NCBI GenBank assembly: GCA_945787635.1
Contig: CALZIK010000003.1
Location: 1-64,000, forward strand
DNA from: Thermoanaerobaculia bacterium
GTDB lineage: Bacteria; Acidobacteriota; Thermoanaerobaculia; Multivoradales; JAHEKO01
Length of the DNA: 64,000 nt
Reading direction: 5' to 3'
Position 1 is the first letter of the stretch; each line of letters begins with the position of its first letter. Positions 1 to 64,000 of the stretch are shown one piece after another. A program made the translations under genes and the position numbers. Under the pieces are notes generated by a model that was not told the DNA's origin, ran no database searches, and was given only the letters and a program-made list of their open reading frames with translations.

Positions 1-712
1 CAGAGCGGCCGGCCTCACGACCGCGAGCGGGTCGGTCGGGAGCCTGGCGCACCGCCATCCGCCAGGCCGCGGCCCGATGGCAATAGTGAGTGCCGAACCC
101 CGCGGCGCGAGCCCGCAGGCACCAGTCGGCATCCTCGAAGTGCGTGAGCTGTGGATCGAGCAAGCCGACTTCGCGGACGACGTCGAGATTCACCAACATC
201 GCCGCGCTGCTGACGCAATCGACCTCGCCATCCAGGTCGAACTGACCCCGATCCACATCGTCATAACCGCGCCAGGCAACCGGAAACCGGCCGGCCTGGA
301 GAGTTCCGCCGGCGGACAGCAACCTCTCCCGGTCCCAGAAGAGGTGGAGCTTGGGACCCACCGCGGCCACCGACTCAGCGGTTTCGGCCTTCGCCACCAG
401 CTCACCGAGCATCGACGGCTCGGGCTCGACGTCGTTGTGCATGAGAAGCGCGTACTTCCAGTTCCCCTTGAGGGCCCGTCGCAGGCCGACGTTGAAGCCC
501 CCGGCGACACCCAGATTGACCTCGCTCGAGAGGAGTTCCGCGTTCGGGAATCGATCTCGAAGCTCAGACGCCGTGGTGTCGCTCGACCCGTTGTCGACCA
601 CCATCGTGTGCCGGTGCCCGTACTCGAGCGATGCGATCGACAGAAGCGCTTCGCGAGCCAGCTCGAAGCCATCGAACGTCAGGACGACGATGGCTACAGG
701 AGGTTGTTTCAT
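1..712 (-). CDS. family 2 glycosyltransferase, 3' end cut by window edge
   Basis: The minus strand is open from an ATG at 712 to the window edge, about 237 codons with no stop, so the C-terminus is missing. The translation begins MKQPPVAIVVLTFDGFELA and then shows VVDNGSS, LMHNDVEP and a later FEDADWCLRARAAGF. These are the nucleotide-binding start, the DXD-like metal site and the acceptor-side ED motif of GT-A family 2 enzymes of the rhamnosyltransferase type. It would transfer a sugar from a nucleotide donor in the cytoplasm during polysaccharide assembly. It is divergent from the membrane glycosyltransferase at 778 with a 65-base gap. Family call is firm. Donor and acceptor are unknown. 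Confidence 0.85.
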   Translation of the reverse strand, partial: MKQPPVAIVVLTFDGFELAREALLSIASLEYGHRHTMVVDNGSSDTTASELRDRFPNAELLSSEVNLGVAGGFNVGLRRALKGNWKYALLMHNDVEPEPSMLGELVAKAETAESVAAVGPKLHLFWDRERLLSAGGTLQAGRFPVAWRGYDDVDRGQFDLDGEVDCVSSAAMLVNLDVVREVGLLDPQLTHFEDADWCLRARAAGFGTHYCHRAAAWRMAVRQAPDRPARGREAGRS

Positions 713-777
713 CGAGCTGCGCGCCGCCGTCGGACCCGCGGCGATCGCAAGTTTTGCAGTAAACTCGCCCGACCGCA

Positions 778-2952
778 ATGAACCGGGCAACCCAACTCGC
801 CATTCTCGCCGTGGCGTTGTTTCTGTTGCTCTCCACCGGCACCGTCGGCAAGCCCGGGCTGCCGCCGACTCTCAAGGCCGACGAGCCGGCGTATCTGGCG
901 ATGGCGCTGAGCCTGGTCGAAGACGGTGACCTGCGCTGCACCAAGGAGGACTTTCCACGGCTCCTCGACGCCTATCCCTATCTCCCGGTCGAGAACCTCA
1001 TCCTGATGAGCGACGACGGCTGGCGGACGGTCTATTTCGGGAAGCCCTTCATCTATTCCTTGTTCGGAGCTCCGTTCGTGGCGGTCTTCGGCGCCAACGG
1101 AATGGTGGCCCTGAACGCCCTGCTGTTCGTTTTCATGATCTGGTGCGGCACCTGGTACCTGAAACGGTGGAACACCGAGCCGATCGCGCTCCTCTACGCG
1201 GCGCTTTTCTTCATCCTCAGCCCGGCCTGGGCCTATGTTTTCTGGCTTCAGCCGGAAATCTTCAACATGGCCTCGGTGACCGCCGCGTTCGCTCTCGTTT
1301 TCGGGAGCTTCCAAAATCCCCGCTGGTCGCGTTTCGCCGCGCCCGCCTCTGGGATCGCCCTGGCGCTCGGCATCTACAACAAACCAGTGCTCCTGGCGTT
1401 CGCGCTGCCGCTTCTCTACGCCGTGTGGAGGAGAGCAGGGGTGCGCAAGGCCGGCGGCTGGCTCATCGCTCTGGTGCTCGCATCGCTCGCGCTCGGCGGA
1501 GTGTCACTGGTTCTTACCGGGCATCCGTCGTCGTATTTAGGTGTCGCCCGCGCCGGAATCAAGGTCGAAGACCCGGAGTCCGCGCAGGCTATTATCGAGA
1601 CCCTCACCGAGGAGCTGGCCAAGGCCTCCAAGTTCGCCAACTCCTGGTCCTGGGTCTTCCGCGCTCCGCCGACCAGTCTCCCCGAGGTTCGGCAAAGCCT
1701 CGGCTACTTTTTCTGGGGACGGCACACCGGCTTGCTGATCTATCTGCCGTTCGCCGTGGTGAGCCTGCTGCTGTTTTTGATTCACCGGCGGCGAGCCGTC
1801 GACGGTTGGCTCGCGCTGGCGGCGATGGCGATCATCACCCTGTTTTTCATCTGCGTTATCCCGCTCAACTGGCACGGCGGCGGCGGCTTCATCGGCAACC
1901 GCTACTTCATCATGTGCTATCCCGCGTTTCTCTTTCTGGTGACCCGGATTCGGCCGGTCTGGCTCGTTCTGCCCGGCACGGCTGCCGCGGGCCTGTTTCT
2001 GGGCGCGGTGATCTTCGCGCCGCTCGGCGCTCCAGTACCGCTTCCCACTCTCCAGGCTCACACCCGCAGCCCTCAGTTCGAGATGCTTCCGCTGGAGCTG
2101 TCGCTGCGCAAGACCATTCCGGGATACAGCGTGTTCACCTATTCGCACGTTGTCCTCATGGGTCGCAAGGACCTGGTCATGCCGCACCGCAAGCGCGCCG
2201 GGCTGCCCTGGCTTCAGGCCCGGGTCCCGATCGCGATCACGGTCCTGACGGATCGCCCGATCCAGGGGTTGTTCTTCGAGCTGACCACCTTCAACCCGGT
2301 CAATGACGTCGATTTCGAGTTCGCGGGAGAGAGGACGACCGTCGAGTTCCGGGGTGTGAAGCGCAAAGCCGACACGACTCGGGTGGTCGAGCTCAAGCCT
2401 CGCGACGAGCCGCGCCCGTTTCACGAGCAAGGCGCTCTTTACTACGTCTACGACCTGACCGTTCGGACCAGCGCGGGCGAGCGCATCTACGACCGGAACA
2501 TGCCCAGTGAGGTCTTCTTCGGTGGCCTCGGGCTCAAGTTCCTGGGCCGCCGCGATCAAATCGGCAGGCCGGAGCACTACCGCGTCAAATGGCTCGACGT
2601 CGAGGCTCCGGCCGAGGTCCTCGTCGGAGAAACCTTCAACGTACCGGTGACCCTGCGCAACACCAGTCAGAGCCCCTTTGTATCCTCCGGCCCGATCCCG
2701 GTGAAGATGAGTTATCGCTGGCGCACCGCCGACGGCACCGACCTCGGACGGGCCGGCAGACGGTCCGGTTTCCAGCCGCCGCTCGCGCCCGGCGGGGAGC
2801 TCGCGACGACGATCGAGGTCGAGGCGCCCGGCGTCGCCGGTGACTTTCAGCTCGAGCTCGACCTGGTGCGCGAAAATGTCGCCTGGTTCTCGGACGTCGC
2901 CAGCGAGTCCAAGACACTCTCGATCCGGGTCCGCCGGCACGACAACGGCTAG
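778..2952 (+). CDS. GT-C type membrane glycosyltransferase with C-terminal beta domain
   Basis: A 724-residue protein with an N-terminal membrane helix, then ADEPAYLAMALSLVEDGDL at about residues 35-54. That acidic loop resembles the first periplasmic loop of PMT/ArnT-like enzymes that use lipid-linked sugars. About nine or ten further hydrophobic segments follow to about residue 420. The last 300 residues are soluble and end in an Ig-like stretch (VGETFNVPVTLRNTSQSP), probably periplasmic. The role would be transfer of a sugar from a polyprenyl phosphate carrier to a glycan or protein. It sits head to head with a family 2 glycosyltransferase, supporting surface glycan work. The exact reaction cannot be read from sequence. 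Confidence 0.7.
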   Translation: MNRATQLAILAVALFLLLSTGTVGKPGLPPTLKADEPAYLAMALSLVEDGDLRCTKEDFPRLLDAYPYLPVENLILMSDDGWRTVYFGKPFIYSLFGAPFVAVFGANGMVALNALLFVFMIWCGTWYLKRWNTEPIALLYAALFFILSPAWAYVFWLQPEIFNMASVTAAFALVFGSFQNPRWSRFAAPASGIALALGIYNKPVLLAFALPLLYAVWRRAGVRKAGGWLIALVLASLALGGVSLVLTGHPSSYLGVARAGIKVEDPESAQAIIETLTEELAKASKFANSWSWVFRAPPTSLPEVRQSLGYFFWGRHTGLLIYLPFAVVSLLLFLIHRRRAVDGWLALAAMAIITLFFICVIPLNWHGGGGFIGNRYFIMCYPAFLFLVTRIRPVWLVLPGTAAAGLFLGAVIFAPLGAPVPLPTLQAHTRSPQFEMLPLELSLRKTIPGYSVFTYSHVVLMGRKDLVMPHRKRAGLPWLQARVPIAITVLTDRPIQGLFFELTTFNPVNDVDFEFAGERTTVEFRGVKRKADTTRVVELKPRDEPRPFHEQGALYYVYDLTVRTSAGERIYDRNMPSEVFFGGLGLKFLGRRDQIGRPEHYRVKWLDVEAPAEVLVGETFNVPVTLRNTSQSPFVSSGPIPVKMSYRWRTADGTDLGRAGRRSGFQPPLAPGGELATTIEVEAPGVAGDFQLELDLVRENVAWFSDVASESKTLSIRVRRHDNG

Positions 2953-2973
2953 CAAGCGCGACTGCGCCGGCTC

Positions 2974-4443
2974 TCAGTCCAGGTAACCGAGGGCCTTCAG
3001 CTGCTCGCGAGTGGCTTCGTCCATCTCGCCGACATCTCCGGAGGAGCCAGTGATGGCGTCGAACGGCGTCTCGTACCAGCGGGTCAGGAGCGTCAGCAGG
3101 CCTTGCGCCATCTCCGGCATCTCCTCGGCGAGGTTCCGGGTCTCGCCGGGATCTTCCTCGAGGTCGTAGAGCGCAAATCTCTTGCCCAGCTCGCCCGACA
3201 TGTGGCGCTGCGCGTTGCCCTCTCTCGAGTCGGCGAACTTGTAGCGCCGGTTGCGGACGATGCGCTGCCACTTGTCGCGTCGGCCGTAGCCGGCCTCGGA
3301 GAACGCGTATATCGGCCGGCTCGCGTCGGGTCGGGCGCCGCGCAACCGACGAGCCAGAGATGTGCCCTGCATCCACCGGCCACGCTCGAGCTCGAGCCCC
3401 GCATACTCTAGGATCGTCGGCGCGAGCCCGATCAGCTCCGCCGGATCGGTATCGACGGCTGGCTCGATGACACCGGGATAGTGGAAGATCAGCGGCACAC
3501 GCAGGCAGGTCTGAAAACCATAGCGGCCGTGGTCGAAGTAGTACTCGTGCTCGGCCAAAGACTCGCCGTGATCGGAAGATACGATGGTGAGAGTGTCTTT
3601 CATCAACCCCGACTGCGTGGCGGCAGCGAGAAGCTTGCCGATCTCGGCGTCGGCATGGACGATCTCGGCGTCGTATCTGGCCACGTAGAAGGACAGGTCG
3701 TTGCGGTCGTCGAGAACCTGACCGTAACCGATCCCGAAGGTGTCCCGCTTCTCGCGCTCGGGATCGACTCGCATCTCGCGATTGGGCTCGAAATGCTCAT
3801 CGTTCTGGAAGAGGTCGCGAAACTCCCCGGGCGGCGAGTAGGGAAAGTGCGGATCGAGGTAGTGCACCCAGAGGAAGAACGGTCGATCGGGCTCGATCTC
3901 GGTCAGAAGCTCCCGCGCCAGTGAAGTGACCGCAATCGCGCCGGTGGTGTCCGCTCCCGGCGCCGGCGGCTGCTCGTTCCAGGACTCGACGTAGCGGTCG
4001 AAGCCCTGGTCGAAGTGGAAGTCCGAGCCCACCGCTCCGTTCGAAACCACGGCCAGCGTCTGATACCCCTCGGATCGCAGCACCTCGGCGAGCATGGTGA
4101 AGTTCTCGGGAACCGGAATCCCCACCTTGCGCACGATGCCGTTGTTCTTGGGATAGGTCGCGGTGAACATGGACGCGAACGACGGACCGGTCTTCGGCCA
4201 TTGCACAGCGGCCTGATCGAAGCGCATCCCCTCCGCGGCCAGGCGGTCGAGCACCGGCGACGTCTCACGCGCGTATCCATAGCTCGAGAGGTGATCGGCT
4301 CTCAGCGTGTCGATCGTGATGAGAAGGAAGTTGCTGCGAGCCGGCGTCGACTCTCGTGTACAGCCCAACAGCACGGTGATCGCCAGCGCCGACAACACCC
4401 CGACCGCGCGTCTGAAATGGTAGAAACGGCTCTTCACGACCAC
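2974..4443 (-). CDS. sulfatase-superfamily lipoprotein without a formylglycine motif
   Basis: Alkaline phosphatase/sulfatase fold: FLLITIDTLRADHLSSYGY near the N-terminus carries the metal-binding Asp, and SSDHGESLAEHEYYFDHG carries the second metal site. The start is set at GTG 4443 because a GGAG lies just upstream. A longer GTG at 4500 also exists. Residues 14-28 form a lipoprotein signal ending LLGC, so it is probably membrane-anchored outside the cytoplasm. The site that should read C/S-x-P-x-R reads TGPSF at residues 85-89. Thr replaces the formylglycine precursor and Phe the Arg, so it is more likely a phospho- or phosphoglycerol-type transferase or hydrolase than a sulfatase. It is convergent with the GT-C gene. 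Confidence 0.7.
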   Translation of the reverse strand: MVVKSRFYHFRRAVGVLSALAITVLLGCTRESTPARSNFLLITIDTLRADHLSSYGYARETSPVLDRLAAEGMRFDQAAVQWPKTGPSFASMFTATYPKNNGIVRKVGIPVPENFTMLAEVLRSEGYQTLAVVSNGAVGSDFHFDQGFDRYVESWNEQPPAPGADTTGAIAVTSLARELLTEIEPDRPFFLWVHYLDPHFPYSPPGEFRDLFQNDEHFEPNREMRVDPEREKRDTFGIGYGQVLDDRNDLSFYVARYDAEIVHADAEIGKLLAAATQSGLMKDTLTIVSSDHGESLAEHEYYFDHGRYGFQTCLRVPLIFHYPGVIEPAVDTDPAELIGLAPTILEYAGLELERGRWMQGTSLARRLRGARPDASRPIYAFSEAGYGRRDKWQRIVRNRRYKFADSREGNAQRHMSGELGKRFALYDLEEDPGETRNLAEEMPEMAQGLLTLLTRWYETPFDAITGSSGDVGEMDEATREQLKALGYLD

Positions 4444-4577
4444 GTCATCATATCTCCGCGAGCGCCTCTCGGACTCGAGCCCTATGCTAGAGTTCCGCAC
4501 GGCCGATGGCCGTTCCGACCTGAGTTCTTGACGCGATCGACCGGGGACGCGCCGCGCACCCCAACAGGGTAGAAACC

Positions 4578-5384
4578 ATGTCTCGCCAGAGCCCCGACAA
4601 GCTTCCGGTCGTTATCCTCTGCGGTGGCCAGGGCACCCGTCTGCGCGAGGAAACGGAGCTGCGGCCCAAACCGATGGTCGAGATCGGCGGCATGCCGATT
4701 CTCTGGCACATCATGAAGATCTACGGCTTTCACGGCGTGGAACGCTTCCTTCTCTGCCTGGGCTACAAGGGCTGGGTGATCAAGCAGTACTTCTTGCGCT
4801 ATCACGAGATGATGCGGGATTTCACCATTTCGATGGATCATCCGGAGTCACCGGAGTTTCACAATCACAGAGGCCAGGAACGCTGGCGAGTCACCTGCGC
4901 CGAAACCGGCGAGGAAACCGGTACCGGCGGCAGGCTTTGGCGGGTGCGAGACTACCTGGACGCCGACACGTTCTTCTTTACCTACGGCGATGCGGTCAGC
5001 GACGTAGACATCGCCAAGCTGCTCGAATACCACTACGACAAGGGCCGAATCGCCACCGTGACCGGCGTTCATCCGACCTCCAGATACGGAGAGATGGAAG
5101 TCGAAGACGGGGTCGCCCTCGAGTTCAATGAAAAACCGACCGTCGCCCAGGGTGTCGTCAGCGGTGGCTTTTTCGTATTCCAGCGTGGAGTCTTCGACTA
5201 CCTGACCGACGAACCCAGCCTCTTGCTCGAGTTCGAGCCCCTGCAGGCCCTGGCACGAGACGGACAGCTCGCCGTCTACACCCACGAGGGCTATTGGGAG
5301 CCGATGGATACCTACCGTGACTACCTTCATCTCAACCGGACCTGGCGGGGCGGCGAGCCGCCGTGGAAGATCTGGCGGGATTGA
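4578..5384 (+). CDS. rfbF: glucose-1-phosphate cytidylyltransferase
   Basis: Makes CDP-glucose from CTP and glucose 1-phosphate, the first step toward CDP-linked 3,6-dideoxyhexoses of O-antigens. The protein is 268 residues, close to the usual 255-260. It opens with the nucleotidyltransferase signature LCGGQGTRLREETELRPKPM (residues 14-33), followed by MVEIGGMPILWHIMKIY and the cytidylyltransferase-specific LCLGYKGWVIKQYF. FTYGDAVSDVDI carries the metal-binding Asp and YWEPMDTYRDY lies near the C-terminus. No rfbG or rfbH follows in the window, so the sugar's fate is not visible. Neighbours are other LPS and glycan genes. Confidence 0.9.
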   Translation: MSRQSPDKLPVVILCGGQGTRLREETELRPKPMVEIGGMPILWHIMKIYGFHGVERFLLCLGYKGWVIKQYFLRYHEMMRDFTISMDHPESPEFHNHRGQERWRVTCAETGEETGTGGRLWRVRDYLDADTFFFTYGDAVSDVDIAKLLEYHYDKGRIATVTGVHPTSRYGEMEVEDGVALEFNEKPTVAQGVVSGGFFVFQRGVFDYLTDEPSLLLEFEPLQALARDGQLAVYTHEGYWEPMDTYRDYLHLNRTWRGGEPPWKIWRD

Positions 5385-5391
5385 AGTTTTC

Positions 5392-5901
5392 CTATCGAAA
5401 ACCTACGGTCAGCACAATCGAGTTGGCGCCCGGATTGAGATCGTAGAGCCCGGCGTTGGAAAGGTGGTAGACCATGAGACCGACGCCGAGGTTCGTGCGA
5501 AGCCGGTAGGCCAGTTCGAGGCTGCTGCGAAACTCGATCGCTCCTCCCAGGTCTTTGCCTTCGCCCTCGTCGAAGACACTGATGGCGAAACCGGGGCGAA
5601 GCGCCCAGTTGTCGTTCACCTCCCAGGCGAGGGCGGCACCGGCGTAGACCCACAGCGCTTCGTCGGCTGTGCCGGCAAGCCCGGCCATCAAGTTGAAGCC
5701 GTCTTCTCCCAACGGACGCCGCGCCTCCAACCCCAACTCGGTCGTCTCACCACTCTTGCCGACACCCCAACGACCGGAGTAGGCCAGCCAATCGAGTTCG
5801 GTCGCCCCAGCCGGCATCGCCGCAAGCACTGCGATCGCGGCCACCAGCCCGACACGCGCCGGGGCTCGACGGACGCACTCTGGTCTGCATCCGGACGGCA
5901 T
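5392..5901 (-). CDS. PagL-like outer-membrane lipid A 3-O-deacylase family protein
   Basis: A 169-residue beta-barrel protein. The start is placed at ATG 5901 because the signal peptide (VGLVAAIAVLAAMPAGATE) follows at the right distance; a longer start at 5964 would overlap the divergent mannosidase gene. Alternating hydrophobic strands run to a terminal VLTVGFR, typical of an outer-membrane C-terminus. YHLSNAGLYDLNPGANS (residues 145-161) matches the PagL active-site strand, with His146 and Ser148 as the catalytic pair. The family removes the 3-linked acyl chain from lipid A. The third catalytic acid is not clear. It ends 8 bases from rfbF (convergent) inside an LPS-type region. Confidence 0.65.
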   Translation of the reverse strand: MPSGCRPECVRRAPARVGLVAAIAVLAAMPAGATELDWLAYSGRWGVGKSGETTELGLEARRPLGEDGFNLMAGLAGTADEALWVYAGAALAWEVNDNWALRPGFAISVFDEGEGKDLGGAIEFRSSLELAYRLRTNLGVGLMVYHLSNAGLYDLNPGANSIVLTVGFR

Positions 5902-5942
5902 TCGCGCGATCTTACTGCAAGCCGATCGCCGCGGAGTTGCGC

Positions 5943-8900
5943 ATGACCGAGACGCCAAAACCACGCCTCTACGTGGTCGCGACCTCGCACCTCGACACTC
6001 AATGGCGGTGGACGATCCAGACGACCATACGCCACTTCCTGCGGCGGACCCTTCAGGACAACTTCAAGAGGTTCGAAGAGTTCCCCCACTACGTTCTGAG
6101 CTTCGAAGGGGCTTTTCGCTATCGACTGATCGAAGAGTACTATCCGCACGAGTTCCTGAAGCTGCAAGCCTATGTTCGGCGACGTCGGTGGCACCCGGCC
6201 GGCGCCATGCTGGATGCGCCTGACACCATCCTGCCGGCGCCGGAATCGCTGATCCGCCACGTTCTCTACGGCAACGCCTACTTCGAGCGCCAGTTCGGCC
6301 GGCGCAGCGCCGACCTCTTTTTACCTGACTGCTTCGGCTTTCCCTGGAGCCTGCCGACGATCGCCGCCCACTGCGGCCTCGTGGGCTTTTCGAGCCAGAA
6401 GCTGATCAAGTGGATCGGCCCGTCGGTTCTGCCCTTCGATCTCGGTCTCTGGGAGGGCCCCGATGGCTCGCGTCTGGTCACCGCCCTCAACCCGGGTGGC
6501 TACGGCGAAACCCTCCGGGAAGATCTCTCGAGGTCGGCGACCTGGGGGCGACGACTGGGTGCGCTGGCGCGCGAGAACGGGCTCGCGCTCGGCTACAAGT
6601 ACTTCGGCGTCGGAGACCGCGGTGGTGCTCCCGACCCGACCACCCTCGATTGGCTCGAACGGAGCTTGGAGCGTGCCGGCGACATCGATGTCGTTCATGC
6701 TGGATCCGATCAGATCTTCCACGACCTTGCGCCTGAAGACCGGGATCGTCTTCCGGTGCACCGAGGCGAGTTGCTCCTGCCTACCCATGGAACCGGTTGT
6801 TGGACATCGCAGGCGGTGCTGAAGAAGTGGAACCGAAACTGCGAAGTTCTGGCCGGCGCGGCGGAGACGGCCGCGCTGGCGGCCGACTGGCTGGGCGCTC
6901 AAAGCTACCCACGGGAGGAGATCGGCGGCGAGTGGGCGCGGTTCCTATGGCACCAGATGCACGACGATTTGACCGGCACCAGCTCGCCCGAAGCGTACCG
7001 GTTCTCCTGGAACGATCTGGCGCTGGCCCAGAATCGTCTCTCGAGCCTGCTCGAGTCGTCCGTTCGCGCCGTCTGCCGAGGGCTCGACACCGCCACTGAA
7101 GGCATTCCCCTGATGGTTTTCAACAGCCTCGGGCGCGAGCGAGAGGACCTGGTCGACGCCTGGGTGGATCTGGACGCCGAGTCGCCGGCCGCGGTGCGAG
7201 TCTTCGGACCGGCCGGCGACGAGGTGCCGAGTCAAGTGCTGAACCGCGCCGGCTCTCGAGTGCGCGTTCTCTTTTCTGCACGAGTGCCTTCGGCGGGCTT
7301 CGCGGTCTACGAGGTCCGCGGCGCTGCGACGGCGCCTGAGCCAAGCTCCGAGCTCACCGTCGAGACGGGCGGGCTCGAGAACTCGAGATACCGGGTCGAG
7401 GTCGCCCGCTCCGGCGCGATCGAACGCCTGTACGACAAGCGGCTCGGCCGCGAGCTCCTCGCCGGGTCCATGGATCTCGTGCTGTTGCCCGATCGTTCCT
7501 CGCGATGGCCGGCGTGGGAGCTGCGCTACGAAGATCTGTGTGCCGAGGAGACAAGCCTTCCGGGCCCAGCAGAAATCCGCGCGGCCGAGGTGGGGCCCGT
7601 CCGGGTGACTCTCGAGATCACCCGGAAGGCGGGCCGGTCTACCCTCCGGCAACGACTCTCCCTCGCCAGCGGAGAACCCGGCGACCGATTCGAGATCACC
7701 AACGACATCGACTGGGAGAGTCCGGGTTCTCTTTTGAAGGCCCGGTTTCCGTTCGCGATCGACGAACCGACGGCGACCTACGACATGGGTCTTGGAGCCA
7801 TCGAGCGCGGTGTCAACCGGCCCGAGCAGCACGAAGTACCCGGCCACGAGTGGGCCGATCTGTCCGGAGAGGGTTGGGGGGTCTCGGTCCTGAGCCGGGA
7901 CCGCTACGGCTGGGACCGGCCGGAAGCCGGCGTGTTGCGGCTGAGTCTCCTGCGCTCGCCCAAGGCGCTACGCCGCTTCGCCCACCAGGCGGTGCAGGAC
8001 TATGGCCGGCACCGCACCGCCTACGCGGTGTCCGGTCACGCCGACAGGCCCGGGGCCCTGACCGCGGCTCTGGCGTCCGGATTCAACCGGCCTCTGCTTT
8101 CGTTCCAGGCCGGTCGTCACCGCGGCCCGCTCGGCAGGGAGTTTTCTCTTCTCACGCTCGGGAGCGATGGCGCGGAACTCATGGCCCTCAAGAAGGCCGA
8201 GACGACCCAAGACTGGCTGGTGCGGATCCGGGAGATCGGCGGGCGCGATTCGGGCCCGGTGAGGTTGTCCGCCGCGGCGCCCCTTGCGGGAGCCTCAGAG
8301 GTAGACGGCTGCGAGCGCGCCGCGAGACCCCTCGCAATCGAAGGCGGCGGGCTGGTCGTGGATCTGCCGCGCCATGCGCCTCGGAGCTACCTGCTTTCAC
8401 CACAAGCGCCATCCGCACCGCTACCGGCCCTGGAATCGGCGCCGGTGGGCCTCGATTTCGATGTCGTCGGGACCAGCCTGCACGGCTTCGCCGGCGCGGA
8501 CCTGGACGGTCGCGGCCGCTCCATCCCGGGCGAGCTCTTTCCGACTCGGGTGCGCTCCGGTGGACTCACTTTCGAGCTCGGTCCGGTGCATCCCGGAGCG
8601 CCAAATGCGACCGCCTGCCGGGGCCAGCAGCTGTCGTTACCCGACGGGGTCTTCGACCGACTGCACATCCTCGCGACGTCCACCGCCTCGGGTGGCACCT
8701 GCGGCTCGTTCGTCTGGCGGGTCGGCCCCGAATGCGGAGCTCACGAGATCCGCGTACCGTACTACTCCGGTTTCGTCGGGCAGTGGAAGACCTTCTCGAG
8801 CCGGCTGGCGTTCATCTTCAAGCGATGGAAGCCCGGCTATCTCGAGCGCACGCCGGTCGCCTGGGTCGCGAGCCACCGGCACGATCGCAAGGTACGCGAC

Positions 8901-9062
8901 GAGGTTTATACCTACTGCTACTTGTTTCTCTTCGAGCTGCCGATTCCACCCGGCGCCCGCGAGATCGCTCTTCCCGACGAGCCGTCGATCAAGATCTTCA
9001 GCGCGATGGCCTCGAACGCGGGCCGCTACCCGTTGCGAGCCGCGGCGGATCTGTACGAGTAG
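5943..9062 (+). CDS. glycoside hydrolase family 38 alpha-mannosidase
   Basis: A cytoplasmic-looking 1039-residue enzyme with no signal peptide. ATG 5943 is preferred to an in-frame TTG six bases earlier. SHLDTQWRW at residues 15-23 supplies the zinc-binding His and Asp, and LFLPDCFGFPW supplies the nucleophile Asp (about residue 129). FLWHQMHDDLTGTSSPEAY is a third zinc-site region. The long C-terminal half is beta-rich as in GH38. The expected reaction is release of alpha-mannose from glycans or glycosides. It lies between the PagL-like gene and an LPS-core-type glycosyltransferase, so it may trim a surface or storage mannan, but the natural substrate is not shown. Confidence 0.85.
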   Translation: MTETPKPRLYVVATSHLDTQWRWTIQTTIRHFLRRTLQDNFKRFEEFPHYVLSFEGAFRYRLIEEYYPHEFLKLQAYVRRRRWHPAGAMLDAPDTILPAPESLIRHVLYGNAYFERQFGRRSADLFLPDCFGFPWSLPTIAAHCGLVGFSSQKLIKWIGPSVLPFDLGLWEGPDGSRLVTALNPGGYGETLREDLSRSATWGRRLGALARENGLALGYKYFGVGDRGGAPDPTTLDWLERSLERAGDIDVVHAGSDQIFHDLAPEDRDRLPVHRGELLLPTHGTGCWTSQAVLKKWNRNCEVLAGAAETAALAADWLGAQSYPREEIGGEWARFLWHQMHDDLTGTSSPEAYRFSWNDLALAQNRLSSLLESSVRAVCRGLDTATEGIPLMVFNSLGREREDLVDAWVDLDAESPAAVRVFGPAGDEVPSQVLNRAGSRVRVLFSARVPSAGFAVYEVRGAATAPEPSSELTVETGGLENSRYRVEVARSGAIERLYDKRLGRELLAGSMDLVLLPDRSSRWPAWELRYEDLCAEETSLPGPAEIRAAEVGPVRVTLEITRKAGRSTLRQRLSLASGEPGDRFEITNDIDWESPGSLLKARFPFAIDEPTATYDMGLGAIERGVNRPEQHEVPGHEWADLSGEGWGVSVLSRDRYGWDRPEAGVLRLSLLRSPKALRRFAHQAVQDYGRHRTAYAVSGHADRPGALTAALASGFNRPLLSFQAGRHRGPLGREFSLLTLGSDGAELMALKKAETTQDWLVRIREIGGRDSGPVRLSAAAPLAGASEVDGCERAARPLAIEGGGLVVDLPRHAPRSYLLSPQAPSAPLPALESAPVGLDFDVVGTSLHGFAGADLDGRGRSIPGELFPTRVRSGGLTFELGPVHPGAPNATACRGQQLSLPDGVFDRLHILATSTASGGTCGSFVWRVGPECGAHEIRVPYYSGFVGQWKTFSSRLAFIFKRWKPGYLERTPVAWVASHRHDRKVRDEVYTYCYLFLFELPIPPGAREIALPDEPSIKIFSAMASNAGRYPLRAAADLYE

Positions 9063-9107
9063 CGCAGACGGTCGACAGCGACGTCGACCACTACACCTCA
9101 TTCTCCG

Positions 9108-9959
9108 TTACGAGGGCCGCTCCCAGGTCTCGGCGCTTTCGTCAAAGGCCGGCAGCTCGACCTCGTGCCCAAGACGTGCCCGCACTCGGTACTCCCAAAG
9201 ACGGGCGTACTTCATGAACACGCCGGTGGCCTGGAGGCCGCAAATCGCCAGTCCATGCAGACCGTCGAGGATTCCGAGCTGGAGAATGTAGGTCCTGAAG
9301 AACCTCCACAGCGGTCGCCCGCCGATCTGAATAAAGCCCGCCTTTTTGCCCTCCCGGAACCCCTGGGCGGCGCCCCAGTCGGCGTAGTTCATCAGTTTCT
9401 GGAAGTACTGATCGAAGGTCCTGTAAGTGTAGTGCAGCAACGAGCTCTTGAGCGTTGGAACGTCGCCGTCGATGTCGAGATCGGCGTGAACCCGGCGATT
9501 CGGGTAGCGGCCGTGTGCACGGTCGAAGAGGCGGATCACCTTGTCGGTGGACCAGCCCGAGTGCTTGATCATCTTCTCGAGTACGACGTTCTTGCGTCGG
9601 ATGTAGTAGCCATAGGCGCGAGGTGGTACTGAGAGAATTCCTCTGATCTCTTCGGCCAGCTCCGGCGTGATGCGCTCGTCTGCGTCCAGGATTAAAACCC
9701 AGTCGTGGAGCACTCGATCGAGTGACCAGTTCTTCTGGGCCGCGGAGCCAAAGTACTCGCGCTGCAGCACTGTGATCGGATAGCTATTGGCGATCTCGAC
9801 CGTCCGATCCGTGGAGAAGGAGTCCACCACCAGGATCTCATCCGCCCAGAGAGCGGACTCGATGCAATCCCCGACGTTGACCTCTTCGTTGAAGGTCGTG
9901 ATGATGACCGAGAGTGGGCGGCATTCGCTCCGTTTTTCAGTGTGACTAGGGGTCCTCAT
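9108..9959 (-). CDS. LPS-core type family 2 glycosyltransferase
   Basis: 283 residues with the GT-A start LSVIITTFNEEVNVGDCIES, then VVDSFSTDRTVEIA and VLILDADERITPELAEEI (DAD metal site). This pattern, with a C-terminal YILQLGILDGLHGL, is that of WaaE/KdtX-like enzymes that add glucose or a related sugar to inner-core heptose. The ATG at 9959 lies inside the end of the ymdB-type gene (14-base overlap), so translation is probably coupled. Sugar specificity is inferred from family resemblance only. Confidence 0.8.
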   Translation of the reverse strand: MRTPSHTEKRSECRPLSVIITTFNEEVNVGDCIESALWADEILVVDSFSTDRTVEIANSYPITVLQREYFGSAAQKNWSLDRVLHDWVLILDADERITPELAEEIRGILSVPPRAYGYYIRRKNVVLEKMIKHSGWSTDKVIRLFDRAHGRYPNRRVHADLDIDGDVPTLKSSLLHYTYRTFDQYFQKLMNYADWGAAQGFREGKKAGFIQIGGRPLWRFFRTYILQLGILDGLHGLAICGLQATGVFMKYARLWEYRVRARLGHEVELPAFDESAETWERPS

Positions 9960-10734
9960 CTTTCACCATGATCCTCTCGATGTTCGACGCTCTACCGGAC
10001 GCCTCGTCCACGGTAATGACGCAACCGGCGAGCCGGACGTCTCGCTTTGCGACTTCGAACGGAAAAGGCGTCTGACGAAGGAACCGCTTGACCACCTTGT
10101 CGGCCTTCATGCCGATCACGGATTCATAGGGACCGGTCATGCCGGAGTCCGTTTGAAAAGCGGTTCCTCCCGGTAACACGCGCTCATCCGCGGTCGGCAC
10201 GTGGGTGTGGGTACCGATCACGGCGCTGACTCTGCCATCGAGATAGAAGGCCAGCGCTTGTTTCTCGCTTGTCGCCTCGGCATGAACATCGACGAGGACG
10301 ACCTTGACGTCATCGTCCAGCCCGGCCAGCAGCCGGTCGGCGGTCCGGAAAGGGCACTCGAGCGATTTCATGAACACCCGGCCCTCTAGGTTGATCGTCG
10401 CCACCTTGACGCCCGCGGCGGTCTCGCCCACATAGAGCCCCGAACCGGCGGCACCTTCGGGATAGTTGGCCGGTCGCAGAAGTCTATCCTCCGACTCCAG
10501 GAGGTCGACTACCTCTCGCTTGTCCCAGATGTGATTGCCGCTGGTGAAACAGTGGATCGGAAGCTCGGTCAATTCCTCGAAAACCGGGGAGGTCACTCCA
10601 AAACCGCCCGCCGAATTCTCCACGTTGACGACCACATAGTCGGCCTGATGCTGGTCGATCAGGCCAAGCAATCGGCGAGCGAGAATTCGCCGGCCGGGCT
10701 TGCCGACAACGTCGCCGATGAACAACAGCTTCAT
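9946..10734 (-). CDS. ymdB: YmdB-family metallophosphoesterase
   Basis: 262 residues, start [16 protein letters not shown], then [26 protein letters not shown] and [15 protein letters not shown]. These carry the Asp, Glu, Asn and His ligands of the TIGR00282 calcineurin-like family. Bacillus YmdB is a 2',3'-cyclic-nucleotide phosphodiesterase encoded next to RNase Y, and the same neighbourhood is kept here: its ATG overlaps the rny stop (ATGA). A role in RNA or cyclic-nucleotide turnover is likely but not shown by the sequence. Confidence 0.88.
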
Positions 10735-12287
10735 TTCGCGTACTCGATCGATCTCGTCTCCCGAATCACGGTAACCTTGATCTGGCCCGGATAGGTCAAC
10801 TCGGACTCGACCTTGCCGGCGATGTCTCGAGAAAGCCAGATGGCTTCATCGTCACTCAGCTTCTTGCTATCCACGATCACCCGCACTTCGCGACCGGCTT
10901 GAATCGCGTAGCTCTTCTGTACTCCCTTGAAGCCCGCCGCGAGCTCCTCGAGCGCCTCGAGGCGCTTGACGTAGGTTTCGAGGATCTCTCGACGGGCACC
11001 CGGCCGCGCGGCCGAAAGAGCGTCGGCTGCCGTCACCAGCACTGCCTCGACCGTTTCAGGATCGTAGTCACCATGGTGACAAGCCATGGCGTGAACCACG
11101 TCCTCCCGTTCGCCGTATTTGCGCAGCAGGTCGATGCCGATCTCGAGGTGGGTGCCCTCCATCTCGCGATCGACCGCCTTGCCGATGTCGTGCAGCAAGC
11201 CGCCCCTCTTGGCCACCTGGACGTTGGCCCTGAGCTCGGCCGCCATGGTTCCCGCTAGAAACGAGACTTCTTTGCTGTGCTGCAGGACATTCTGCCCGTA
11301 TGAGGTTCGATACCGAAGACGACCCAGAAGCTTGACCAGCTCGGGGTGCACATTGGCGAGATTGAGCTCGAGCAGAGCCGACTCGCCTTCCTGACGGATC
11401 TTCTGGTCGAACTCGGCCTTCACCTTCTCGACCACCTCCTCGATCCGAGCCGGGTGAATGCGTCCGTCGGCTACCAGTCGCTCGAGGGTGGTGCGCGCGA
11501 TCTCGCGGCGAAACGGATCAAAGCCCGAGACGATCACGGCTTCGGGCGTATCGTCGACGATCAAATCGACGCCTGTCGCGGCCTCGATCGCGCGGATGTT
11601 GCGGCCCTCTCGACCGATGATGCGCCCCTTCATCTCGTCGTTCGGAAGCATCACCACCGAGACCGTGGTCTCGGAAACGTAGTCCGAAGCCGCTCGCTGG
11701 ACCGCCATGCCGACGATTCGCTGAGCCTCGCGGGCAGCATTCTCCCTTGCTTCATCGTCGACTCTCTTGACCATGTGCGCGGCCTCCATCCGAGCGTCGC
11801 CGACCATGGCCTCCATGAGCTCGTCCTTGGCCTGCTGGGCGGTCAGCCCCGCGATCTGCTCGAGCTTTCCGCGCTGCACCGAAACCAGCTCCTCGAGCTC
11901 CTGATTCTTCTCCTCGAAAGCCGCCTCCAGACCGGAGAGCTTGCGGTCGCGTTTCGCATACGCCTTCTCGTTTTGCCGCAGCTCCTCACCGGCTCGAAGC
12001 AGCGAGTCCTCCTTCTGAAGCAGCCGCTTTTCGAGCTGCTCGAGCTCCTTGCGCTGCCTCCGGGAGGCCTTTTCGAACTCACCTCTCGCTTGCAGGAGCT
12101 TCTCGCGGGCGGCCAGCTCGGCCTCCTTGAGCTTGGCGTCCGCCTCCCGGCTCGCCGCCGCCAGGGTTTGATCGGCTTCCTTCTGCGCCTGAGCGGTGAT
12201 TCTGTCCGCGCCCCGGCGGATGAAAAACCACCACGCGACCAGAAGTGCGCCTGCCGCACCAATCGCGACTGCAATCTCGTTGAGCAT
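10731..12287 (-). CDS. rny: ribonuclease Y
   Basis: Membrane-anchored endoribonuclease that starts mRNA decay. 518 residues: an N-terminal helix (about 1-22), a long Lys/Glu-rich coiled coil (about 30-190), a KH domain around [23 protein letters not shown], and an HD domain with [10 protein letters not shown] and MACHHGDYD. Length and domain order match the family. It is the middle gene of zapA - candidate 6S RNA - rny - ymdB. A short GC stem (CCCCT/AGGGG) at 12293-12312 lies over the region just before the start codon and could affect ribosome access. Confidence 0.97.
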
Positions 12288-12356
12288 TTCGACCCCCTAT
12301 TTCCAAAGAGGGGCCGGGTCGATAGAGAGAAACTTCGCTTGATCTGGAGGATACGA

Positions 12357-12544
12357 GCACCCCCCGCGAAGCCGTGTGGGCGGATATTTAGAACCTGATC
12401 TTGACCAGGTGGGTGTCCGCTTCTCGAGCCATTAGCGTCCCCGTCAAAGCGGGGCTGGCACAAGCCACGAGAATGAAAGACTCCCGAAATATAGGAGTTG
12501 GTTCTACAACTGCCTTACCCATCACGAACCTCACAGGGGGTGCC
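12357..12544 (-). ncRNA. ssrS: candidate 6S RNA between zapA and rny
   Basis: The 310-base gap between zapA and rny has no ORF but has an RNA-like plan. On the minus strand GCACCCCC (12536-12543) can pair with GGGGGTGC (12357-12364). This encloses about 187 nucleotides, close to the usual 6S length of about 180-190. Internal hairpins include CCCGCTTTGACGGG and CCTGGTCAAGATCAGG. In many bacteria ssrS lies directly downstream of zapA in the same direction, as here. 6S RNA mimics an open promoter and binds sigma70 RNA polymerase. The call rests on position, size and the closing stem. The diagnostic central bubble was not proven. Confidence 0.5.
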
Positions 12545-12597
12545 AAGCTCAGTCATCAAATTCATCATGTGGCGAAACCGACCCTACCCAAAGCAAG

Positions 12598-12894
12598 TCA
12601 ACTCTCCAGAGCTTTTTCCAATTTCTCCGTCAGTACCGCCACTCTCTCCTGGATATCTACCCGTTCCCCTTCCTGCTGCTTCCCACGCCGATACAGTTCA
12701 TCGGCAATGTTGAGCGCCGCCAGAATCGCAATCTTGGCCGTATCCACGGTCGTGACCTGCTGAGCGACTTCGCGCATCCGCTGGTCCACCAAGGTAGCCA
12801 CCTCCTGGAGGTGCTCCGGGTTATCCTCGCCCCGGACATGGTACACGGTCCCAAAGATCTCCACGTCTGTCGTTGTGGTGGTTTTCGTTGCCAT
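12598..12894 (-). CDS. zapA: cell division protein ZapA
   Basis: A 98-residue protein starting after a Thr-rich leader, with VEIFGTVYHVRGEDNPEHLQ then a helix LVDQRMREVAQQ, AILAALNIADELYR, and a C-terminal coiled coil. This is the ZapA pattern: a small beta-helix head that binds FtsZ and a coiled-coil tail for tetramers. It promotes Z-ring bundling at midcell. First gene of the group with the candidate 6S RNA, rny and ymdB. Confidence 0.88.
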   Translation of the reverse strand: MATKTTTTTDVEIFGTVYHVRGEDNPEHLQEVATLVDQRMREVAQQVTTVDTAKIAILAALNIADELYRRGKQQEGERVDIQERVAVLTEKLEKALES

Positions 12895-12950
12895 GTTCCA
12901 TCCCGGGAAAGACCTCGTCTCGACGCCGAAAAAGCGGCAGCGAGATGAGC

Positions 12951-12962
12951 TTTGACGTCAAA
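12951..12962. promoter_or_regulatory. perfect 12-base palindrome upstream of zapA
   Basis: TTTGACGTCAAA, a perfect palindrome, lies about 57 bases before the zapA start. On the minus strand it directly follows TATAGT, which could be a -10 box, although no good -35 is visible. It may be an operator for the zapA/6S/rny group. No regulator is assigned. Confidence 0.35.
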
Positions 12963-13044
12963 ACTATAGCACAGGCCCGGTGGCCGGATTCCGGCCGCTC
13001 AGCTCCGAATCGCCGTCCGAAGGCGACCCGCTCGGGCCTCCCAC

Positions 13045-13545
13045 TCAGTCTCCGTCAGCCGATTCGTGCAGCCTTCGGTAGCCGCGATTCCAATAGACGA
13101 GGGGCGTTTCGTCGGCCCTCTCGACCTTCGAAGCCTGCACCTCCCCCACGTAGATCGTATGACTCCCAGCCTTGCTGCGCGAATGAATCGTGCAGTCCAT
13201 CCACGCCAGCGCCGACTCCAGCACCGGAGCGCCGGTCTTGGCGGTCGTCCAGTCCCCGACCGCGAACCGATCCTCGTCCTTGACCCAGGCGAAGCGGTTC
13301 GAGAGCTCGATCTGATCGTGAGCCAGAATGTTGACGGCAAACGACGCGCCCTCTTCCTCGAGCAGCGCGTAGGCCCGATGACGGTGATCGACCATCACCA
13401 GAAGCAAGGGTGGGTCCGGCGAGACCGAGGCGAAAGCGGACACGGTCAAGCCGTGGCGCGTCTCGCCCGAGCGAACCGTCACGATGGTTACGCCAGAAGG
13501 AAAATGGCGGAGGGCATCACGAAACTCTTCGGAGCTGACTGTCAC
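13045..13545 (-). CDS. flavin reductase domain protein (FMN-binding split barrel)
   Basis: About 166 residues from GTG 13545, chosen because GAGG lies eight bases upstream and the domain starts at once; the frame is open much further upstream. FRDALRHFPSGVTIVTV, HGLTVSAFASVSPDPPLLLVMVD and FAVNILAHDQIELSNRFA are the signature of HpaC/FRP-like flavin reductases. They reduce FMN or FAD with NAD(P)H for a partner monooxygenase. No monooxygenase is next to it, so the partner is unknown. Upstream of zapA on the same strand, with about 150 bases between. Confidence 0.82.
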   Translation of the reverse strand: MTVSSEEFRDALRHFPSGVTIVTVRSGETRHGLTVSAFASVSPDPPLLLVMVDHRHRAYALLEEEGASFAVNILAHDQIELSNRFAWVKDEDRFAVGDWTTAKTGAPVLESALAWMDCTIHSRSKAGSHTIYVGEVQASKVERADETPLVYWNRGYRRLHESADGD

Positions 13546-13671
13546 TTGAGAATCCTCATCACCGAACCAGCGGTCCCGTCGGGACCGGTTGTTTTTCGAG
13601 CGGCCGGAGCTTAACAGCCCGAAAGGGCATGCGAGCACCAGAACCGGAACTCCAACCGCGTCTTTACTTGC

Positions 13672-14118
13672 ATGTGGCGCCAAACTCCAGAATCCGTTAC
13701 CGCGATACCGCTCCGACCCAGGTACGGCTCCAGCCCCGTTCGGCCTCCTCGCGACGAGCGTCGTGGGGACGAGCGCCAGGAGGTTCAGGGCACGATCTCG
13801 ATCGCCCCCGGCCACGAGGCGGCGCTGCTCAACGTCAGCGCCGGCGGCTTCGCCGTCGAGTCCGGCGAAAGTGTGCGGATCGGCGCCTTGTACCGGCTGC
13901 GGTGGTGGACCGCCGGAAGCTTGCGCCCGGTCTCGGCGGTCGCTCGGTGGAGCCGGCTAGCGGGCACCGAGAAACGCGGCGACGGCGACGTTGTCCCCCG
14001 CTTTCGAACCGGATTCGAGTTTGAGCAGCTCGCGACCGTCAAGCGGGCGTCAGCTGCGCCATGTCCGAGTCTCCCATCTCGAGCCCGCCCGGAAAGTATT
14101 CCAGCCAACGATTCGTGA
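13672..14118 (+). CDS. PilZ domain protein
   Basis: A 148-residue protein. RRGDERQEVQG (about residues 30-40) and LLNVSAGGFAVE (about residues 52-63) fit the RxxxR and (D/N)xSxxG motifs that bind cyclic di-GMP. VPRFRTGFEFEQL closes the domain at about residue 120. It is likely a small cyclic di-GMP receptor or adaptor. The last 80 bases overlap, tail to tail, the end of the UbiD gene. The start codon is uncertain because no strong ribosome site is seen. Confidence 0.6.
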   Translation: MWRQTPESVTAIPLRPRYGSSPVRPPRDERRGDERQEVQGTISIAPGHEAALLNVSAGGFAVESGESVRIGALYRLRWWTAGSLRPVSAVARWSRLAGTEKRGDGDVVPRFRTGFEFEQLATVKRASAAPCPSLPSRARPESIPANDS

Positions 14119-15856
14119 CTCGCTTGGCGATCTCGTCGGAGCAGAAGAGCTCGTCCGGAAAACCGGCCTTGGCTCTCGCGTCGATCACGATCGGCACTTG
14201 ATAGCTCAGGTGGTTTCGCACCACCTCGACTCCACTCGCATAGATGTCGGCAGCGGGCTCGAAACGCGTGAACGTCGTCCACAGGAAGTTGATCGAGCTG
14301 GCGACGGCGCGCTCCGGCTCTTCGGTGAGAACAACCAAGGGCCATTCGGCGAAGCCGGCGTGCCCGGCGACCCGGCGGGGAAGCTCCGGATCGTCTCGCT
14401 TGGCGGCGCCACCGACCACCAGGCAACCGCGACAAAAGGGCCTGGCAAAGGTGACACCCGAGGGCACTTCGGCAGCCGTGAGCTCCTCCGGGAGATGCCG
14501 CACCGGGTCCCCCAGACCCAGCCAGATTCCCTTCGAGCCCCGATTCACGACCGGGCCGGTGTAGTCGAGCGTATCCATCGAAAGGTTCGAAAACACGAAG
14601 AGGTCGGTTTCGACTCGGGTCCGCTCGAGGACGTGCTCGAGAGTCGCCTTGAAGTCGCGAAGATCCACGGTCCGGTCGGTGACCAGGAGGAATTTGGTCA
14701 GCGACAGCTGCCCTTCTCCGAGAATCCGAAAGGCGCTCGACATCGCCTCCCGCGCGTAGCGCTCACGAACGACCGCAGCTGCCAGCGAGTGATACCCGGT
14801 CTCGCCATACGACCAGAGATCGCGCACGCCGGGCATGACCAGCGGAAACAGCGGTGACAACAGCTCCTGCAGAAGGTCGCCGATGTAGAAATCCTCCTGG
14901 CGAGGCTTGCCCACCACCGTCGCCGGGTAGACCGCGTCCTTGCGGTGCGCCAGGTGCTCGACCTCGAAGACCGGATAGTCGTGCTCGAGAGAGTAGTAGC
15001 CGTAGTGGTCGCCGAACGGCCCCTCGGAGCGGCGCACCCTGGGCGGCACTATCCCGATCAGCGCGAACTCGGCCTCGGCGAGCAGCGGCAGCGGCCCGGG
15101 GCCGTCGCAAAGCGACAGCTTGCAGCCTTGAATCAGTGATGCGAGCATCAACTCGGGCACGTTCTCGGGCAACGGCGCAATCGCCGCGAGCATCGCCGCC
15201 GGCGGACCGCCGAGAAAGACATTCACCGGCAGCGGCTGATTGCGCTCTTCGGCCACCGCGTAGTGATAACCACCGCCTTTTCCGATCTGCCAGTGCATCC
15301 CGGTGGCGCGCGGTTCGTGGACCTGGAGCCGGTACATTCCGAGGTTGTGGCCCTTGCCCTCCGGGTGCTCGGTGTAGACCAGAGGCAGGGTGACGAACGG
15401 CCCGCCGTCTTCGGGCCAGGTGGTCAGGACCGGCAGCTCGCCCAGATCCACATTCGCGGTGACGTGGTCGAGCACCGGGCCACGAGAGCTTCGTCGGGCA
15501 CCGACCTTCAGCAGGCCGCCGAGCACCGAGCGGTGACGCCAGAGCGTTCCCGCCGAAGGCGGCAGGAGGGTCTCCGCCATCCGAACCGCTCCCTCGATCA
15601 GGCGAAAGGGATGCCGGCCGAAGGCCATCTGCGCCCGGCGAGCGCTGCCGAAGAGATTGGTCACGCAGGGAAACCTCGAGCCTCGAACCCGGCGAAACAG
15701 GAGAGCCGGGCCCTCGACCGCGATGACCCGCCGGTGGATCTCGGCGATCTCGAGCCGAGGATCGACTTCCGCGTCCACCTCCACCAACTCGCCCTCCCGA
15801 CGCAGAGCATCGAGGAAGCTGCGCAGGTTCCTGAAGGTGTCTATTCGTGGAGCCAT
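14039..15856 (-). CDS. UbiD-family (prenylated FMN) decarboxylase
   Basis: 605 residues, within the usual 480-610. NLRSFLDALRREGELVEVDAEVDP opens the family. NLGMYRLQVHEPRATGMHWQ and FGDHYGYYSLEHDYPVFEVEH contain the cofactor-binding and Glu-Arg-Glu region of UbiD enzymes. They decarboxylate aromatic or unsaturated acids with prenylated FMN, often in quinone biosynthesis. It is the last gene of the isoprenoid/hopanoid block, 46 bases after squalene synthase, so a quinone ring carboxylate is a plausible substrate. No UbiX (prFMN maker) is in the window. Confidence 0.85.
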   Translation of the reverse strand: MAPRIDTFRNLRSFLDALRREGELVEVDAEVDPRLEIAEIHRRVIAVEGPALLFRRVRGSRFPCVTNLFGSARRAQMAFGRHPFRLIEGAVRMAETLLPPSAGTLWRHRSVLGGLLKVGARRSSRGPVLDHVTANVDLGELPVLTTWPEDGGPFVTLPLVYTEHPEGKGHNLGMYRLQVHEPRATGMHWQIGKGGGYHYAVAEERNQPLPVNVFLGGPPAAMLAAIAPLPENVPELMLASLIQGCKLSLCDGPGPLPLLAEAEFALIGIVPPRVRRSEGPFGDHYGYYSLEHDYPVFEVEHLAHRKDAVYPATVVGKPRQEDFYIGDLLQELLSPLFPLVMPGVRDLWSYGETGYHSLAAAVVRERYAREAMSSAFRILGEGQLSLTKFLLVTDRTVDLRDFKATLEHVLERTRVETDLFVFSNLSMDTLDYTGPVVNRGSKGIWLGLGDPVRHLPEELTAAEVPSGVTFARPFCRGCLVVGGAAKRDDPELPRRVAGHAGFAEWPLVVLTEEPERAVASSINFLWTTFTRFEPAADIYASGVEVVRNHLSYQVPIVIDARAKAGFPDELFCSDEIAKRVTNRWLEYFPGGLEMGDSDMAQLTPA

Positions 15857-15902
15857 GGCAACGGATCAACCGACTCGGCGAGCCCGACCGGTAAATCGGG
15901 CC

Positions 15903-16919
15903 TCAATCCTCGGACCCGCGATCCATCGGATCTTCGTCCGAGCGGCGCAGGCGCTTACGGGCTTCGAGCACCGGTCGCCCCTTGGCAATCGCCCGGTGGA
16001 CCGCGGAATAGAGAGCGTAGACTTCAACCCGGGTGATCTTCGAGCCCGGCCCTTTCTTCTCGACACGGTCTAGCGTTGCCCACGCCAGCTCCACCGGCAG
16101 GGCGGTGAAGGCGACGACTCCCGCCTGAGCCCCCGCCCGCTGCAGCTCGCGCGAATACTCGGTGGCCGCCTGCAGGTCTGTCCGCGCCAGCGCGAACACT
16201 TCGCCCCGATTGACTGTGGACGGTAGGAAGTTTCTTCCTTCCACCTCGTCCGACGCGCTGTCTTTGAGAATGTTGACCAGCTGAAGGCCCTCGCCGAACG
16301 CGGAAGCTCGCTCGCGCAGATAGCTCGCCGAGGCCGCCAGCCGGTCGCCGCTCAGCAAGAACAGCTCGGTGAGCATTTCGCCGACGATCCCGGCGACCGC
16401 ATAGCAGTACGCGCGCAGATCGTCGAGGTCTCTCAGGCGCAGGACTCCGCCGCCGTCCGTCTGGGTCACGAACTCCGCCATGAGCTGGGTGGTGCGACGA
16501 GTGTGATCGATGATCACCGCGCGAGCGGCCCCGGTCTGCTCGAGAAGCGCCGCAAAAACCAGCGGTGTCTCGTCCAGAAGCTCGACATACCCGGCGTGAT
16601 CGCTGGGCGGCTCGAGCAACCAACCTTGGGCGCAAGCGGAAGCCCGTTCTACCGAAGGCTCGGCGAGCAGGAGGTCGAACTCTTCGAGTGCTGCGATGCG
16701 GCGAGGGCGGTCCCACAAGACGCTGGCGTCTTCAAACGTGTCCGCGATGCGAAACAGAAGATAGGCGATGGTCACCGCCCGTTGGGTCGGCTGCGGCAAC
16801 TGCGGAATCGCGAGTGCGAAGGTTCTGCTGGTCTTGACCAGCAGATCGTGGAGGCGCTCGTCCCGGGCGTCCCTCTGCGAGCCCGGGCTCGCAGTTCTGG
16901 CTGCATCCTGCTTCATCAT
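15903..16919 (-). CDS. squalene synthase (phytoene/squalene synthase family)
   Basis: 338 residues. KTSRTFALAIPQLPQPTQRAV, IADTFED (first Asp-rich site, residues 58-64), YCYAVAGIVGEMLTELF, and LQLVNILKDSASDEVEGRNFLP (second Asp-rich site, about 216-224) match single-enzyme squalene synthases of the eukaryote and Methylococcus kind. That is closer than the separate HpnC and HpnD enzymes. It would condense two farnesyl diphosphates to squalene with NADPH for the cyclase encoded upstream in the same block. No HpnE-type desaturase is seen, which fits a one-enzyme route. Starts about 95 bases after isopentenyl phosphate kinase. Confidence 0.85.
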   Translation of the reverse strand: MMKQDAARTASPGSQRDARDERLHDLLVKTSRTFALAIPQLPQPTQRAVTIAYLLFRIADTFEDASVLWDRPRRIAALEEFDLLLAEPSVERASACAQGWLLEPPSDHAGYVELLDETPLVFAALLEQTGAARAVIIDHTRRTTQLMAEFVTQTDGGGVLRLRDLDDLRAYCYAVAGIVGEMLTELFLLSGDRLAASASYLRERASAFGEGLQLVNILKDSASDEVEGRNFLPSTVNRGEVFALARTDLQAATEYSRELQRAGAQAGVVAFTALPVELAWATLDRVEKKGPGSKITRVEVYALYSAVHRAIAKGRPVLEARKRLRRSDEDPMDRGSED

Positions 16920-17014
16920 CCCTGGCTGTCGATCCTAACGGACGCCGGCGATTCCTCTGAACCGGGGCGTCCAGCGCCGGCCCGATATTCTCGCGCGCAG
17001 GCGCGATTCGGGCA

Positions 17015-17836
17015 TCACCTGCCCGCGCGCACTCGGGTTCCCGAGGTGGCCCCACCGAGTGCGCCGGAAAGCACGCCTTGCGACCGACCGTCGAGAATCC
17101 ACGAAGACACTCCCCAGCCGGCCAACTCGAGCGCCGTTTCCAGGCGATGCCTCATGCCACCCGTGACGTCTCGAACGCCCTCGCCGGCGTCTCCCGCCCG
17201 AAGCGTCGAGAGGACCTGACGGGCGTTTTCACACCGTATCTCTCGAATCGGCTGGCCGGATTCGTCCAGAACGCCGTCCGTGGCGCCCAGCCAGTAGGCG
17301 CCGCGGATCTTCCAGCCACCCGCCAGCAGAGGCGGAACTATCGAGAGGAAAACGCTCTCGGTCGAAACGATTCGGGCGCGACGATCGCCGTCCAGAACCA
17401 CATCGCCGTAGGTAACCGGCGTGAGGCCCGCGTCGAGAGCCGTCAGCACGGGCGCCGCCGCGATCCGATCGAGCCGGCCGCCTCTCGAGGTCATGAAGCT
17501 ACCCGGCGCCAGGGAAAACGGTGTCATCCCGGCTTCGAGAAGGGCCGCGATGACCTCGCGATGGAGACGGGCTGCGGCGTCCTGCGTCCGCGCCACGGTG
17601 TCGAGCGCGGGGCGGTCCCCGTCGGCCGAGCTCCAGTCGCCCTCGGCTGCCGCCGCGTGGCCGAACGAGCCGCTGCCGTGCCCGAGCACGACCATGATCC
17701 CGGGAAGCGAAGTGATCGCGTGCAACTCGGCCGCGAGGCGCCGCACGACTTCTGATCGGACCGCCTCTGAGCTCGCCTTGTCGGTGATCAGGCTGCCGCC
17801 GAGCTTGACCAGGGCGAGCTGAGCGCGCGCGCTCAC
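17015..17836 (-). CDS. isopentenyl phosphate kinase
   Basis: Phosphorylates isopentenyl phosphate to IPP with ATP. From GTG 17836 (273 residues) the protein starts SARAQLALVKLGGSLITDK and has GHGSGSFGH at 52-60. His60 is where the family's catalytic His lies, and VSTESVFLSIVPPLLAGG follows. The GTG overlaps the decarboxylase stop as GTGA, so translation is coupled. The open frame extends upstream, but the shorter start fits the family length of about 250-270. In the alternative mevalonate route this enzyme follows a phosphomevalonate decarboxylase, as the gene order here suggests. Confidence 0.9.
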   Translation of the reverse strand: MSARAQLALVKLGGSLITDKASSEAVRSEVVRRLAAELHAITSLPGIMVVLGHGSGSFGHAAAAEGDWSSADGDRPALDTVARTQDAAARLHREVIAALLEAGMTPFSLAPGSFMTSRGGRLDRIAAAPVLTALDAGLTPVTYGDVVLDGDRRARIVSTESVFLSIVPPLLAGGWKIRGAYWLGATDGVLDESGQPIREIRCENARQVLSTLRAGDAGEGVRDVTGGMRHRLETALELAGWGVSSWILDGRSQGVLSGALGGATSGTRVRAGR

Positions 17837-18930
17837 CTGGACTGCCCCTCTCGGCTCTCGTCCGAAGGCGGGCCGAGGTGCTCGAAAGTCTGGAACGGTC
17901 CGGACCCAACTCGGTCGGGCAGCACGCGCTCGACCTCCGGCAGCTCGCCGAACGCCTCCGCGACCCGAGTCGCGCAAGCTGCCGGGCAGATCGCATGCAC
18001 GTTGGGGCCCGCGTCGATGGTCGCGTACACCGGGACCCCCTCGACGCGCAGATGCCGAATCGCCCATAAGACCGCGAAGGTGCCGCCCGTCCAGTAGTAG
18101 ATCGGTGGTCGTGACGACATTGCGACATGGTGCAGATCGACGGCCTCGGTCTCCAGGGTCTCTCCCAGCAACTCCATGTCGCGCTCCGCGATCGCCCGGC
18201 GCACGGTCTCGAGGCGCGCACCGAGCTCGCTCAGACGGGCCGCGAACCTGGGACTCGAGGGCGCGCGGCGGTGGCCATCTCGAGACGATGTCTTCTTGGC
18301 GCGCGAATCAACGACCGCGACGACATCGGCCAGATCCCAGTGGTCCGCCGCAGCCAGTTGGACGGCGGGTGCCTCGAAGTCGTCACCCCGGTCTTCGCTT
18401 CCACCGGCCTGTCCGTCTTCGCCGCCTTCTCCCGGCCACTCGACATAGCCTCCCAGGACCGATCGCGCGGCGGAACCCGAACCGCTCAGCCGCGCCAGAA
18501 CCGAGGCTTGCGCTGGAGTCGCCGGAGGCTTTGCCATGGCATGCCCGGCCGCGAGCGTCAGGGCCGCAAATCCCGATGCCGACGAGGCGATTCCCGCACC
18601 GGTCGGAAAGTTGTTCTCGGTCCAGACCCGACAACCGCCACCGAGGCCGGCCCGCGCTCGCAGAGCGCCGAGATGACTTCGCACTGGCTCGGCGAAGGCT
18701 TTGCTCGCGCGCTCGAACGGGCCGGCCGCGGACCGAAACCAGATCTCGTCCTCCGTCGAGGCGCGGTCGAAAACCACCGTGCATTTGGACGTGCAGCGCG
18801 ACAACGTCATCGAGATCGACGGATTACAGGGGAGCACGCGCCGTTCATCCCGGATTCCCCAGTACTTGATGAAGGCGATGTTCGAAGGCGCGACGAAGGT
18901 CGCGCGCCCCGGCTCTTCAAGCTCCGACAT
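17833..18930 (-). CDS. mevalonate-(di)phosphate decarboxylase, probably acting on mevalonate 5-phosphate
   Basis: GHMP-fold decarboxylase of 365 residues from ATG 18930. APSNIAFIKYWGIRDE (14-29), NNFPTGAGIASSASGFAAL (106-124) and TIDAGPNVHAIC with the catalytic Asp match diphosphomevalonate decarboxylase. In that enzyme the first motif ends KYWGK, where the Lys touches the diphosphate. Here it is Ile26. With isopentenyl phosphate kinase next door and no phosphomevalonate kinase in the block, I infer it decarboxylates mevalonate 5-phosphate to isopentenyl phosphate. An acidic Gly-rich insert lies at about 168-190. The start overlaps the mevalonate kinase end by 14 bases. Confidence 0.82.
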   Translation of the reverse strand: MSELEEPGRATFVAPSNIAFIKYWGIRDERRVLPCNPSISMTLSRCTSKCTVVFDRASTEDEIWFRSAAGPFERASKAFAEPVRSHLGALRARAGLGGGCRVWTENNFPTGAGIASSASGFAALTLAAGHAMAKPPATPAQASVLARLSGSGSAARSVLGGYVEWPGEGGEDGQAGGSEDRGDDFEAPAVQLAAADHWDLADVVAVVDSRAKKTSSRDGHRRAPSSPRFAARLSELGARLETVRRAIAERDMELLGETLETEAVDLHHVAMSSRPPIYYWTGGTFAVLWAIRHLRVEGVPVYATIDAGPNVHAICPAACATRVAEAFGELPEVERVLPDRVGSGPFQTFEHLGPPSDESREGQSR

Positions 18931-20041
18931 CGGCCACCTTCCCGCCCACATGAGATTGCAAACCCTCGACTCCCAACGCGGCCGAGAGTGCCCGGTACCC
19001 CCCCAGGATCGAGCTCGGTTCTCCCGCCGCCTCAGGAGGCCAGAACACGAGCAGGCTGCCACCGCCCGACCCGGAGAGCGTGCCCGCTCCCGAGATCTTG
19101 GCGGCTCCACCGGCCGCCTCGACGCGCCGAATCGCCCCCTGGACCGCGTCCGGGACCACCCCGATGGCCTCGAGGCACCGCTCGAACTCCCGGACCCCGG
19201 CGAGAACCCTCGGCCAGGCGACTCGGTCGCGGGAGAGAGCGCCGGCGAAGACTCGAACCGCGGCCCCCATCCGATCCAGTATGTCGGCGAATCGGCCGGG
19301 ATCCCGTTCGCGCCGGGCTCGCACCTGCGTCACCACCTCGCCCGTGGACTCGACCGGCGCGCCGGTGTCGAAGACACGCACTCCGTCCAGAAACCACCCC
19401 GGCTTACTGAGCTCCTCGACCTCGAGCGCGTCTCGGCCGCGGGTCAGGAGCAGGAGACCGCCCCTCATCACGGTGGTGTGGTCGATACCCGAGGGCCGGC
19501 CATGCTGTCGCTTCTCGACCTCCAAGGCGACGTCGGCGACCGCGCCGGCCGACTCCTGCTCGCCGGCCAACGACGCCATCAGAGCCGCCGCCACCGCCAC
19601 CGCCACGGCCGCGGAGCTGCCGAAACCCGAGCCCACCGGTAGATCTGATCGAACCGACAAACTGAGTGCTGGCCTGGTCGAGACCTTGGACCGGCGCTCC
19701 AAGAACCACAGAGTTTCGGCCATCGCGATCTTGACCACGCCCGCTTCGTCGCCGGCACGTAGCGCCGAGAAGCTCTCCGGCGAAGGTCTTTTCTCGTATG
19801 CCTGCCAAAGCGCTCGCCGCCGGTCGCCGAACTCCAGAACTTCGGGCCAAGAGCAACTCTCGCGAAGCTGGAAGTCCTCGAGCTCGAGCTGCAGCTCGAC
19901 TCCCGGCACCGGCGGGCCGACCCGCGCCAGGGTTCGCAGCCCCAACGAGGCCACAACCGCCGGCACGCCATACACCGCCGCGTGCTCGCCCATCAGAATG
20001 AGCTTTCCAGGTGCGCTGGCCTCGGCTTCGAGTGCGTGCAC
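18917..20041 (-). CDS. mvk: mevalonate kinase
   Basis: ATP-dependent 5-phosphorylation of mevalonate. From GTG 20041 the protein has 374 residues. ASAPGKLILMGEHAAVYG near the start is GHMP motif 1, DLPVGSGFGSSAAVAVAVAAAL is the ATP-binding motif 2, HGRPSGIDHTTVMRGG contains the catalytic Asp, and KISGAGTLSGSGGG is motif 3. The start was chosen as the nearest in-frame codon before motif 1, 16 bases after the HMG-CoA reductase stop; the open frame continues upstream inside that gene and is not used. Part of the mevalonate block. Confidence 0.88.
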   Translation of the reverse strand: MHALEAEASAPGKLILMGEHAAVYGVPAVVASLGLRTLARVGPPVPGVELQLELEDFQLRESCSWPEVLEFGDRRRALWQAYEKRPSPESFSALRAGDEAGVVKIAMAETLWFLERRSKVSTRPALSLSVRSDLPVGSGFGSSAAVAVAVAAALMASLAGEQESAGAVADVALEVEKRQHGRPSGIDHTTVMRGGLLLLTRGRDALEVEELSKPGWFLDGVRVFDTGAPVESTGEVVTQVRARRERDPGRFADILDRMGAAVRVFAGALSRDRVAWPRVLAGVREFERCLEAIGVVPDAVQGAIRRVEAAGGAAKISGAGTLSGSGGGSLLVFWPPEAAGEPSSILGGYRALSAALGVEGLQSHVGGKVADVGA

Positions 20042-20057
20042 GGGGTGGGGCTCTGGC

Positions 20058-21341
20058 CTAGGCGGAACCGTCTCCGGAAATCGGCCCACGCCCGAGCTGT
20101 TCGTGGGCGCGCGCCAGGTCGCTCGACGTGAAGGCGGCCAGCAACGACAGCTCGCCGGCCAGCACGGTCGCGCCGAGGATCTCGGCCAGCCGGGTGACCG
20201 CGGCGCCGGGCTCGCTCGCATCCAGCTCGATACCGAGCAGCGCGAGAGCTTCAGCCTGCGTGTCGAGGGCCGTGCCGCCGCCGACCGCGCCCAGTGGCAG
20301 GTCCGGCATGTAGACCGACGCGACCACTCCATCCGCTCCGCGCGCTTCGATGGTGGTTACCCCCATCGATCCCTCGACGACCTGAGCGACATCCTGCCCG
20401 GTGGCGACGAAGAAGGCGGCCAGAATATTGGCGAAATGGGCGTTGAATCCCATCGCCCCAGCGGCGATCGACCCCAGAAGGTTTTTTCGGTATTGAACCT
20501 CCACCAGATCTTGGGCCGTGGTCTTGAGGCATCGGTCCAGGACCTCGCTCGCCAATCCGACCTCCGCCCAGACACGTTTGCCGCGGCCTTCCAGGAAATT
20601 GACCGCCGAGGGCTTTTTGTCGACGCAGAAGTTGCCCGACAATGCCAGACAGGGCAAGCCGGTTTCGGGCTCGATCAGATCCCGAATCACCCGATCGCAC
20701 GCCACCGTCGCCATGTTCATGCCCATCGCGTCGCCGGTCAAGAACCGAAAACGCAGGTAGATCGAGCTGCCGAAGACCTGGGGCCGGATGTCGCGCAGCC
20801 GGAGATGATTGCTGGTGGACTCGGTGATCTCGCGAATGCGCTCTTCGTTTCGTTCGATCCAGCTCAGAAACTCGCGGGTCTCGTCGATGCCGCCCGAGCG
20901 AAACACCGGCGCCCGAGTCATTCCCACGTCTTCGACCCGAACCACGGCGCCGCCGGACTCCCGAATCGCTCTGCAGCCTCGGTTCGCGCTGGCGATCAGC
21001 GCGCCTTCGGTTGTCGCCAGAGGTACATAGACGTCCTCTTCCGGCGAGACGAAGTGCCCTCGCACCGAGAGTGGGCCGATGACACCGACCGGCACTTGTG
21101 TGGCGCCGATGAAGTTTTCGCAGTGACGGCTCGCCGCGCGCGCCGCGTCGAGCGAGAAATCGCCGGTCCGCTCGAGCGATACGCCGCGCATGCGCTCGAG
21201 CGCTTCGCGGCGCACCCGCGCTGCTTCGGCAGCGGACAGGTTCGAGGGCAGCTCGTGCATGCGTCGCTTGCCGGCGGCCAGATCGTCGATCAACTTCTCG
21301 AGGTCTTCGAGATCCGGTGCCAAGCGTCCCGGCTCAGCCAT
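20058..21341 (-). CDS. hydroxymethylglutaryl-CoA reductase
   Basis: Reduces HMG-CoA to mevalonate with NADPH. 427 residues. RHCENFIGATQVPVGVIGPL binds substrate, PLATTEGALIAS carries the catalytic Glu, GDAMGMNMATVA the catalytic Asp region, NFCVDKKPSAVNFLEGRG the Lys, and RAHEQLGRG near the C-terminus aligns with the catalytic His. The motif set resembles class I/archaeal-type enzymes without a membrane anchor. The ATG overlaps the end of the IPP isomerase gene. HMG-CoA synthase is not in the window. Confidence 0.95.
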   Translation of the reverse strand: MAEPGRLAPDLEDLEKLIDDLAAGKRRMHELPSNLSAAEAARVRREALERMRGVSLERTGDFSLDAARAASRHCENFIGATQVPVGVIGPLSVRGHFVSPEEDVYVPLATTEGALIASANRGCRAIRESGGAVVRVEDVGMTRAPVFRSGGIDETREFLSWIERNEERIREITESTSNHLRLRDIRPQVFGSSIYLRFRFLTGDAMGMNMATVACDRVIRDLIEPETGLPCLALSGNFCVDKKPSAVNFLEGRGKRVWAEVGLASEVLDRCLKTTAQDLVEVQYRKNLLGSIAAGAMGFNAHFANILAAFFVATGQDVAQVVEGSMGVTTIEARGADGVVASVYMPDLPLGAVGGGTALDTQAEALALLGIELDASEPGAAVTRLAEILGATVLAGELSLLAAFTSSDLARAHEQLGRGPISGDGSA

Positions 21342-22431
21342 TGCGTCCTCCTCGTGCCGATGGCGATCGCGAATCGAGATGGTGAAGCTCGACCGCTTGA
21401 AGCGCGGCGATGGAGGGCGCTCCCACGCAGAACATCGCGATCCTGAGCTCTCGGGCGACCCTCGCCGCGCACTCCGTGGCCTTGTCCGATGAAGTATTCG
21501 CGCCTTCGAGAAACAGCTGCGCCAGGCCGACGATGTCGGCGCCCATCGCGATCGCCTTGGCGACGTCCAGACCGTTGCGTACTCCGCCGCTGCCGATGAT
21601 GGTCAGACCGCCCAGAGTCCGCAGCTCACGGATGGACCGTGGCGTCGAGACTCCCCAGCCGGCGAAGATCTCGCCGAGGCCAAAGTCACGCGCGCGGCTG
21701 GCCTCGATCCGGGCCCAACTCGTGCCGCCGAGGCCGGCGGTGTCCAGAATCGTGATCCCGGCGGCCTTCAAGCGCCTGGCAGCCTCGAAGGACAGTCCGC
21801 AGCCGATCTCCTTGGCCAGCACCGGCACCTCCAACTCGGAGGCGATCTCGCCCATCTTGTCCGCCAGCCCGGCGAAGTTGCACTGTCCTTCGGGCTGAAT
21901 CGCTTCCTGCAGCGGATTGAGATGGAAGACCAGCCCGTCGGCTTCGATCATCTCGACCGCCTGGCGGCACTCGTCGAGGCCGAAACCGTAGTTGAGCTGG
22001 ACGGCGCCGAGGTTGGCGAGGATCGGCACGTCCGGGGCCAGGGCACGAATCTGGAAGCTCTCGGCCTGGCTCGGATCCTCGATCGCCTTTCGTTGCGATC
22101 CGACTCCGATGGCGATTCCGGATGCCTGAGCCGCAACGGCCAAGTTCCGGTTGATGCGGGTCGCCTCCCCGGTGCCCCCGGTCATGCATGAGATCAGGAG
22201 CGGCGCTCGCAGACGATAGCCCAGGAACTCGACCGTCAGATCGACGGCGGCCATATCGATCTCGGGCAACGCCTGATGATCGAAATAGTAGCGATCGAAA
22301 AAACGCGCGGACAGCTGCATGCTCTCGTGGAGTGCGAGCTCGATGTGCTCGGCCTTTCGGTCGCGCAGCTCACGCCGATCGGATCGATCGCGTCGACTGC
22401 CTTGGGGACGCTCTTCGGATGGCAGGCTCAA
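21334..22431 (-). CDS. fni: type 2 isopentenyl-diphosphate isomerase
   Basis: FMN-dependent IPP/DMAPP isomerase, 365 residues. RKAEHIELAL near the start, PLLISCMTGGTGEATRINRNLA, GIAIGVGSQRKAIEDP, FHLNPLQEAIQPEGQCNF, KEIGCGLSFEAARRL and GSGGVRNGLDVAKAIAMGAD are the flavin and substrate motifs of Fni. It supplies DMAPP for the prenyl synthase upstream. The ATG overlaps the prenyl synthase stop as ATGA. The pairing of a type 2 isomerase with the mevalonate pathway is usual. Confidence 0.95.
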   Translation of the reverse strand: MSLPSEERPQGSRRDRSDRRELRDRKAEHIELALHESMQLSARFFDRYYFDHQALPEIDMAAVDLTVEFLGYRLRAPLLISCMTGGTGEATRINRNLAVAAQASGIAIGVGSQRKAIEDPSQAESFQIRALAPDVPILANLGAVQLNYGFGLDECRQAVEMIEADGLVFHLNPLQEAIQPEGQCNFAGLADKMGEIASELEVPVLAKEIGCGLSFEAARRLKAAGITILDTAGLGGTSWARIEASRARDFGLGEIFAGWGVSTPRSIRELRTLGGLTIIGSGGVRNGLDVAKAIAMGADIVGLAQLFLEGANTSSDKATECAARVARELRIAMFCVGAPSIAALQAVELHHLDSRSPSARGGRNG

Positions 22432-23537
22432 TACTGTCGGTCCCGCAGGAATTGGATCAGACCGCTGAAAAAGGTAGCGGCTTGCGGTTCGAGGCCGAGC
22501 CCATCTGTGGCGGCTGCTGCCCGCTCGAGCCGCCGCTCGATCATGCTCTCGACCTCCGCCTTCGCTCCCGAGCGCTCCACGATGCGGCGAACCTCGCGCA
22601 GCTCTTCGGAGGTGACGTCCCTATTGCCCAAAGCTGCCCGCAGCAGCTCGCGACTCGGCTCGTCGCAACGCTCGAGCGCCTGCTGCACCAGAACCGTGTA
22701 CTTGCCTTCGGCGATATCGGAATCGACCGACTTGCCCACCGCCTCGCTGGCCCCGAACACGCCCAGAAGATCATCCTTGAGTTGAAACGCCTCGCCCAGA
22801 GCACGGCCGTAGGCACGCAGGCCCTCGATCGTGGTGCCCGGCGCCTTGGCCGCCAGAGCGCCCAGCTCGATGGGCCGCTCCACGCTATAGCGGCCGGATT
22901 TGAGCCGCAGCACCTTGAGCAGATCCTCCTTGCACCAGCCCGAACGGTACGGCGCGGTCATCTCCAGATACTGCCCGAGCACGACTTCCTGGCACATCGC
23001 GGCAAAGCACCGGCTGACCCCGTCGAGCCTGAGGGCCGACTGGGCCTCGAGCATCAATTCCACGGCATAGGAGTGCGCGAGGTCTCCAAGCAGGATCGCC
23101 ACCGATTCGCCGTGCCGCTCGGAGCGCCCCGGCCAGGCCAGTTGCCGGTGATTGGATTCGAACAGAACATGAATCGAGGGGCCGCCCCTCCGGAGAGCCG
23201 CGCCGTCCATGATGTCGTCGTGGATCAGCAGGTAGGTGTGCAGAAGCTCCGTCGATATCGCGAGCGGCAGGATCAGTTTTCCGTCGCCGCCGCCACAGGC
23301 CCGGTAGGCGAAGTACACCAGCGCCGGCCGGAGACGCTTACCCCCGCGTGCCACGAACTCCCGCAGCCTAGAGGTCAGCTCGACCGTCTCCGGGGCCTCG
23401 GCAATCGCCTCTTTCTGCTTGCGATCGAGCCATCCGAGCAAGGCGGGCTCGAGCAACTCCAGAAACCCGCCGAGGTCGCCGGGCTCAGTCACGGCACGGG
23501 ACTCAGCATTTTGAGAGGTCTTGAGGAGGGTCGTCAT
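22428..23537 (-). CDS. short-chain polyprenyl diphosphate synthase (probably FPP)
   Basis: 369 residues, all-helical trans-prenyltransferase. GGKRLRPALVY binds IPP. LLIHDDIMDGAALRRGGPSIH holds the first Asp-rich motif DDIMD (107-111), without the two-residue insert of bacterial type II FPP synthases. FQLKDDLLGVFG is the second Asp-rich motif. A Tyr sits five residues before the first motif, a position where bulky side chains limit chain length, so FPP is the likely product, feeding squalene synthase in the same block. Product length is inferred, not shown. Confidence 0.85.
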   Translation of the reverse strand: MTTLLKTSQNAESRAVTEPGDLGGFLELLEPALLGWLDRKQKEAIAEAPETVELTSRLREFVARGGKRLRPALVYFAYRACGGGDGKLILPLAISTELLHTYLLIHDDIMDGAALRRGGPSIHVLFESNHRQLAWPGRSERHGESVAILLGDLAHSYAVELMLEAQSALRLDGVSRCFAAMCQEVVLGQYLEMTAPYRSGWCKEDLLKVLRLKSGRYSVERPIELGALAAKAPGTTIEGLRAYGRALGEAFQLKDDLLGVFGASEAVGKSVDSDIAEGKYTVLVQQALERCDEPSRELLRAALGNRDVTSEELREVRRIVERSGAKAEVESMIERRLERAAAATDGLGLEPQAATFFSGLIQFLRDRQY

Positions 23538-23567
23538 GTGCTGGCACCGGCTAGACCACCGAGCCGC

Positions 23568-25070
23568 TCATCTTATCGAGCCCGAGCCTTGGACGCGGAC
23601 CGAGACCCGCGGTTCGACTCGAGGCGAGGCATTCTCGACGCCGGCCACGGAAGTCGAGACCGGTCGCAGCGAAACCAGTGGCAGGAGAAACTCCGACAGA
23701 CGCAAGCCATTGCCGGTCGCCTGACTGGGCACGTCGGTGAGAACGAACCCCACGGAAGCGCCCCGGGAGAGCCCTCCGTGGGTCCATCGGAGCCGTCCCC
23801 CGGTCAGCCGTGCGGCACGCTCGGTCTTGCGGGCTCCGTACATGTAACCCGGGGCCACCGAGCAAATGACCGTTGCCGGATTTTCGACCAACTCGAAGCC
23901 CCGGGCGAGCCGGCGCAGCGCATCCGGGTACAGCTCGTTCTTCGAGGCCTCGAACCAGTCCCGGTCCGAATACCAGTCGCCCGCAGAGCCCCGCGCCGCC
24001 GCGTCGTCGAGTCGCTGAGCTACCCCTTGGTAGAACAGTGGGTCCCCCGTTACCGGCCGGTACGCCCAGTCGTCACCTCGCCTTGCAATCACCGCCGCGC
24101 CGTCTCTCGACGCCACCCACAGCTTGCCTTCGGACCGGTAGGAGCACAGCTCCACTCCCTCGGTCGCCACCAGGATCGCCGTCAGACGCGGCGCAAGCTC
24201 GCCCTGTGCGTAGGCTTCGAAGCTCGAGACCAGCCCATAGGGCGTCAGCACGACATCCGTGGGCCGTTCTAGCCGCGCGCTTTTCCTGAGACCCGCCTTG
24301 CGCAGATCGGTCCGGATGGCCGGCAGCACATTGACCAGGGGATCCCCGCCGTCGATACCGTGATCGGAAAAGACCACGACCTTGAAATCGTCGCCCTCGG
24401 CGCGCGCCGCGCGAATCGCGCGACCCAGCTCGCGAAGAGTCTCATCGAGCGACTCCGGGCCTTTCAGGTGCGCCGCGGTGTCGGTGGTCTCGATGTAGGC
24501 AAAGAAGTTGCGCTGCTGCGACTCCAGGAATGCGGACAGCGCGCTTCGGACCCGGTTCTCGCTCGCGCCCGCCGGCCGCAGACTGGCTAGAGCGCTTCGA
24601 GCGACGCCCTTCTTGCTCCACTGGAAGAACTCGCGCCAGGGAAACTCGATTCGAAAGTAGCTGATCAATCCCCCACCTCGGGGACGGTCTTCGCTCCAGT
24701 CAAAGAATCGGGCTTCGTAACCCGGTGAAGCCTGAAGGCCCAGAGGCCCGAGCGCGTCCGCAAGCGCCACCGTGGTCGTCGATGGAAAGCTGCTGATTAG
24801 AGGCACCGGCTGGCCCAACTCCTCGAAGAGCTCGGGCGCAAACCCTCGCCTCTCGAGGGCCGCCAGCGTTCCATAGGGAACCGCATCCAGAAGCAGAAAC
24901 AGCGTTCGCTCGGTGGTCTCGGCCGCGCCAAAGAGCGGCTCGGTGGCGAGCGGGCTCACAAACACCACCAGGAGCGTGGCGATGGCGCACCAGCGGCCGC
25001 GGCGCGGGCCAGCTATCGGCTTTCTCGACCGAGAATCGAAGCCAGCGCCTGTTCCAGGGCTCGAGAACAT
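23568..25070 (-). CDS. secreted alkaline-phosphatase-superfamily hydrolase in hopanoid block
   Basis: 500 residues with a signal peptide (WCAIATLLVVFVSPLATEPLF) and the phosphodiesterase/phosphatase fold. RTLFLLLDAVPYG has the first metal Asp, SSFPSTTTVALADALG a Thr where the nucleophile should lie, ETTDTAAHLKG an Asp/His site, and VVFSDHGIDGGDP the second metal site. Its start overlaps the end of hpnG by 58 bases, and the prenyl synthase follows after about 30 bases, so it is co-transcribed with hopanoid genes. A natural guess is removal of phosphate from a hopanoid side chain or an isoprenoid phosphate. No substrate can be read from the sequence. Confidence 0.7.
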   Translation of the reverse strand: MFSSPGTGAGFDSRSRKPIAGPRRGRWCAIATLLVVFVSPLATEPLFGAAETTERTLFLLLDAVPYGTLAALERRGFAPELFEELGQPVPLISSFPSTTTVALADALGPLGLQASPGYEARFFDWSEDRPRGGGLISYFRIEFPWREFFQWSKKGVARSALASLRPAGASENRVRSALSAFLESQQRNFFAYIETTDTAAHLKGPESLDETLRELGRAIRAARAEGDDFKVVVFSDHGIDGGDPLVNVLPAIRTDLRKAGLRKSARLERPTDVVLTPYGLVSSFEAYAQGELAPRLTAILVATEGVELCSYRSEGKLWVASRDGAAVIARRGDDWAYRPVTGDPLFYQGVAQRLDDAAARGSAGDWYSDRDWFEASKNELYPDALRRLARGFELVENPATVICSVAPGYMYGARKTERAARLTGGRLRWTHGGLSRGASVGFVLTDVPSQATGNGLRLSEFLLPLVSLRPVSTSVAGVENASPRVEPRVSVRVQGSGSIR

Positions 25071-25771
25071 TGTCCGACTCTATCGCGCAGTTCCAGAAGC
25101 TCCAGCATCAGCCTCGGGCGACGAAACGTCGCGCCGAGCAAGCCGACTCGCGAGAGTGAGCCGTCCGGGGCCAGAGCCCGGTTCAGCTCGGGCGGCAGAT
25201 CGTCGGCCAGCCGATCGCTCACGATGCGCAGAAGGGCGAACGGAAGCCCAGCCTCGCTGGCTGCCGTTGCCCAGGCATAGGACTCCATGTCGATCGTCGC
25301 GTTCTGCTGCTCGATCCGGCTGGCGAGCTCGAGCTTCTCGGCCGCGGTCGAGAGAATCCGCCGCCCGGTGAGCACCGTTCCCACCCTGGCCCCGGAAAGC
25401 GCCAGGGCGCGGCTTTGCCAGGACGATGCCGGAATCGAGAGGCTGCGCGCCGGGTCCTCCACGAGAGCGACGTGCTCGGCCACCAGGAGATCGCCTACCG
25501 AGAGGTCCGCCGAAAGCGCACCTCCCAACCCGACGAAGATCAGCGCGGCCGGCGCATCGCGATCGAGAATCGCGGCGACTCCGGCTCGCGCTGCAGGCAT
25601 CCCAACGCCGGTACACGACAGATTGATCGGCCGGCCGGCCACCCTCCCTCGCCAACCAGCCCCTGAGCCGGCTCGCCGCCGCAAACCGTGACGGCGGCGC
25701 AGATCGCGAACTTCTTCGGGAAGGGCCGCCACCACCGACAGCATCGGGTCCGACGCTAGTGTTCGGGACAC
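25013..25771 (-). CDS. hpnG: hopanoid-associated phosphorylase HpnG
   Basis: Purine-nucleoside-phosphorylase fold, about 243-252 residues. MLSVVAALPEEVRDLRR opens the domain. SCTGVGMPAARAGVAAIL and LIFVGLGGALSADLSVGDLLVAE form the nucleoside and phosphate site, and ATIDMESYAWATAASEAGLPFALLRIVSD carries the Glu that binds ribose. HpnG removes adenine from adenosylhopane, the product of HpnH, on the way to bacteriohopanetetrol. It lies between hpnA and the phosphatase-like gene. Start is GTG 25771 or ATG 25744; the ATG matches the domain edge better. Confidence 0.87.
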   Translation of the reverse strand: MSRTLASDPMLSVVAALPEEVRDLRRRHGLRRRAGSGAGWRGRVAGRPINLSCTGVGMPAARAGVAAILDRDAPAALIFVGLGGALSADLSVGDLLVAEHVALVEDPARSLSIPASSWQSRALALSGARVGTVLTGRRILSTAAEKLELASRIEQQNATIDMESYAWATAASEAGLPFALLRIVSDRLADDLPPELNRALAPDGSLSRVGLLGATFRRPRLMLELLELRDRVGQCSRALEQALASILGRESR

Positions 25772-25780
25772 TAGGCCAGC

Positions 25781-26770
25781 CTATCTCGCGACGTAGCCGT
25801 GTGCCCGAAACCAGTCCACCGCCCGTGCCAGCGCCTCGCGGATCGGCGTTTGCGGAAGCCCGAGCTCGCGAACGGCCTTGTCGGCGGAGAAATACATCTT
25901 GTGCCGGGCCAGGCGGGCGGCATCGAGCGCCACTCGTGGTTCGCCGCCAAACAGGCGCGCTCTGGCGGTGTCGAGACCCGCGAAGGCAATCGGGATCACA
26001 TGGGGCAGCTTGATCTTCGGCGCCGCGAGCCCGGTCAAACTCGAAAGAGCGGCGAAGATTGCCGCGAGACTCAGGTTCTCATGCCCAAGTATGTACTTTT
26101 GGCCGATCCGGCCTCTTTCGGCCGCCAGCACGTGCCCCACCGCCACGTCTCGAACATCGATCAAGTTGAGCCCGGTCTCGACGTACGCCGGGGTGCGTCG
26201 CTGCAGGAAGTCGAGGATGATCCGGCCTGTCGGCGTCGGCTTGAGATCTGCCTCGCCGACCGGCGTGGAGGGGTTGACCACGACGATCGGCACGCCGCGC
26301 TCGGCCCATTGCTCGACCACCCGCTCGGCCAGGAACTTCGACCGCTTGTAGTGGCCGACCATGTCGTCGAGGGCGACCGGTGTTTGCTCGTCGGCCAGGC
26401 CGCCGTCCGCTCGAAGACCCAATGCCCCAACCGAGCTCGTGTAGACGACTCGTTCGACATGTGCCTGCCCTGCCGCCTCCAGGATCCGTCGGGTACCCTC
26501 GACGTTCGCCTGGTACATCGTTTCGGGACGGGGCACGTATAAGCGGTAGTCGGCGGCGCAATGGTAAAGCTCCCGGCAGCCGTCGAGCTCCGCCCGAAAC
26601 GAGTTCGGTTCCACGAGGTCTCCCACGACCACCCTTGCCGAGGTGCCTTCGAGATTGCGCCGATCACTCCCCGGTCGCACCAGGCAGACCACCTCACGTC
26701 CGCAGTCCTCCAGAACCCGCAAGACATGACCACCCACGAATCCGGAGGCGCCGGTCAAAAACGCCTTCAT
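25781..26770 (-). CDS. hpnA: hopanoid-associated sugar epimerase HpnA
   Basis: Short-chain dehydrogenase of 329 residues. KAFLTGASGFVGGHVLRVL is the Rossmann start (GxxGxxG), YHCAADYRLYV and VYTSSVGALGL follow, and the catalytic pair is Tyr-x3-Lys in GHYKRSKFLAE. ADYRLYVPRPETMYQANVEGTRR is typical of HpnA proteins, found in hopanoid clusters and thought to act on the polar side chain, though its exact reaction is unsettled. Directly upstream of hpnG (10-base gap) and downstream of hpnH. Confidence 0.9.
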   Translation of the reverse strand: MKAFLTGASGFVGGHVLRVLEDCGREVVCLVRPGSDRRNLEGTSARVVVGDLVEPNSFRAELDGCRELYHCAADYRLYVPRPETMYQANVEGTRRILEAAGQAHVERVVYTSSVGALGLRADGGLADEQTPVALDDMVGHYKRSKFLAERVVEQWAERGVPIVVVNPSTPVGEADLKPTPTGRIILDFLQRRTPAYVETGLNLIDVRDVAVGHVLAAERGRIGQKYILGHENLSLAAIFAALSSLTGLAAPKIKLPHVIPIAFAGLDTARARLFGGEPRVALDAARLARHKMYFSADKAVRELGLPQTPIREALARAVDWFRAHGYVAR

Positions 26771-26818
26771 CGAGACACGATCCCTGACGCGCAGCCCGGC
26801 AACAGCTGCGGGCCCCGT

Positions 26819-27820
26819 CTATCCGAGAAGATTCCAGGCGGCCATGCGCGCCATGTCGACCGGACTCTTGGGCAGGTCCTTGACCACCGAGGCCTCGAAA
26901 CCCGAGTGCATCGCACAATTCTGGCAGAGGTCGTCCTCGCGGGACTCCCAGTAGTCCCAGTCGGTCGCGTTCCAGAACTCCTCCCAAGTGTCGTAGTACT
27001 GCTTGCCGATGAGGTAGCAAGGACCCTTCCATCCCAACGGCGTAAAGGTCACCGTGCTCCAGGGGGAGCATTTGTAGTCCCGTAATCCGGCGGCGAACTC
27101 GAGGAACATCGGCGTCGTGTGCAGACGGTGTTTTTTCGAGATCTCTAGCACCCGTTTGAACTTGTCTTCGGTGTCCTTGCGGGTCATGAAAATGTCGGCA
27201 TGGACAGACTCGTACTGGTAGCCCGGCGAGATCATCATGCCGTCGATACCGATCGAATCCATCAACCGGCACAGCTCTTCGACCTCTTCGATCTTGGTCT
27301 CTTTGAAGATCGTCGTGTTGGTGACCACGTGATAGCCGAGCCGCTTCGATTCCTTGATCATCTCGATCGCCTTGTCGAAGACCCCGTCTCGCGCGCAAAC
27401 GTAATCGTGGGTCTCGCGCATGCCGTCGAGGTGAACGTTGATCGACAAGCGCTTGTTCGGGGGAATCTTGCCGAACACGGTCTCTTCCATCAACAGGGCG
27501 TTGGTGCAGAGATAGATATGGCGCTTGCGTTCGATGATGCCCTCTATGAGCTCCGGCAGCTCGGGGTAGACCGTGGGCTCGCCGCCACAGATCGACACGG
27601 CCGGTGCGCCGCACTGGTCCGAGGCTTGAAGGCAGCGCTCGACCGAAAGCCGATCCTTCAGCTTGCCCGTATGCCGCTCCGTCGCGCACCCGATACAGGC
27701 CAGGTTGCAGGTGTAGAGAGGCTCGAGCATGAACACGAAGGGATAGCGACGGTTGCCCTGGACCGCCTGCCGGACCTGATGACGGATCATGTCCGTCGTG
27801 ATGTGAACCGGGAATCTCAT
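26819..27820 (-). CDS. hpnH: adenosylhopane synthase HpnH (radical SAM)
   Basis: Adds the 5'-deoxyadenosyl group of S-adenosylmethionine to diploptene, giving adenosylhopane, the first step of hopanoid side-chain extension. 333 residues. YTCNLACIGCATERH carries the CxxxCxxC cluster ligands (Cys38, 42, 45). SICGGEPTVYPEL is the SAM-binding GGE motif, and INVHLDGMRETHDYVC is a family hallmark. It sits directly after the cyclase gene (16 bases). Together with HpnG and HpnA this shows the organism makes extended, not only C30, hopanoids. Confidence 0.95.
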   Translation of the reverse strand: MRFPVHITTDMIRHQVRQAVQGNRRYPFVFMLEPLYTCNLACIGCATERHTGKLKDRLSVERCLQASDQCGAPAVSICGGEPTVYPELPELIEGIIERKRHIYLCTNALLMEETVFGKIPPNKRLSINVHLDGMRETHDYVCARDGVFDKAIEMIKESKRLGYHVVTNTTIFKETKIEEVEELCRLMDSIGIDGMMISPGYQYESVHADIFMTRKDTEDKFKRVLEISKKHRLHTTPMFLEFAAGLRDYKCSPWSTVTFTPLGWKGPCYLIGKQYYDTWEEFWNATDWDYWESREDDLCQNCAMHSGFEASVVKDLPKSPVDMARMAAWNLLG

Positions 27821-27836
27821 AACGTCGCCAGCCGGC

Positions 27837-29846
27837 CTAGGCTACCCGCTCGCGCGCACTCTGGCAGTCCTCGCCGACGGCGCTCCTCGATCGGTTGCGA
27901 AAATCGGCGAGAGCCAGGAGCGGAAAATAGAGAGCGTAGCCGTGGTAGTTGAGATAAAAGACCTTCGGGAACCCGGTCCCGGTCCAGGCGGAATCTCGCC
28001 AGCCGCCATCCGGAAGCTGAGCGGATAGAAGAAAATCCACGCCCCGCGCCAGCTCGGCACTGCCGGTATCGCCTGTCGCCAAAAGCCCCATGAGGGCCCA
28101 GGCCGTCTGGCTGGCGGTGCTCGGACCGATCCCCTTCAAGGCCGGATCTTCGTAGGACGCGGGTAGCTCCCCCCAGCCTCCGTCCCGGTTCTGAACGGAG
28201 CGAATCCAACCGACGGCTCGACGCGCGCGTTCGCCGCTCATGTCCTCACCGGCCGCAGCTAGCCCGACCAACGCGAGCCAGGTGCCGTAGAGGTAGTTGC
28301 AACCCCAGCGGCCATACCAGGACCCGTCGGGCTCTTGCTGCGAATAGATGAACTCCACCGCACGCCGGATCGCGGGAACCCCCGGACCGATACCCATTCC
28401 GACGAGCGCCTGAATCGCCCGCGAGGTGAGGTCGGTCGTGGACGGATCGATCATCGCGTTGTGATCAGCGAAGGGAATCGCGGTCAAGAACTGGCGGTCG
28501 CAGCCGCGATCAAACGACGCCCAACCGCCATCGCGGTTCTGCATCGACTCGAGCCACGCGAGCCCCCGAGCCATCGCGGCACGGAGAGCTTCCGGCAGCT
28601 CGGCATTCCCTTGCAGCTTGGAGAGCCCCATCAGTACCTCAGCGGTGTCGTCACAGTCGGGATAGAACTCGTTGGCGTATTCGAAGTACCAGCCGCCGAT
28701 CTGGCCGTCCGGATTTTTCATCCGCCAATCGCCAGGGCGCTTGACTTCTTTTTCGAGAAGCCAGTCTCCGGCCCTTGCAAGGGCTTCGTGCTCGGCTGGT
28801 AAGCCCGGCAAGCCCGAACCCGCTAGCGACGCCAGCGCCAAGGCCGTGTCCCAGATCGGCGACTTGCAGGGTTGCACGCGCAACGTCTCTTCTTCTTCGA
28901 TCTCGAGCCGCTCGAGCTCTCGGATCTGCCCGCCCAGCACCGGGTCATCCTGCCCATAGCCGAGACTCTCGAACGCGATGATCGTGTTGACGATCGGCGG
29001 AAAGATCGCTCCGAGGCCGTCACTGGCGGGCAACCGCTCCAGGATCCAGGCCTCGGCGCGGCGAATCGCGAACCGGCGAAAGGGATGGAAGGGTACGAGC
29101 TGGCAAAACTTGATGAACCGATCGATAAGAAGAAACGTCGCCCCCCAGAGCCTGGTGCTCAGACTTCCGACCGCCGGACGCTTCCCCGTCGCTTCGTCGA
29201 CTTTGAGCTCATCAATCTCGACCGAAACTTTCCTCGAGGGCTTCATCGCCCAAATGATCGACAACGGCACGACGATCGCTCGCGACCATGACGAGATCTC
29301 ATAGAGGTTGAACGGGAACCAACGTGGCAGGAGGACCAGTTCGGGCGGCACCGCCGGCGCCCGATTCCACTCATACTGTCCGAAGATTGAAAGATAGAGC
29401 TTGGTGAAAGAGTTGCACGATTCGACGCCGCCGGCCTCCAGGATCGCCGCACGCGCGCGGGACATCGCTTCTGAGTCGGGATCGTCGCCGAGCTCCTTCA
29501 GCACGAAGTACGCCTTCACGCTGGCGCTCACATCGGCCGGGCCTCCCGGATAGATGCCCCAACCGCCTTCGGGTCTCTGTTGTCGGCGCAGGTACTCGGC
29601 CGCCTTGGCGACACGGCTCTCGCCCGACCGGCCCAGGTACATCATGGCCAGGATGTATTCGGACTCGAGAATCGAATCGCCCTCGAGCTCGGCGCACCAA
29701 TGCCCGTCATCCTGCTGCAGATCGAGGAGGCGCTCCTGCGCCCTGGCGATCGCGTCTTCGACGACCTCGTGAAAGCCCGAGGGATTCAGCTGGTCGTCAT
29801 GAGAAAACGGCGATCGCTCAGCCTCCTCGGCCACACTCCTACGCAT
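27837..29846 (-). CDS. shc: squalene-hopene cyclase
   Basis: Cyclises squalene to hopene and hopanol at the membrane. 669 residues from ATG 29846. The acid motif DCDD at 397-400 (DxDD) protonates squalene. Repeated QW motifs include QQDDGHW, QRPEGGWG, NRDGGWASFD, QEPDGSWYG, NRDGGWGE and LPDGGWRDS. The frame stays open to 29948, and a TTG at 29864 follows GGAGGGACC closely, so six more residues are possible. First gene of the 13-gene isoprenoid block; divergent from the tetratricopeptide-type gene at 29995. Confidence 0.96.
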   Translation of the reverse strand: MRRSVAEEAERSPFSHDDQLNPSGFHEVVEDAIARAQERLLDLQQDDGHWCAELEGDSILESEYILAMMYLGRSGESRVAKAAEYLRRQQRPEGGWGIYPGGPADVSASVKAYFVLKELGDDPDSEAMSRARAAILEAGGVESCNSFTKLYLSIFGQYEWNRAPAVPPELVLLPRWFPFNLYEISSWSRAIVVPLSIIWAMKPSRKVSVEIDELKVDEATGKRPAVGSLSTRLWGATFLLIDRFIKFCQLVPFHPFRRFAIRRAEAWILERLPASDGLGAIFPPIVNTIIAFESLGYGQDDPVLGGQIRELERLEIEEEETLRVQPCKSPIWDTALALASLAGSGLPGLPAEHEALARAGDWLLEKEVKRPGDWRMKNPDGQIGGWYFEYANEFYPDCDDTAEVLMGLSKLQGNAELPEALRAAMARGLAWLESMQNRDGGWASFDRGCDRQFLTAIPFADHNAMIDPSTTDLTSRAIQALVGMGIGPGVPAIRRAVEFIYSQQEPDGSWYGRWGCNYLYGTWLALVGLAAAGEDMSGERARRAVGWIRSVQNRDGGWGELPASYEDPALKGIGPSTASQTAWALMGLLATGDTGSAELARGVDFLLSAQLPDGGWRDSAWTGTGFPKVFYLNYHGYALYFPLLALADFRNRSRSAVGEDCQSARERVA

Positions 29847-29965
29847 CCGGCGGATTCTAGTCAAGGTCCCTCCAAAGTACCAACGCTCGAGCGCATCGAC
29901 GCACGCCCGAATACATCCCTTACGAACACCAGCCGGCGACAGGTTCACCGGTGGACGTCACGCAG

Positions 29966-29986
29966 CTCTTGCAAGAGTCGTACAAT
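29966..29986 (+). promoter_or_regulatory. palindrome and -10 box ahead of the 29995 gene
   Basis: CTCTTGCAAGAG (29966-29977) is a perfect 12-base palindrome placed just before TACAAT (29981-29986), a good -10 box. No strong -35 lies 17 bases upstream. A start of transcription about seven bases after the box would fall at the ATG at 29995, so the message may be nearly leaderless. The palindrome could be an operator and may also affect the divergent cyclase block. Confidence 0.35.
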
Positions 29987-29994
29987 TGCGCTCG

Positions 29995-30858
29995 ATGCGC
30001 GTTCGGTTCCTTTGGCTGGGAGCGGCTCTGACGCTGCTCGTGTCCGGCCCTACGATCGCCAGCACTGCCGGAGCGCTCGCTCGCGGCGATGCCGCCTACG
30101 CCGACCGAGCCGTCGGCCACGATCGCGATCGCGCCCTGCCCGGACCGATCTCGCAAGCCATTGCGGCGTACGAAGAGGCCCTGGCCGAAGATCCCAGCGA
30201 TCAAGCGGCGCGAACCGGACTGCTCCGCGCGCTCTTCTACCTGGGCGATTACGTGCTGACCGATCGCGGCGCGAAGCTCGCGGTCTTCGAGCGCGGACAG
30301 ATCCTGGCAGAAGAAGGCATCACGATGCTGATCTCCGGAACGGATCTCAAACGCAGGGGAGGAAGAGACTTCGACCGCCTGATCGGCGGCCTGTCGTCGG
30401 AGCCGCATGCCGCCGCCCTGTACTACTGGGCGGCCGTTCACTGGGGCCTTTGGGGCCGCCATAGAGGCAAGATCGCGGCCGCCAAGCAGGGCGTAGCCGG
30501 CAAGATCCGAGACTATGCGACGATCGTGATCGCTCTTGACCCGACCTACGAAGACGGCGGCGGGCACCGAATGCTCGGCAGGCTCCACGCGGAGGCGCCG
30601 AAGCTGCCCTTCGTCACCGGCTGGATCGATCGTCGAACCGCGATCGCGGAGCTCGAAACGGCGAGGTCGATGTCGGGTGACGCCCTCACCGGCCTCTACT
30701 TCGCGGAAGCGCTTCTCGAGTACGACTCGTCTCGCCGCGAAGAGGCTCTCGATCTGTTGCGCCAGATCGTGCGGCAGGAGCCCAAGCCGGAGCACCTGCT
30801 CGAAGAACTGCGGGCGATCCAAGACGCTCGCGCTCTCCTGGAAGAGCTCGGCGGTTGA
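29995..30858 (+). CDS. exported repeat-helical protein, possibly TatT-like
   Basis: 287 residues from ATG 29995; an in-frame TTG nine bases earlier is less likely. A signal peptide (FLWLGAALTLLVSGPTIAS) is followed by paired helices: ISQAIAAYEEALAEDPSDQAARTGL looks like one tetratricopeptide repeat, and AALYYWAAVHWGLWGR resembles the central part of TatT proteins of TRAP transporters. No transporter genes are adjacent. Divergent from squalene-hopene cyclase, 13 bases before the dehydratase gene. Probably a periplasmic binding or scaffold protein; function unknown. Confidence 0.5.
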   Translation: MRVRFLWLGAALTLLVSGPTIASTAGALARGDAAYADRAVGHDRDRALPGPISQAIAAYEEALAEDPSDQAARTGLLRALFYLGDYVLTDRGAKLAVFERGQILAEEGITMLISGTDLKRRGGRDFDRLIGGLSSEPHAAALYYWAAVHWGLWGRHRGKIAAAKQGVAGKIRDYATIVIALDPTYEDGGGHRMLGRLHAEAPKLPFVTGWIDRRTAIAELETARSMSGDALTGLYFAEALLEYDSSRREEALDLLRQIVRQEPKPEHLLEELRAIQDARALLEELGG

Positions 30859-30871
30859 AAGGTAGGGCCAC

Positions 30872-31846
30872 TTGCCTGTTTCGATATCGGCCGACAGCGT
30901 CTTTCCACTGATCGAAGGCGCAGCCGAACGCTTGGCGGGCGTGGCCAACCTCACCCCGATTCACACTTCGCGAACGCTCGATCAGCGCGCCGGCGGCCGC
31001 GTCTTTCTCAAGTGCGAAAACTTCCAGCGCGTCGGCGCCTTCAAGTTCCGTGGCGCCTACAACGCGATGGCACTGCTTTCCGCCGAGCAGCGCCAAGGCG
31101 GTGTCCTGACCTACTCGTCCGGGAACCACGCCCAGGGAGTCGCGCTCGCCGGCAGACTTCTCGGCATCGCGACCACGATCGTCATGCCTTCCAACGCGCC
31201 GAAGGTCAAACGTGCAGCGACCGAAGGCTATGGTGCCAGGGTCATCGAGTACGACCCGGCGGCAACGACCCGGCGAGAGGTGGCGGCGAAGCTCGCGCAA
31301 GAGGGCAGCTTCACCGTGATCCCACCCTTCGACCACCCTTACATCCTGGCCGGCCAGGGAACCGCGGCGCTTGAGCTGCACCGTCAGGTTGCCGACCTCG
31401 ATCTTTTCCTGGCGCCCGTCGGCGGTGGCGGCCTGATGTCGGGCTGCGCCGTCGCCACCAAGAGGTGGGCTCCGGCCTGCCGCGTCGTCGGCGTGGAGCC
31501 CGAGCTCGCCGACGACGCCACCCGGTCGTTCAAGACCGGCAGGCTTCACTCCATCAAGAATCCGCCCACCATCGCGGACGGCACCCGCACCGAGTCGCTG
31601 GGCGACCACAACTTCCCGTTGTTCCTCGAGTGCGTCAACGACATGGCGACGGTCTCCGAGGAGGCCATCAAGGAGGCGGTACGTTTCCTTTTCGAGCGCT
31701 TGAAGCTGGTCGTCGAGCCCTCCGGAGCGCTTGGTGTTGCCGCCCTGCTTTCGAGAGCGGTCGAGCCGGGGCGCCGCACCGGCGTCCTCATCAGTGGCGG
31801 CAACGTCGATCCGGACGTGCTGACCGAGATTCTCCGCTCGACCTAG
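30872..31846 (+). CDS. threonine/serine dehydratase family PLP enzyme without ACT domain
   Basis: 324 residues from TTG 30872. FQRVGAFKFRGAYNA holds the PLP Lys (Lys58), YSSGNHAQGVALAG is the phosphate-side motif, and APVGGGGLMSGCAVA is the Gly loop. It ends after the catalytic domain, so the C-terminal regulatory ACT domain of biosynthetic threonine deaminase is absent. This fits catabolic threonine dehydratase, serine dehydratase or serine racemase. The stop codon lies in the left arm of the inverted repeat at 31843-32009. Confidence 0.85.
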   Translation: MPVSISADSVFPLIEGAAERLAGVANLTPIHTSRTLDQRAGGRVFLKCENFQRVGAFKFRGAYNAMALLSAEQRQGGVLTYSSGNHAQGVALAGRLLGIATTIVMPSNAPKVKRAATEGYGARVIEYDPAATTRREVAAKLAQEGSFTVIPPFDHPYILAGQGTAALELHRQVADLDLFLAPVGGGGLMSGCAVATKRWAPACRVVGVEPELADDATRSFKTGRLHSIKNPPTIADGTRTESLGDHNFPLFLECVNDMATVSEEAIKEAVRFLFERLKLVVEPSGALGVAALLSRAVEPGRRTGVLISGGNVDPDVLTEILRST

Positions 31847-32009
31847 TGGCCTGCAACGCTCGAAGCGATACTAGACGGGCGAGCCATTCGTCGTCGAGGC
31901 CAAGGCGCGGCGACGCAGTCCTAGCGGTGCCGATGTCGAGGAGGCGCGACGTAGACATCGGCGACGGGGGCCCGCCAGGTAGGATCGTTTTGGTGTTACA
32001 GGCCACTAG
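31843..32009. repeat. MITE-like palindromic element between convergent genes
   Basis: A 167-base stretch bounded by CTAGTGGCCTGCAAC (31843-31857) and its inverted copy GTTACAGGCCACTAG (31995-32009), matching at 14 of 15 positions. Inside, GCCGATGTC and GACATCGGC form a second perfect inverted pair. Both neighbouring convergent genes use a TAG inside the terminal arms as their stop codon. The core CCAAGGCGCGGCGAC (31900-31914) recurs in the element at 48472-48597. There is no ORF. It could act as a two-way terminator. No target duplication was seen. Confidence 0.6.
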
Positions 32010-33652
32010 CTCCCGCGCTCGATCAGGCCGTGCCGCTCGAGCCGAATCAAATGGGCTTCCAGCTGCCGGGCCGCAAGTGGATGCGCCTTCTCGGGCACGT
32101 CCTCGTAGACGACCCGCAGCAAGACGTCGAGCTCCTGCACACCGTCATTCCAGGCGTCCAGGATTCTCTCCTCACGCCACAGGCGGTGCTCGAGGTACTC
32201 GTCGAGCTTGTCCCGCACCGCCACTGTCGGAGGACCATGGGCGGGAAAAAGTGTTGCCGCTCCCAGGTCGAGGAGGCGCTCCAGAGAAGCCAGATACTCG
32301 TCCATGTCTCCGTCGGGAGGATCGATGACAATCGTGCCGTAGCCGGCGGTCAGATCTCCGCCCAAGAGCGATCCGCCGGCTTCGTCGAAGAAGGCGAGAT
32401 GTCCGCTGGCATGCCCCGGCGTGTGAAGGACCCGCACCGCAAACGGCGGCTCGCCGTCCAAGACCACACGCTCGCCGTCGGCGAGCTCGCGGGTCACCTC
32501 GATCCCGGTCGCGGCCAGACGAGCGGCGGTTTCCCGATGGGCCGCTACCGGTACGCCGAGCGCTCTGCGAAGGAACTCCACTCCACCGACGTGGTCGGGA
32601 TGGTGATGCGTCAGCCAGATGGCCGAGATCTTCCGCCCCCTCTTCGACTCGAGTTGTCGCAGGGCCTCGAGAAGACACTCGTTGGTCTCCGGGTAGGGAG
32701 AGCCGGGATCCACCAGAACGACCTCGCGGTTCCCGAACACGTAGGTATTCGTGTAGGCAGCCGGCGGCAAGGTGGGGGTCGGCAAAGCGAACAGCAGAAC
32801 CCCGGGCCGGAACTCGATCTCGCGAAACGAGCCGAGATTCATCTCGAACGGCTCTCGCATCCGCGGCAGACCGTCGATCGGTCCTTCTTCGGCCATCACA
32901 CGCAGAATGTGGAGAATCGGGGGCGCGGTCACGACTTCGCCCCTTTCCCAACGGGCGTAGGCCTCATCGGGTCGAATCCACTCCCCACTCGTGAGCTCTC
33001 CGGGGATCACGCTCGGCTGAGGACCGCGATCGGAAGGCCACTCCAAGAGAAAAAACCGGTTGTCGAATCGCATGCGCCCGAGCGGCGGCGTCAACCAGCG
33101 ACCGGCGTACACCAGCTCGCTCGCGTCAAGCTCGAGGGAAGCGCGGGCGGCCTGTCGCAGATCTCTCCAAACCTGCCGAAAATCCGTGCTCCGCTCGAGG
33201 CTGACTCTTCTCGTCGCTTCGAGCCGCTCGGGGTCAATCGCACTAGCGCCGTCCGCCAGCAGAATCCCGGTCTCCTCGAAGAGCTCTCGAATGACGCAGG
33301 CGAGGATCCCGGGAGCCCCGATCGGCTCGAGTTCGACGCCGTCGATCACGTCGGAAGGCATGGCGGCCTCGATCGGGGCACCGTCGAGTCCGGACGGTTC
33401 CCCGACAACGGTCAGCTCCAGGTCTTTGCGGGAGCGACCGCCTCCTGGGAAGGCATGGAATCCGCCCATGAATGCGAGCTTCTTCGAGCGCTCGACCCAG
33501 TAGACCTCGAGGTCCCCATTGCCACTCCGGCGCCAGAGCACCACCCCGCCCGACGCGCGCACCGCCGGCCTCGGCGCTTCGAGCCCGGACAGCAGCACTT
33601 TCTCGTAGAGGCCGTTCCCGCTCACGCGCGGGTTTTTAGCACAACTCGCCAA
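32006..33652 (-). CDS. Nudix hydrolase fused to metallo-beta-lactamase-fold hydrolase
   Basis: 548 residues with two enzymes in one chain. Residues about 33-255 are a Nudix domain with GGFHAFPGGGRSRKDLE and RELFEETGILLADG, the latter giving the core REx2EExG with a spacer insert before it. Residues about 275-480 are a LACTB2-like metallohydrolase with THHHPDHVGG, HTPGHASGHL, GGDL and FPAHGPP as metal ligands. A winged-helix-like tail follows. The Nudix half may split CoA or nucleotide diphosphates and the other half may cut a thioester or RNA, but the joint substrate is unknown. The stop lies in the palindromic element. Confidence 0.82.
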   Translation of the reverse strand: MASCAKNPRVSGNGLYEKVLLSGLEAPRPAVRASGGVVLWRRSGNGDLEVYWVERSKKLAFMGGFHAFPGGGRSRKDLELTVVGEPSGLDGAPIEAAMPSDVIDGVELEPIGAPGILACVIRELFEETGILLADGASAIDPERLEATRRVSLERSTDFRQVWRDLRQAARASLELDASELVYAGRWLTPPLGRMRFDNRFFLLEWPSDRGPQPSVIPGELTSGEWIRPDEAYARWERGEVVTAPPILHILRVMAEEGPIDGLPRMREPFEMNLGSFREIEFRPGVLLFALPTPTLPPAAYTNTYVFGNREVVLVDPGSPYPETNECLLEALRQLESKRGRKISAIWLTHHHPDHVGGVEFLRRALGVPVAAHRETAARLAATGIEVTRELADGERVVLDGEPPFAVRVLHTPGHASGHLAFFDEAGGSLLGGDLTAGYGTIVIDPPDGDMDEYLASLERLLDLGAATLFPAHGPPTVAVRDKLDEYLEHRLWREERILDAWNDGVQELDVLLRVVYEDVPEKAHPLAARQLEAHLIRLERHGLIERGS

Positions 33653-33751
33653 AATCGGTTGATACGCTCACCCTCGCGTCCGGGAATCCTCGTCCGGAAG
33701 CGCAACCCGAACCGCAATGTCACCCACCCGCAATTGTCAGAGTCACTAGCG

Positions 33752-34912
33752 ATGCCGCGTTTCCCCACGATCTCACCCACCATCGCCGCCATGACCGGCT
33801 CGGTGTATTCATCGCTGGTTCACCGCCTGCGCGAATACGAAGGGGAAGTCTATCCCTTTCATATCGGAGACACCTGGATGGAGCCTGCCGTCGGTACCCG
33901 CATGGAGGACCTCACGGTCGACGAATACCCGGGCATGCACCGGTACGCGCCGGTTCAGGGGCGCAAGCAATTGCTCGATGCGATTGCCGCACGCGTCGCC
34001 TCGCGCACCTGCACTCCGACCGAGCCCGCGGAGATTCTGGTCACGGCCGGGGCGACCGGAGCTCTCGGAGCGATCGTCGGCGCGCTGGTCGAGCCCGGAG
34101 ACGAGGTCCTCTTGATTGCGCCCTACTGGCCGCTCATCGCCGGCATCGTACGCTCCAGCAGGGCGATTCCCGTGGACGTGCCGGTTCTCGACGGCATCGA
34201 CTCGACCGAAGCGTTGCTCGAGAGGGTCGCGGAGAAGGCGACCGAACGAACCGTCGCCATTTACTGGAACTCGCCCAACAACCCGTCAGGCCAGGTCATC
34301 CCCCGGTCCTGGATCGAGGCGCTGGTCGACTGGGCGGCTTCGAGGAACCTCTGGATTCTGCCCGACGAAGTCTACGAGGACTACGTCTTCGAAGGCGACC
34401 ACACCTACGGCCGGCCGCTGGCGCCCGAGCGGACCTTCTCGATCCACTCCTGCTCCAAGGCCTTCGGCATGGCCGGCAATCGATGCGGCTACGCCGTCGG
34501 GCCGAAAGACGCCATGGCCGAGGTGCGCAAGGTCTCGACCCACACTTTCTACTCGACGCCGACCGCGGCCCAGATAGCCGCCGAACGCGCGCTCGCCGGT
34601 CCCGGGGACCGCTGGGTCGACGCGGCACGGAGCCGATACGCCGAGATCGCCGGGCGCACTGCCGCCCGGCTCGGACTCGAGCCACCCGAAGGCAGCACCT
34701 TTCTGTTTCTGGACCTCGCCGAGTACTTCGAGGATCCCGTCGAGCGCGAACTCGGGACCTTTCTCTCGCGCGCGGTCGACCACGGCATCCTGCTCGCGCC
34801 GGGGCCGAGCTTCGGCCCCTTCCCTCATCATCTGCGCCTCTGCTACACCGCGGCCGAACCCGAGATCACCGACCGGGGCGTCGAGGTGCTGGCCCGGCTT
34901 CTCGGCAAATAG
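33752..34912 (+). CDS. class I/II PLP-dependent aminotransferase
   Basis: 386 residues from ATG 33752; the frame is open far upstream through the antisense side of the Nudix gene, but homology begins here. TAGATGALGAIVGALVEPGDEVL binds the PLP phosphate, YWNSPNNPSGQVIP carries the substrate Asn, DEVYEDYVFEG the Asp and Tyr, and SCSKAFGMAGNRCGY the PLP Lys. LRLCYTAAE has the carboxylate-binding Arg. Fold type I, aspartate or aromatic aminotransferase-like. Substrate unknown. Followed 20 bases later by a small gene of unknown function. Confidence 0.85.
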   Translation: MPRFPTISPTIAAMTGSVYSSLVHRLREYEGEVYPFHIGDTWMEPAVGTRMEDLTVDEYPGMHRYAPVQGRKQLLDAIAARVASRTCTPTEPAEILVTAGATGALGAIVGALVEPGDEVLLIAPYWPLIAGIVRSSRAIPVDVPVLDGIDSTEALLERVAEKATERTVAIYWNSPNNPSGQVIPRSWIEALVDWAASRNLWILPDEVYEDYVFEGDHTYGRPLAPERTFSIHSCSKAFGMAGNRCGYAVGPKDAMAEVRKVSTHTFYSTPTAAQIAAERALAGPGDRWVDAARSRYAEIAGRTAARLGLEPPEGSTFLFLDLAEYFEDPVERELGTFLSRAVDHGILLAPGPSFGPFPHHLRLCYTAAEPEITDRGVEVLARLLGK

Positions 34913-34932
34913 ACCGCAACCCTGGAGACACC

Positions 34933-35301
34933 ATGGCCGATCCCAAGTCCTCTCGCTACGCCAACCGCCTGGACGCAGCCACCTATGCCGACGACAAACA
35001 GGTCCACTTCGGAATCGCCAGGTCCCAGAAGGACCCCGAATCCTGGATTGGGGTCTCCGATCGGCTGATCTCGCGCTTGACCAGCCTGGGCATGGCGTAC
35101 GAGCTGGGCCACGTGCAGAGAATCGACATTTATGGCGACACGATCTTCAAGAGCCAGCAGTGCGAAAAGCTCTACAGAGAGCTCGCGTTCCTGGGAAGTT
35201 TTGTGAGGGACCCTGCCCTGGGCGCGGCCTTGAACACCCTCGGCAAGCTGATCAAGCCCGCTCTCGGCAAGCCGATGCACCTGATGGTCAGCGGCAACTA
35301 G
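34933..35301 (+). CDS. small protein of unknown function
   Basis: 122 residues starting at ATG 34933 after GGAG. Soluble, mixed charge, no signal peptide, with KSQQCEKLYRELAFLGSFV and a hydrophobic C-terminal helix LGAALNTLGKLIKPALG. I do not recognise a family. It probably shares a transcript with the aminotransferase 20 bases upstream and is convergent with the OmpH gene. Confidence 0.6.
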   Translation: MADPKSSRYANRLDAATYADDKQVHFGIARSQKDPESWIGVSDRLISRLTSLGMAYELGHVQRIDIYGDTIFKSQQCEKLYRELAFLGSFVRDPALGAALNTLGKLIKPALGKPMHLMVSGN

Positions 35302-35307
35302 ATCGCG

Positions 35308-35862
35308 TCAGTTTCCGGCAGTCGCCGCCAAGCGGTCGATCACCGTCTGGGTAATGTCGATCCGGTCGCTCGCCATCACCACAACGCCCGGAACGGCGTT
35401 GAGGATGAGATCGTAGCCGCCTTCATCTCGAATCGCCGTGAACACGGGCTCGAGCTGTTTTTCGACCGCGCGCAATCCTTCGGTCTGCATCTTCTGACCT
35501 TCGCGCTGCTTGTCGTCCTGGTGGCGGCGCATCGCGATGGTCGCGTCCTCGTACTTTTTCTGCAGCTCCGCCAGCTTGGATTCCGAGAGGGCGGTCGCGC
35601 CTTCGGCCATCTGCTGGCGAATGTCGCGGGCGGTCTGCGATCGCTGCTCGACCTCGGCTTGCACCTGCTTCTGAAACGCGCCGAGCTTGGCTTGCAGCGC
35701 CTTGCCGGCGGGGGACTGGGCGACGACGAAGTCGAGGTTGACCACCGCGATCTTGACCGTGGTCGGTTGCGCACCGGCCATCGAGCCGGTGACGAAAAAC
35801 GAAACCACGGCCAGCGCGGCGGCGAGCTTCGAGGTCCTTCGGATCTGGTCGAAATCAAACAT
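35308..35862 (-). CDS. OmpH/Skp-family periplasmic chaperone
   Basis: 184 residues from ATG 35862, with GGAGGG eight bases before it. Signal peptide LAAALAVVSFFVTGSMAGAQ, then KIAVVNLDFVVAQSPAGKALQAKL, a long charged coiled coil (about 55-130), and a small C-terminal beta part YDLILNAVPGVVVMAS. This is the Skp jellyfish plan: it holds unfolded outer-membrane proteins in the periplasm. It stands alone rather than beside bamA or lpxD. Confidence 0.85.
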   Translation of the reverse strand: MFDFDQIRRTSKLAAALAVVSFFVTGSMAGAQPTTVKIAVVNLDFVVAQSPAGKALQAKLGAFQKQVQAEVEQRSQTARDIRQQMAEGATALSESKLAELQKKYEDATIAMRRHQDDKQREGQKMQTEGLRAVEKQLEPVFTAIRDEGGYDLILNAVPGVVVMASDRIDITQTVIDRLAATAGN

Positions 35863-36128
35863 TCTCTGGCCCTCCTGACGAACCATCGTCTACGCAAGCA
35901 CCCTGCCAGCGCCGGCAGAGCCTAGTCGACTGCGATCCGATCTGTCCATGCCGACGAAGGCGGGGGCCTGGGCTTCTGGTAGCTTTCAACGCGCGGCTCG
36001 AAATCGGCATGAGGCGTCTCGTGTCGCTTCGAGTCCATCCGGTGGCGCGTCTCGCGGCACGAATGCCATTGAGGCGCGCCCGCCCAGACGACTCGCAACA
36101 CACAGTCCAGCGCCATGGAGGTCCCAAG

Positions 36129-36524
36129 GTGAGCCGAGCACAGAAGCTGGTCAGTTGGGCGGCCCAGCTCGTCGCCGCCGTCATCCTGCTCCAAACGCTG
36201 TTTTTCAAGTTTTCCGGTTCCCCGGAATCGGTGCACATCTTCACCCGGCTCGGCGTCGAGCCCTGGGGCCGCATCGCCTCGGGCATCGCCGAGCTCGCCG
36301 CCGGCCTCCTGCTGCTGGTGCCCTCGACCGCGGCCCTGGGCGCCCTGCTCGGCCTTGGGCTCATGGCCGGCGCGATCGGCAGTCACCTGACGGTTCTCGG
36401 CATCGAGATTCTCGGAGACGGCGGCCTGCTCTTCGGCCTCGCCTGGGCGGTCGCGATCTCGAGCGGGGTCGTTCTGTATCTCAGAAGAGCGTCGCTTCCG
36501 ATCATCGGTAGCCGATTCGATTAG
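36129..36524 (+). CDS. DoxX-like small membrane protein
   Basis: 131 residues from GTG 36129, with GGAGG at an ideal distance; a longer reading from 36009 has no membrane homology. Four hydrophobic helices: about 8-24, 44-62, 66-84 and 90-110. LFFKFSGSPESVHIFTRLGVEPWGRIASGIAELAAGLLLL follows the DoxX/DoxD-like pattern. Some DoxX relatives are thiosulfate:quinone oxidoreductase subunits, but many are not. This one lies outside the sulfur operons and function is not assigned. The roughly 265 bases upstream show no other gene. Confidence 0.65.
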   Translation: MSRAQKLVSWAAQLVAAVILLQTLFFKFSGSPESVHIFTRLGVEPWGRIASGIAELAAGLLLLVPSTAALGALLGLGLMAGAIGSHLTVLGIEILGDGGLLFGLAWAVAISSGVVLYLRRASLPIIGSRFD

Positions 36525-36550
36525 CGCCCGTTTTCGGCCGGAACGGCGCC

Positions 36551-37369
36551 CTACAACTTGCGATGGTCCGCAACTGGCATCGCACGGCGGACCTCGCGAA
36601 TCCGCTCCGGGCGAATCTCGGCGGTGACGATGCCCGGCTCTTCACCCGCCATCGCCAACACATCCCCCCAGGGATCGATGATCATCGAATGACCCCAGCT
36701 ACGGCGCAGGCCCTGGTCGTCGTGCCGGCCGCACTGCGCCGCGGCGACCAGATAGCACTGGTTCTCGACCGCGCGAGCCCGAAGCAGAAGCTCCCAGTGG
36801 TCTTTCCCGGTCGTCCAGGTAAACGCCGAGGGGACGCACAAGAGCTCGGCCCCTTGCACCGTGAGCCGCCGGTAGAGCTCCGGAAAGCGCAGGTCGTAGC
36901 AGATTGATAGGCCGATCGTGGCCAGGGCCGTAGTCGCCAACACCACTTCCTCTCCAGGTTTGATGGTGGCCGACTCCTGAAAGCTCACACCCTCCGAGAG
37001 ATCGATATCGAAAAGATGCATCTTGCGATAGACCGCCAGCCGCTCGCCCGAGGGCGAGAACAGAACCGAGGTGTTGAAGCAGCGTTTCGGCTCGTCCGAG
37101 CGTTCGTTGAAGGAGCCCAGAAGCAGGTGGACCTGGCACGCGCTCGCGAGTCTCGCGAAACGGGAACAGGTATTCCCGTCCAGAGGCTCCGCCCGACGCA
37201 CCTTTTCCTCGTGCGGACCGAGAAAGTTGGTGTTCTCGGGGGTCACGACGAAGCGCGCGCCGCGGCTGGAGGCTTCGCGCACGAACGCCTTGGCCTCTTC
37301 CCAGTTGCGCTCCTCGTCGGAGGTCGAAGAGAGTTGAACCGCGGCGACGAGAAACGGCTCGGACGTCAT
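36551..37369 (-). CDS. nitrilase-superfamily amidase (Nit1-like)
   Basis: 272 residues with the Glu-Lys-Cys triad: the Glu in FVVTPENTNFLG, the Lys in YRKMHLFDIDL, and the Cys in LSICYDLRFPELYRRL. FTWTTGKDHWELLLRARAVENQCYLVAAAQ is the Nit1/Nit-Fhit pattern. Such enzymes hydrolyse deaminated glutathione, a metabolite repair step, though other omega-amidase substrates occur. It closes the putative minus-strand operon that starts at the FadL porin, 37 bases after the TorD gene. Confidence 0.83.
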   Translation of the reverse strand: MTSEPFLVAAVQLSSTSDEERNWEEAKAFVREASSRGARFVVTPENTNFLGPHEEKVRRAEPLDGNTCSRFARLASACQVHLLLGSFNERSDEPKRCFNTSVLFSPSGERLAVYRKMHLFDIDLSEGVSFQESATIKPGEEVVLATTALATIGLSICYDLRFPELYRRLTVQGAELLCVPSAFTWTTGKDHWELLLRARAVENQCYLVAAAQCGRHDDQGLRRSWGHSMIIDPWGDVLAMAGEEPGIVTAEIRPERIREVRRAMPVADHRKL

Positions 37370-37406
37370 GAACCGATTCTATGCCGCGGGTCGTGATCGC
37401 CTCGCC

Positions 37407-38303
37407 TCAGTCGTCGAGCGCGCCGGCGGTCTCGTCGAGGAAACGGGCCGTCGCCATGGCACGCTCGTTCCAGAAGCCGGTGATCGGCGCAAACGCCTCT
37501 GGCCAGCCGCGCAGGAGCTTCGCTTGACGCCTCGCTTCCGCTGCGAGCCAACCGAGGGCCTCCTTCGGAGCCTGGCCGAGAAGGCTCTTGAGCACAAACC
37601 CGCGCTCTCCCTTGCGCGAACCCAGCTCGAGATCTCGCGCGCACCGTTCGAGATCCGACCGCGTCAAGATGCAGCCGGTTCGCACCGGAGCGATCAGCGC
37701 GCGCAAGAACTCCTCGCCAGCCATCTCCGCCGCATCGCCCAGCGGCTCCGCCTCGCGCAAATGAAGAGGCAAGAGCTCGGGCGCCGAGAACCGCTTCGCT
37801 TCCTCGGTGAGCGCCATTCGAAGAAGCTCGCTCCACTTGGCGTAGAACCCCTCGTCGAGCTCGGCGACCCGACCTAGATAGACCGGTAGCCAGCTCGCGA
37901 GGTGCTCCCAGAAAAACGCTCCGCGTGCGTGTCGCCAGCGAGACCGGGCCTCGTCATCGGGCGCGTCACCCTCTCGATCGGCGAGCTCCGCGTAGGCAGC
38001 CAGGAGAACCGCCAGGTGGTCCGGCTCCGCGACCGGCGTCTCTCCCAACACGCGCCAGAAGCCCGCGATCCGATCGCGCGCCTCGCCTCCCAACATCCCT
38101 TCGACGCCCAGATAGACCGAAGCATACGGGTAGAGCTGAAATTCGAAGAGATCGGTGTAGGAGAAGGCCGACGGGACCCCCCCCAGACCGAGCGCCTCGA
38201 TGACGACTTCGGCGCCGTTGCGAGTGGGTTCGCAGACGACCGCGAGAGACCGAAACAGCTCACCTTCTCGGGCGCTTGCTGGTTCCCTTCGCGCGCGATT
38301 CAT
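37407..38303 (-). CDS. TorD/DMSO-reductase-type molybdoenzyme chaperone
   Basis: All-helical protein of 298 residues. LFRSLAVVCEPTR opens the chaperone domain, WEHLASWLPVYLGRV and the following helices contain the EHxxxWxP-like motif of TorD/NarJ proteins. The C-terminal part is longer than in classic TorD (about 200). It would guard insertion of the molybdenum cofactor into the catalytic subunit encoded immediately upstream (30-base gap). The context makes it a dedicated chaperone for the SoeA-like enzyme. Confidence 0.82.
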   Translation of the reverse strand: MNRARREPASAREGELFRSLAVVCEPTRNGAEVVIEALGLGGVPSAFSYTDLFEFQLYPYASVYLGVEGMLGGEARDRIAGFWRVLGETPVAEPDHLAVLLAAYAELADREGDAPDDEARSRWRHARGAFFWEHLASWLPVYLGRVAELDEGFYAKWSELLRMALTEEAKRFSAPELLPLHLREAEPLGDAAEMAGEEFLRALIAPVRTGCILTRSDLERCARDLELGSRKGERGFVLKSLLGQAPKEALGWLAAEARRQAKLLRGWPEAFAPITGFWNERAMATARFLDETAGALDD

Positions 38304-38333
38304 GCTCGAGGCAACTCGGAAGACACTTGTACG

Positions 38334-41264
38334 CTAGCGCCCGACAACCGGCTCCGGCAGCTTGTAGGCCTTGGCCACAGGCTTGACCGGGCGCACCAGC
38401 CAGGCCGGGCGCCGGGTGCCATCGGGCGAATGGTCCATCGCCGAGCGGGTCTTGGCGAGCCAGTCCTTGAAGATCTGGTGCGACTTCTCGATATCCACCG
38501 AGATGTCACCGTACCTGTCGCCGCGCGCTGCCTTCTTGACTCGCACCGCCTGATGCCAGCAGTGCATACCGGAGATCGGGTCGGGATGGACCGGGAAGGT
38601 CAGGTTCTGGTGCACGCCGACGTCGGTCCACCAGATCCGCGACGTGTCGGGATCGCTCGACGCGTACGGGCCGGCGCCTTTCTTGCGCCGGATCGCCCAG
38701 TCGGAGCCGGTGTGGTCGAGCGACACGGTGGCCATCAACTGGCGTTGTGCGTTGACCGCGCCGCTAGAGGGCTCGTTGAGCTTCCAGCGGCCCATGTGAT
38801 GGGAGCAGGCGACGACCTCGGGCTTGATGCCCTCGGTCACCCAGGCCTTGACCACGAAGTAGCCGGTGTGGGTCTCGACCCGCACCAGGTCTCCGGTGCG
38901 CACCCCGATCTCGGCCGCCTTCCGGGTGTGTAGCCAAAGCGGGTTGGTGTGGGCGATCTCGTCGAGCCATTTGGCGTTGGCCGATCGGGTGTGGATCTGG
39001 ACCGGGAGACGGAACGTCGAGATCAAGCACATCTCGTCCGGCGCCATGTTCTCGGGATGCACGTGGCTCTTGATGTAGGTCGGAATCGCGTACTCGCCCC
39101 ATCCCCACGCGGCCAAGGTCGGCGAATAGAACTCGAGCTTGCCCGAGGGCGTCGGGAAACCCTTGAGGACACGATCGCCGACTTGGACGCCCGCGAAACG
39201 TCGGCCTTCGGCGTCGCCGGGTGGCGCCCCGGTCGGGGCCAGATTGACCGGTGCTGGCGCCTTCGCCCGCGAAAAGACCCGGCCGTGAGCGTCTACGACC
39301 GTGTCTTCGAGCTCCGCGGCCGGCACCTCCCGCTCGTACACCGGTCCGACGTCGCGCTCGACCTCGAACGCGCCGTAGCGGCGCATGTACTCGAGCGGCT
39401 TCAAGCCCTCGGCCGCGGCCTTTTCGGGCAGTCCCGGAACCGAGTTCTCGAAGAGGAAACGGTAGTACTCCTCCACAGTCAGCCGCGCGCCGGGCCGTTC
39501 CTTCGACTCGACGAACGGCCGGATACCGAGCTCGCCGTCCGGATCGATCCGCCAGGAAAGCTCGAGCCAGAACTCGTTTTCTTCCCAGACCTCCCCGGGG
39601 TTGGTGTGGCGGGTGTCGCCGACCGACTCGCCCAACCGCTCGCGCGCCGCCCGCATCACCGGCTGCCGGAAGCCGATCCACTGGGCGTCGTGAGTCTCGT
39701 AGGAATGGGTGTCGTGCCGTTCGGACGAGTGCCCCATCGGCAGGATGTAGTCGGCGAAGTAGGCGGTCTCGTTCCAGGTCGGCGTGAGCGCCACGTGGAG
39801 GCCGGTCTTCGCCTCGTCGGTCAGCATCTCGATCCAGGAGAAGCCATCCGGGTTGGTCCACACCGGGTTGTAGACCCGGCTGAAGTAGGTGTCGAGCTTG
39901 CCGCGGCCGTCTTTGACCAGATGCGGCAGCAGAAACGACGTTTCGTACATGGTGAGCGGATACTCGATCGGCCAGGTGAGCTCACTCCAATACTCGGGAT
40001 GGCGCGGCAGGTGAATCGGCCGCGGCACGAACTTGTTCCAGGCATTCGGATAGGTGCCGCCGGGAACCGCGATCGCGCCCATCAAGGCGTTCAAGAAAAA
40101 CAGCGTACGCGCGACCTGCCATCCCCCTTCGTTGGCGGAGCTCGCGCTTCTCCAGTTGTGGGTGGATAGCCGGGTACCGGCGGTAGCCACGGTCTCGGCG
40201 ACCCGGCGCAGTGTCTCGACGTTGACGCCGGACTCCTGCGCCGCGAACTCGAAAGTGTAGCCCTCGTATTCGGCCTTCAACATCCGCTCGAAGCTCTCGA
40301 AGGTGGCTTCGAGACCCGGATGGGTGGCCTCGAGGTACTCCTTCCAATTCCACCAGCGCTCGACGTATTCGCGGTTGTAGAGATCGTTCTGAATCAGATG
40401 ATTCGCAATCGCCAGCATCACCGCGGCCTCGGAGCCCGGTTGCGTCGCGAGCCAGAAATCGGCATGGGTGGCGGTGTTCGACAGCCGGGTGTCGAGAACG
40501 ACGAGCTTGGCGCCGCTTTTCTTCGCCTCCATGATCCGCTGGGCGTGCGGATTGAAGTAGTGACCGGTCTCGAGGTGGGAGCTGATCAGCAGGATCACCT
40601 TGGCGCGGGCGTGGTCCGGGCTCGGCCGGTCGATGCCGCACCAGAACTGATAGCCGGCGCGGGCTCCCGAGGAGCAGATGTTGGTGTGCGAGTTGTGACC
40701 GTCCACGCCCCAGGCGGCCATCACCCGCTCGGTGAAGCCGTCCTCTCCCGGGCGGCCGACGTGGTACATGATCTCCCGCTGTCGGCCTTCTCGCATGGCC
40801 TTCGCGATTCGTAACGCAATGTCGTCGAGGGCCTCGTCCCAGCCCACTTGCACCCATTTGCCCTCGCCGCGCTTTCCGGCGCGCTTGAGCGGGTGGAGGA
40901 TGCGATCGGGATCGGTGATCTGATTCAAGGTCGCCGGACCCTTGGCGCAGTTGCGGCCGCGCGAGCCCGGGTGCTCCGGGTTGCCCTCGAACTTGCGCAC
41001 TTCGAGAGTGTCCTTGTCGATGTAAGCGAGGAGTCCGCAGGCCGATTCACAGTTGAAACAGGTCGTCGGAATCAACATGTAGCGCTTCTCGACCCGCTTC
41101 GGCCAGGACTTCGAGTCGAGCTCGACCCAGTCGTCCCAGCGCTCCTTGGGCGGGAAGGACGCGAGATGGATTCGGCTCGCTCCCGGGTAGAAGGTCTCGC
41201 CGCGCGCTTCGGTCTCCCGCCGTGCGGCGCTGACGCGCTCGTTCAACTTCTTCAAATCGGTCAT
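38334..41264 (-). CDS. soeA: SoeA-like molybdopterin sulfite dehydrogenase catalytic subunit
   Basis: 976 residues, DMSO-reductase family. CFNCESACG plus a fourth Cys in SRGRNCAKGP (Cys69, 72, 76, 106) bind the N-terminal 4Fe-4S cluster. HTNICSSGARAG has the likely molybdenum-ligand Cys197. No twin-arginine signal precedes it, so it should face the cytoplasm. That is as known for SoeABC and unlike periplasmic PsrA/PhsA. ATG 41264 was chosen over an upstream start because GGAG precedes it. It would oxidise sulfite to sulfate and pass electrons through the fused B-C subunit to quinone. The sHdr cluster next door supports this reading. Tetrathionate, thiosulfate or polysulfide reductase remain alternatives. 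Confidence 0.8.
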   Translation of the reverse strand: MTDLKKLNERVSAARRETEARGETFYPGASRIHLASFPPKERWDDWVELDSKSWPKRVEKRYMLIPTTCFNCESACGLLAYIDKDTLEVRKFEGNPEHPGSRGRNCAKGPATLNQITDPDRILHPLKRAGKRGEGKWVQVGWDEALDDIALRIAKAMREGRQREIMYHVGRPGEDGFTERVMAAWGVDGHNSHTNICSSGARAGYQFWCGIDRPSPDHARAKVILLISSHLETGHYFNPHAQRIMEAKKSGAKLVVLDTRLSNTATHADFWLATQPGSEAAVMLAIANHLIQNDLYNREYVERWWNWKEYLEATHPGLEATFESFERMLKAEYEGYTFEFAAQESGVNVETLRRVAETVATAGTRLSTHNWRSASSANEGGWQVARTLFFLNALMGAIAVPGGTYPNAWNKFVPRPIHLPRHPEYWSELTWPIEYPLTMYETSFLLPHLVKDGRGKLDTYFSRVYNPVWTNPDGFSWIEMLTDEAKTGLHVALTPTWNETAYFADYILPMGHSSERHDTHSYETHDAQWIGFRQPVMRAARERLGESVGDTRHTNPGEVWEENEFWLELSWRIDPDGELGIRPFVESKERPGARLTVEEYYRFLFENSVPGLPEKAAAEGLKPLEYMRRYGAFEVERDVGPVYEREVPAAELEDTVVDAHGRVFSRAKAPAPVNLAPTGAPPGDAEGRRFAGVQVGDRVLKGFPTPSGKLEFYSPTLAAWGWGEYAIPTYIKSHVHPENMAPDEMCLISTFRLPVQIHTRSANAKWLDEIAHTNPLWLHTRKAAEIGVRTGDLVRVETHTGYFVVKAWVTEGIKPEVVACSHHMGRWKLNEPSSGAVNAQRQLMATVSLDHTGSDWAIRRKKGAGPYASSDPDTSRIWWTDVGVHQNLTFPVHPDPISGMHCWHQAVRVKKAARGDRYGDISVDIEKSHQIFKDWLAKTRSAMDHSPDGTRRPAWLVRPVKPVAKAYKLPEPVVGR

Positions 41265-41312
41265 GAAACTGTTTCTCCGATCAAGATGGCCTCGTGGCAA
41301 ACGCGCCAAGCC

Positions 41313-42857
41313 TCATGCCAGAGGCACCGCCTGTCCGGCTTGTACATAGGCATGCTCAAAGGCGAGCAGCCCAACGAGCGCAACCGGTGCGAGTGCGGCA
41401 CCAACCCAAGGAGCCAACAGCGCGACGGCGGTCAGCACGATGCCCGCCCAGAAAAAGTTACGATACCTGCCTTTGACCATCTCCCAGGTGGCGAGGTGAG
41501 CATGGGCGGTCGCATGGGTCATCGTCACCTCGCCGAGCACCATCAGAAGGTGGACCAGGGCGCAAATCTCGAAGACGATGAGAAGCGGCTCCACGGCGTC
41601 GATGTCGATGAAGTAGGCAACCGGCACCAGAGTCGCCGAGCCTGCGAGCAGCGCTTGCACCAGCAGGTGTGGCGGCAGCAGGGGGCTTTGCCAGAGATCC
41701 CTGGCCTTTGCCTGCGCGAACAGATAGGCGGTGTAGATCGCCGTCATCGCGGCCAGCGGCAAGCCAGGCGCGGCCGCGAACGCCCTGCCCGGCCGATCGA
41801 GCACGGAGAACAAGAAATGAAGCGCAAGGACAACCGAATAGCCGCCGATGATGAACGACCCCTTGACCAGCCAACTGCGCCAGTGCGCCTTGGTGAAGAT
41901 CATGTAGAAGCGCTTCGGGTGCTCGAGATCGGCGATCAGGACGAGGCCGGTCAACCCCAAAAACGCTCCGCCGACGATCGGCGCCGCCCAGCGCCAAATC
42001 GGGCTGTCGGCGTCCAGAACGCCGAACAGGATCATCAAGAGCGGCACCAGGTAGGCCCCCGCAGCGATCCCCTTGGTCAGGGTGTACAGACTCACCCGCC
42101 AATCCCAGGGCGCCTTGTGTGGCACGTCGTAGGAGAGCAGCGCGGCAGCCGACGAGTTCGCCTGATCGGGTTGATGGCCGTCGCCAGCGGCACCGGGCTT
42201 GCTCGCCTTGCTCGGATACCCCGCGACCACATTGTGCGAGCCCTCGGTCTGTTCGCTCCACATGAAGAGACCGCCGTCGGGCCGGCGCGCCGCGAGCGGA
42301 TCGAGGGTCGCCTGATGGGCTCCCCGGTAGAAGAGCTTGGGATGGGTCTCTTTCTCCGGTCGTCTCACCGTAACCGGCTCCCGGTTGACCATCTGGGCCA
42401 CCCGGGAGTCGGGATCGTTCAGGTCACCCACCATGATCGCCTCGGTGGGGCAGACCACCACACACGCCGGCTCGAGGCTCATGTCGATCCGATGCGCGCA
42501 GAAGTTGCACTTCTCCGCCGAATGATCTTCCGGGTTGATGAAGATCGCGTCATAGGGACACGCCGCGATACAGGCCTTGCAACCGATGCAAATGTCCTTG
42601 TCGAAGTCGACGATACCGTCGGGTCGCGCGTGCATCGCCCGGGTCGGGCAGGCGTGCGTGCACGGCGCGTCCGCACACTGGTTGCAGCGGGTCACCTGAA
42701 ACGCCCGGCGCGCCTGCGGAAACACCCCTACATCCACGTACTTCACATAGGTTCGGTTGACCGAAAGCGGCACTTCGTTCTCGGACTTGCAAGCCGTCGA
42801 GCAAGCGTGACAGCCGATGCAGCTCTCGTGATCGATGACCTTGGCCCAGCGTGCCAT
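41313..42857 (-). CDS. fused SoeB-SoeC: ferredoxin subunit plus NrfD-like membrane subunit
   Basis: About 514 residues from ATG 42857 (GAGGG seven bases upstream; an in-frame ATG at 42893 is possible). Residues 1-190 are a four-cluster ferredoxin: CIGCHACSTACK, CNQCADAPCTHACP, CIGCKACIAACP and CNFCAHRI with a later CVVVCP. After a linker, residues about 250-510 have eight hydrophobic helices of the NrfD/PsrC type. In Soe, Psr and Phs systems these are usually two genes; here they are one chain. It carries electrons from the molybdenum subunit to the quinone pool. Confidence 0.85.
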   Translation of the reverse strand: MARWAKVIDHESCIGCHACSTACKSENEVPLSVNRTYVKYVDVGVFPQARRAFQVTRCNQCADAPCTHACPTRAMHARPDGIVDFDKDICIGCKACIAACPYDAIFINPEDHSAEKCNFCAHRIDMSLEPACVVVCPTEAIMVGDLNDPDSRVAQMVNREPVTVRRPEKETHPKLFYRGAHQATLDPLAARRPDGGLFMWSEQTEGSHNVVAGYPSKASKPGAAGDGHQPDQANSSAAALLSYDVPHKAPWDWRVSLYTLTKGIAAGAYLVPLLMILFGVLDADSPIWRWAAPIVGGAFLGLTGLVLIADLEHPKRFYMIFTKAHWRSWLVKGSFIIGGYSVVLALHFLFSVLDRPGRAFAAAPGLPLAAMTAIYTAYLFAQAKARDLWQSPLLPPHLLVQALLAGSATLVPVAYFIDIDAVEPLLIVFEICALVHLLMVLGEVTMTHATAHAHLATWEMVKGRYRNFFWAGIVLTAVALLAPWVGAALAPVALVGLLAFEHAYVQAGQAVPLA

Positions 42858-42923
42858 CGCGGCGCCCTCAGCTACGGTTTGCGCTATACCCATCTTCCTC
42901 CCGGTGATTCCGCTCGCGGCTTC

Positions 42924-43769
42924 TCAGCTTCGGTCTCGCTTGCCGATTATGGAGTATCCGCCACCCGATCCGATAATCGGCAACAGCAGGAGCTTGCCCA
43001 GCGTCAGCTGACGCCCTTCCCGCCAGTGCTCCAGACCGATCATCATGTCTCGATGGCCGGCGGCAGGTTGATCGCGATACGTTCGAAACAGCCGATCCCA
43101 CCACGGCAGGTTAAAGCCGAAGTTGCTGTTGGTCTCCGGCTTCTCTGCCGAATGATGAACTCGATGCATGTCGGGAGTCACGATGATCCAGCGCAGCCAG
43201 CGGTCCACGGACCGCGGCAACCGGGCATTGGTGTGATTGAACAGTGACGAGGCGTTGAGCAGAATCTCGAAGAGCATGACGCCGAGCACCGGCGGCCCGA
43301 GCACCACGACCAGGCCCAGTTTGATTCCGGTCGAGACCAGAACCTCGAGCGGGTGAAATCGAACTCCGGTGGTTGCGCTGAACTCGAGGTCCGAGTGGTG
43401 AACCATGTGCAGCCGCCAGAAGAACGGAATCGCATGAAACGCCAGGTGCTGCAGATAGATGGCGAGATCCAGGATCACGACGGTCGTCAGGATCCCGGCC
43501 CATGCCGGTATGTCGACCAGATTCATGACTCCCCAGCCCTTGACGAAAGCGATCTGCGCCAGACCGACAGGAACGATCGGCATGACCAACCGCACGACCG
43601 CGGCGTCGAGCAACAGAATCGAGAGATTTCTCGCGTCGTGAAAGAAGCGTCGCTCCCTTCTGGGATGCAACGGGAAGGCAAACTCCCAGAGCAACATCGT
43701 GACCAGCACGACCGCGAAGCAGCCGAGGCGAATCAACCACTCCGATTCGAGTAGCGAGCCTGCGAACAA
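42924..43769 (-). CDS. sterol desaturase/fatty acid hydroxylase superfamily membrane protein
   Basis: 281 residues, about four or five membrane helices, with the di-iron His clusters HLAFH, HMVHH and HRVHH in order (with HTN between). Start is TTG 43769 with GAGGG about ten bases ahead, 15 bases after the FadL stop. The family hydroxylates or desaturates fatty acids, sterols or related lipids with O2. It is placed between the FadL porin and the Soe genes, so it may be co-expressed with sulfur oxidation, but a link in function is not evident. Confidence 0.8.
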   Translation of the reverse strand: MFAGSLLESEWLIRLGCFAVVLVTMLLWEFAFPLHPRRERRFFHDARNLSILLLDAAVVRLVMPIVPVGLAQIAFVKGWGVMNLVDIPAWAGILTTVVILDLAIYLQHLAFHAIPFFWRLHMVHHSDLEFSATTGVRFHPLEVLVSTGIKLGLVVVLGPPVLGVMLFEILLNASSLFNHTNARLPRSVDRWLRWIIVTPDMHRVHHSAEKPETNSNFGFNLPWWDRLFRTYRDQPAAGHRDMMIGLEHWREGRQLTLGKLLLLPIIGSGGGYSIIGKRDRS

Positions 43770-43783
43770 CCGCTATGCGACCC

Positions 43784-45097
43784 TCAGATTCCCCAGGAAA
43801 AGCCGACCTCGAGATCCCACTGATCCATGGTCACCTCGATGGTCTGGGCACCGGGCGCTTCGAGCGGGTTCGGCCCACTGACGCTCACCGAGGGCGCGTG
43901 CATCAATGACACGCTGAACGCTCGATTCGAGCTCATCTCACGGGTGAACCCGACCGTGATGTGGTCCTCGACCACGCCGGGCGCGAGCATGTTGAAAAGA
44001 ACTTCGGTGCTCCCGATCGGCTGATCGGTAGTCGAGTAACCGAACCGCCAGGTCCAATCGGCGGAGCCCCACTGAATGCCGGCCTTGATGACCGTCATGT
44101 CCTCCCAGCCGAAACCGGGCCCGGTTGGGCTTCCCAGGAGGCCACCTGGATCGCCCATGAAGGCGCGCCCGAGAGCAGGAAACAGCGGGTTCGACACAGC
44201 CTCGACGTCCGAGTACAAGATCTCCTGCACGTCGAGCATGAACGCCCCGTTGTCACCGAACTGATAGGCGATGCCGACGACGTAGTTGGACGGGATGTCG
44301 AAGTCACCGCTGCTCGCGAACAACCCCGCATAGTCGCTGAACTCATCCATCGAAATGACCGTTTGATAGGCGATGCCGAGTGAGAACTGATCCGTGAACT
44401 GTCCCAGATAGCCGACTTTGGCTCCGAAACCGGTCGAGTCATCGGCGCCCTTGTTGGTCAGCTTGGTCGGGTCCGACGAGAACATCCCGAAGGCCTGTAC
44501 GCCTTCGACTTCGAAGCTCTGGTAGGCGATGATCGGTGAGAAGCCGATCGAGTGGTTCTCACTGCCGAACTTGGTGGCGTAGGTGGGTACGATGAAAAGC
44601 TGCGACAGGTTGACACCGGTCGGGCTGCTGCCGAAGAAGGTAGCGGTCGGCCAATCGGTGTTCATGCCGCCCTGGCCATAGACCGCGAGGCCGAACGCGC
44701 TGTGGCTAGACCGCTCCCACACTCCGCCGAAATTGGGCACGAAGAAAAGGTCGGAGTCGCTCGTGACCGTGCCCGGGATCAGTCCGAGCGTGCCAGGAAA
44801 CCCGGTCGGGGTGCCGGTGATCTTGTACTCGCGGTTGGGGTTGAAGGCAGCCACGCCCGCGTCATAGCGCTTGCCGAGCCGCGCGATCCCGGCTGGGTTG
44901 GTACCGGCCGCGAGGGCATCTTGGGGCAGCGCGACTCCTGCACCCGCCAGCGCCTTGGCTCGGGTTCCAATCCCGTGAATCAGATAGCCGTTGGTCGCGA
45001 AAACCGGTGAAGCGAGCATCCCGCCCAATCCAGCCGCGAGCACCGCGATCATCAGTATCCTGGCAAACCGACCTCTTGTTGGCGTGGCCGTTCTCAT
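43784..45097 (-). CDS. FadL/OmpP1/TodX-family outer-membrane porin
   Basis: 437 residues from ATG 45097, with GGAG seven bases before. Signal peptide ILMIAVLAAGLGGMLASPVFA, then TNGYLIHGIGTRAKALAGAGVALPQDALAAGTNPAGIA, the N-terminal hatch typical of FadL proteins. Beta strands run to a terminal DLEVGFSWGI. FadL proteins pass hydrophobic molecules across the outer membrane. As first gene of an operon with a sulfite dehydrogenase, beside sHdr genes, it may import a sulfur compound or an organic sulfur substrate. That role is inferred from context only. Confidence 0.85.
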   Translation of the reverse strand: MRTATPTRGRFARILMIAVLAAGLGGMLASPVFATNGYLIHGIGTRAKALAGAGVALPQDALAAGTNPAGIARLGKRYDAGVAAFNPNREYKITGTPTGFPGTLGLIPGTVTSDSDLFFVPNFGGVWERSSHSAFGLAVYGQGGMNTDWPTATFFGSSPTGVNLSQLFIVPTYATKFGSENHSIGFSPIIAYQSFEVEGVQAFGMFSSDPTKLTNKGADDSTGFGAKVGYLGQFTDQFSLGIAYQTVISMDEFSDYAGLFASSGDFDIPSNYVVGIAYQFGDNGAFMLDVQEILYSDVEAVSNPLFPALGRAFMGDPGGLLGSPTGPGFGWEDMTVIKAGIQWGSADWTWRFGYSTTDQPIGSTEVLFNMLAPGVVEDHITVGFTREMSSNRAFSVSLMHAPSVSVSGPNPLEAPGAQTIEVTMDQWDLEVGFSWGI

Positions 45098-45320
45098 CTC
45101 GAGTCTCCTTTTAGCTTGATTCAACTGTTCAGCTAGCGGCAAACAGCCGGATTCTTCGTCGCCTGGAAACTATTGCGCGGGCTCGCAGCGGGCACCATCT
45201 CTCTTGGGGTGGGACGGCGCGACCCTCGAAAGGGCTCGCGGGCTGCTCCAACGGGTGGCGTCTCGGTCCGAATTCGCGCAGGCTGGCAAACCAACTGGCT
45301 CTCCCCCAAATCACCAATTT

Positions 45321-45333
45321 CACATATGTTGAT
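45321..45333. promoter_or_regulatory. candidate ArsR operator, copy 1
   Basis: CACATATGTTGAT, matching CGCATATGGTGAT at 45914-45926 at 11 of 13 positions, with a central CATATG. It overlaps the predicted transcription start of the FadL-Soe promoter at 45336-45364. The two copies lie either side of the ArsR gene in front of two sulfur-oxidation transcripts, which makes them candidates for its binding site. Confidence 0.45.
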
Positions 45334-45335
45334 TG

Positions 45336-45364
45336 AGAATAGGCGAGAGCGGCCTACCCGTCAA
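45336..45364 (-). promoter_or_regulatory. sigma70-like promoter of the FadL-desaturase-Soe operon
   Basis: On the minus strand TTGACG (45364-45359), a 17-base spacer and TATTCT (45341-45336). It points at the FadL gene and implies an untranslated leader of about 230 bases, longer than usual. The rest of the 330-base gap (45098-45427) shows no gene. The ArsR-type motif lies at the expected start of transcription. Confidence 0.55.
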
Positions 45365-45427
45365 GGTGGCTCGACTTGCTTCGGCCGAAGCGGGCCGGCG
45401 GCGCCTGCTGCTGCAACGCGCTGAAAG

Positions 45428-45781
45428 CTAGCCGCGAATCGCCAGGATCGCTTCCCGGCCCTGCTCGATCGTCTCTACTTCGTTGCTCGCCCGCCGGTGC
45501 AGGGAGTCACACACCGCCTCGCAGATGGCGAAAACCGCGGAGTCGCTGATCCGGTAGTACACGCTCGGTCCCTCGCGGCGTGGCGCCACCAAGCCGACGC
45601 CACGCAGAACACCCAGATGCTTGGAGATGTTCGCCTGGCTGCCACCAATTCGATGGAGGAGCTCGGACACCGAAAGCTCCCCGTCCTCGAGTTCGTGCAG
45701 GATCTTGAGTCGAACCGGATTCGCCATCGCACGAAAGCGCCCCGCCACTTTCTCCAACAGTTGATCGGTAACTTCCTGCAT
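45428..45781 (-). CDS. ArsR-family transcriptional regulator, probable sHdrR-type
   Basis: 117 residues. RFRAMANPVRLKILHELEDGELSVSELLHRIGGSQANISKHLGVLRGVGLVAPRREG is the winged-helix DNA-binding domain. Two cysteines only, Cys87 and Cys91, sit as CxxxC in the last helix, near where sulfur-responsive ArsR repressors such as SqrR/BigR and sHdrR carry sensing thiols, though those use a more distant pair. In Hyphomicrobium an ArsR protein, sHdrR, controls the shdr-lbpA genes. Here the gene lies exactly between the Soe and sHdr arms. A repressor relieved by reactive sulfur is the likely role. Confidence 0.85.
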   Translation of the reverse strand: MQEVTDQLLEKVAGRFRAMANPVRLKILHELEDGELSVSELLHRIGGSQANISKHLGVLRGVGLVAPRREGPSVYYRISDSAVFAICEAVCDSLHRRASNEVETIEQGREAILAIRG

Positions 45782-45824
45782 CGCCCTCGCTCCTGTACCC
45801 CGAAGAGAGATTACACCTGAATTT

Positions 45825-45853
45825 AGTATACGTGCTCACCTGCGCGACCTCAA
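45825..45853 (-). promoter_or_regulatory. sigma70-like promoter of the ArsR gene
   Basis: On the minus strand TTGAGG (45853-45848), a 17-base spacer and TATACT (45830-45825), a near-consensus pair about 45 bases ahead of the arsR start. It is back to back with the tusA promoter. The shared CATATG motif is not inside it. Confidence 0.55.
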
Positions 45854-45894
45854 CCCGAGCCCGAGGTGCAGCACCGGAACCGATCAGTCAGCGC

Positions 45895-45923
45895 TTGACT
45901 CTATTCCAACTAGCGCATATGGT
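45895..45923 (+). promoter_or_regulatory. sigma70-like promoter of the tusA-sHdr operon
   Basis: TTGACT (45895-45900), a 17-base spacer and TATGGT (45918-45923), pointing at tusA with a leader of about 85 bases. The candidate ArsR motif overlaps the -10 box, the right place for repression. Confidence 0.6.
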
Positions 45924-45926
45924 GAT
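45914..45926. promoter_or_regulatory. candidate ArsR operator, copy 2
   Basis: CGCATATGGTGAT, overlapping the -10 box of the tusA promoter. See the matching copy at 45321-45333. The pair differs at two positions only. Confidence 0.45.
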
Positions 45927-46015
45927 CTGCAGCTTTGACAAGACGGCTCGAGCAAGAACAGCGGCGTTGAGCGGCCGACGGAACGACGGTCCTCTCGCGC
46001 AGAGAAGGAGGCTCC

Positions 46016-46327
46016 ATGACTGAAACCGTTGACACGCGCTCTGCCCCGCAGACCGCCACATCCGAACCTGCGGGTGAACCGGCGCCGAACGCTTCGCCCG
46101 CACCCGATCTGGAGCTCGACTGCCGCGGCATGAACTGCCCGCTTCCGATCCTCAAGACCAAGAAGGCGATCGGTACGATCGAGATAGGACAGATCGTCAA
46201 GATGATCTCTACCGATCCCGGATCCGTACCGGATGTCGCCGCGTTCAGCCGCCGAACCGGCCACGAGGTCGTCGAGCAGTCCGAAGGCGGCGGCGAGTAC
46301 TCGTTTCTGATTCGCAGAACGAAGTAG
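46016..46327 (+). CDS. tusA: TusA sulfurtransferase
   Basis: 103 residues with a Pro/Ala-rich N-terminal extension of about 30 and the TusA core LDCRGMNCPLPILKTKKAI. Cys41 in CPLP carries the persulfide. EGGGEYSFLIRR ends the small alpha-beta fold. In sulfur oxidisers TusA passes sulfane sulfur between rhodanese or DsrE proteins and the oxidising complex. ATG 46016 follows GGAGG. First gene of the plus-strand sulfur operon, under the promoter at 45895-45923. Confidence 0.93.
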   Translation: MTETVDTRSAPQTATSEPAGEPAPNASPAPDLELDCRGMNCPLPILKTKKAIGTIEIGQIVKMISTDPGSVPDVAAFSRRTGHEVVEQSEGGGEYSFLIRRTK

Positions 46328-46346
46328 CGAGCCCGAGGAGTAGATC

Positions 46347-46865
46347 ATGAGCGACAACGGTAGTCCCAAGCGCATGGCCCTGATCGCTTCTCAAGGAACG
46401 CTCGACTGGGCCTATCCACCGTTCATCCTGGCTTCGACCGGCGCCGCGCTCGACATGGAGGTGGCGGTCTTTTTTACCTTCTACGGCCTCCCGCTCCTGA
46501 TGAAGGACTTGAAGGCTAAGGTCGCGCCGCATGCCAACCCGGCGATGCCCATGAAGATGCCCTTCGGCCCGAAGGGCTTTCAGAAGTTCGCCTGGCCGAT
46601 TCCGAACGCGATTTCCGGCGTGGTTCCGGGCTTCGAGAGCTTCGCTACCTCGATGATGAAGAAGACCTTTGCGAGCAAGGGCGTCGCCACCATCGAGGAG
46701 CTGCGCGAGGCTTGCGTCGAATCCGACGTGCGTCTCATCGGCTGTCAGATGACCATGGACGTTTTTGGTTTCGAACAAGAAGATTTCATCGAGGGTACCG
46801 AGCTGGGCGGCGCCGCTACCTTTCTCGAGTTCGCCGCGGACGCCGATATCACTTTGTTCATCTAA
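46347..46865 (+). CDS. DsrE2-like sulfur-relay protein
   Basis: 172 residues, GAGGAG before the start. MALIASQGTLDWAYPPFILASTGAALDMEVAVFFTFYGLPLL is the DsrE/DsrF/DsrH-like fold start, KMPFGPKGFQKFAWPIPNAISGVVPGFESF the middle of the DsrE2 type, and RLIGCQMTMDVFGFEQEDFI holds the conserved Cys133; Cys123 is a second. It likely carries persulfide sulfur as partner of TusA, often encoded with it. Tightly placed after tusA (19 bases). Confidence 0.82.
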   Translation: MSDNGSPKRMALIASQGTLDWAYPPFILASTGAALDMEVAVFFTFYGLPLLMKDLKAKVAPHANPAMPMKMPFGPKGFQKFAWPIPNAISGVVPGFESFATSMMKKTFASKGVATIEELREACVESDVRLIGCQMTMDVFGFEQEDFIEGTELGGAATFLEFAADADITLFI

Positions 46866-46874
46866 GGGGTGGAT

Positions 46875-47621
46875 GTGCGCGCTCGACTGCTCGATATGGG
46901 AGAAGTGAGCGCGGTCCGCTCTTTGAGCCTCTACCACGCGGTTGCGAGCACGGCCGATCCGGCCGACTGCCCGGTGGCGATCCTTCTCAGGCCGGCCTCC
47001 ACGGCGGTGTCGATCGGGTGCGACCGGAATCCCGTCGAAGAGGTGGGCCTCGAGCTCTGCGCGACCCGTCAAATGGCGCTCCTGCGACGAATGCTTCCCG
47101 GACCGGCGCGGTGGGTCCAGCCAAGTCAACTTCTGGTCGCGGTGGTCGTACCCGGCGGCCGGAGCGCCGAGGTGGGCGAGGCCGGCGTGGCAGCCATCAC
47201 AGAGGCCTGCCGTGCCCTCGGAGTCCCGGCTACCCGAGCAGCCGGGGGCCTTCTCGAAGTCGCCGGCGCCACGCCGTCGCGCAGTCTGGGGACAGTCGAC
47301 GTGGGATCGATCGAACGATCCATCTGTCTGCTCGCCGAGCTCGCCATAGATCCCGCGCCCGATCCCGGAAACCGATTCCTGACCACGGATTCCCCAGAAC
47401 CTTCCTGCCTTTCCGCGGAGCTCGGACAACAGCCGGAGAGCGCGGTTGTCGCCGAAGCCCTGGTCCGAGCGCTGGAAGCCAGCCTGGAATTCGTGTTCAT
47501 CCCCTCGATGCCCACCCCCGCGGAGATGGATGCAATCTACGACTGGGATGAACGGCTGGTGATCGACGCCGAGCTCGCCCTCGAGCCGAAGAGCCCGCCC
47601 GCGGAACGACTGGTCAGCTGA
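46875..47621 (+). CDS. degenerate lipoate-protein-ligase homologue
   Basis: About 248 residues; GTG 46875 is favoured because AGGGG lies five bases before it. The pattern of lipoyl ligases is visible but worn: AVSIGCDRNPVEEVGLELC matches the region before the signature, and where active ligases have RRxTGGGA this has RRMLPGPAR. The Lys of GRKIAG is also missing (SRSLG). So it probably does not activate lipoate. It may bind a lipoyl group or protein as a helper. Set between two DsrE genes and just before lbpA, with ten-base gaps. Confidence 0.6.
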   Translation: MRARLLDMGEVSAVRSLSLYHAVASTADPADCPVAILLRPASTAVSIGCDRNPVEEVGLELCATRQMALLRRMLPGPARWVQPSQLLVAVVVPGGRSAEVGEAGVAAITEACRALGVPATRAAGGLLEVAGATPSRSLGTVDVGSIERSICLLAELAIDPAPDPGNRFLTTDSPEPSCLSAELGQQPESAVVAEALVRALEASLEFVFIPSMPTPAEMDAIYDWDERLVIDAELALEPKSPPAERLVS

Positions 47622-47630
47622 GGAGAAGAC

Positions 47631-48002
47631 ATGGACGAAGGTAACGTTCTCGTGTTTGTGACGACCGGCCCGGATACTCCGCAGCGGTGCGCGACGCCGT
47701 TCTACATGGCCAACATGGCGGCGGTCATGGACAACGAGGCCGAAATGATCTTTCAGATCGACGGCGTGCTGATGATGAAGAAAGGCGTTGCCGAGAGCCT
47801 CATGGCCAAAGAGGGCGGCAAGAAGATCATCGACTTCATCCGCGACGCCAAGGAAGCCGGCGTCGAGATGAAGGTGTGCTCGGCAGCGCTCCAACTGCAC
47901 GACATGACCGAAGCCGATCTGATCGAGGAATGCGACGGCGTCGTCGGCGCCGCCTACATGGTCGATCAAGGTCTCGATGCCAATTTGGTGCTGTGCTACT
48001 AG
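47631..48002 (+). CDS. DsrE3-like sulfur-relay protein
   Basis: 123 residues, GAGGAG five bases before the ATG. NVLVFVTTGPDTPQRCATPFYMANMAAVMDNEAEMIFQIDGVLMM is a DsrE domain, and KVCSAALQLHDMTEADLIEECDGVVGA carries Cys83, the position of the active thiol in Hyphomicrobium DsrE3A as I recall it. DsrE3A works with TusA and LbpA to feed the sHdr complex. Directly upstream of lbpA. Confidence 0.85.
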   Translation: MDEGNVLVFVTTGPDTPQRCATPFYMANMAAVMDNEAEMIFQIDGVLMMKKGVAESLMAKEGGKKIIDFIRDAKEAGVEMKVCSAALQLHDMTEADLIEECDGVVGAAYMVDQGLDANLVLCY

Positions 48003-48014
48003 CGGAGGAAGTCG

Positions 48015-48473
48015 ATGGGTGAGATCCAGAACTGCCTGCTCCCGGACGAGCTGCTCTATCACGTCGAGTTCAACGTCTGGCTGAAGGACAACGGTGACGG
48101 AACCCTGCATGTCGGCATGACCGACATCGCGCAATCGATGGCCGGGGCGATGCTCCACTGCCGCGCCAAGAAGGTAGGCAAGACGATCAAGGCGGGCCGC
48201 AGCCTCGCGACCGTCGAAAGCGGCAAGTGGGTGGGACCGGTCAAGTCACCGCTCACCTGCGAGATCATGGCGGTCAACGAGGCGGTGGCGACGGACGCGA
48301 CGGTCCTCAACAAGAGCCCCTACAAGCAAGGCTGGATCGTGCAGATCAAACCCGAAGCAGGGATCGAAGAGGCCGGTCTGGTCCAGGGCGAGGAAGCGGT
48401 CGAGGGCTTCAAGGCCTACATGGCCGAGCACGAGGTCGAGGAGTGTATCCACTGCGAAGGATTCGAAGGGTGA
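48015..48473 (+). CDS. lbpA: LbpA, lipoate-binding protein of the sHdr system
   Basis: GcvH-like lipoyl carrier, 152 residues, GGAGG before the start. TVESGKWVGPVKSP has the lipoylation Lys71, and WVGPVKSP is the LbpA flavour rather than the glycine-cleavage H protein. DELLYHVEFNVWLK opens the fold. The tail ECIHCEGFEG adds Cys144 and Cys147 as CxxC. In sHdr organisms this protein is thought to carry the sulfur intermediate on its dihydrolipoyl arm. The stop codon lies in the left arm of the repeat at 48472-48597. Confidence 0.9.
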   Translation: MGEIQNCLLPDELLYHVEFNVWLKDNGDGTLHVGMTDIAQSMAGAMLHCRAKKVGKTIKAGRSLATVESGKWVGPVKSPLTCEIMAVNEAVATDATVLNKSPYKQGWIVQIKPEAGIEEAGLVQGEEAVEGFKAYMAEHEVEECIHCEGFEG

Positions 48474-48597
48474 CGTGAGCGGATCTCGGTGCATCTCCGG
48501 CGTTGCGCTCCCTGCGGGCTCCTCGGAGTACATCTACGTACGCCTGCGTCGCCCTCTGTCGCGGCGCCTTGGATCTACACCCAGCTCCGCTCACGTC
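48472..48597. repeat. MITE-like palindromic element inside the sHdr operon
   Basis: 126 bases with arms GACGTGAGCGGATCTCGGTG (48472-48491) and, inverted, CACCCAGCTCCGCTCACGTC (48578-48597), matching at 18 of 20. The reverse strand has CCAAGGCGCCGCGAC (48572-48558), GACGCAG and GATGTACTCCGAGGAG, which line up with the element at 31843-32009 in opposite orientation, so both belong to one family. The lbpA stop overlaps the left arm. It could form a stem that processes or attenuates the message between lbpA and the next genes. Confidence 0.6.
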
Positions 48598-48620
48598 TCG
48601 AAGAAGAGGGTAAGCGGCTG

Positions 48621-48932
48621 ATGAGCGAGCTCACGCTAACCGTGTTCACCCATCCGGCGTGCTCGGGATGCCCGGAAGCTGTCCGGGAGGCTTGGGAACT
48701 GGCAGAAGAGCGGCCCGAGCTCGAGCTGAGAACCGTGACCCTGGCCGAAGCCGATGGGCTGGCCGAGGCTCGCCGGCAGCGCGTCACCGTGATCCCGGCG
48801 TTCGTGCTGGCCCGCGGAGACCTCGAGATCGGACGCTGGCAGGGCTTGGCCGGAGTGGCCGAGCTCGAAATCGCGCTCGCCGACGTCGGCAGTGCATGGC
48901 CGACCGGCGTGACGGAGAATGCAGCAACCTAG
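48621..48932 (+). CDS. small thioredoxin-fold protein
   Basis: 103 residues from ATG 48621. SELTLTVFTHPACSGCPEAVREAWELAEE shows a beta-alpha start with the redox pair Cys14 and Cys17 as CSGC, TVIPAFVLARGDLEIGRW contains the cis-Pro, and GLAGVAELEIAL closes the fold. It resembles small glutaredoxin or thioredoxin-like proteins. Sitting between lbpA and shdrC1 (8 bases), it may reduce or exchange disulfides on LbpA or the DsrE proteins. That is inference. Confidence 0.7.
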   Translation: MSELTLTVFTHPACSGCPEAVREAWELAEERPELELRTVTLAEADGLAEARRQRVTVIPAFVLARGDLEIGRWQGLAGVAELEIALADVGSAWPTGVTENAAT

Positions 48933-48940
48933 GGGATTCG

Positions 48941-49663
48941 ATGGACGCCATCTACGCTGACTCGCAATTCCAAGACGTCCCCTACGAAGAGAAAAAGAAG
49001 CTCTTCGATCAGGTCGCCGGCGACATGCGCTACGAGAGCATGCTCTACGGGTGTTACGAATGCGGCATCTGCACGGCGGCGTGCCCCTCGGCGCGGTTCT
49101 ACGACTTCAGCCCCCGAGTCTTCGCCCAAGTCATGGCGCGTGAAGATGTCCACACTTTCTATGAGCTGCTCAATGAGTCGGTCTGGGACTGCTCTCAGTG
49201 TTTTTCCTGCCTCCGCTGTCCGCGCCAAAACAACCCTGGCGGCATCATCACGATCATGCGCGAAGTGGCGGTCAACAACGGCCTGCAGTCGGCCAAGGAC
49301 GCGCTGCAGGCCTATAGTCGGATCATCTACAAGATCATGTCGACCGGCACCCAGGTGGCACCCGACATGTTGCAGCCGGACTTCTTCCCGGACTGGGGCC
49401 CTGACGTGGTCCAGGTGTCGAAAAACCTCGATGTCTGGCGCCGCGCGATCCCTCCCGAGACCATGCACACGACCGAGCTGGCCTGGGACGTGAGCGAAAA
49501 GACCCGCATGGAGTTGTACCTGATCTGGAAACTCACCGGGAACCTGGAGATGATCGAGCAGATCGACGAAGGGCTGTTCATGATCCTCGAAGAGGTCATG
49601 GAAGAGCTTCTCGAAGAGCACGGCTACGACATCGACGACATCGACTCGGTCATCGACGACTGA
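48941..49663 (+). CDS. shdrC1: sHdrC1, 4Fe-4S subunit of sulfur-oxidising Hdr-like complex
   Basis: 240 residues from ATG 48941 (AGGGG five bases ahead). The first cluster site is CYECGICTAACP (Cys38, 41, 44, 48). The second is CSQCFSCLRCP (Cys84, 87, 90, 93), with two rather than three residues before the last Cys. An acidic helical tail (EEVMEELLEEHGYDIDD) follows. It would move electrons between the B subunit and the flavin subunit A. Gene order C1-B1-A follows the known shdr clusters. Confidence 0.92.
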   Translation: MDAIYADSQFQDVPYEEKKKLFDQVAGDMRYESMLYGCYECGICTAACPSARFYDFSPRVFAQVMAREDVHTFYELLNESVWDCSQCFSCLRCPRQNNPGGIITIMREVAVNNGLQSAKDALQAYSRIIYKIMSTGTQVAPDMLQPDFFPDWGPDVVQVSKNLDVWRRAIPPETMHTTELAWDVSEKTRMELYLIWKLTGNLEMIEQIDEGLFMILEEVMEELLEEHGYDIDDIDSVIDD

Positions 49664-49679
49664 CAAAGGAGATCGCGAG

Positions 49680-50891
49680 ATGACTCCCCTGACCATTCTC
49701 AACAACCAGCCTGGAGGCGTGCCGCCCAAGGCCAAGGATCGGGTCTTCGACCGCAAGGGCAAGAAGCCCGAGCTCTACTACCGGGATCAGCTCTTCGAGC
49801 TCGAGGAGAAAGGCGAGCTCATCATCCACCGCATCGGCGAGGAACAGGATGCGGTCGAGATTGAAACCAAGTACGGCCGCAAGAAGAAGGTGCCACGCAA
49901 CATGACCTGGCACCACAAGTCCTGCGGCCAGTGCGGCCACATTCCGGGTTACTCGACGGCTATCTTCTGGCTGCTGCGCGAGCTCGGCTACACCTACCAC
50001 GACCCGAGAGACCAGACCTCGTGCACGGCCTGGAACTACTACGCCTCGGCAACCTCGAACCCGGCCGCCCAAGCGGCGGTCGCCCTGCGGAACTTCGCCC
50101 AGGCCTACGAAGACGGCTTCTACCCGATCATCCACTGCGGCACCAGCTACGGCCACTACAAGGAAGTCCGCGAAGAGCTGATCCATCACCCGAAGCTGCG
50201 CGATCAGACCAAGCGGGTCATGGACAAACTCGGCAAGCCCATGGTCTTTCCCGAGGAGGTCGTCCACTACTCCGAGTGGGTACATGTGATGCGCGACGCC
50301 ATCGCCGAGCGCCAGACCCTTGACTTCAAGGACATCACTGTCACTGTGCACCCCGCCTGCCACTACCACAAGCTGGTGGTCGAGGACGCGGTCTATGACA
50401 AGGAACTCTACGACGGCCAGCGCACGGCCGTCGTGAGCGCCCTGGTCAAGGCCCTGGGCGCCAACCTGGCCGACTACTCCACCTGGCACGACTGCTGCGG
50501 CTTCGGCTTTCGCCACATTCTGGTCAGTCGCGATTTTTCTCGGTCGTTCGCGACGATTCGCAAGATCGAGCGAATGAAAGAAGAAGCCAACCCGGACGTG
50601 ACTCTGACCCATGACACCGGCTGCGTGACCACACTCGACAAGAGCCAGTTTGCGGCCAAGGCCCACGGCCGCAACGTCGGCATTCCGGTCATGTCCGACG
50701 CCCAGTTCGCGGCCCTCGCGATGGGCGCTCACCCGTACAAGATCTGCCAACTCCATTGGCACGGCGTCGACATGCGGCCGTTGATGGAGAAGATGGGAAT
50801 CGACCATGAAACGGCATGGGCGGAGTTCGAGGAAGTCGCGGCCAAGGTGAAGTCGGGAGAGATCGAATACATGTCGTGGGAGGACTGTTGA
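49680..50891 (+). CDS. shdrB1: sHdrB1, non-cubane cluster subunit
   Basis: 403 residues, start with AGGAG upstream. The C-terminal CCG domain is complete: HPACHYHKLVVED (Cys227), HDCCGFGFRH (Cys272-273) and HDTGCVTTLD (Cys315). The N-terminal half has a looser set: SCGQCGHIPGYS (Cys82, 85), TSCTAWNYY (Cys115) and HCG (Cys153). In HdrB such domains hold the non-cubane clusters that split the disulfide; in sHdr this is the likely site of sulfur chemistry on LbpA. The stop overlaps the next ATG (TGATG). Confidence 0.92.
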   Translation: MTPLTILNNQPGGVPPKAKDRVFDRKGKKPELYYRDQLFELEEKGELIIHRIGEEQDAVEIETKYGRKKKVPRNMTWHHKSCGQCGHIPGYSTAIFWLLRELGYTYHDPRDQTSCTAWNYYASATSNPAAQAAVALRNFAQAYEDGFYPIIHCGTSYGHYKEVREELIHHPKLRDQTKRVMDKLGKPMVFPEEVVHYSEWVHVMRDAIAERQTLDFKDITVTVHPACHYHKLVVEDAVYDKELYDGQRTAVVSALVKALGANLADYSTWHDCCGFGFRHILVSRDFSRSFATIRKIERMKEEANPDVTLTHDTGCVTTLDKSQFAAKAHGRNVGIPVMSDAQFAALAMGAHPYKICQLHWHGVDMRPLMEKMGIDHETAWAEFEEVAAKVKSGEIEYMSWEDC

Positions 50892-51961
50892 TGGAGCACA
50901 ACCCGATCCTGGTGATTGGCGCCGGCCCGGCCGGACTCGAGGCGGCCAGGGGCGCCGCCGACCTCGGTTACCGAGCCCTTTTGGTCGAGAAAGCGCCGGT
51001 TCTGGGCGGCACACCGATTCTCGCCGACTACGCGGCGATCACGCCCAACATGGAGAACGCCGAAGTGGCCATGAAGCGCATGGTCGACGCGGTGGCAGAC
51101 GATCCGCTCATCGATGTTCGGCTCGAAACCGTCGTAACTGCCGCCGAGGGCGACGCGCCCGAGATCAACGTGACCCTCTCGACACCCGCAGGGAACGAGC
51201 AAATGGCGGTCGGCTCGGTGATTGTCTGCACCGGCTTTCAGCACTTCGACCCGGGCCGCGAGACCCAGATGTACGGCTACTACGAGTACGACGACGTCAT
51301 CACCCTGGTCGATTGCGAGCGCATGCTCAAGGCCGGCAGTTTCGTAAAGCCCTCGAACGGCGAAACGCCCAAACGCGTGTGCTTCATCCAGTGCGTTGGC
51401 AGCCGCGATCGCCAGATCGGCAATTTCTGGTGCTCGAAGGTCTGCTGCGGCATCGCCTGCAAGGAAGCTATCGAGATCCGTCAAATGGTTCCGGACTGCC
51501 AGGTGTTCGTGTTCTACATCGACATGCGGATGTACGGTTTCTGGGAGGACGAGATCTACTGGAAAGCCCAGGACGACCATAAAGTCAATTTCATCCGCGG
51601 GATTGTCACCGAAATCACCAAGCGCGGCGACCAGGTCGTGATCAAGGGTGAGGACACGACGATGGGCCGTCCCGTCGAGGTGCCGATGGACGTCGTGATC
51701 CTTTCGGTCGGCATGGAGCCCAGTGAAGGCTCCACCAAAATGGCCGAGATCTTCCGGATGCCGCTCGAGTCCCACGGCTTCATCGAGACCATCGGCGGCG
51801 CTCTCAACACGGTCACCACGTCACGGCCCGGCTGTTTCGCCGCCGGCGCCTCGACCGGTCCGGCCGATCTCGAGGACTCGATCTCGATGGCCGGGGCCGC
51901 GGTCATGAAGGCCGCCGGATTCCTCCGCAAACACAGCCTGGCGGCCTCGAAATCGGCCTGA
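50891..51961 (+). CDS. shdrA: sHdrA, flavin subunit
   Basis: 356 residues. ILVIGAGPAGLEAARGAADLG is the FAD Rossmann motif, VIVCTGFQHFDP and VVILSVGMEPSEG are the NAD/FAD oxidoreductase motifs. FIQCVGSRD (Cys168) with WCSKVCCGIACKEA (Cys181, 185, 186, 190) forms the HdrA-type 4Fe-4S site. It lacks the extra ferredoxin and insertion domains of methanogen HdrA, as is usual for sHdrA. It joins the B and C subunits and probably is the electron hub. The start overlaps the shdrB1 stop. Confidence 0.93.
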   Translation: MEHNPILVIGAGPAGLEAARGAADLGYRALLVEKAPVLGGTPILADYAAITPNMENAEVAMKRMVDAVADDPLIDVRLETVVTAAEGDAPEINVTLSTPAGNEQMAVGSVIVCTGFQHFDPGRETQMYGYYEYDDVITLVDCERMLKAGSFVKPSNGETPKRVCFIQCVGSRDRQIGNFWCSKVCCGIACKEAIEIRQMVPDCQVFVFYIDMRMYGFWEDEIYWKAQDDHKVNFIRGIVTEITKRGDQVVIKGEDTTMGRPVEVPMDVVILSVGMEPSEGSTKMAEIFRMPLESHGFIETIGGALNTVTTSRPGCFAAGASTGPADLEDSISMAGAAVMKAAGFLRKHSLAASKSA

Positions 51962-51980
51962 GGTACAGGCAAGAGAAGCC

Positions 51981-52760
51981 GTGCTTTTTGACACCGTAGA
52001 TGTCGAGCAGACCGTCGACGCCGAGGCGGCGCTCGAGTTCATGAAAGAGGCTACGAAGCTGGCTTCAACAACCGAACTCGAGGACATCGGCCTGAAGCTG
52101 GAGCAGAAGTCCGCTCTTTTTCAAAGCCAGCTGACCGAAGACCGCATCTTTTCTCTCGAAGAAGAGGGCTTCCGGGAGATGGTTGGAACGATGTTCTCGC
52201 TGCGGCGCAAGGCCAAGCGGCTGCTGCGTGCTAACTCCTTCGATCACCTACGCAAGGCGATCGAGTCTCTGCTTTACGGCGAGGGAGACATGGCGGCTCG
52301 TTTCGAGGTCTTCGTGGCCTCGATCGATGGCGTCGAACCCGCCATGAAAATCGCCATGGCGAGCGAACTGCTCCATTTCACGCATCCCGACCGCTACTGG
52401 CTCTGGGCCCACTGGATCTGGAACCCTTCCGCGGGAAACGGCGCACTTGCCCTGGTCACTCAGGACGGCGTAGATCTCCGGGGCGCCACCCACGGCGAGA
52501 CCTACGTCAAAGTCGGACAGGCTCTCGAGCTGGTCGATGCCAAGGGGCACGCGGTCGGCTACTCTCGCTCCGGCCGCGGCTATCTGGGCACCGACGTTTT
52601 TCTTGCCTGCGTCTACGCCGTCTACATGTACACGGTCTTCCGAGTCAAACTCTCGCAAGAGTTCAATCGCATCCTTCCTGAGCTACCCGAGCTCGTCGAG
52701 CGGGTGCTGGGTGTACACCATGAAAAGCCCCTGGTGACAGGAGAAGCCGCCCAAGCATGA
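51981..52760 (+). CDS. conserved hypothetical protein of shdr clusters
   Basis: 259 residues from GTG 51981. A helical protein with FTHPDRYWLWAHWIWNPSAGNGALALV (residues 133-159, Trp-rich) and a hydrophobic C-terminal segment DVFLACVYAVYMYTVF. No cluster-binding Cys set. It sits where shdr clusters carry a conserved gene of unknown function (Hyp/sHdrH) after shdrA. Its start codon region and its end (ATGA overlap with shdrB3) tie it to the complex. Function unknown. Confidence 0.75.
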   Translation: MLFDTVDVEQTVDAEAALEFMKEATKLASTTELEDIGLKLEQKSALFQSQLTEDRIFSLEEEGFREMVGTMFSLRRKAKRLLRANSFDHLRKAIESLLYGEGDMAARFEVFVASIDGVEPAMKIAMASELLHFTHPDRYWLWAHWIWNPSAGNGALALVTQDGVDLRGATHGETYVKVGQALELVDAKGHAVGYSRSGRGYLGTDVFLACVYAVYMYTVFRVKLSQEFNRILPELPELVERVLGVHHEKPLVTGEAAQA

Positions 52761-54079
52761 CTGAAACCAAATCGAGCTTCGCACCTCTGACTGCGTACTC
52801 TCCTCGCAAGAAGGCGCAGTCGTTTGTCCAAAAGGACAGCGTCGTCATCGAAGGCGTCGACATCTCCGGTCAATGGAACAAGATGTTCGACGCCCGCGAG
52901 ATCACGAGCTACGACCTCACCCACATGGACAAGCTGACGGCGATTCCAGGCGCCGAGTCCATGGGCTGGTGCTACCAGTGCGCTCAATGCATTCCGGCCT
53001 GCCCGGTTGACAACGCCGGCGGCGACTACGGTCCACGAAAGATCTTCCGTCGGTTACAGACCGGCGTCGACATCTTCAACCACTCGGACATGTGGCTCTG
53101 CACCAGCTGCCAGAACTGCGTGCGAGTCTGCCCCAAGGAAGTCGACATGGTTCAGATCATGCCGGCGGCGCGCGCGGCTGCGGTTCTCGAAGGCAATGTC
53201 CCCGACGAGCTGGTCGAGATGTTCCAGAATGTCTCTGAATACGGCAACCCGATGGGTCAATCGGCTCGCAAGAGGGTCAAGTGGACTCGCGGCGCGGGCG
53301 TCGACATCCGCATCCTGCCCAAGGACGCCCAGCCGGTCGACGTGCTCTGGTTTGTCGGTGACTACTACGCCTACCACGACCGAGGCAACGACGCCGCGCA
53401 AGCGATGGCCCGGGTGTTCTCGCGCCTCGAAATCGACTTCGGCATCCTCGGCGCGGACGAGCGCTGCGATGGCGACTCCCAACGCATCGCGGGCGAACCA
53501 GGGCTCTTCGAAGAGCTCGCGCGCCACAACATCGAGCAGTTCGAAAAGTACGAGTTCGCCAAGATCGTCGCGAGTGGACCTCACGCCTACAACGCGATCA
53601 AGAACGAGTATCCGAAGTTCAACGGTGGCAGCGGGTTCCCGATCGAGCACTACACCCAGTTCTTGTCTCAACATCTGGATCGGCTGACACCGCTTCTGAC
53701 ACGGCCGTTCGCAAAGAAAGTCACCTTTCACGACCCTTGCTACCTGGGTCGCCACAATGGGGAATACGACGCACCTCGCAAGCTGCTTCAGGCGGTTCCT
53801 GGGATCGAATTCGGCGAGATGTTCCGCTGCAAGCAACAAGGCTACTGCTGCGGCGGCGGCGGCGGCGGCATGTGGCTCGACGGCTTCGCCGCCGAGCACC
53901 AGACCGAACGTCTGTCGGAGAACCGAGTCAAGGAGGCCATCCAGGTCGGAGCCGAGGTCCTGGCTGTGTGCTGTCCCTACGAGGTCTCGCGATTCGAAGA
54001 CGCGGTGAAGTCCACCGACAACGACGGCAAGCTGGAAGTCCTGGACATCATTGAAATCCTCGATCAATGCATGGAGTAG
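52757..54079 (+). CDS. shdrB3: sHdrB3, fused HdrC-HdrB type iron-sulfur subunit
   Basis: 440 residues. CYQCAQCIPACP (Cys72-82) and CTSCQNCVRVCP (Cys115-125) bind two 4Fe-4S clusters. HDPCYLGRHNGEYDAPRKLL (Cys328), YCCGGGGGG (Cys364-365) and AVCCPYEV (Cys405-406) make one CCG domain. The whole chain aligns with the soluble part of the EMO protein at 56199-58244, so the two look like paralogues. In the cluster type with EtfAB this replaces the separate shdrC2 and shdrB2. It is the likely contact between sHdr and EtfAB. Confidence 0.88.
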   Translation: MTETKSSFAPLTAYSPRKKAQSFVQKDSVVIEGVDISGQWNKMFDAREITSYDLTHMDKLTAIPGAESMGWCYQCAQCIPACPVDNAGGDYGPRKIFRRLQTGVDIFNHSDMWLCTSCQNCVRVCPKEVDMVQIMPAARAAAVLEGNVPDELVEMFQNVSEYGNPMGQSARKRVKWTRGAGVDIRILPKDAQPVDVLWFVGDYYAYHDRGNDAAQAMARVFSRLEIDFGILGADERCDGDSQRIAGEPGLFEELARHNIEQFEKYEFAKIVASGPHAYNAIKNEYPKFNGGSGFPIEHYTQFLSQHLDRLTPLLTRPFAKKVTFHDPCYLGRHNGEYDAPRKLLQAVPGIEFGEMFRCKQQGYCCGGGGGGMWLDGFAAEHQTERLSENRVKEAIQVGAEVLAVCCPYEVSRFEDAVKSTDNDGKLEVLDIIEILDQCME

Positions 54080-54176
54080 CGCTCCTCCATACATCAGCCC
54101 GAGTTGGGAGAGTCATTGGCCCGCGCAGGAATTCCTCTGCGCCGAGCACCAGGGTCGACTAAGGAGAAAGTATCTG

Positions 54177-54920
54177 ATGAAGCTGGTTGTTCTACTGAAG
54201 CGCCTACCCGACCTGGTCGAAGACCTCGAGGTCGACGACAGCGGCAAGGCGCTCGACACGGAGTTTCTCAAGTTCACTTTGAACGAGTTCGACGACTATG
54301 CTCTCGAGGAGGCGCTGCTTCTCAAGGAAGCGACGGATGGCGAGCTCACGGTGATCGCCCTCGACGGCGAAGACGTGGACAAGATGCTCTACACGGCACT
54401 CGCCAAGGGCGCCGACAAAGCCCTGAAGATCGAGAACGCCGGGGAAGCGAGCGGCAATCGGGGCCTGGCGGGGATCTTCGCCAAGGTCGTCTCGTCTCTG
54501 CCCCACGACCTGGTCCTGACCGGCGTCCAGTCGGCCGAGGACATTGACGGGCAGCTCGCACCAATGGTCGCCGCCATTCTGGACGAGCCGTGCGTCGAGG
54601 TGGTGACCCAGGTCGCAACAGCCGACGGCGGCGTGTCGATTCACAAGGAGTACTCGGGCGGCGTGGTCGCGGAGTTCGAGATCGACACACCGGCCGTAGT
54701 CGGCATCCAGGCATCCCGGCAGGCCCCTCGCTATGCGCCGGTCTCGAAGGTCCGCCAGATCCAGGAAAGCACGACCCTTGAAACGGTCGCCGGCTCCGCC
54801 GCCGACACCTCCGTTTTCACCGTGGTCCAGATGACCCCGCCCGAAACAGGTGGCGGAGCGCAGATGCTCGGAAACATCGGCGAGCTGATCAAGGTCCTCG
54901 AATCGAAAGGAGTCATCTGA
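54177..54920 (+). CDS. etfB: electron transfer flavoprotein beta subunit
   Basis: 247 residues from ATG 54177, AGGAG about ten bases ahead. LVVLLKRLPDLVEDLEVDDSGKALD is a typical EtfB start, NEFDDYALEEALLLKE follows, and LVLTGVQSAEDIDGQLAPMVAAILDEPCV is the AMP/FAD-side motif. Partner of EtfA encoded next (TGATG overlap). It would accept electrons from sHdr and pass them to the membrane oxidoreductase. The 97-base gap before it shows no second gene. Confidence 0.93.
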   Translation: MKLVVLLKRLPDLVEDLEVDDSGKALDTEFLKFTLNEFDDYALEEALLLKEATDGELTVIALDGEDVDKMLYTALAKGADKALKIENAGEASGNRGLAGIFAKVVSSLPHDLVLTGVQSAEDIDGQLAPMVAAILDEPCVEVVTQVATADGGVSIHKEYSGGVVAEFEIDTPAVVGIQASRQAPRYAPVSKVRQIQESTTLETVAGSAADTSVFTVVQMTPPETGGGAQMLGNIGELIKVLESKGVI

Positions 54921-55882
54921 TGGCTGACGGAATCCTGGTGGTCGCCGAGCATCTCGGCGGCAAGCTCTCGGACATCACCTTCGAGATGCTGGGCAAGGCC
55001 AAGGCGCTGTCCGGCGCCGGCGGCGATGTCACCGTTCTCTTGATCGCAGGAGACGCCTCGATGGCCGCGGAGCTCGGCGCCGCCGACACTGTGGCTATCG
55101 TGGAGGGAGACGGTCTGGCCGACTTCAACCCCGAAAGCTACGGAGCCGCCCTAGGCGCCGCGGTGGAAGCCAAATCTCCGCGCCTGGTCATGGTCGGCTA
55201 CACCGCCATGGGCATGGATCTCGCCAGCACCCTGGCGGTCAAGCGGAACCTGCCGCATGCCACATTTTGCCTTGACGTCGCGATCGGCGATTCGATCACC
55301 GCCACGAGCCAGTGTTACGGCGGCAAGATCAACGTGACCACCGATCTGGGCGCCGGACCATGCGTCGTGAGCATGCTCGCCGGGGCCGCGCCCGCCGATG
55401 CCGGCCGCGCCGAAGGAACTCCCTCGACCGAGAGCCTGCCTGCGCCCGCGAGCGCCGGCAAGATTCGCTTCAAGCGCCTGATCGAGCCCGAGGCCGGCGA
55501 CGTCGACATCACCGCCCAGGAGATTCTGGTCGCCGTTGGCCGGGGCATCGGCAGCAAGGACGACATCGAGGTCGCCGAAGATCTGGCCGAAGAGCTCGAC
55601 GCCGCGGTGGCGGGATCGCGCCCCTTGATCGACGCCGGTTGGTTACCCAAGACCCGTCAGGTCGGCAAATCAGGCCTCAAGGTAGCGCCCAAGCTCTACC
55701 TGGCGCTCGGTATCTCGGGGGCACCGGAGCACATCGAAGGCATGAAGAGCTCGGCCACGATCGTCGCCGTCAACAGCGACAAACAGGCGCCGATCTTCAA
55801 CTTCGCGCACTACGGCATGGTGGCGGATTTGTTCGACGTCTGCGAGGAGTTGACGGAGGCGCTCCAGGAGAGGAAGGGATGA
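54920..55882 (+). CDS. etfA: electron transfer flavoprotein alpha subunit
   Basis: 320 residues. DGILVVAEHLGGKLSDITFEMLGKA opens the N-terminal domain. The C-terminal FAD domain is complete: VGRGIGSKDDIEVAEDLAEELDAAVAGSRPLIDAGWLP, RQVGKSGLKVAPKLYLALGISGAPEHIEGM and IVAVNSDKQAPIFNFAHYGMVADL. Dimer partner of EtfB. No extra ferredoxin domain and no sign of the second, bifurcating FAD partners (FixCX), so plain electron carriage to EMO is favoured. Confidence 0.93.
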   Translation: MADGILVVAEHLGGKLSDITFEMLGKAKALSGAGGDVTVLLIAGDASMAAELGAADTVAIVEGDGLADFNPESYGAALGAAVEAKSPRLVMVGYTAMGMDLASTLAVKRNLPHATFCLDVAIGDSITATSQCYGGKINVTTDLGAGPCVVSMLAGAAPADAGRAEGTPSTESLPAPASAGKIRFKRLIEPEAGDVDITAQEILVAVGRGIGSKDDIEVAEDLAEELDAAVAGSRPLIDAGWLPKTRQVGKSGLKVAPKLYLALGISGAPEHIEGMKSSATIVAVNSDKQAPIFNFAHYGMVADLFDVCEELTEALQERKG

Positions 55883-55894
55883 GAGTGAAGGGTG

Positions 55895-56102
55895 GTGCGA
55901 CGCCGAGGCCGGCGGCGTCTCCACCGGTCGCCGGCTCGAGCCCGCAGCGAGTCAAAACAGGGCTTAGGTTGGTTCTTCAGTCGGCGCACCGTTTGGAGGT
56001 GAATGAGGGTCCGCGCCCATTCGGCTGCGCCGATTTAGGGCGCGGGTGGGCGGGCGGCTCGCCTGGCGCCGGTCGGAGACACCGCCGGCCTCGGCGTTGC
56101 AC
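55895..56102. repeat. nested inverted repeat in the etfA-EMO gap
   Basis: The 316-base gap holds GTGCGACGCCGAGGCCGGCG (from 55895) and its inverted copy ending GCCGGCCTCGGCGTTGCAC (56102). The arms are about 31 bases with two substitutions and one insertion. Inside is a second pair, TCGGCGCA (55981-55988) and TGCGCCGA (56026-56033). The whole could fold as a large branched stem. It does not share the core of the elements at 31.8 and 48.5 kb. No convincing small gene was found. Confidence 0.6.
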
Positions 56103-56198
56103 GGTATTTGGCGAAATCCCCCTCCCTCCCGCGAAGAGGAGTGGCGAGCCTGCAAGTACAGCGCGGTCGATGGTCGAAGTAACAACAACGAGCCTGCC

Positions 56199-58244
<2,046 letters not shown>

Positions 58245-58261
58245 GCGCCGCGAGGGATCCC

Positions 58262-58732
58262 ATGAGCGCGGTCCGCCGCGGCATCGTCGCCCGTCTGCGC
58301 ACGCTTCTGCTGGCGCTCGACCGCCAAGATCGGCTCGAGACCGCGCAAGAGTTCGTCGGTTGGCTGAGCGCTCAGGAAGCTGAGCCTCTGATCGACCATT
58401 CCCGGGAGCTCCTGCTGAGAGCGTTTCGGGTGGCCGGCGACCCCATCAACTTCCGCATTCTCGCCCGGCTCGACCTTCTGGAACCGATCGGTGTTCCGGA
58501 TTTGATGGGTGAGCTCGGCTTGAGCCGGGTGGCGGTTTCGGAGCGCATCAACGACATGGCGCAGACCGGCCTCGCGGTGCGCGAGATGGTCAACGATCAC
58601 GTCCGGGGGACCGACCTGGGCGTGGGCCTCGCGGCGTTCGTGAACGGCGCCGCCACGAGTGCCGGATTCGAGCTGGCGGAAGACCTCCCGGGCGAGACGG
58701 CTCGCCGTACGAAACCCGGAGTGCTTCCGTGA
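58262..58732 (+). CDS. winged-helix protein of unknown role in lipoate/sHdr operon
   Basis: 156 residues from ATG 58262. An N-terminal helical part (RLRTLLLALDRQDRLETAQEFVGWL) is followed by RAFRVAGDPINFRILARLDLLEPIGVPDLMGELGLSRVAVSERINDMAQTGLAVREMVNDHVRGTDLG, which looks like an ArsR/MarR winged helix. No Cys is present. It could regulate the second half of the operon or be a protein-binding helper. Its stop overlaps the next start as GTGA. Confidence 0.65.
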   Translation: MSAVRRGIVARLRTLLLALDRQDRLETAQEFVGWLSAQEAEPLIDHSRELLLRAFRVAGDPINFRILARLDLLEPIGVPDLMGELGLSRVAVSERINDMAQTGLAVREMVNDHVRGTDLGVGLAAFVNGAATSAGFELAEDLPGETARRTKPGVLP

Positions 58733-59757
58733 GCCGGCTGCGGGTGATCGACGCCGGCCGGGTGAACGCCCTTCGATCGCAGGCGCTATGGCACGGGATC
58801 GCCGAGGCCATGACCGCGGAGACCGACCCGACTCTGTCGCTCTGTCAGCCGGGCGAACCCTACGTCGGAGTCGGGTATCACCGTTCCCTCGCCGAACTGG
58901 ATCGCGAAGCCTGCGAGCGGAGGGGTCTTCCGATCATTCGGCGCCAGATCGGGGGTGGCCCGGTCTACATCGACTCCGACCAGCTGTTTTTTCAGATCAC
59001 CCTGCCGGCAAGGCGGGCCCCTCGCAGGGTCGACCGCCTCTACGCTCTCCTGCTGGAGCCGGCGGTAGCTGCGTTTCGCGCGCTCGGCCTGGACGCTCGG
59101 ATCCGTGGGTTGAACGACATATCGATCGCAGATCGGCGCCTCTCCGGCACCGGTGCCGGCCGCATCAAGGATGGCGTAACTGTGGTCGGTAACGTCATCT
59201 TCCGGTTTCCCCATCGGTCGATGGCGGAGGTCCTCGCGTTGCCGACACGAGCCATGCGGCAAGAATGCTTGCAGTTGATGGAAAGGCATGTCACCTCGCT
59301 CGAATCCGAAGGCCTGGCGAGGGTGACCACAAACGATGCCCGCGTGGCGCTTGTCGACGCGTATGCCCGCGGGTTCGACTCGGCGGCGGTACCGGAGACA
59401 CTCCGGCCCGAGGAGTCGGCGGCCATCCGTCGCTGGGAAGCGCGGTTCTCGACTCGACAGTGGCTCGACGGCCCCGATCCGGCACCGCCCTCCCATGCTG
59501 CTCGGCAGATCAAGATCTCGGCGGACGTGTGGCTCTACGTCGCCGCCCGGGACGGCCTGGAGCTTCAGGCGTCATTCTGCGGCGGCCGGATCGAGAATCC
59601 AAGGATCTCGAGTCCTCGGCTGAACGGCGCTGGAGAGGAAATGGCACGCCGCTTGGCCGGGTGCCCGATCGGCGACTTGGCGCGGCGGCTCACCCCATTC
59701 GGAAACCCCGGAGATCGCGTGCTCGAACTGCTCGAAGCAGGAGCGGTTCTTCGATAG
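58729..59757 (+). CDS. lipoate-protein-ligase A family paralogue with altered active site
   Basis: 342 residues from GTG 58729 (GTGA overlap). Biotin/lipoyl ligase fold: PYVGVGYHRSLAELDREACERRGLPIIRRQIGGGPVYI has the RRxxGGG signature (71-77). The Lys that binds lipoyl-AMP, normally GRK(I/L)xG after ND(I/L), is Arg here (NDISIADRRLSG, Arg137), though a Lys follows in GRIKDG. A C-terminal accessory domain covers about 255-342. It may transfer rather than activate a lipoyl or octanoyl group. It lies just before the second lipoyl-carrier gene. Confidence 0.75.
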   Translation: MSRLRVIDAGRVNALRSQALWHGIAEAMTAETDPTLSLCQPGEPYVGVGYHRSLAELDREACERRGLPIIRRQIGGGPVYIDSDQLFFQITLPARRAPRRVDRLYALLLEPAVAAFRALGLDARIRGLNDISIADRRLSGTGAGRIKDGVTVVGNVIFRFPHRSMAEVLALPTRAMRQECLQLMERHVTSLESEGLARVTTNDARVALVDAYARGFDSAAVPETLRPEESAAIRRWEARFSTRQWLDGPDPAPPSHAARQIKISADVWLYVAARDGLELQASFCGGRIENPRISSPRLNGAGEEMARRLAGCPIGDLARRLTPFGNPGDRVLELLEAGAVLR

Positions 59758-59771
59758 CAACAGGAGGCATC

Positions 59772-60233
59772 TTGAATTCCGCAACTCTTACCATCGGACC
59801 CTATGAACTTCCTCTGGATCGTCACTACGATCGGGAGACCCATCTGTGGGTGGCCGGCGCCCGGGGCCGGACCGCTCACCGTGTCGGCTTCGACCCGCTC
59901 GGGGCGGAGACCTCGGGCGACATCGTAGCCATCTCGGTAGAGCCTGCGGGCACTCATGTGCGTCGCGGCGAGGCCTTCGGCAATCTCGAAGCGGCGAAGT
60001 TCGTAGGGCCCCTGGTCTCGCCCGTTTCGGGCACGATCCGCTCGCACAACGAGTGCGTTTCAGCCAACCCGTCGTTGGTCAATTCGAAGCCTCTGGACTC
60101 CTGGCTGGTCGAGATCGAGCTCGATGACTTCGCCGCCGAAGTAGCTCTGCTTCTGAGCGACCCCGTGGAGCTGGGCGCGTGGCTGAAACAGGAGATCGTT
60201 GCGTTCAAGGAAAAGGGCATGGTCGCCGAATGA
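59772..60233 (+). CDS. second lipoyl-carrier protein (GcvH/LbpA-like)
   Basis: 153 residues from TTG 59772, with GGAGG five bases before. ETHLWVAGARGRTAHRVGFDPLGAETSGDI is the GcvH-type start, EAAKFVGPLVSPVSGTI holds the lipoylation Lys76, and WLVEIELDD ends the barrel. The site reads AAKFVGP against SGKWVGP in the first LbpA, and the C-terminal CxxC is absent. It may be the assembly carrier or a second substrate carrier. The stop overlaps the LipS1 start as ATGA. Confidence 0.85.
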   Translation: MNSATLTIGPYELPLDRHYDRETHLWVAGARGRTAHRVGFDPLGAETSGDIVAISVEPAGTHVRRGEAFGNLEAAKFVGPLVSPVSGTIRSHNECVSANPSLVNSKPLDSWLVEIELDDFAAEVALLLSDPVELGAWLKQEIVAFKEKGMVAE

Positions 60234-61234
60234 GCTGCGCAGGCTCGATCGCATCGCCCGATGACCCGAGAGCGGTCGTGCTGGAGGCTGATCCGCCCGT
60301 CGTCGCGAGCGAGGGCATGCGCATCCGGCGAGCGAACTTCGGCACCCAGGCGCAGTTCTTTGCGCCCGGCCTGAAACGCTGGCAGAACCGGGAATGGACA
60401 CCGGAAAGAGCCAATCGCTTCCTGCCGATCAGCGTCACCGGCACCGCCTGCGCGCTCCAGTGCGATCACTGCAAGACCAAGGTGCTCGAGGGCATGGTGA
60501 CCGTGACCCGCGAGCGTGACTTGTTCGAGACAGCGAGAAGCCTGCAAAGCCGCGGCACCGACGGAATCCTGGTCTCGGGTGGCTCGACTCGCAGCGGCGA
60601 AGTGCCTCTCGAACCGCATCTCGACAACATGAAGAGAATCCGGGACGAGCTCGGCATGAAGGTCATCGTCCACTCCGGCGTCGTCGATCCGTCCCTCGCT
60701 CGAGGCCTGGCCGACGCCGGAGTCGACGGCGTCATGCTCGACATCATCGGCGCGGATGAAACGATCCGAGAGGTCTACCACCTCGACCTCGCAGCCAGGG
60801 ATTTCGAGCGCTCGCTCGCGCTCTTGGCGAATAAGAATCTCCGCATCATTCCTCACATCGTCCTCGGTCTCCACTACGGTCAGTTTCTCGGTGAGTGGGA
60901 CGCTCTAGAGATGATCAGCCGCTACCCGGTCTCGACCCTGATCCTGGTCGTCCTGACACCCCTCGTGGGTACGCCGATGGCGGATCTGCCGCCCCCACCG
61001 CTCGAGGACGTGGTGGCGTTCTTCGCCCTCACCCGAAACTCGATGCCCGAAACGCACGTCAACCTCGGCTGCGGCCGGCCCATGGGCGCGATGAAAATCG
61101 CGCTCGACAAGGCGGCGATCGATCACGGGCTCAACGGCATCGCCTATCCCGCCGAGGGCATCATCGACTACGCCGAGCGCTCGGGTCTCGAGCCCGAATA
61201 CTACGAATACTGCTGCTCGCTGACCTGGACATGA
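60230..61234 (+). CDS. lipS1: LipS1-type radical SAM lipoate assembly enzyme
   Basis: 334 residues from ATG 60230. GTACALQCDHCKTK is the radical SAM CxxxCxxC site (Cys74, 78, 81). SGGSTRSGEVPLEPHLDNMKRI is the SAM-binding region, and extra Cys residues (NLGCGRPMG, YEYCCSLTW) could bind the auxiliary cluster that donates sulfur. LipS1 and LipS2 together insert the two sulfur atoms into octanoyl chains, replacing LipA, in organisms with sHdr. Embedded between the carrier and ligase genes by ATGA overlaps. Confidence 0.83.
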   Translation: MSCAGSIASPDDPRAVVLEADPPVVASEGMRIRRANFGTQAQFFAPGLKRWQNREWTPERANRFLPISVTGTACALQCDHCKTKVLEGMVTVTRERDLFETARSLQSRGTDGILVSGGSTRSGEVPLEPHLDNMKRIRDELGMKVIVHSGVVDPSLARGLADAGVDGVMLDIIGADETIREVYHLDLAARDFERSLALLANKNLRIIPHIVLGLHYGQFLGEWDALEMISRYPVSTLILVVLTPLVGTPMADLPPPPLEDVVAFFALTRNSMPETHVNLGCGRPMGAMKIALDKAAIDHGLNGIAYPAEGIIDYAERSGLEPEYYEYCCSLTWT

Positions 61235-62376
61235 CCACCTGGCGCTATCTCGAGGACGACGCGGTCGCCGCCGATCTCGGCCTGGCGACCGACGAAGCCA
61301 TGATGGTTCCCTACGGCAGAGCCGAGCAAGCGAACCACGAGGCGACCCTGCGCCTCTATTCCTACCGTCCGCATTGCGCGCTCGTCGGCCGCTATCAGAG
61401 TCTCGAAGACGAAGTCGACGTCGACTTCTGCCGCGCCAATGACGTCCAGGTCGGGCGCCGGCCGACCGGAGGCGGCGCGATCATCATGGGCAGCGGTCAG
61501 CTTGGCGTCGCGATCACTTCGCGGGCGCGGGCCGATGAGGCCCCACGACAAGCGCTCGAGCGCTACGCCGGCGGCGTCATCGCGGGACTCGGCGCACTCG
61601 GAATCGACGCTCACTTCCGTTCCAAGAACGACCTCGAGGTCGACGGCCGGAAGATCGCCGGATTGGGTCTCTATCTCGACCCGGAGGGTGCGATCCTGTT
61701 TCACGCCAGCGTTCTGGTGGACCTGGACGTCCCCCTCATGCTTCGAGTGCTCCGCATTCCCGGCGCCAAGATCTCGGACAAGGCGATCGCGCGCGTCGAA
61801 GCCCGCGTCACCACGGTGTCCAAAGAAATCGGAGCCGATCGGAGCGCAGCCGAGATCAGGGCGCTCTTCGGAGCGGCATTCGCCGAAGACTTCACGGTCG
61901 GGCTCGAGCCCGAGGCTCTCGACCGCCGCGAGACCGAACGTCGAGATGAGCTCCTCGAGACTCGCTACGGCAACCCTGAATGGATCTACCAGCGAAGCCC
62001 CCGGCAAGACGCTCGCGGATCGGCGCTTCTCAAGACGCCGGTCGGTCTTTTGCGAATCTACGCAGCGGTGCACGGTCGGACCCTCAAGAGCGTTCTGGTG
62101 ACCGGCGACTTCAACCTGATGCCGAAGGGAATCACCGATCTCGAGTCGGCGCTCAAGTGGTGCCAGGCCGATCCCGAGCGAATCGCGGCGGCAACGGCCG
62201 AGACCCTCACATCGGACGACCTCGGCGTTCCCGTCGAGAGGATCTCCCAGGCCATCTGGGAAGCCGCTCGCGTCGGCCTCGAGCTTCAGCAGGACACCGC
62301 CCACCCCTTCCGGGACGGTTCCTGCTACTTCCCCGAAGCCGGAGGAACGCCCAGCACATCCCGGGAGAGCAGTTGA
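61231..62376 (+). CDS. sLpl, lipoate:protein ligase of the sHdr system
   Basis: 381 residues from ATG 61231. Full ligase signature: LVGRYQSLEDEVDVDFCRANDVQVGRRPTGGGAIIMG (RRPTGGG at 76-82) and FRSKNDLEVDGRKIAGLGLYLD with Lys132 and the active Lys141. The C-terminal accessory domain (about 300-370) contains SVLVTGDFNLMPKGITDLE. Of the three ligase-like proteins in the operon this is the only one with every key residue. It would attach lipoate or octanoate to LbpA. Overlaps lipS1 and lipS2 at ATGA and TGATG. Confidence 0.87.
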   Translation: MTTWRYLEDDAVAADLGLATDEAMMVPYGRAEQANHEATLRLYSYRPHCALVGRYQSLEDEVDVDFCRANDVQVGRRPTGGGAIIMGSGQLGVAITSRARADEAPRQALERYAGGVIAGLGALGIDAHFRSKNDLEVDGRKIAGLGLYLDPEGAILFHASVLVDLDVPLMLRVLRIPGAKISDKAIARVEARVTTVSKEIGADRSAAEIRALFGAAFAEDFTVGLEPEALDRRETERRDELLETRYGNPEWIYQRSPRQDARGSALLKTPVGLLRIYAAVHGRTLKSVLVTGDFNLMPKGITDLESALKWCQADPERIAAATAETLTSDDLGVPVERISQAIWEAARVGLELQQDTAHPFRDGSCYFPEAGGTPSTSRESS

Positions 62377-63533
62377 TGGAAAGTCTCGTAGACATCGGCG
62401 CAAGCCGGCAAGCCGAGTCCAAACCCAGCCCCGACTGGGTGCGCATCAGCTATGCGAGCGCGCTCGCTCTACGGTTCAAGTCCGGCCAGTTCGTCCGGCC
62501 CTTCGACTTCGGCGGCATCAACCTGCTCCTCAACTACCCGCAAGGCTGCCAGTCGGACTGCGGCTACTGCGGCCTCGCCAGATCGCGAAACGGCGCCTAC
62601 GAGAACAAGTCTTTCATCCGGGTCGAGTGGCCCCTGGTCGAGACCGACGAGCTGGTCGACCGGATGGCGCGATACCGCGACCGTCTGACCCGCCTGTGCA
62701 TCTCGATGGTGACCCACGGCCAGGCCTACCCAGACACCCTCGACATCACCCGCCGGATTCGAGCCGAGCTCGAAACGCCGCTTTCCATCCTGGTGGCGCC
62801 ACCGACTCTCAACCGCCAAAGGCTCGGCGCGCTCAAGGACGCCGGCGCGGACATGATCGGAATCGGCCTCGACGCGATCACCGAGGAATTGTTTCGCTCG
62901 ATTCGAAGCGACGTGCCCCGGGGGGGCCTCGACTGGGACAACTACTGGGACATCGTGTTCGCCGCGCGCGACATCTACGGGCCCTGGAAGGTCAACTGCC
63001 ACACGCTGGTCGGCCTCGGGGAGACCGACCTCGACCTGATGGAGGTCTTCGAGCGCCTCCTGGATCGCCAGATCTTCTCGTACCTCTTCTGCTTCAATCC
63101 CGAGCCTGACTCGAGGATGGCGCGTCACGAGAAGAGCTCGGTGACGCGATGGCGGCGCATCCAGCTGGCGAAGTTCCTGCTCGAGGAAAGCGGCCTCGAT
63201 CGGGGCGCCTTCCGGTTCGACGATCGGGGCATGCTCGAAGCCATCCACGCTCCTCGCGAGCTCGTCGACCAGGTGGTCCACGACGGCTTCGCCTTCATGA
63301 CCAACGGCTGCCCCGGTGTCGGTGGAGAGCCCGGGTGCACGCGTCCCATGGGAAGTTGGCGGCCCGGAGACGCGCCCCGAGACTATCCCTGGCAACCCAC
63401 CGACACTGACCATGCGAGTATCCGGACCGAGCTGAAACTCGAATCTTTCCTTCGCCCCGGGCCAGGACCCACTCGGCCGCGTGAGCTCTGCGCTCCACCC
63501 GCCGCGGGCCGGCCCACCTTGACGAAGGTGTAG
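62376..63533 (+). CDS. lipS2: LipS2-type radical SAM lipoate assembly enzyme
   Basis: 385 residues from ATG 62376. YPQGCQSDCGYCGLARS gives the CxxxCxxC site (Cys58, 62, 65), VTHGQAYPDTL and VAPPTLNRQRLGALKDAGADMIGIGLDA follow the biotin-synthase-like barrel, and GCPGVGGEPGCTRPMGSWRPG near the C-terminus has two Cys that may join an auxiliary cluster. Partner of LipS1. Last gene of the plus-strand operon. Convergent with thioredoxin across 44 GC-rich bases. Confidence 0.83.
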   Translation: MESLVDIGASRQAESKPSPDWVRISYASALALRFKSGQFVRPFDFGGINLLLNYPQGCQSDCGYCGLARSRNGAYENKSFIRVEWPLVETDELVDRMARYRDRLTRLCISMVTHGQAYPDTLDITRRIRAELETPLSILVAPPTLNRQRLGALKDAGADMIGIGLDAITEELFRSIRSDVPRGGLDWDNYWDIVFAARDIYGPWKVNCHTLVGLGETDLDLMEVFERLLDRQIFSYLFCFNPEPDSRMARHEKSSVTRWRRIQLAKFLLEESGLDRGAFRFDDRGMLEAIHAPRELVDQVVHDGFAFMTNGCPGVGGEPGCTRPMGSWRPGDAPRDYPWQPTDTDHASIRTELKLESFLRPGPGPTRPRELCAPPAAGRPTLTKV

Positions 63534-63577
63534 CCCCCCGGGCCGGGGCGCGGGGACGGGACGAGCCGCCGAGTCGG

Positions 63578-63910
63578 TCAGTTCGATACGGCCTGGTCGA
63601 TCCAGCGCTTCAAGAGCGGCTTGGGCAAGGCTCCCACCACGCGGTCCTTCTCGACGCCCTTGTGGAAGAGGATCATCGTGGGAATCCCACGAACACCGTA
63701 CTGCATCGCTTTCCGGGCATGCTCCTCGGTGTTGACCTTGGCGATACGCAGCCGATCCTGGTATTCGTCCGCCAGCTCTTCCAGGATCGGCGCGACCATC
63801 TGACAGGGACCGCACCAGGGCGCCCAGAAATCGACCAGAACCGGAAGCTCCGAGTCGATCACGGCCGACGAAAACTCTTCATCGGTAACAGAAAGGGGAT
63901 GTTTCGGCAT
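63578..63910 (-). CDS. trxA: thioredoxin
   Basis: 110 residues from ATG 63910, with GGAGG six bases ahead. LVDFWAPWCGPCQMVAPILEELADEY carries the redox pair Cys33 and Cys36, and VRGIPTMILFHKG the cis-Pro loop. A standard thioredoxin reducing disulfides in the cytoplasm. Convergent with lipS2. The 90 bases upstream to the window end show no further gene. Confidence 0.95.
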   Translation of the reverse strand: MPKHPLSVTDEEFSSAVIDSELPVLVDFWAPWCGPCQMVAPILEELADEYQDRLRIAKVNTEEHARKAMQYGVRGIPTMILFHKGVEKDRVVGALPKPLLKRWIDQAVSN

Positions 63911-64000
63911 CGGGATCCTCCAGGCGTAGTTCGGGTTCATCCTCTGAGAGGCACGAAACCGGCCGCGGGTTCCCGCCACAGGGCCCGGTCAGCGCAGAAC

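Follow-up and report, generated by a model that had tools for sequence, protein, structure and literature searches.

A predicted alternative mevalonate pathway inside a hopanoid gene cluster of an Acidobacteriota bacterium

Considering homology, active-site residues, gene context and enzyme absences together, the window (the whole stretch of 64,000 nucleotides analysed here) very probably encodes an alternative mevalonate pathway of the type known from haloarchaea and Chloroflexi, embedded in a hopanoid gene cluster of an uncultured Acidobacteriota bacterium. In the step order predicted as most likely on these grounds, HMG-CoA synthase and HMG-CoA reductase (HMGR) would supply mevalonate, which mevalonate 5-kinase (MVK) would convert into mevalonate 5-phosphate. 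A decarboxylase of the GHMP family would then use ATP to phosphorylate the 3-OH of mevalonate 5-phosphate and, by elimination of phosphate and CO2, release isopentenyl phosphate, from which isopentenyl phosphate kinase (IPK) would form IPP. The IPP would be channelled into hopanoids via type 2 isopentenyl-diphosphate isomerase (IDI-2), a prenyl synthase, squalene synthase and squalene-hopene cyclase. The preference of the decarboxylase for mevalonate 5-phosphate, and likewise the flux through the pathway, we infer from these same lines of evidence. This rarer route to IPP, the unit from which all isoprenoids are made, pairs a mevalonate-5-phosphate decarboxylase (MPD) with an IPK and has so far been described mainly from haloarchaea and Chloroflexi.

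Profile searches of the window confirm the adjacency that an earlier note on this DNA had claimed, placing HMGR, MVK, decarboxylase and IPK in that order on the minus strand at 17015-21341. Every flanking gene from 29948 down to 14039 lies on the same strand:

14039-15856, minus strand: UbiD-family decarboxylase; best match the menaquinone-type TIGR03701
15903..16919, minus strand: squalene synthase-like SQS_PSY protein; PF00494 114 bits, TIGR01559 the best NCBIfam match
17015..17836, minus strand: IPK; NF040647 125.5 bits, cut-off 120
17833..18930, minus strand: GHMP decarboxylase of 365 amino acids, predicted mevalonate-5-phosphate decarboxylase (MPD/PMD); TIGR01240 201.6 bits, MVD-like_N, MDD_C
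~18917..20041, minus strand: MVK with GEHAAVYG motif; TIGR00549 147.8 bits, cut-off 163
20058..21341, minus strand: HMGR, class I; TIGR00533 443.3 bits, above cut-off
21334..22431, minus strand: IDI-2; TIGR02151 373 bits, above cut-off
22428..23537, minus strand: short-chain polyprenyl (farnesyl-type) diphosphate synthase; PF00348 181 bits and several prenyl synthase models
25013..25771, minus strand: HpnG-like phosphorylase; TIGR03468 the best family, 105 bits, below cut-off
25781..26770, minus strand: HpnA hopanoid-associated epimerase; TIGR03466 465 bits, above cut-off
26819..27820, minus strand: HpnH-like radical SAM protein (DUF3463); PF11946 and PF04055
27837..29948, minus strand: squalene-hopene cyclase; TIGR01507 684 bits, above cut-off

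A phosphodiesterase-family protein is encoded between the HpnG-like gene and the prenyl diphosphate synthase gene. The cluster thus codes for the steps from HMG-CoA to the hopanoid skeleton, and HMG-CoA synthase is encoded elsewhere in the genome, on contig C54. The decarboxylase realistically starts at 18930 (ATG), IPK at 17836 (GTG) and MVK at 20041 (GTG); the coordinates given for these three in the open reading frame list extend upstream of those points. The decarboxylase stop and the IPK start overlap in GTGA, and the prenyl synthase and IDI genes in TTGA; the IDI/HMGR and MVK/decarboxylase overlaps amount to 8 nt and 14 nt, as expected of a predicted co-transcribed unit. The best named relatives are Acidobacteriota, including many Thermoanaerobaculia/Holophagales MAGs, and dozens of relatives share the order of the mevalonate genes, which excludes a chance grouping. 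In one of them (L042), with a decarboxylase 72% identical, the same order runs from squalene synthase and UbiD through prenyl synthase, and it is also found in loci labelled Gemmatimonadota, Planctomycetota and Salinibacteraceae.

TIGR00549 is the best family for MVK, yet its score stays below the cut-off; the PDB matches are almost all named mevalonate kinase. The top PDB matches of IPK are the isopentenyl phosphate kinases 3ll9, 7lnt and 8u0k, its NF040647 score is above cut-off, and the catalytic His of the GSFGH motif is retained. Assignment as a fosfomycin kinase of the FomA/FosC kind was dropped, as those models score far lower and FomA ranks far lower among the PDB matches.

The decarboxylase reads KYWGI at residues 22-26, compared to KYWGK in the diphosphomevalonate decarboxylases (MDDs) of S. 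aureus and E. faecalis. The Ile-for-Lys change on which the earlier note had relied is therefore real (Ile26); as a sign of specificity a single residue is insufficient, and it is a second position, His220, that brings agreement. By sequence, the closest solved structure is the MPD of Anaerolinea thermophila (226 bits in the PDB search; next group 148 bits). Its entries 6n0x, 6n0y and 6n0z are also the best by fold, with a TM-score of about 0.94 to the target at 40% identity, and in the structure search with the AlphaFold2 model of the decarboxylase (pLDDT 90, pTM 0.89) they reached E of about 1e-38, compared to about 1e-32 for S. aureus MDD. The title of entry 6n0z names the mutant N20K H194M, and according to the PDB record and alignments exactly those two sites set its sequence apart from the wild type; enzymes of this kind are described as convertible to diphosphate specificity by mutagenesis (PMC9254496, discussion). 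At both positions the window decarboxylase shows the non-diphosphate state expected of an MPD, namely a residue other than Lys in KYWGx (Ile26) and a His that corresponds to H194 (His220), and these residues point to a preference for mevalonate 5-phosphate. The catalytic Arg156 and Asp306 are retained, so the enzyme is not a mevalonate 3-kinase. The Thermoplasma-type pathway, involving a mevalonate 3-kinase without the catalytic Asp and no MVK, was ruled out because Asp306 is kept and MVK is present.

The residue motif by itself is not proof of an MPD. When judged by the residues tabulated for the Roseiflexus MPD, which include Arg83, Ala201 and Thr255 (PMC3857490 Table 4), the window decarboxylase agrees at Lys21 only. 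The Arg83 equivalent is absent (Val32), as it is in most IPK-adjacent relatives, and the equivalents of Ala201 and Thr255 are absent from an enzyme that has Ser151 and Ser216 there, with Val32, Ser151 and Ser216 MDD-like or neutral. Arg83 is not a universal MPD feature, because Dellas et al. give Arg/Thr for Chloroflexi at this position (PMC3857490). The A. thermophila MPD likewise has Ser at the last two positions, and the two-position test (26/220) is therefore the more informative. For the Roseiflexus MPD, diphosphate activity was not measurable (PMC3857490).

The genome was searched by protein families as a 203-contig draft, 97.7% complete, and the absences reported here rest on those searches. 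No phosphomevalonate kinase (PMK) is found in the mevalonate cluster, and in the genome PF04275 gave no match and TIGR01220 none at E<=10. TIGR01220 stays under its cut-off even in control genomes, and the broad PF00288 search thus weighs more. Its 10 matches correspond to five real GHMP proteins, namely a homoserine kinase, a galactokinase fragment, a sugar-kinase-like protein, MVK and the decarboxylase, with no IspE among them. The lack of an adjacent PMK that the earlier note had claimed is borne out, none of the three models yielded a PMK in the genome, and the genome-wide PMK search, set beforehand as the refuting test, was negative in this nearly complete draft. A GHMP protein encoded on contig C165 was weighed as a possible unrecognised PMK and judged unlikely, with just 15.8 bits for TIGR01220 and weak matches to mevalonate kinase and heptose/fucose kinase models; its N-terminus reads RVDFAGGTLDIWP compared to SAPGKLVLLGEYAV in the PMK adjoining a relative's decarboxylase. 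Of the MEP enzymes, the marker GcpE was not found in the genome, and Dxr and LytB gave sub-cut-off noise only. GcpE and TIGR01220 matches are likewise missing from two genomes of the same genus.

Across the taxonomic order the decarboxylase and IPK travel together. The decarboxylase occurs in 58 genomes of the order, with IPK above cut-off in 56 of them and an adjacent PMK in none (0/58); in G024 and G043 the other two, the IPK matches are split at contig ends. Elsewhere in the class the pairing is reversed, with an adjacent PMK in 11/11 and IPK in 0/11 decarboxylase genomes, and the PMK-adjacent decarboxylases there have Met in 10/10 loci examined and Lys where readable. This order-wide co-occurrence, set against the PMK-paired decarboxylases in the rest of the class, supports the decarboxylate-then-phosphorylate route proposed in the earlier note, in line with the absent PMK and the agreement of His220 with Ile26. 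In a residue table of 120 loci, the IPK-adjacent decarboxylases have His at 220 in 68/68 and neither Lys nor Arg at 26 in 67/68, where some loci are present in both collections searched so that the 68 are not all distinct organisms. The 19 PMK-adjacent decarboxylases show Lys/Arg at 26 in 12 of the 14 readable, and Met (10), His (5) or Gln (4) at 220. The exceptions to the residue rule are candidate-phyla-radiation (CPR) sequences, for example L098, L112 and L116, whose PMK assignments are weak (about 25% identity). Two of these loci, L098 and L116, have Val at the KYWGx position and adjoin a weak PMK-like gene, with IPK absent.

In the tree, the window decarboxylase falls into a fully supported clade of 52 rows, comprising Acidobacteriota/Gemmatimonadota and a few others, among or near the Chloroflexi MPDs; the PMK-adjacent class members cluster with the S. 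aureus and E. faecalis MDDs, apart from that clade. Support for the deep branches is only moderate and the tree was rooted at its midpoint, and no direction of transfer is therefore claimed. The tree shows about two joint changes of residue 26 and the PMK/IPK pairing, not enough events for a phylogenetically independent test. An actinomycete locus, L060 (Phytomonospora endophytica), groups with the Acidobacteriota clade and comprises HMGR, MVK and a KYWGL/His decarboxylase, with no IPK within about 8 kb.

The same evidence bears on three other explanations. A classical mevalonate pathway, with a diphosphate-acting decarboxylase supplied by an unrecognised or missing kinase and IPK serving merely in salvage, would agree with the TIGR01240 score above cut-off for what is NCBI's diphosphomevalonate decarboxylase model, with the MDD-like Ser151/Ser216, with the draft state of the genome, and with the organisms described by Dellas et al. 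(PMC3857490) that have IPK alongside a full classical pathway. We regard it as improbable, given that the genome offers no PMK candidate among its GHMP kinases or by PF04275 or TIGR01220, that an adjacent PMK is lacking in all 58 decarboxylase genomes of the order, and that the same class does contain clear PMK-adjacent decarboxylases of the Lys/Met type. Still less probable is a promiscuous decarboxylase that takes the mono- and the diphosphate, the order of the pathway being set just by the kinase present. Its residues are mixed, MPD-like at 26/220 and MDD-like at 32/151/216, and both ligands are bound in crystals of the A. thermophila MPD, whose wild type was crystallised with diphosphate as well (6n0y), meaning that ligand binding by this enzyme is not exclusive. 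Against this stand the invariant His220 of the IPK-adjacent relatives and their lack of Lys/Arg at 26 in all but one case, which suggest selection.

An archaeal-type route, in which a phosphomevalonate dehydratase and the neighbouring UbiD-family decarboxylase would yield isopentenyl phosphate, draws on the shared neighbourhood of the UbiD gene and IPK. It is hardly credible, for no AcnX-type phosphomevalonate dehydratase scored above cut-off in the genome, the UbiD protein matches the menaquinone type best and is near the cluster in just 3 of the 80 loci whose flanks were searched, and a full ATP-dependent decarboxylase is present. The MPD/IPK route thus stays the preferred reading.

There exist close parallels to characterised systems, along with distinct differences. 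With the pathway of Roseiflexus castenholzii and other Chloroflexi (Dellas et al. 2013, PMC3857490) the window system shares decarboxylase and IPK, the lack of a PMK and of a detected MEP marker, the non-Lys residue at KYWGx and a related decarboxylase clade; it differs in phylum, in being without equivalents of Arg83, Ala201 and Thr255, and in that its genes are contiguous with those for IDI, prenyl synthase, squalene synthase and hopanoid functions. The A. thermophila MPD has His at 194 (window 220) and non-Lys at 20 (window 26) in common with the window enzyme, which at about 40% identity has Ile for Asn at the first position and Val for Arg at the Arg83 equivalent. The haloarchaeal pathway, as in Haloferax volcanii, runs through its enzymes in the same order, MPD and IPK included, whereas the window decarboxylase scores only 123.7 on the haloarchaeal MvaD model NF040704, below the cut-off of 475. 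Within Acidobacteria, each of the 31 cultivated genomes is reported to have MEP genes (Sinninghe Damste et al. 2017, PMC5462960). The passages on the Moorea-associated subdivision 22 (SD22) genome Mor1 describe most mevalonate genes and no MEP genes, together with shc, hpnH and an unusual squalene synthase, and they do not assign the MPD/IPK route to it. That mention of Mor1 was the only one found in the open literature for Acidobacteria or Thermoanaerobaculia and mevalonate. No paper on the MPD/IPK route in Acidobacteriota was found there, key subscription papers lying outside this scope, and priority is not established.

The analysis has importance in suggesting that the MPD/IPK mevalonate route extends across an Acidobacteriota order, where standard annotation would label the enzyme a diphosphomevalonate decarboxylase and make the pathway look broken. 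Both versions appear to occur within one class (Lys/Met with PMK; non-Lys/His with IPK), and roughly half of the pathway carriers in the order also have an MEP enzyme: GcpE, from which alone MEP status was judged, is present in 30 of the order's 58 decarboxylase genomes and absent in 28, the window genome among them. The class could thus offer a natural system for understanding how a core pathway switches its order and why two are kept. In the GcpE carriers, for example genus g23 (G063-G083), the MEP pathway may exist beside the mevalonate pathway. As a tentative proposal, which we consider somewhat unlikely, the alternative mevalonate pathway of the order might have arisen or arrived as a dedicated squalene/hopanoid supply beside a working MEP pathway, later displacing the latter in several lineages, with pocket residues unlike those of Roseiflexus (small/hydrophobic 26, His220, no Arg83).

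Two further gene groups were noted in the window. On the minus strand at 37407-42893, genes for a molybdopterin oxidoreductase, a fused Fer4/NrfD protein and a nitrate-reductase-delta-like chaperone form a predicted complex iron-sulfur molybdoenzyme module. A cluster at 48659-63533 on the plus strand resembles the sHdr sulfur-oxidation/lipoate system, unusual company in an Acidobacteriota genome. It encodes HdrC-, HdrB- and HdrA-like proteins, a second Fe-S/CCG protein, EtfBA, a membrane Fe-S protein, two lipoate-protein-ligase-like proteins, LipS1 (over cut-off) and LipS2, together with a lipoyl-carrier (GcvH/LbpA-like) sequence near 59.7-60.2 kb.
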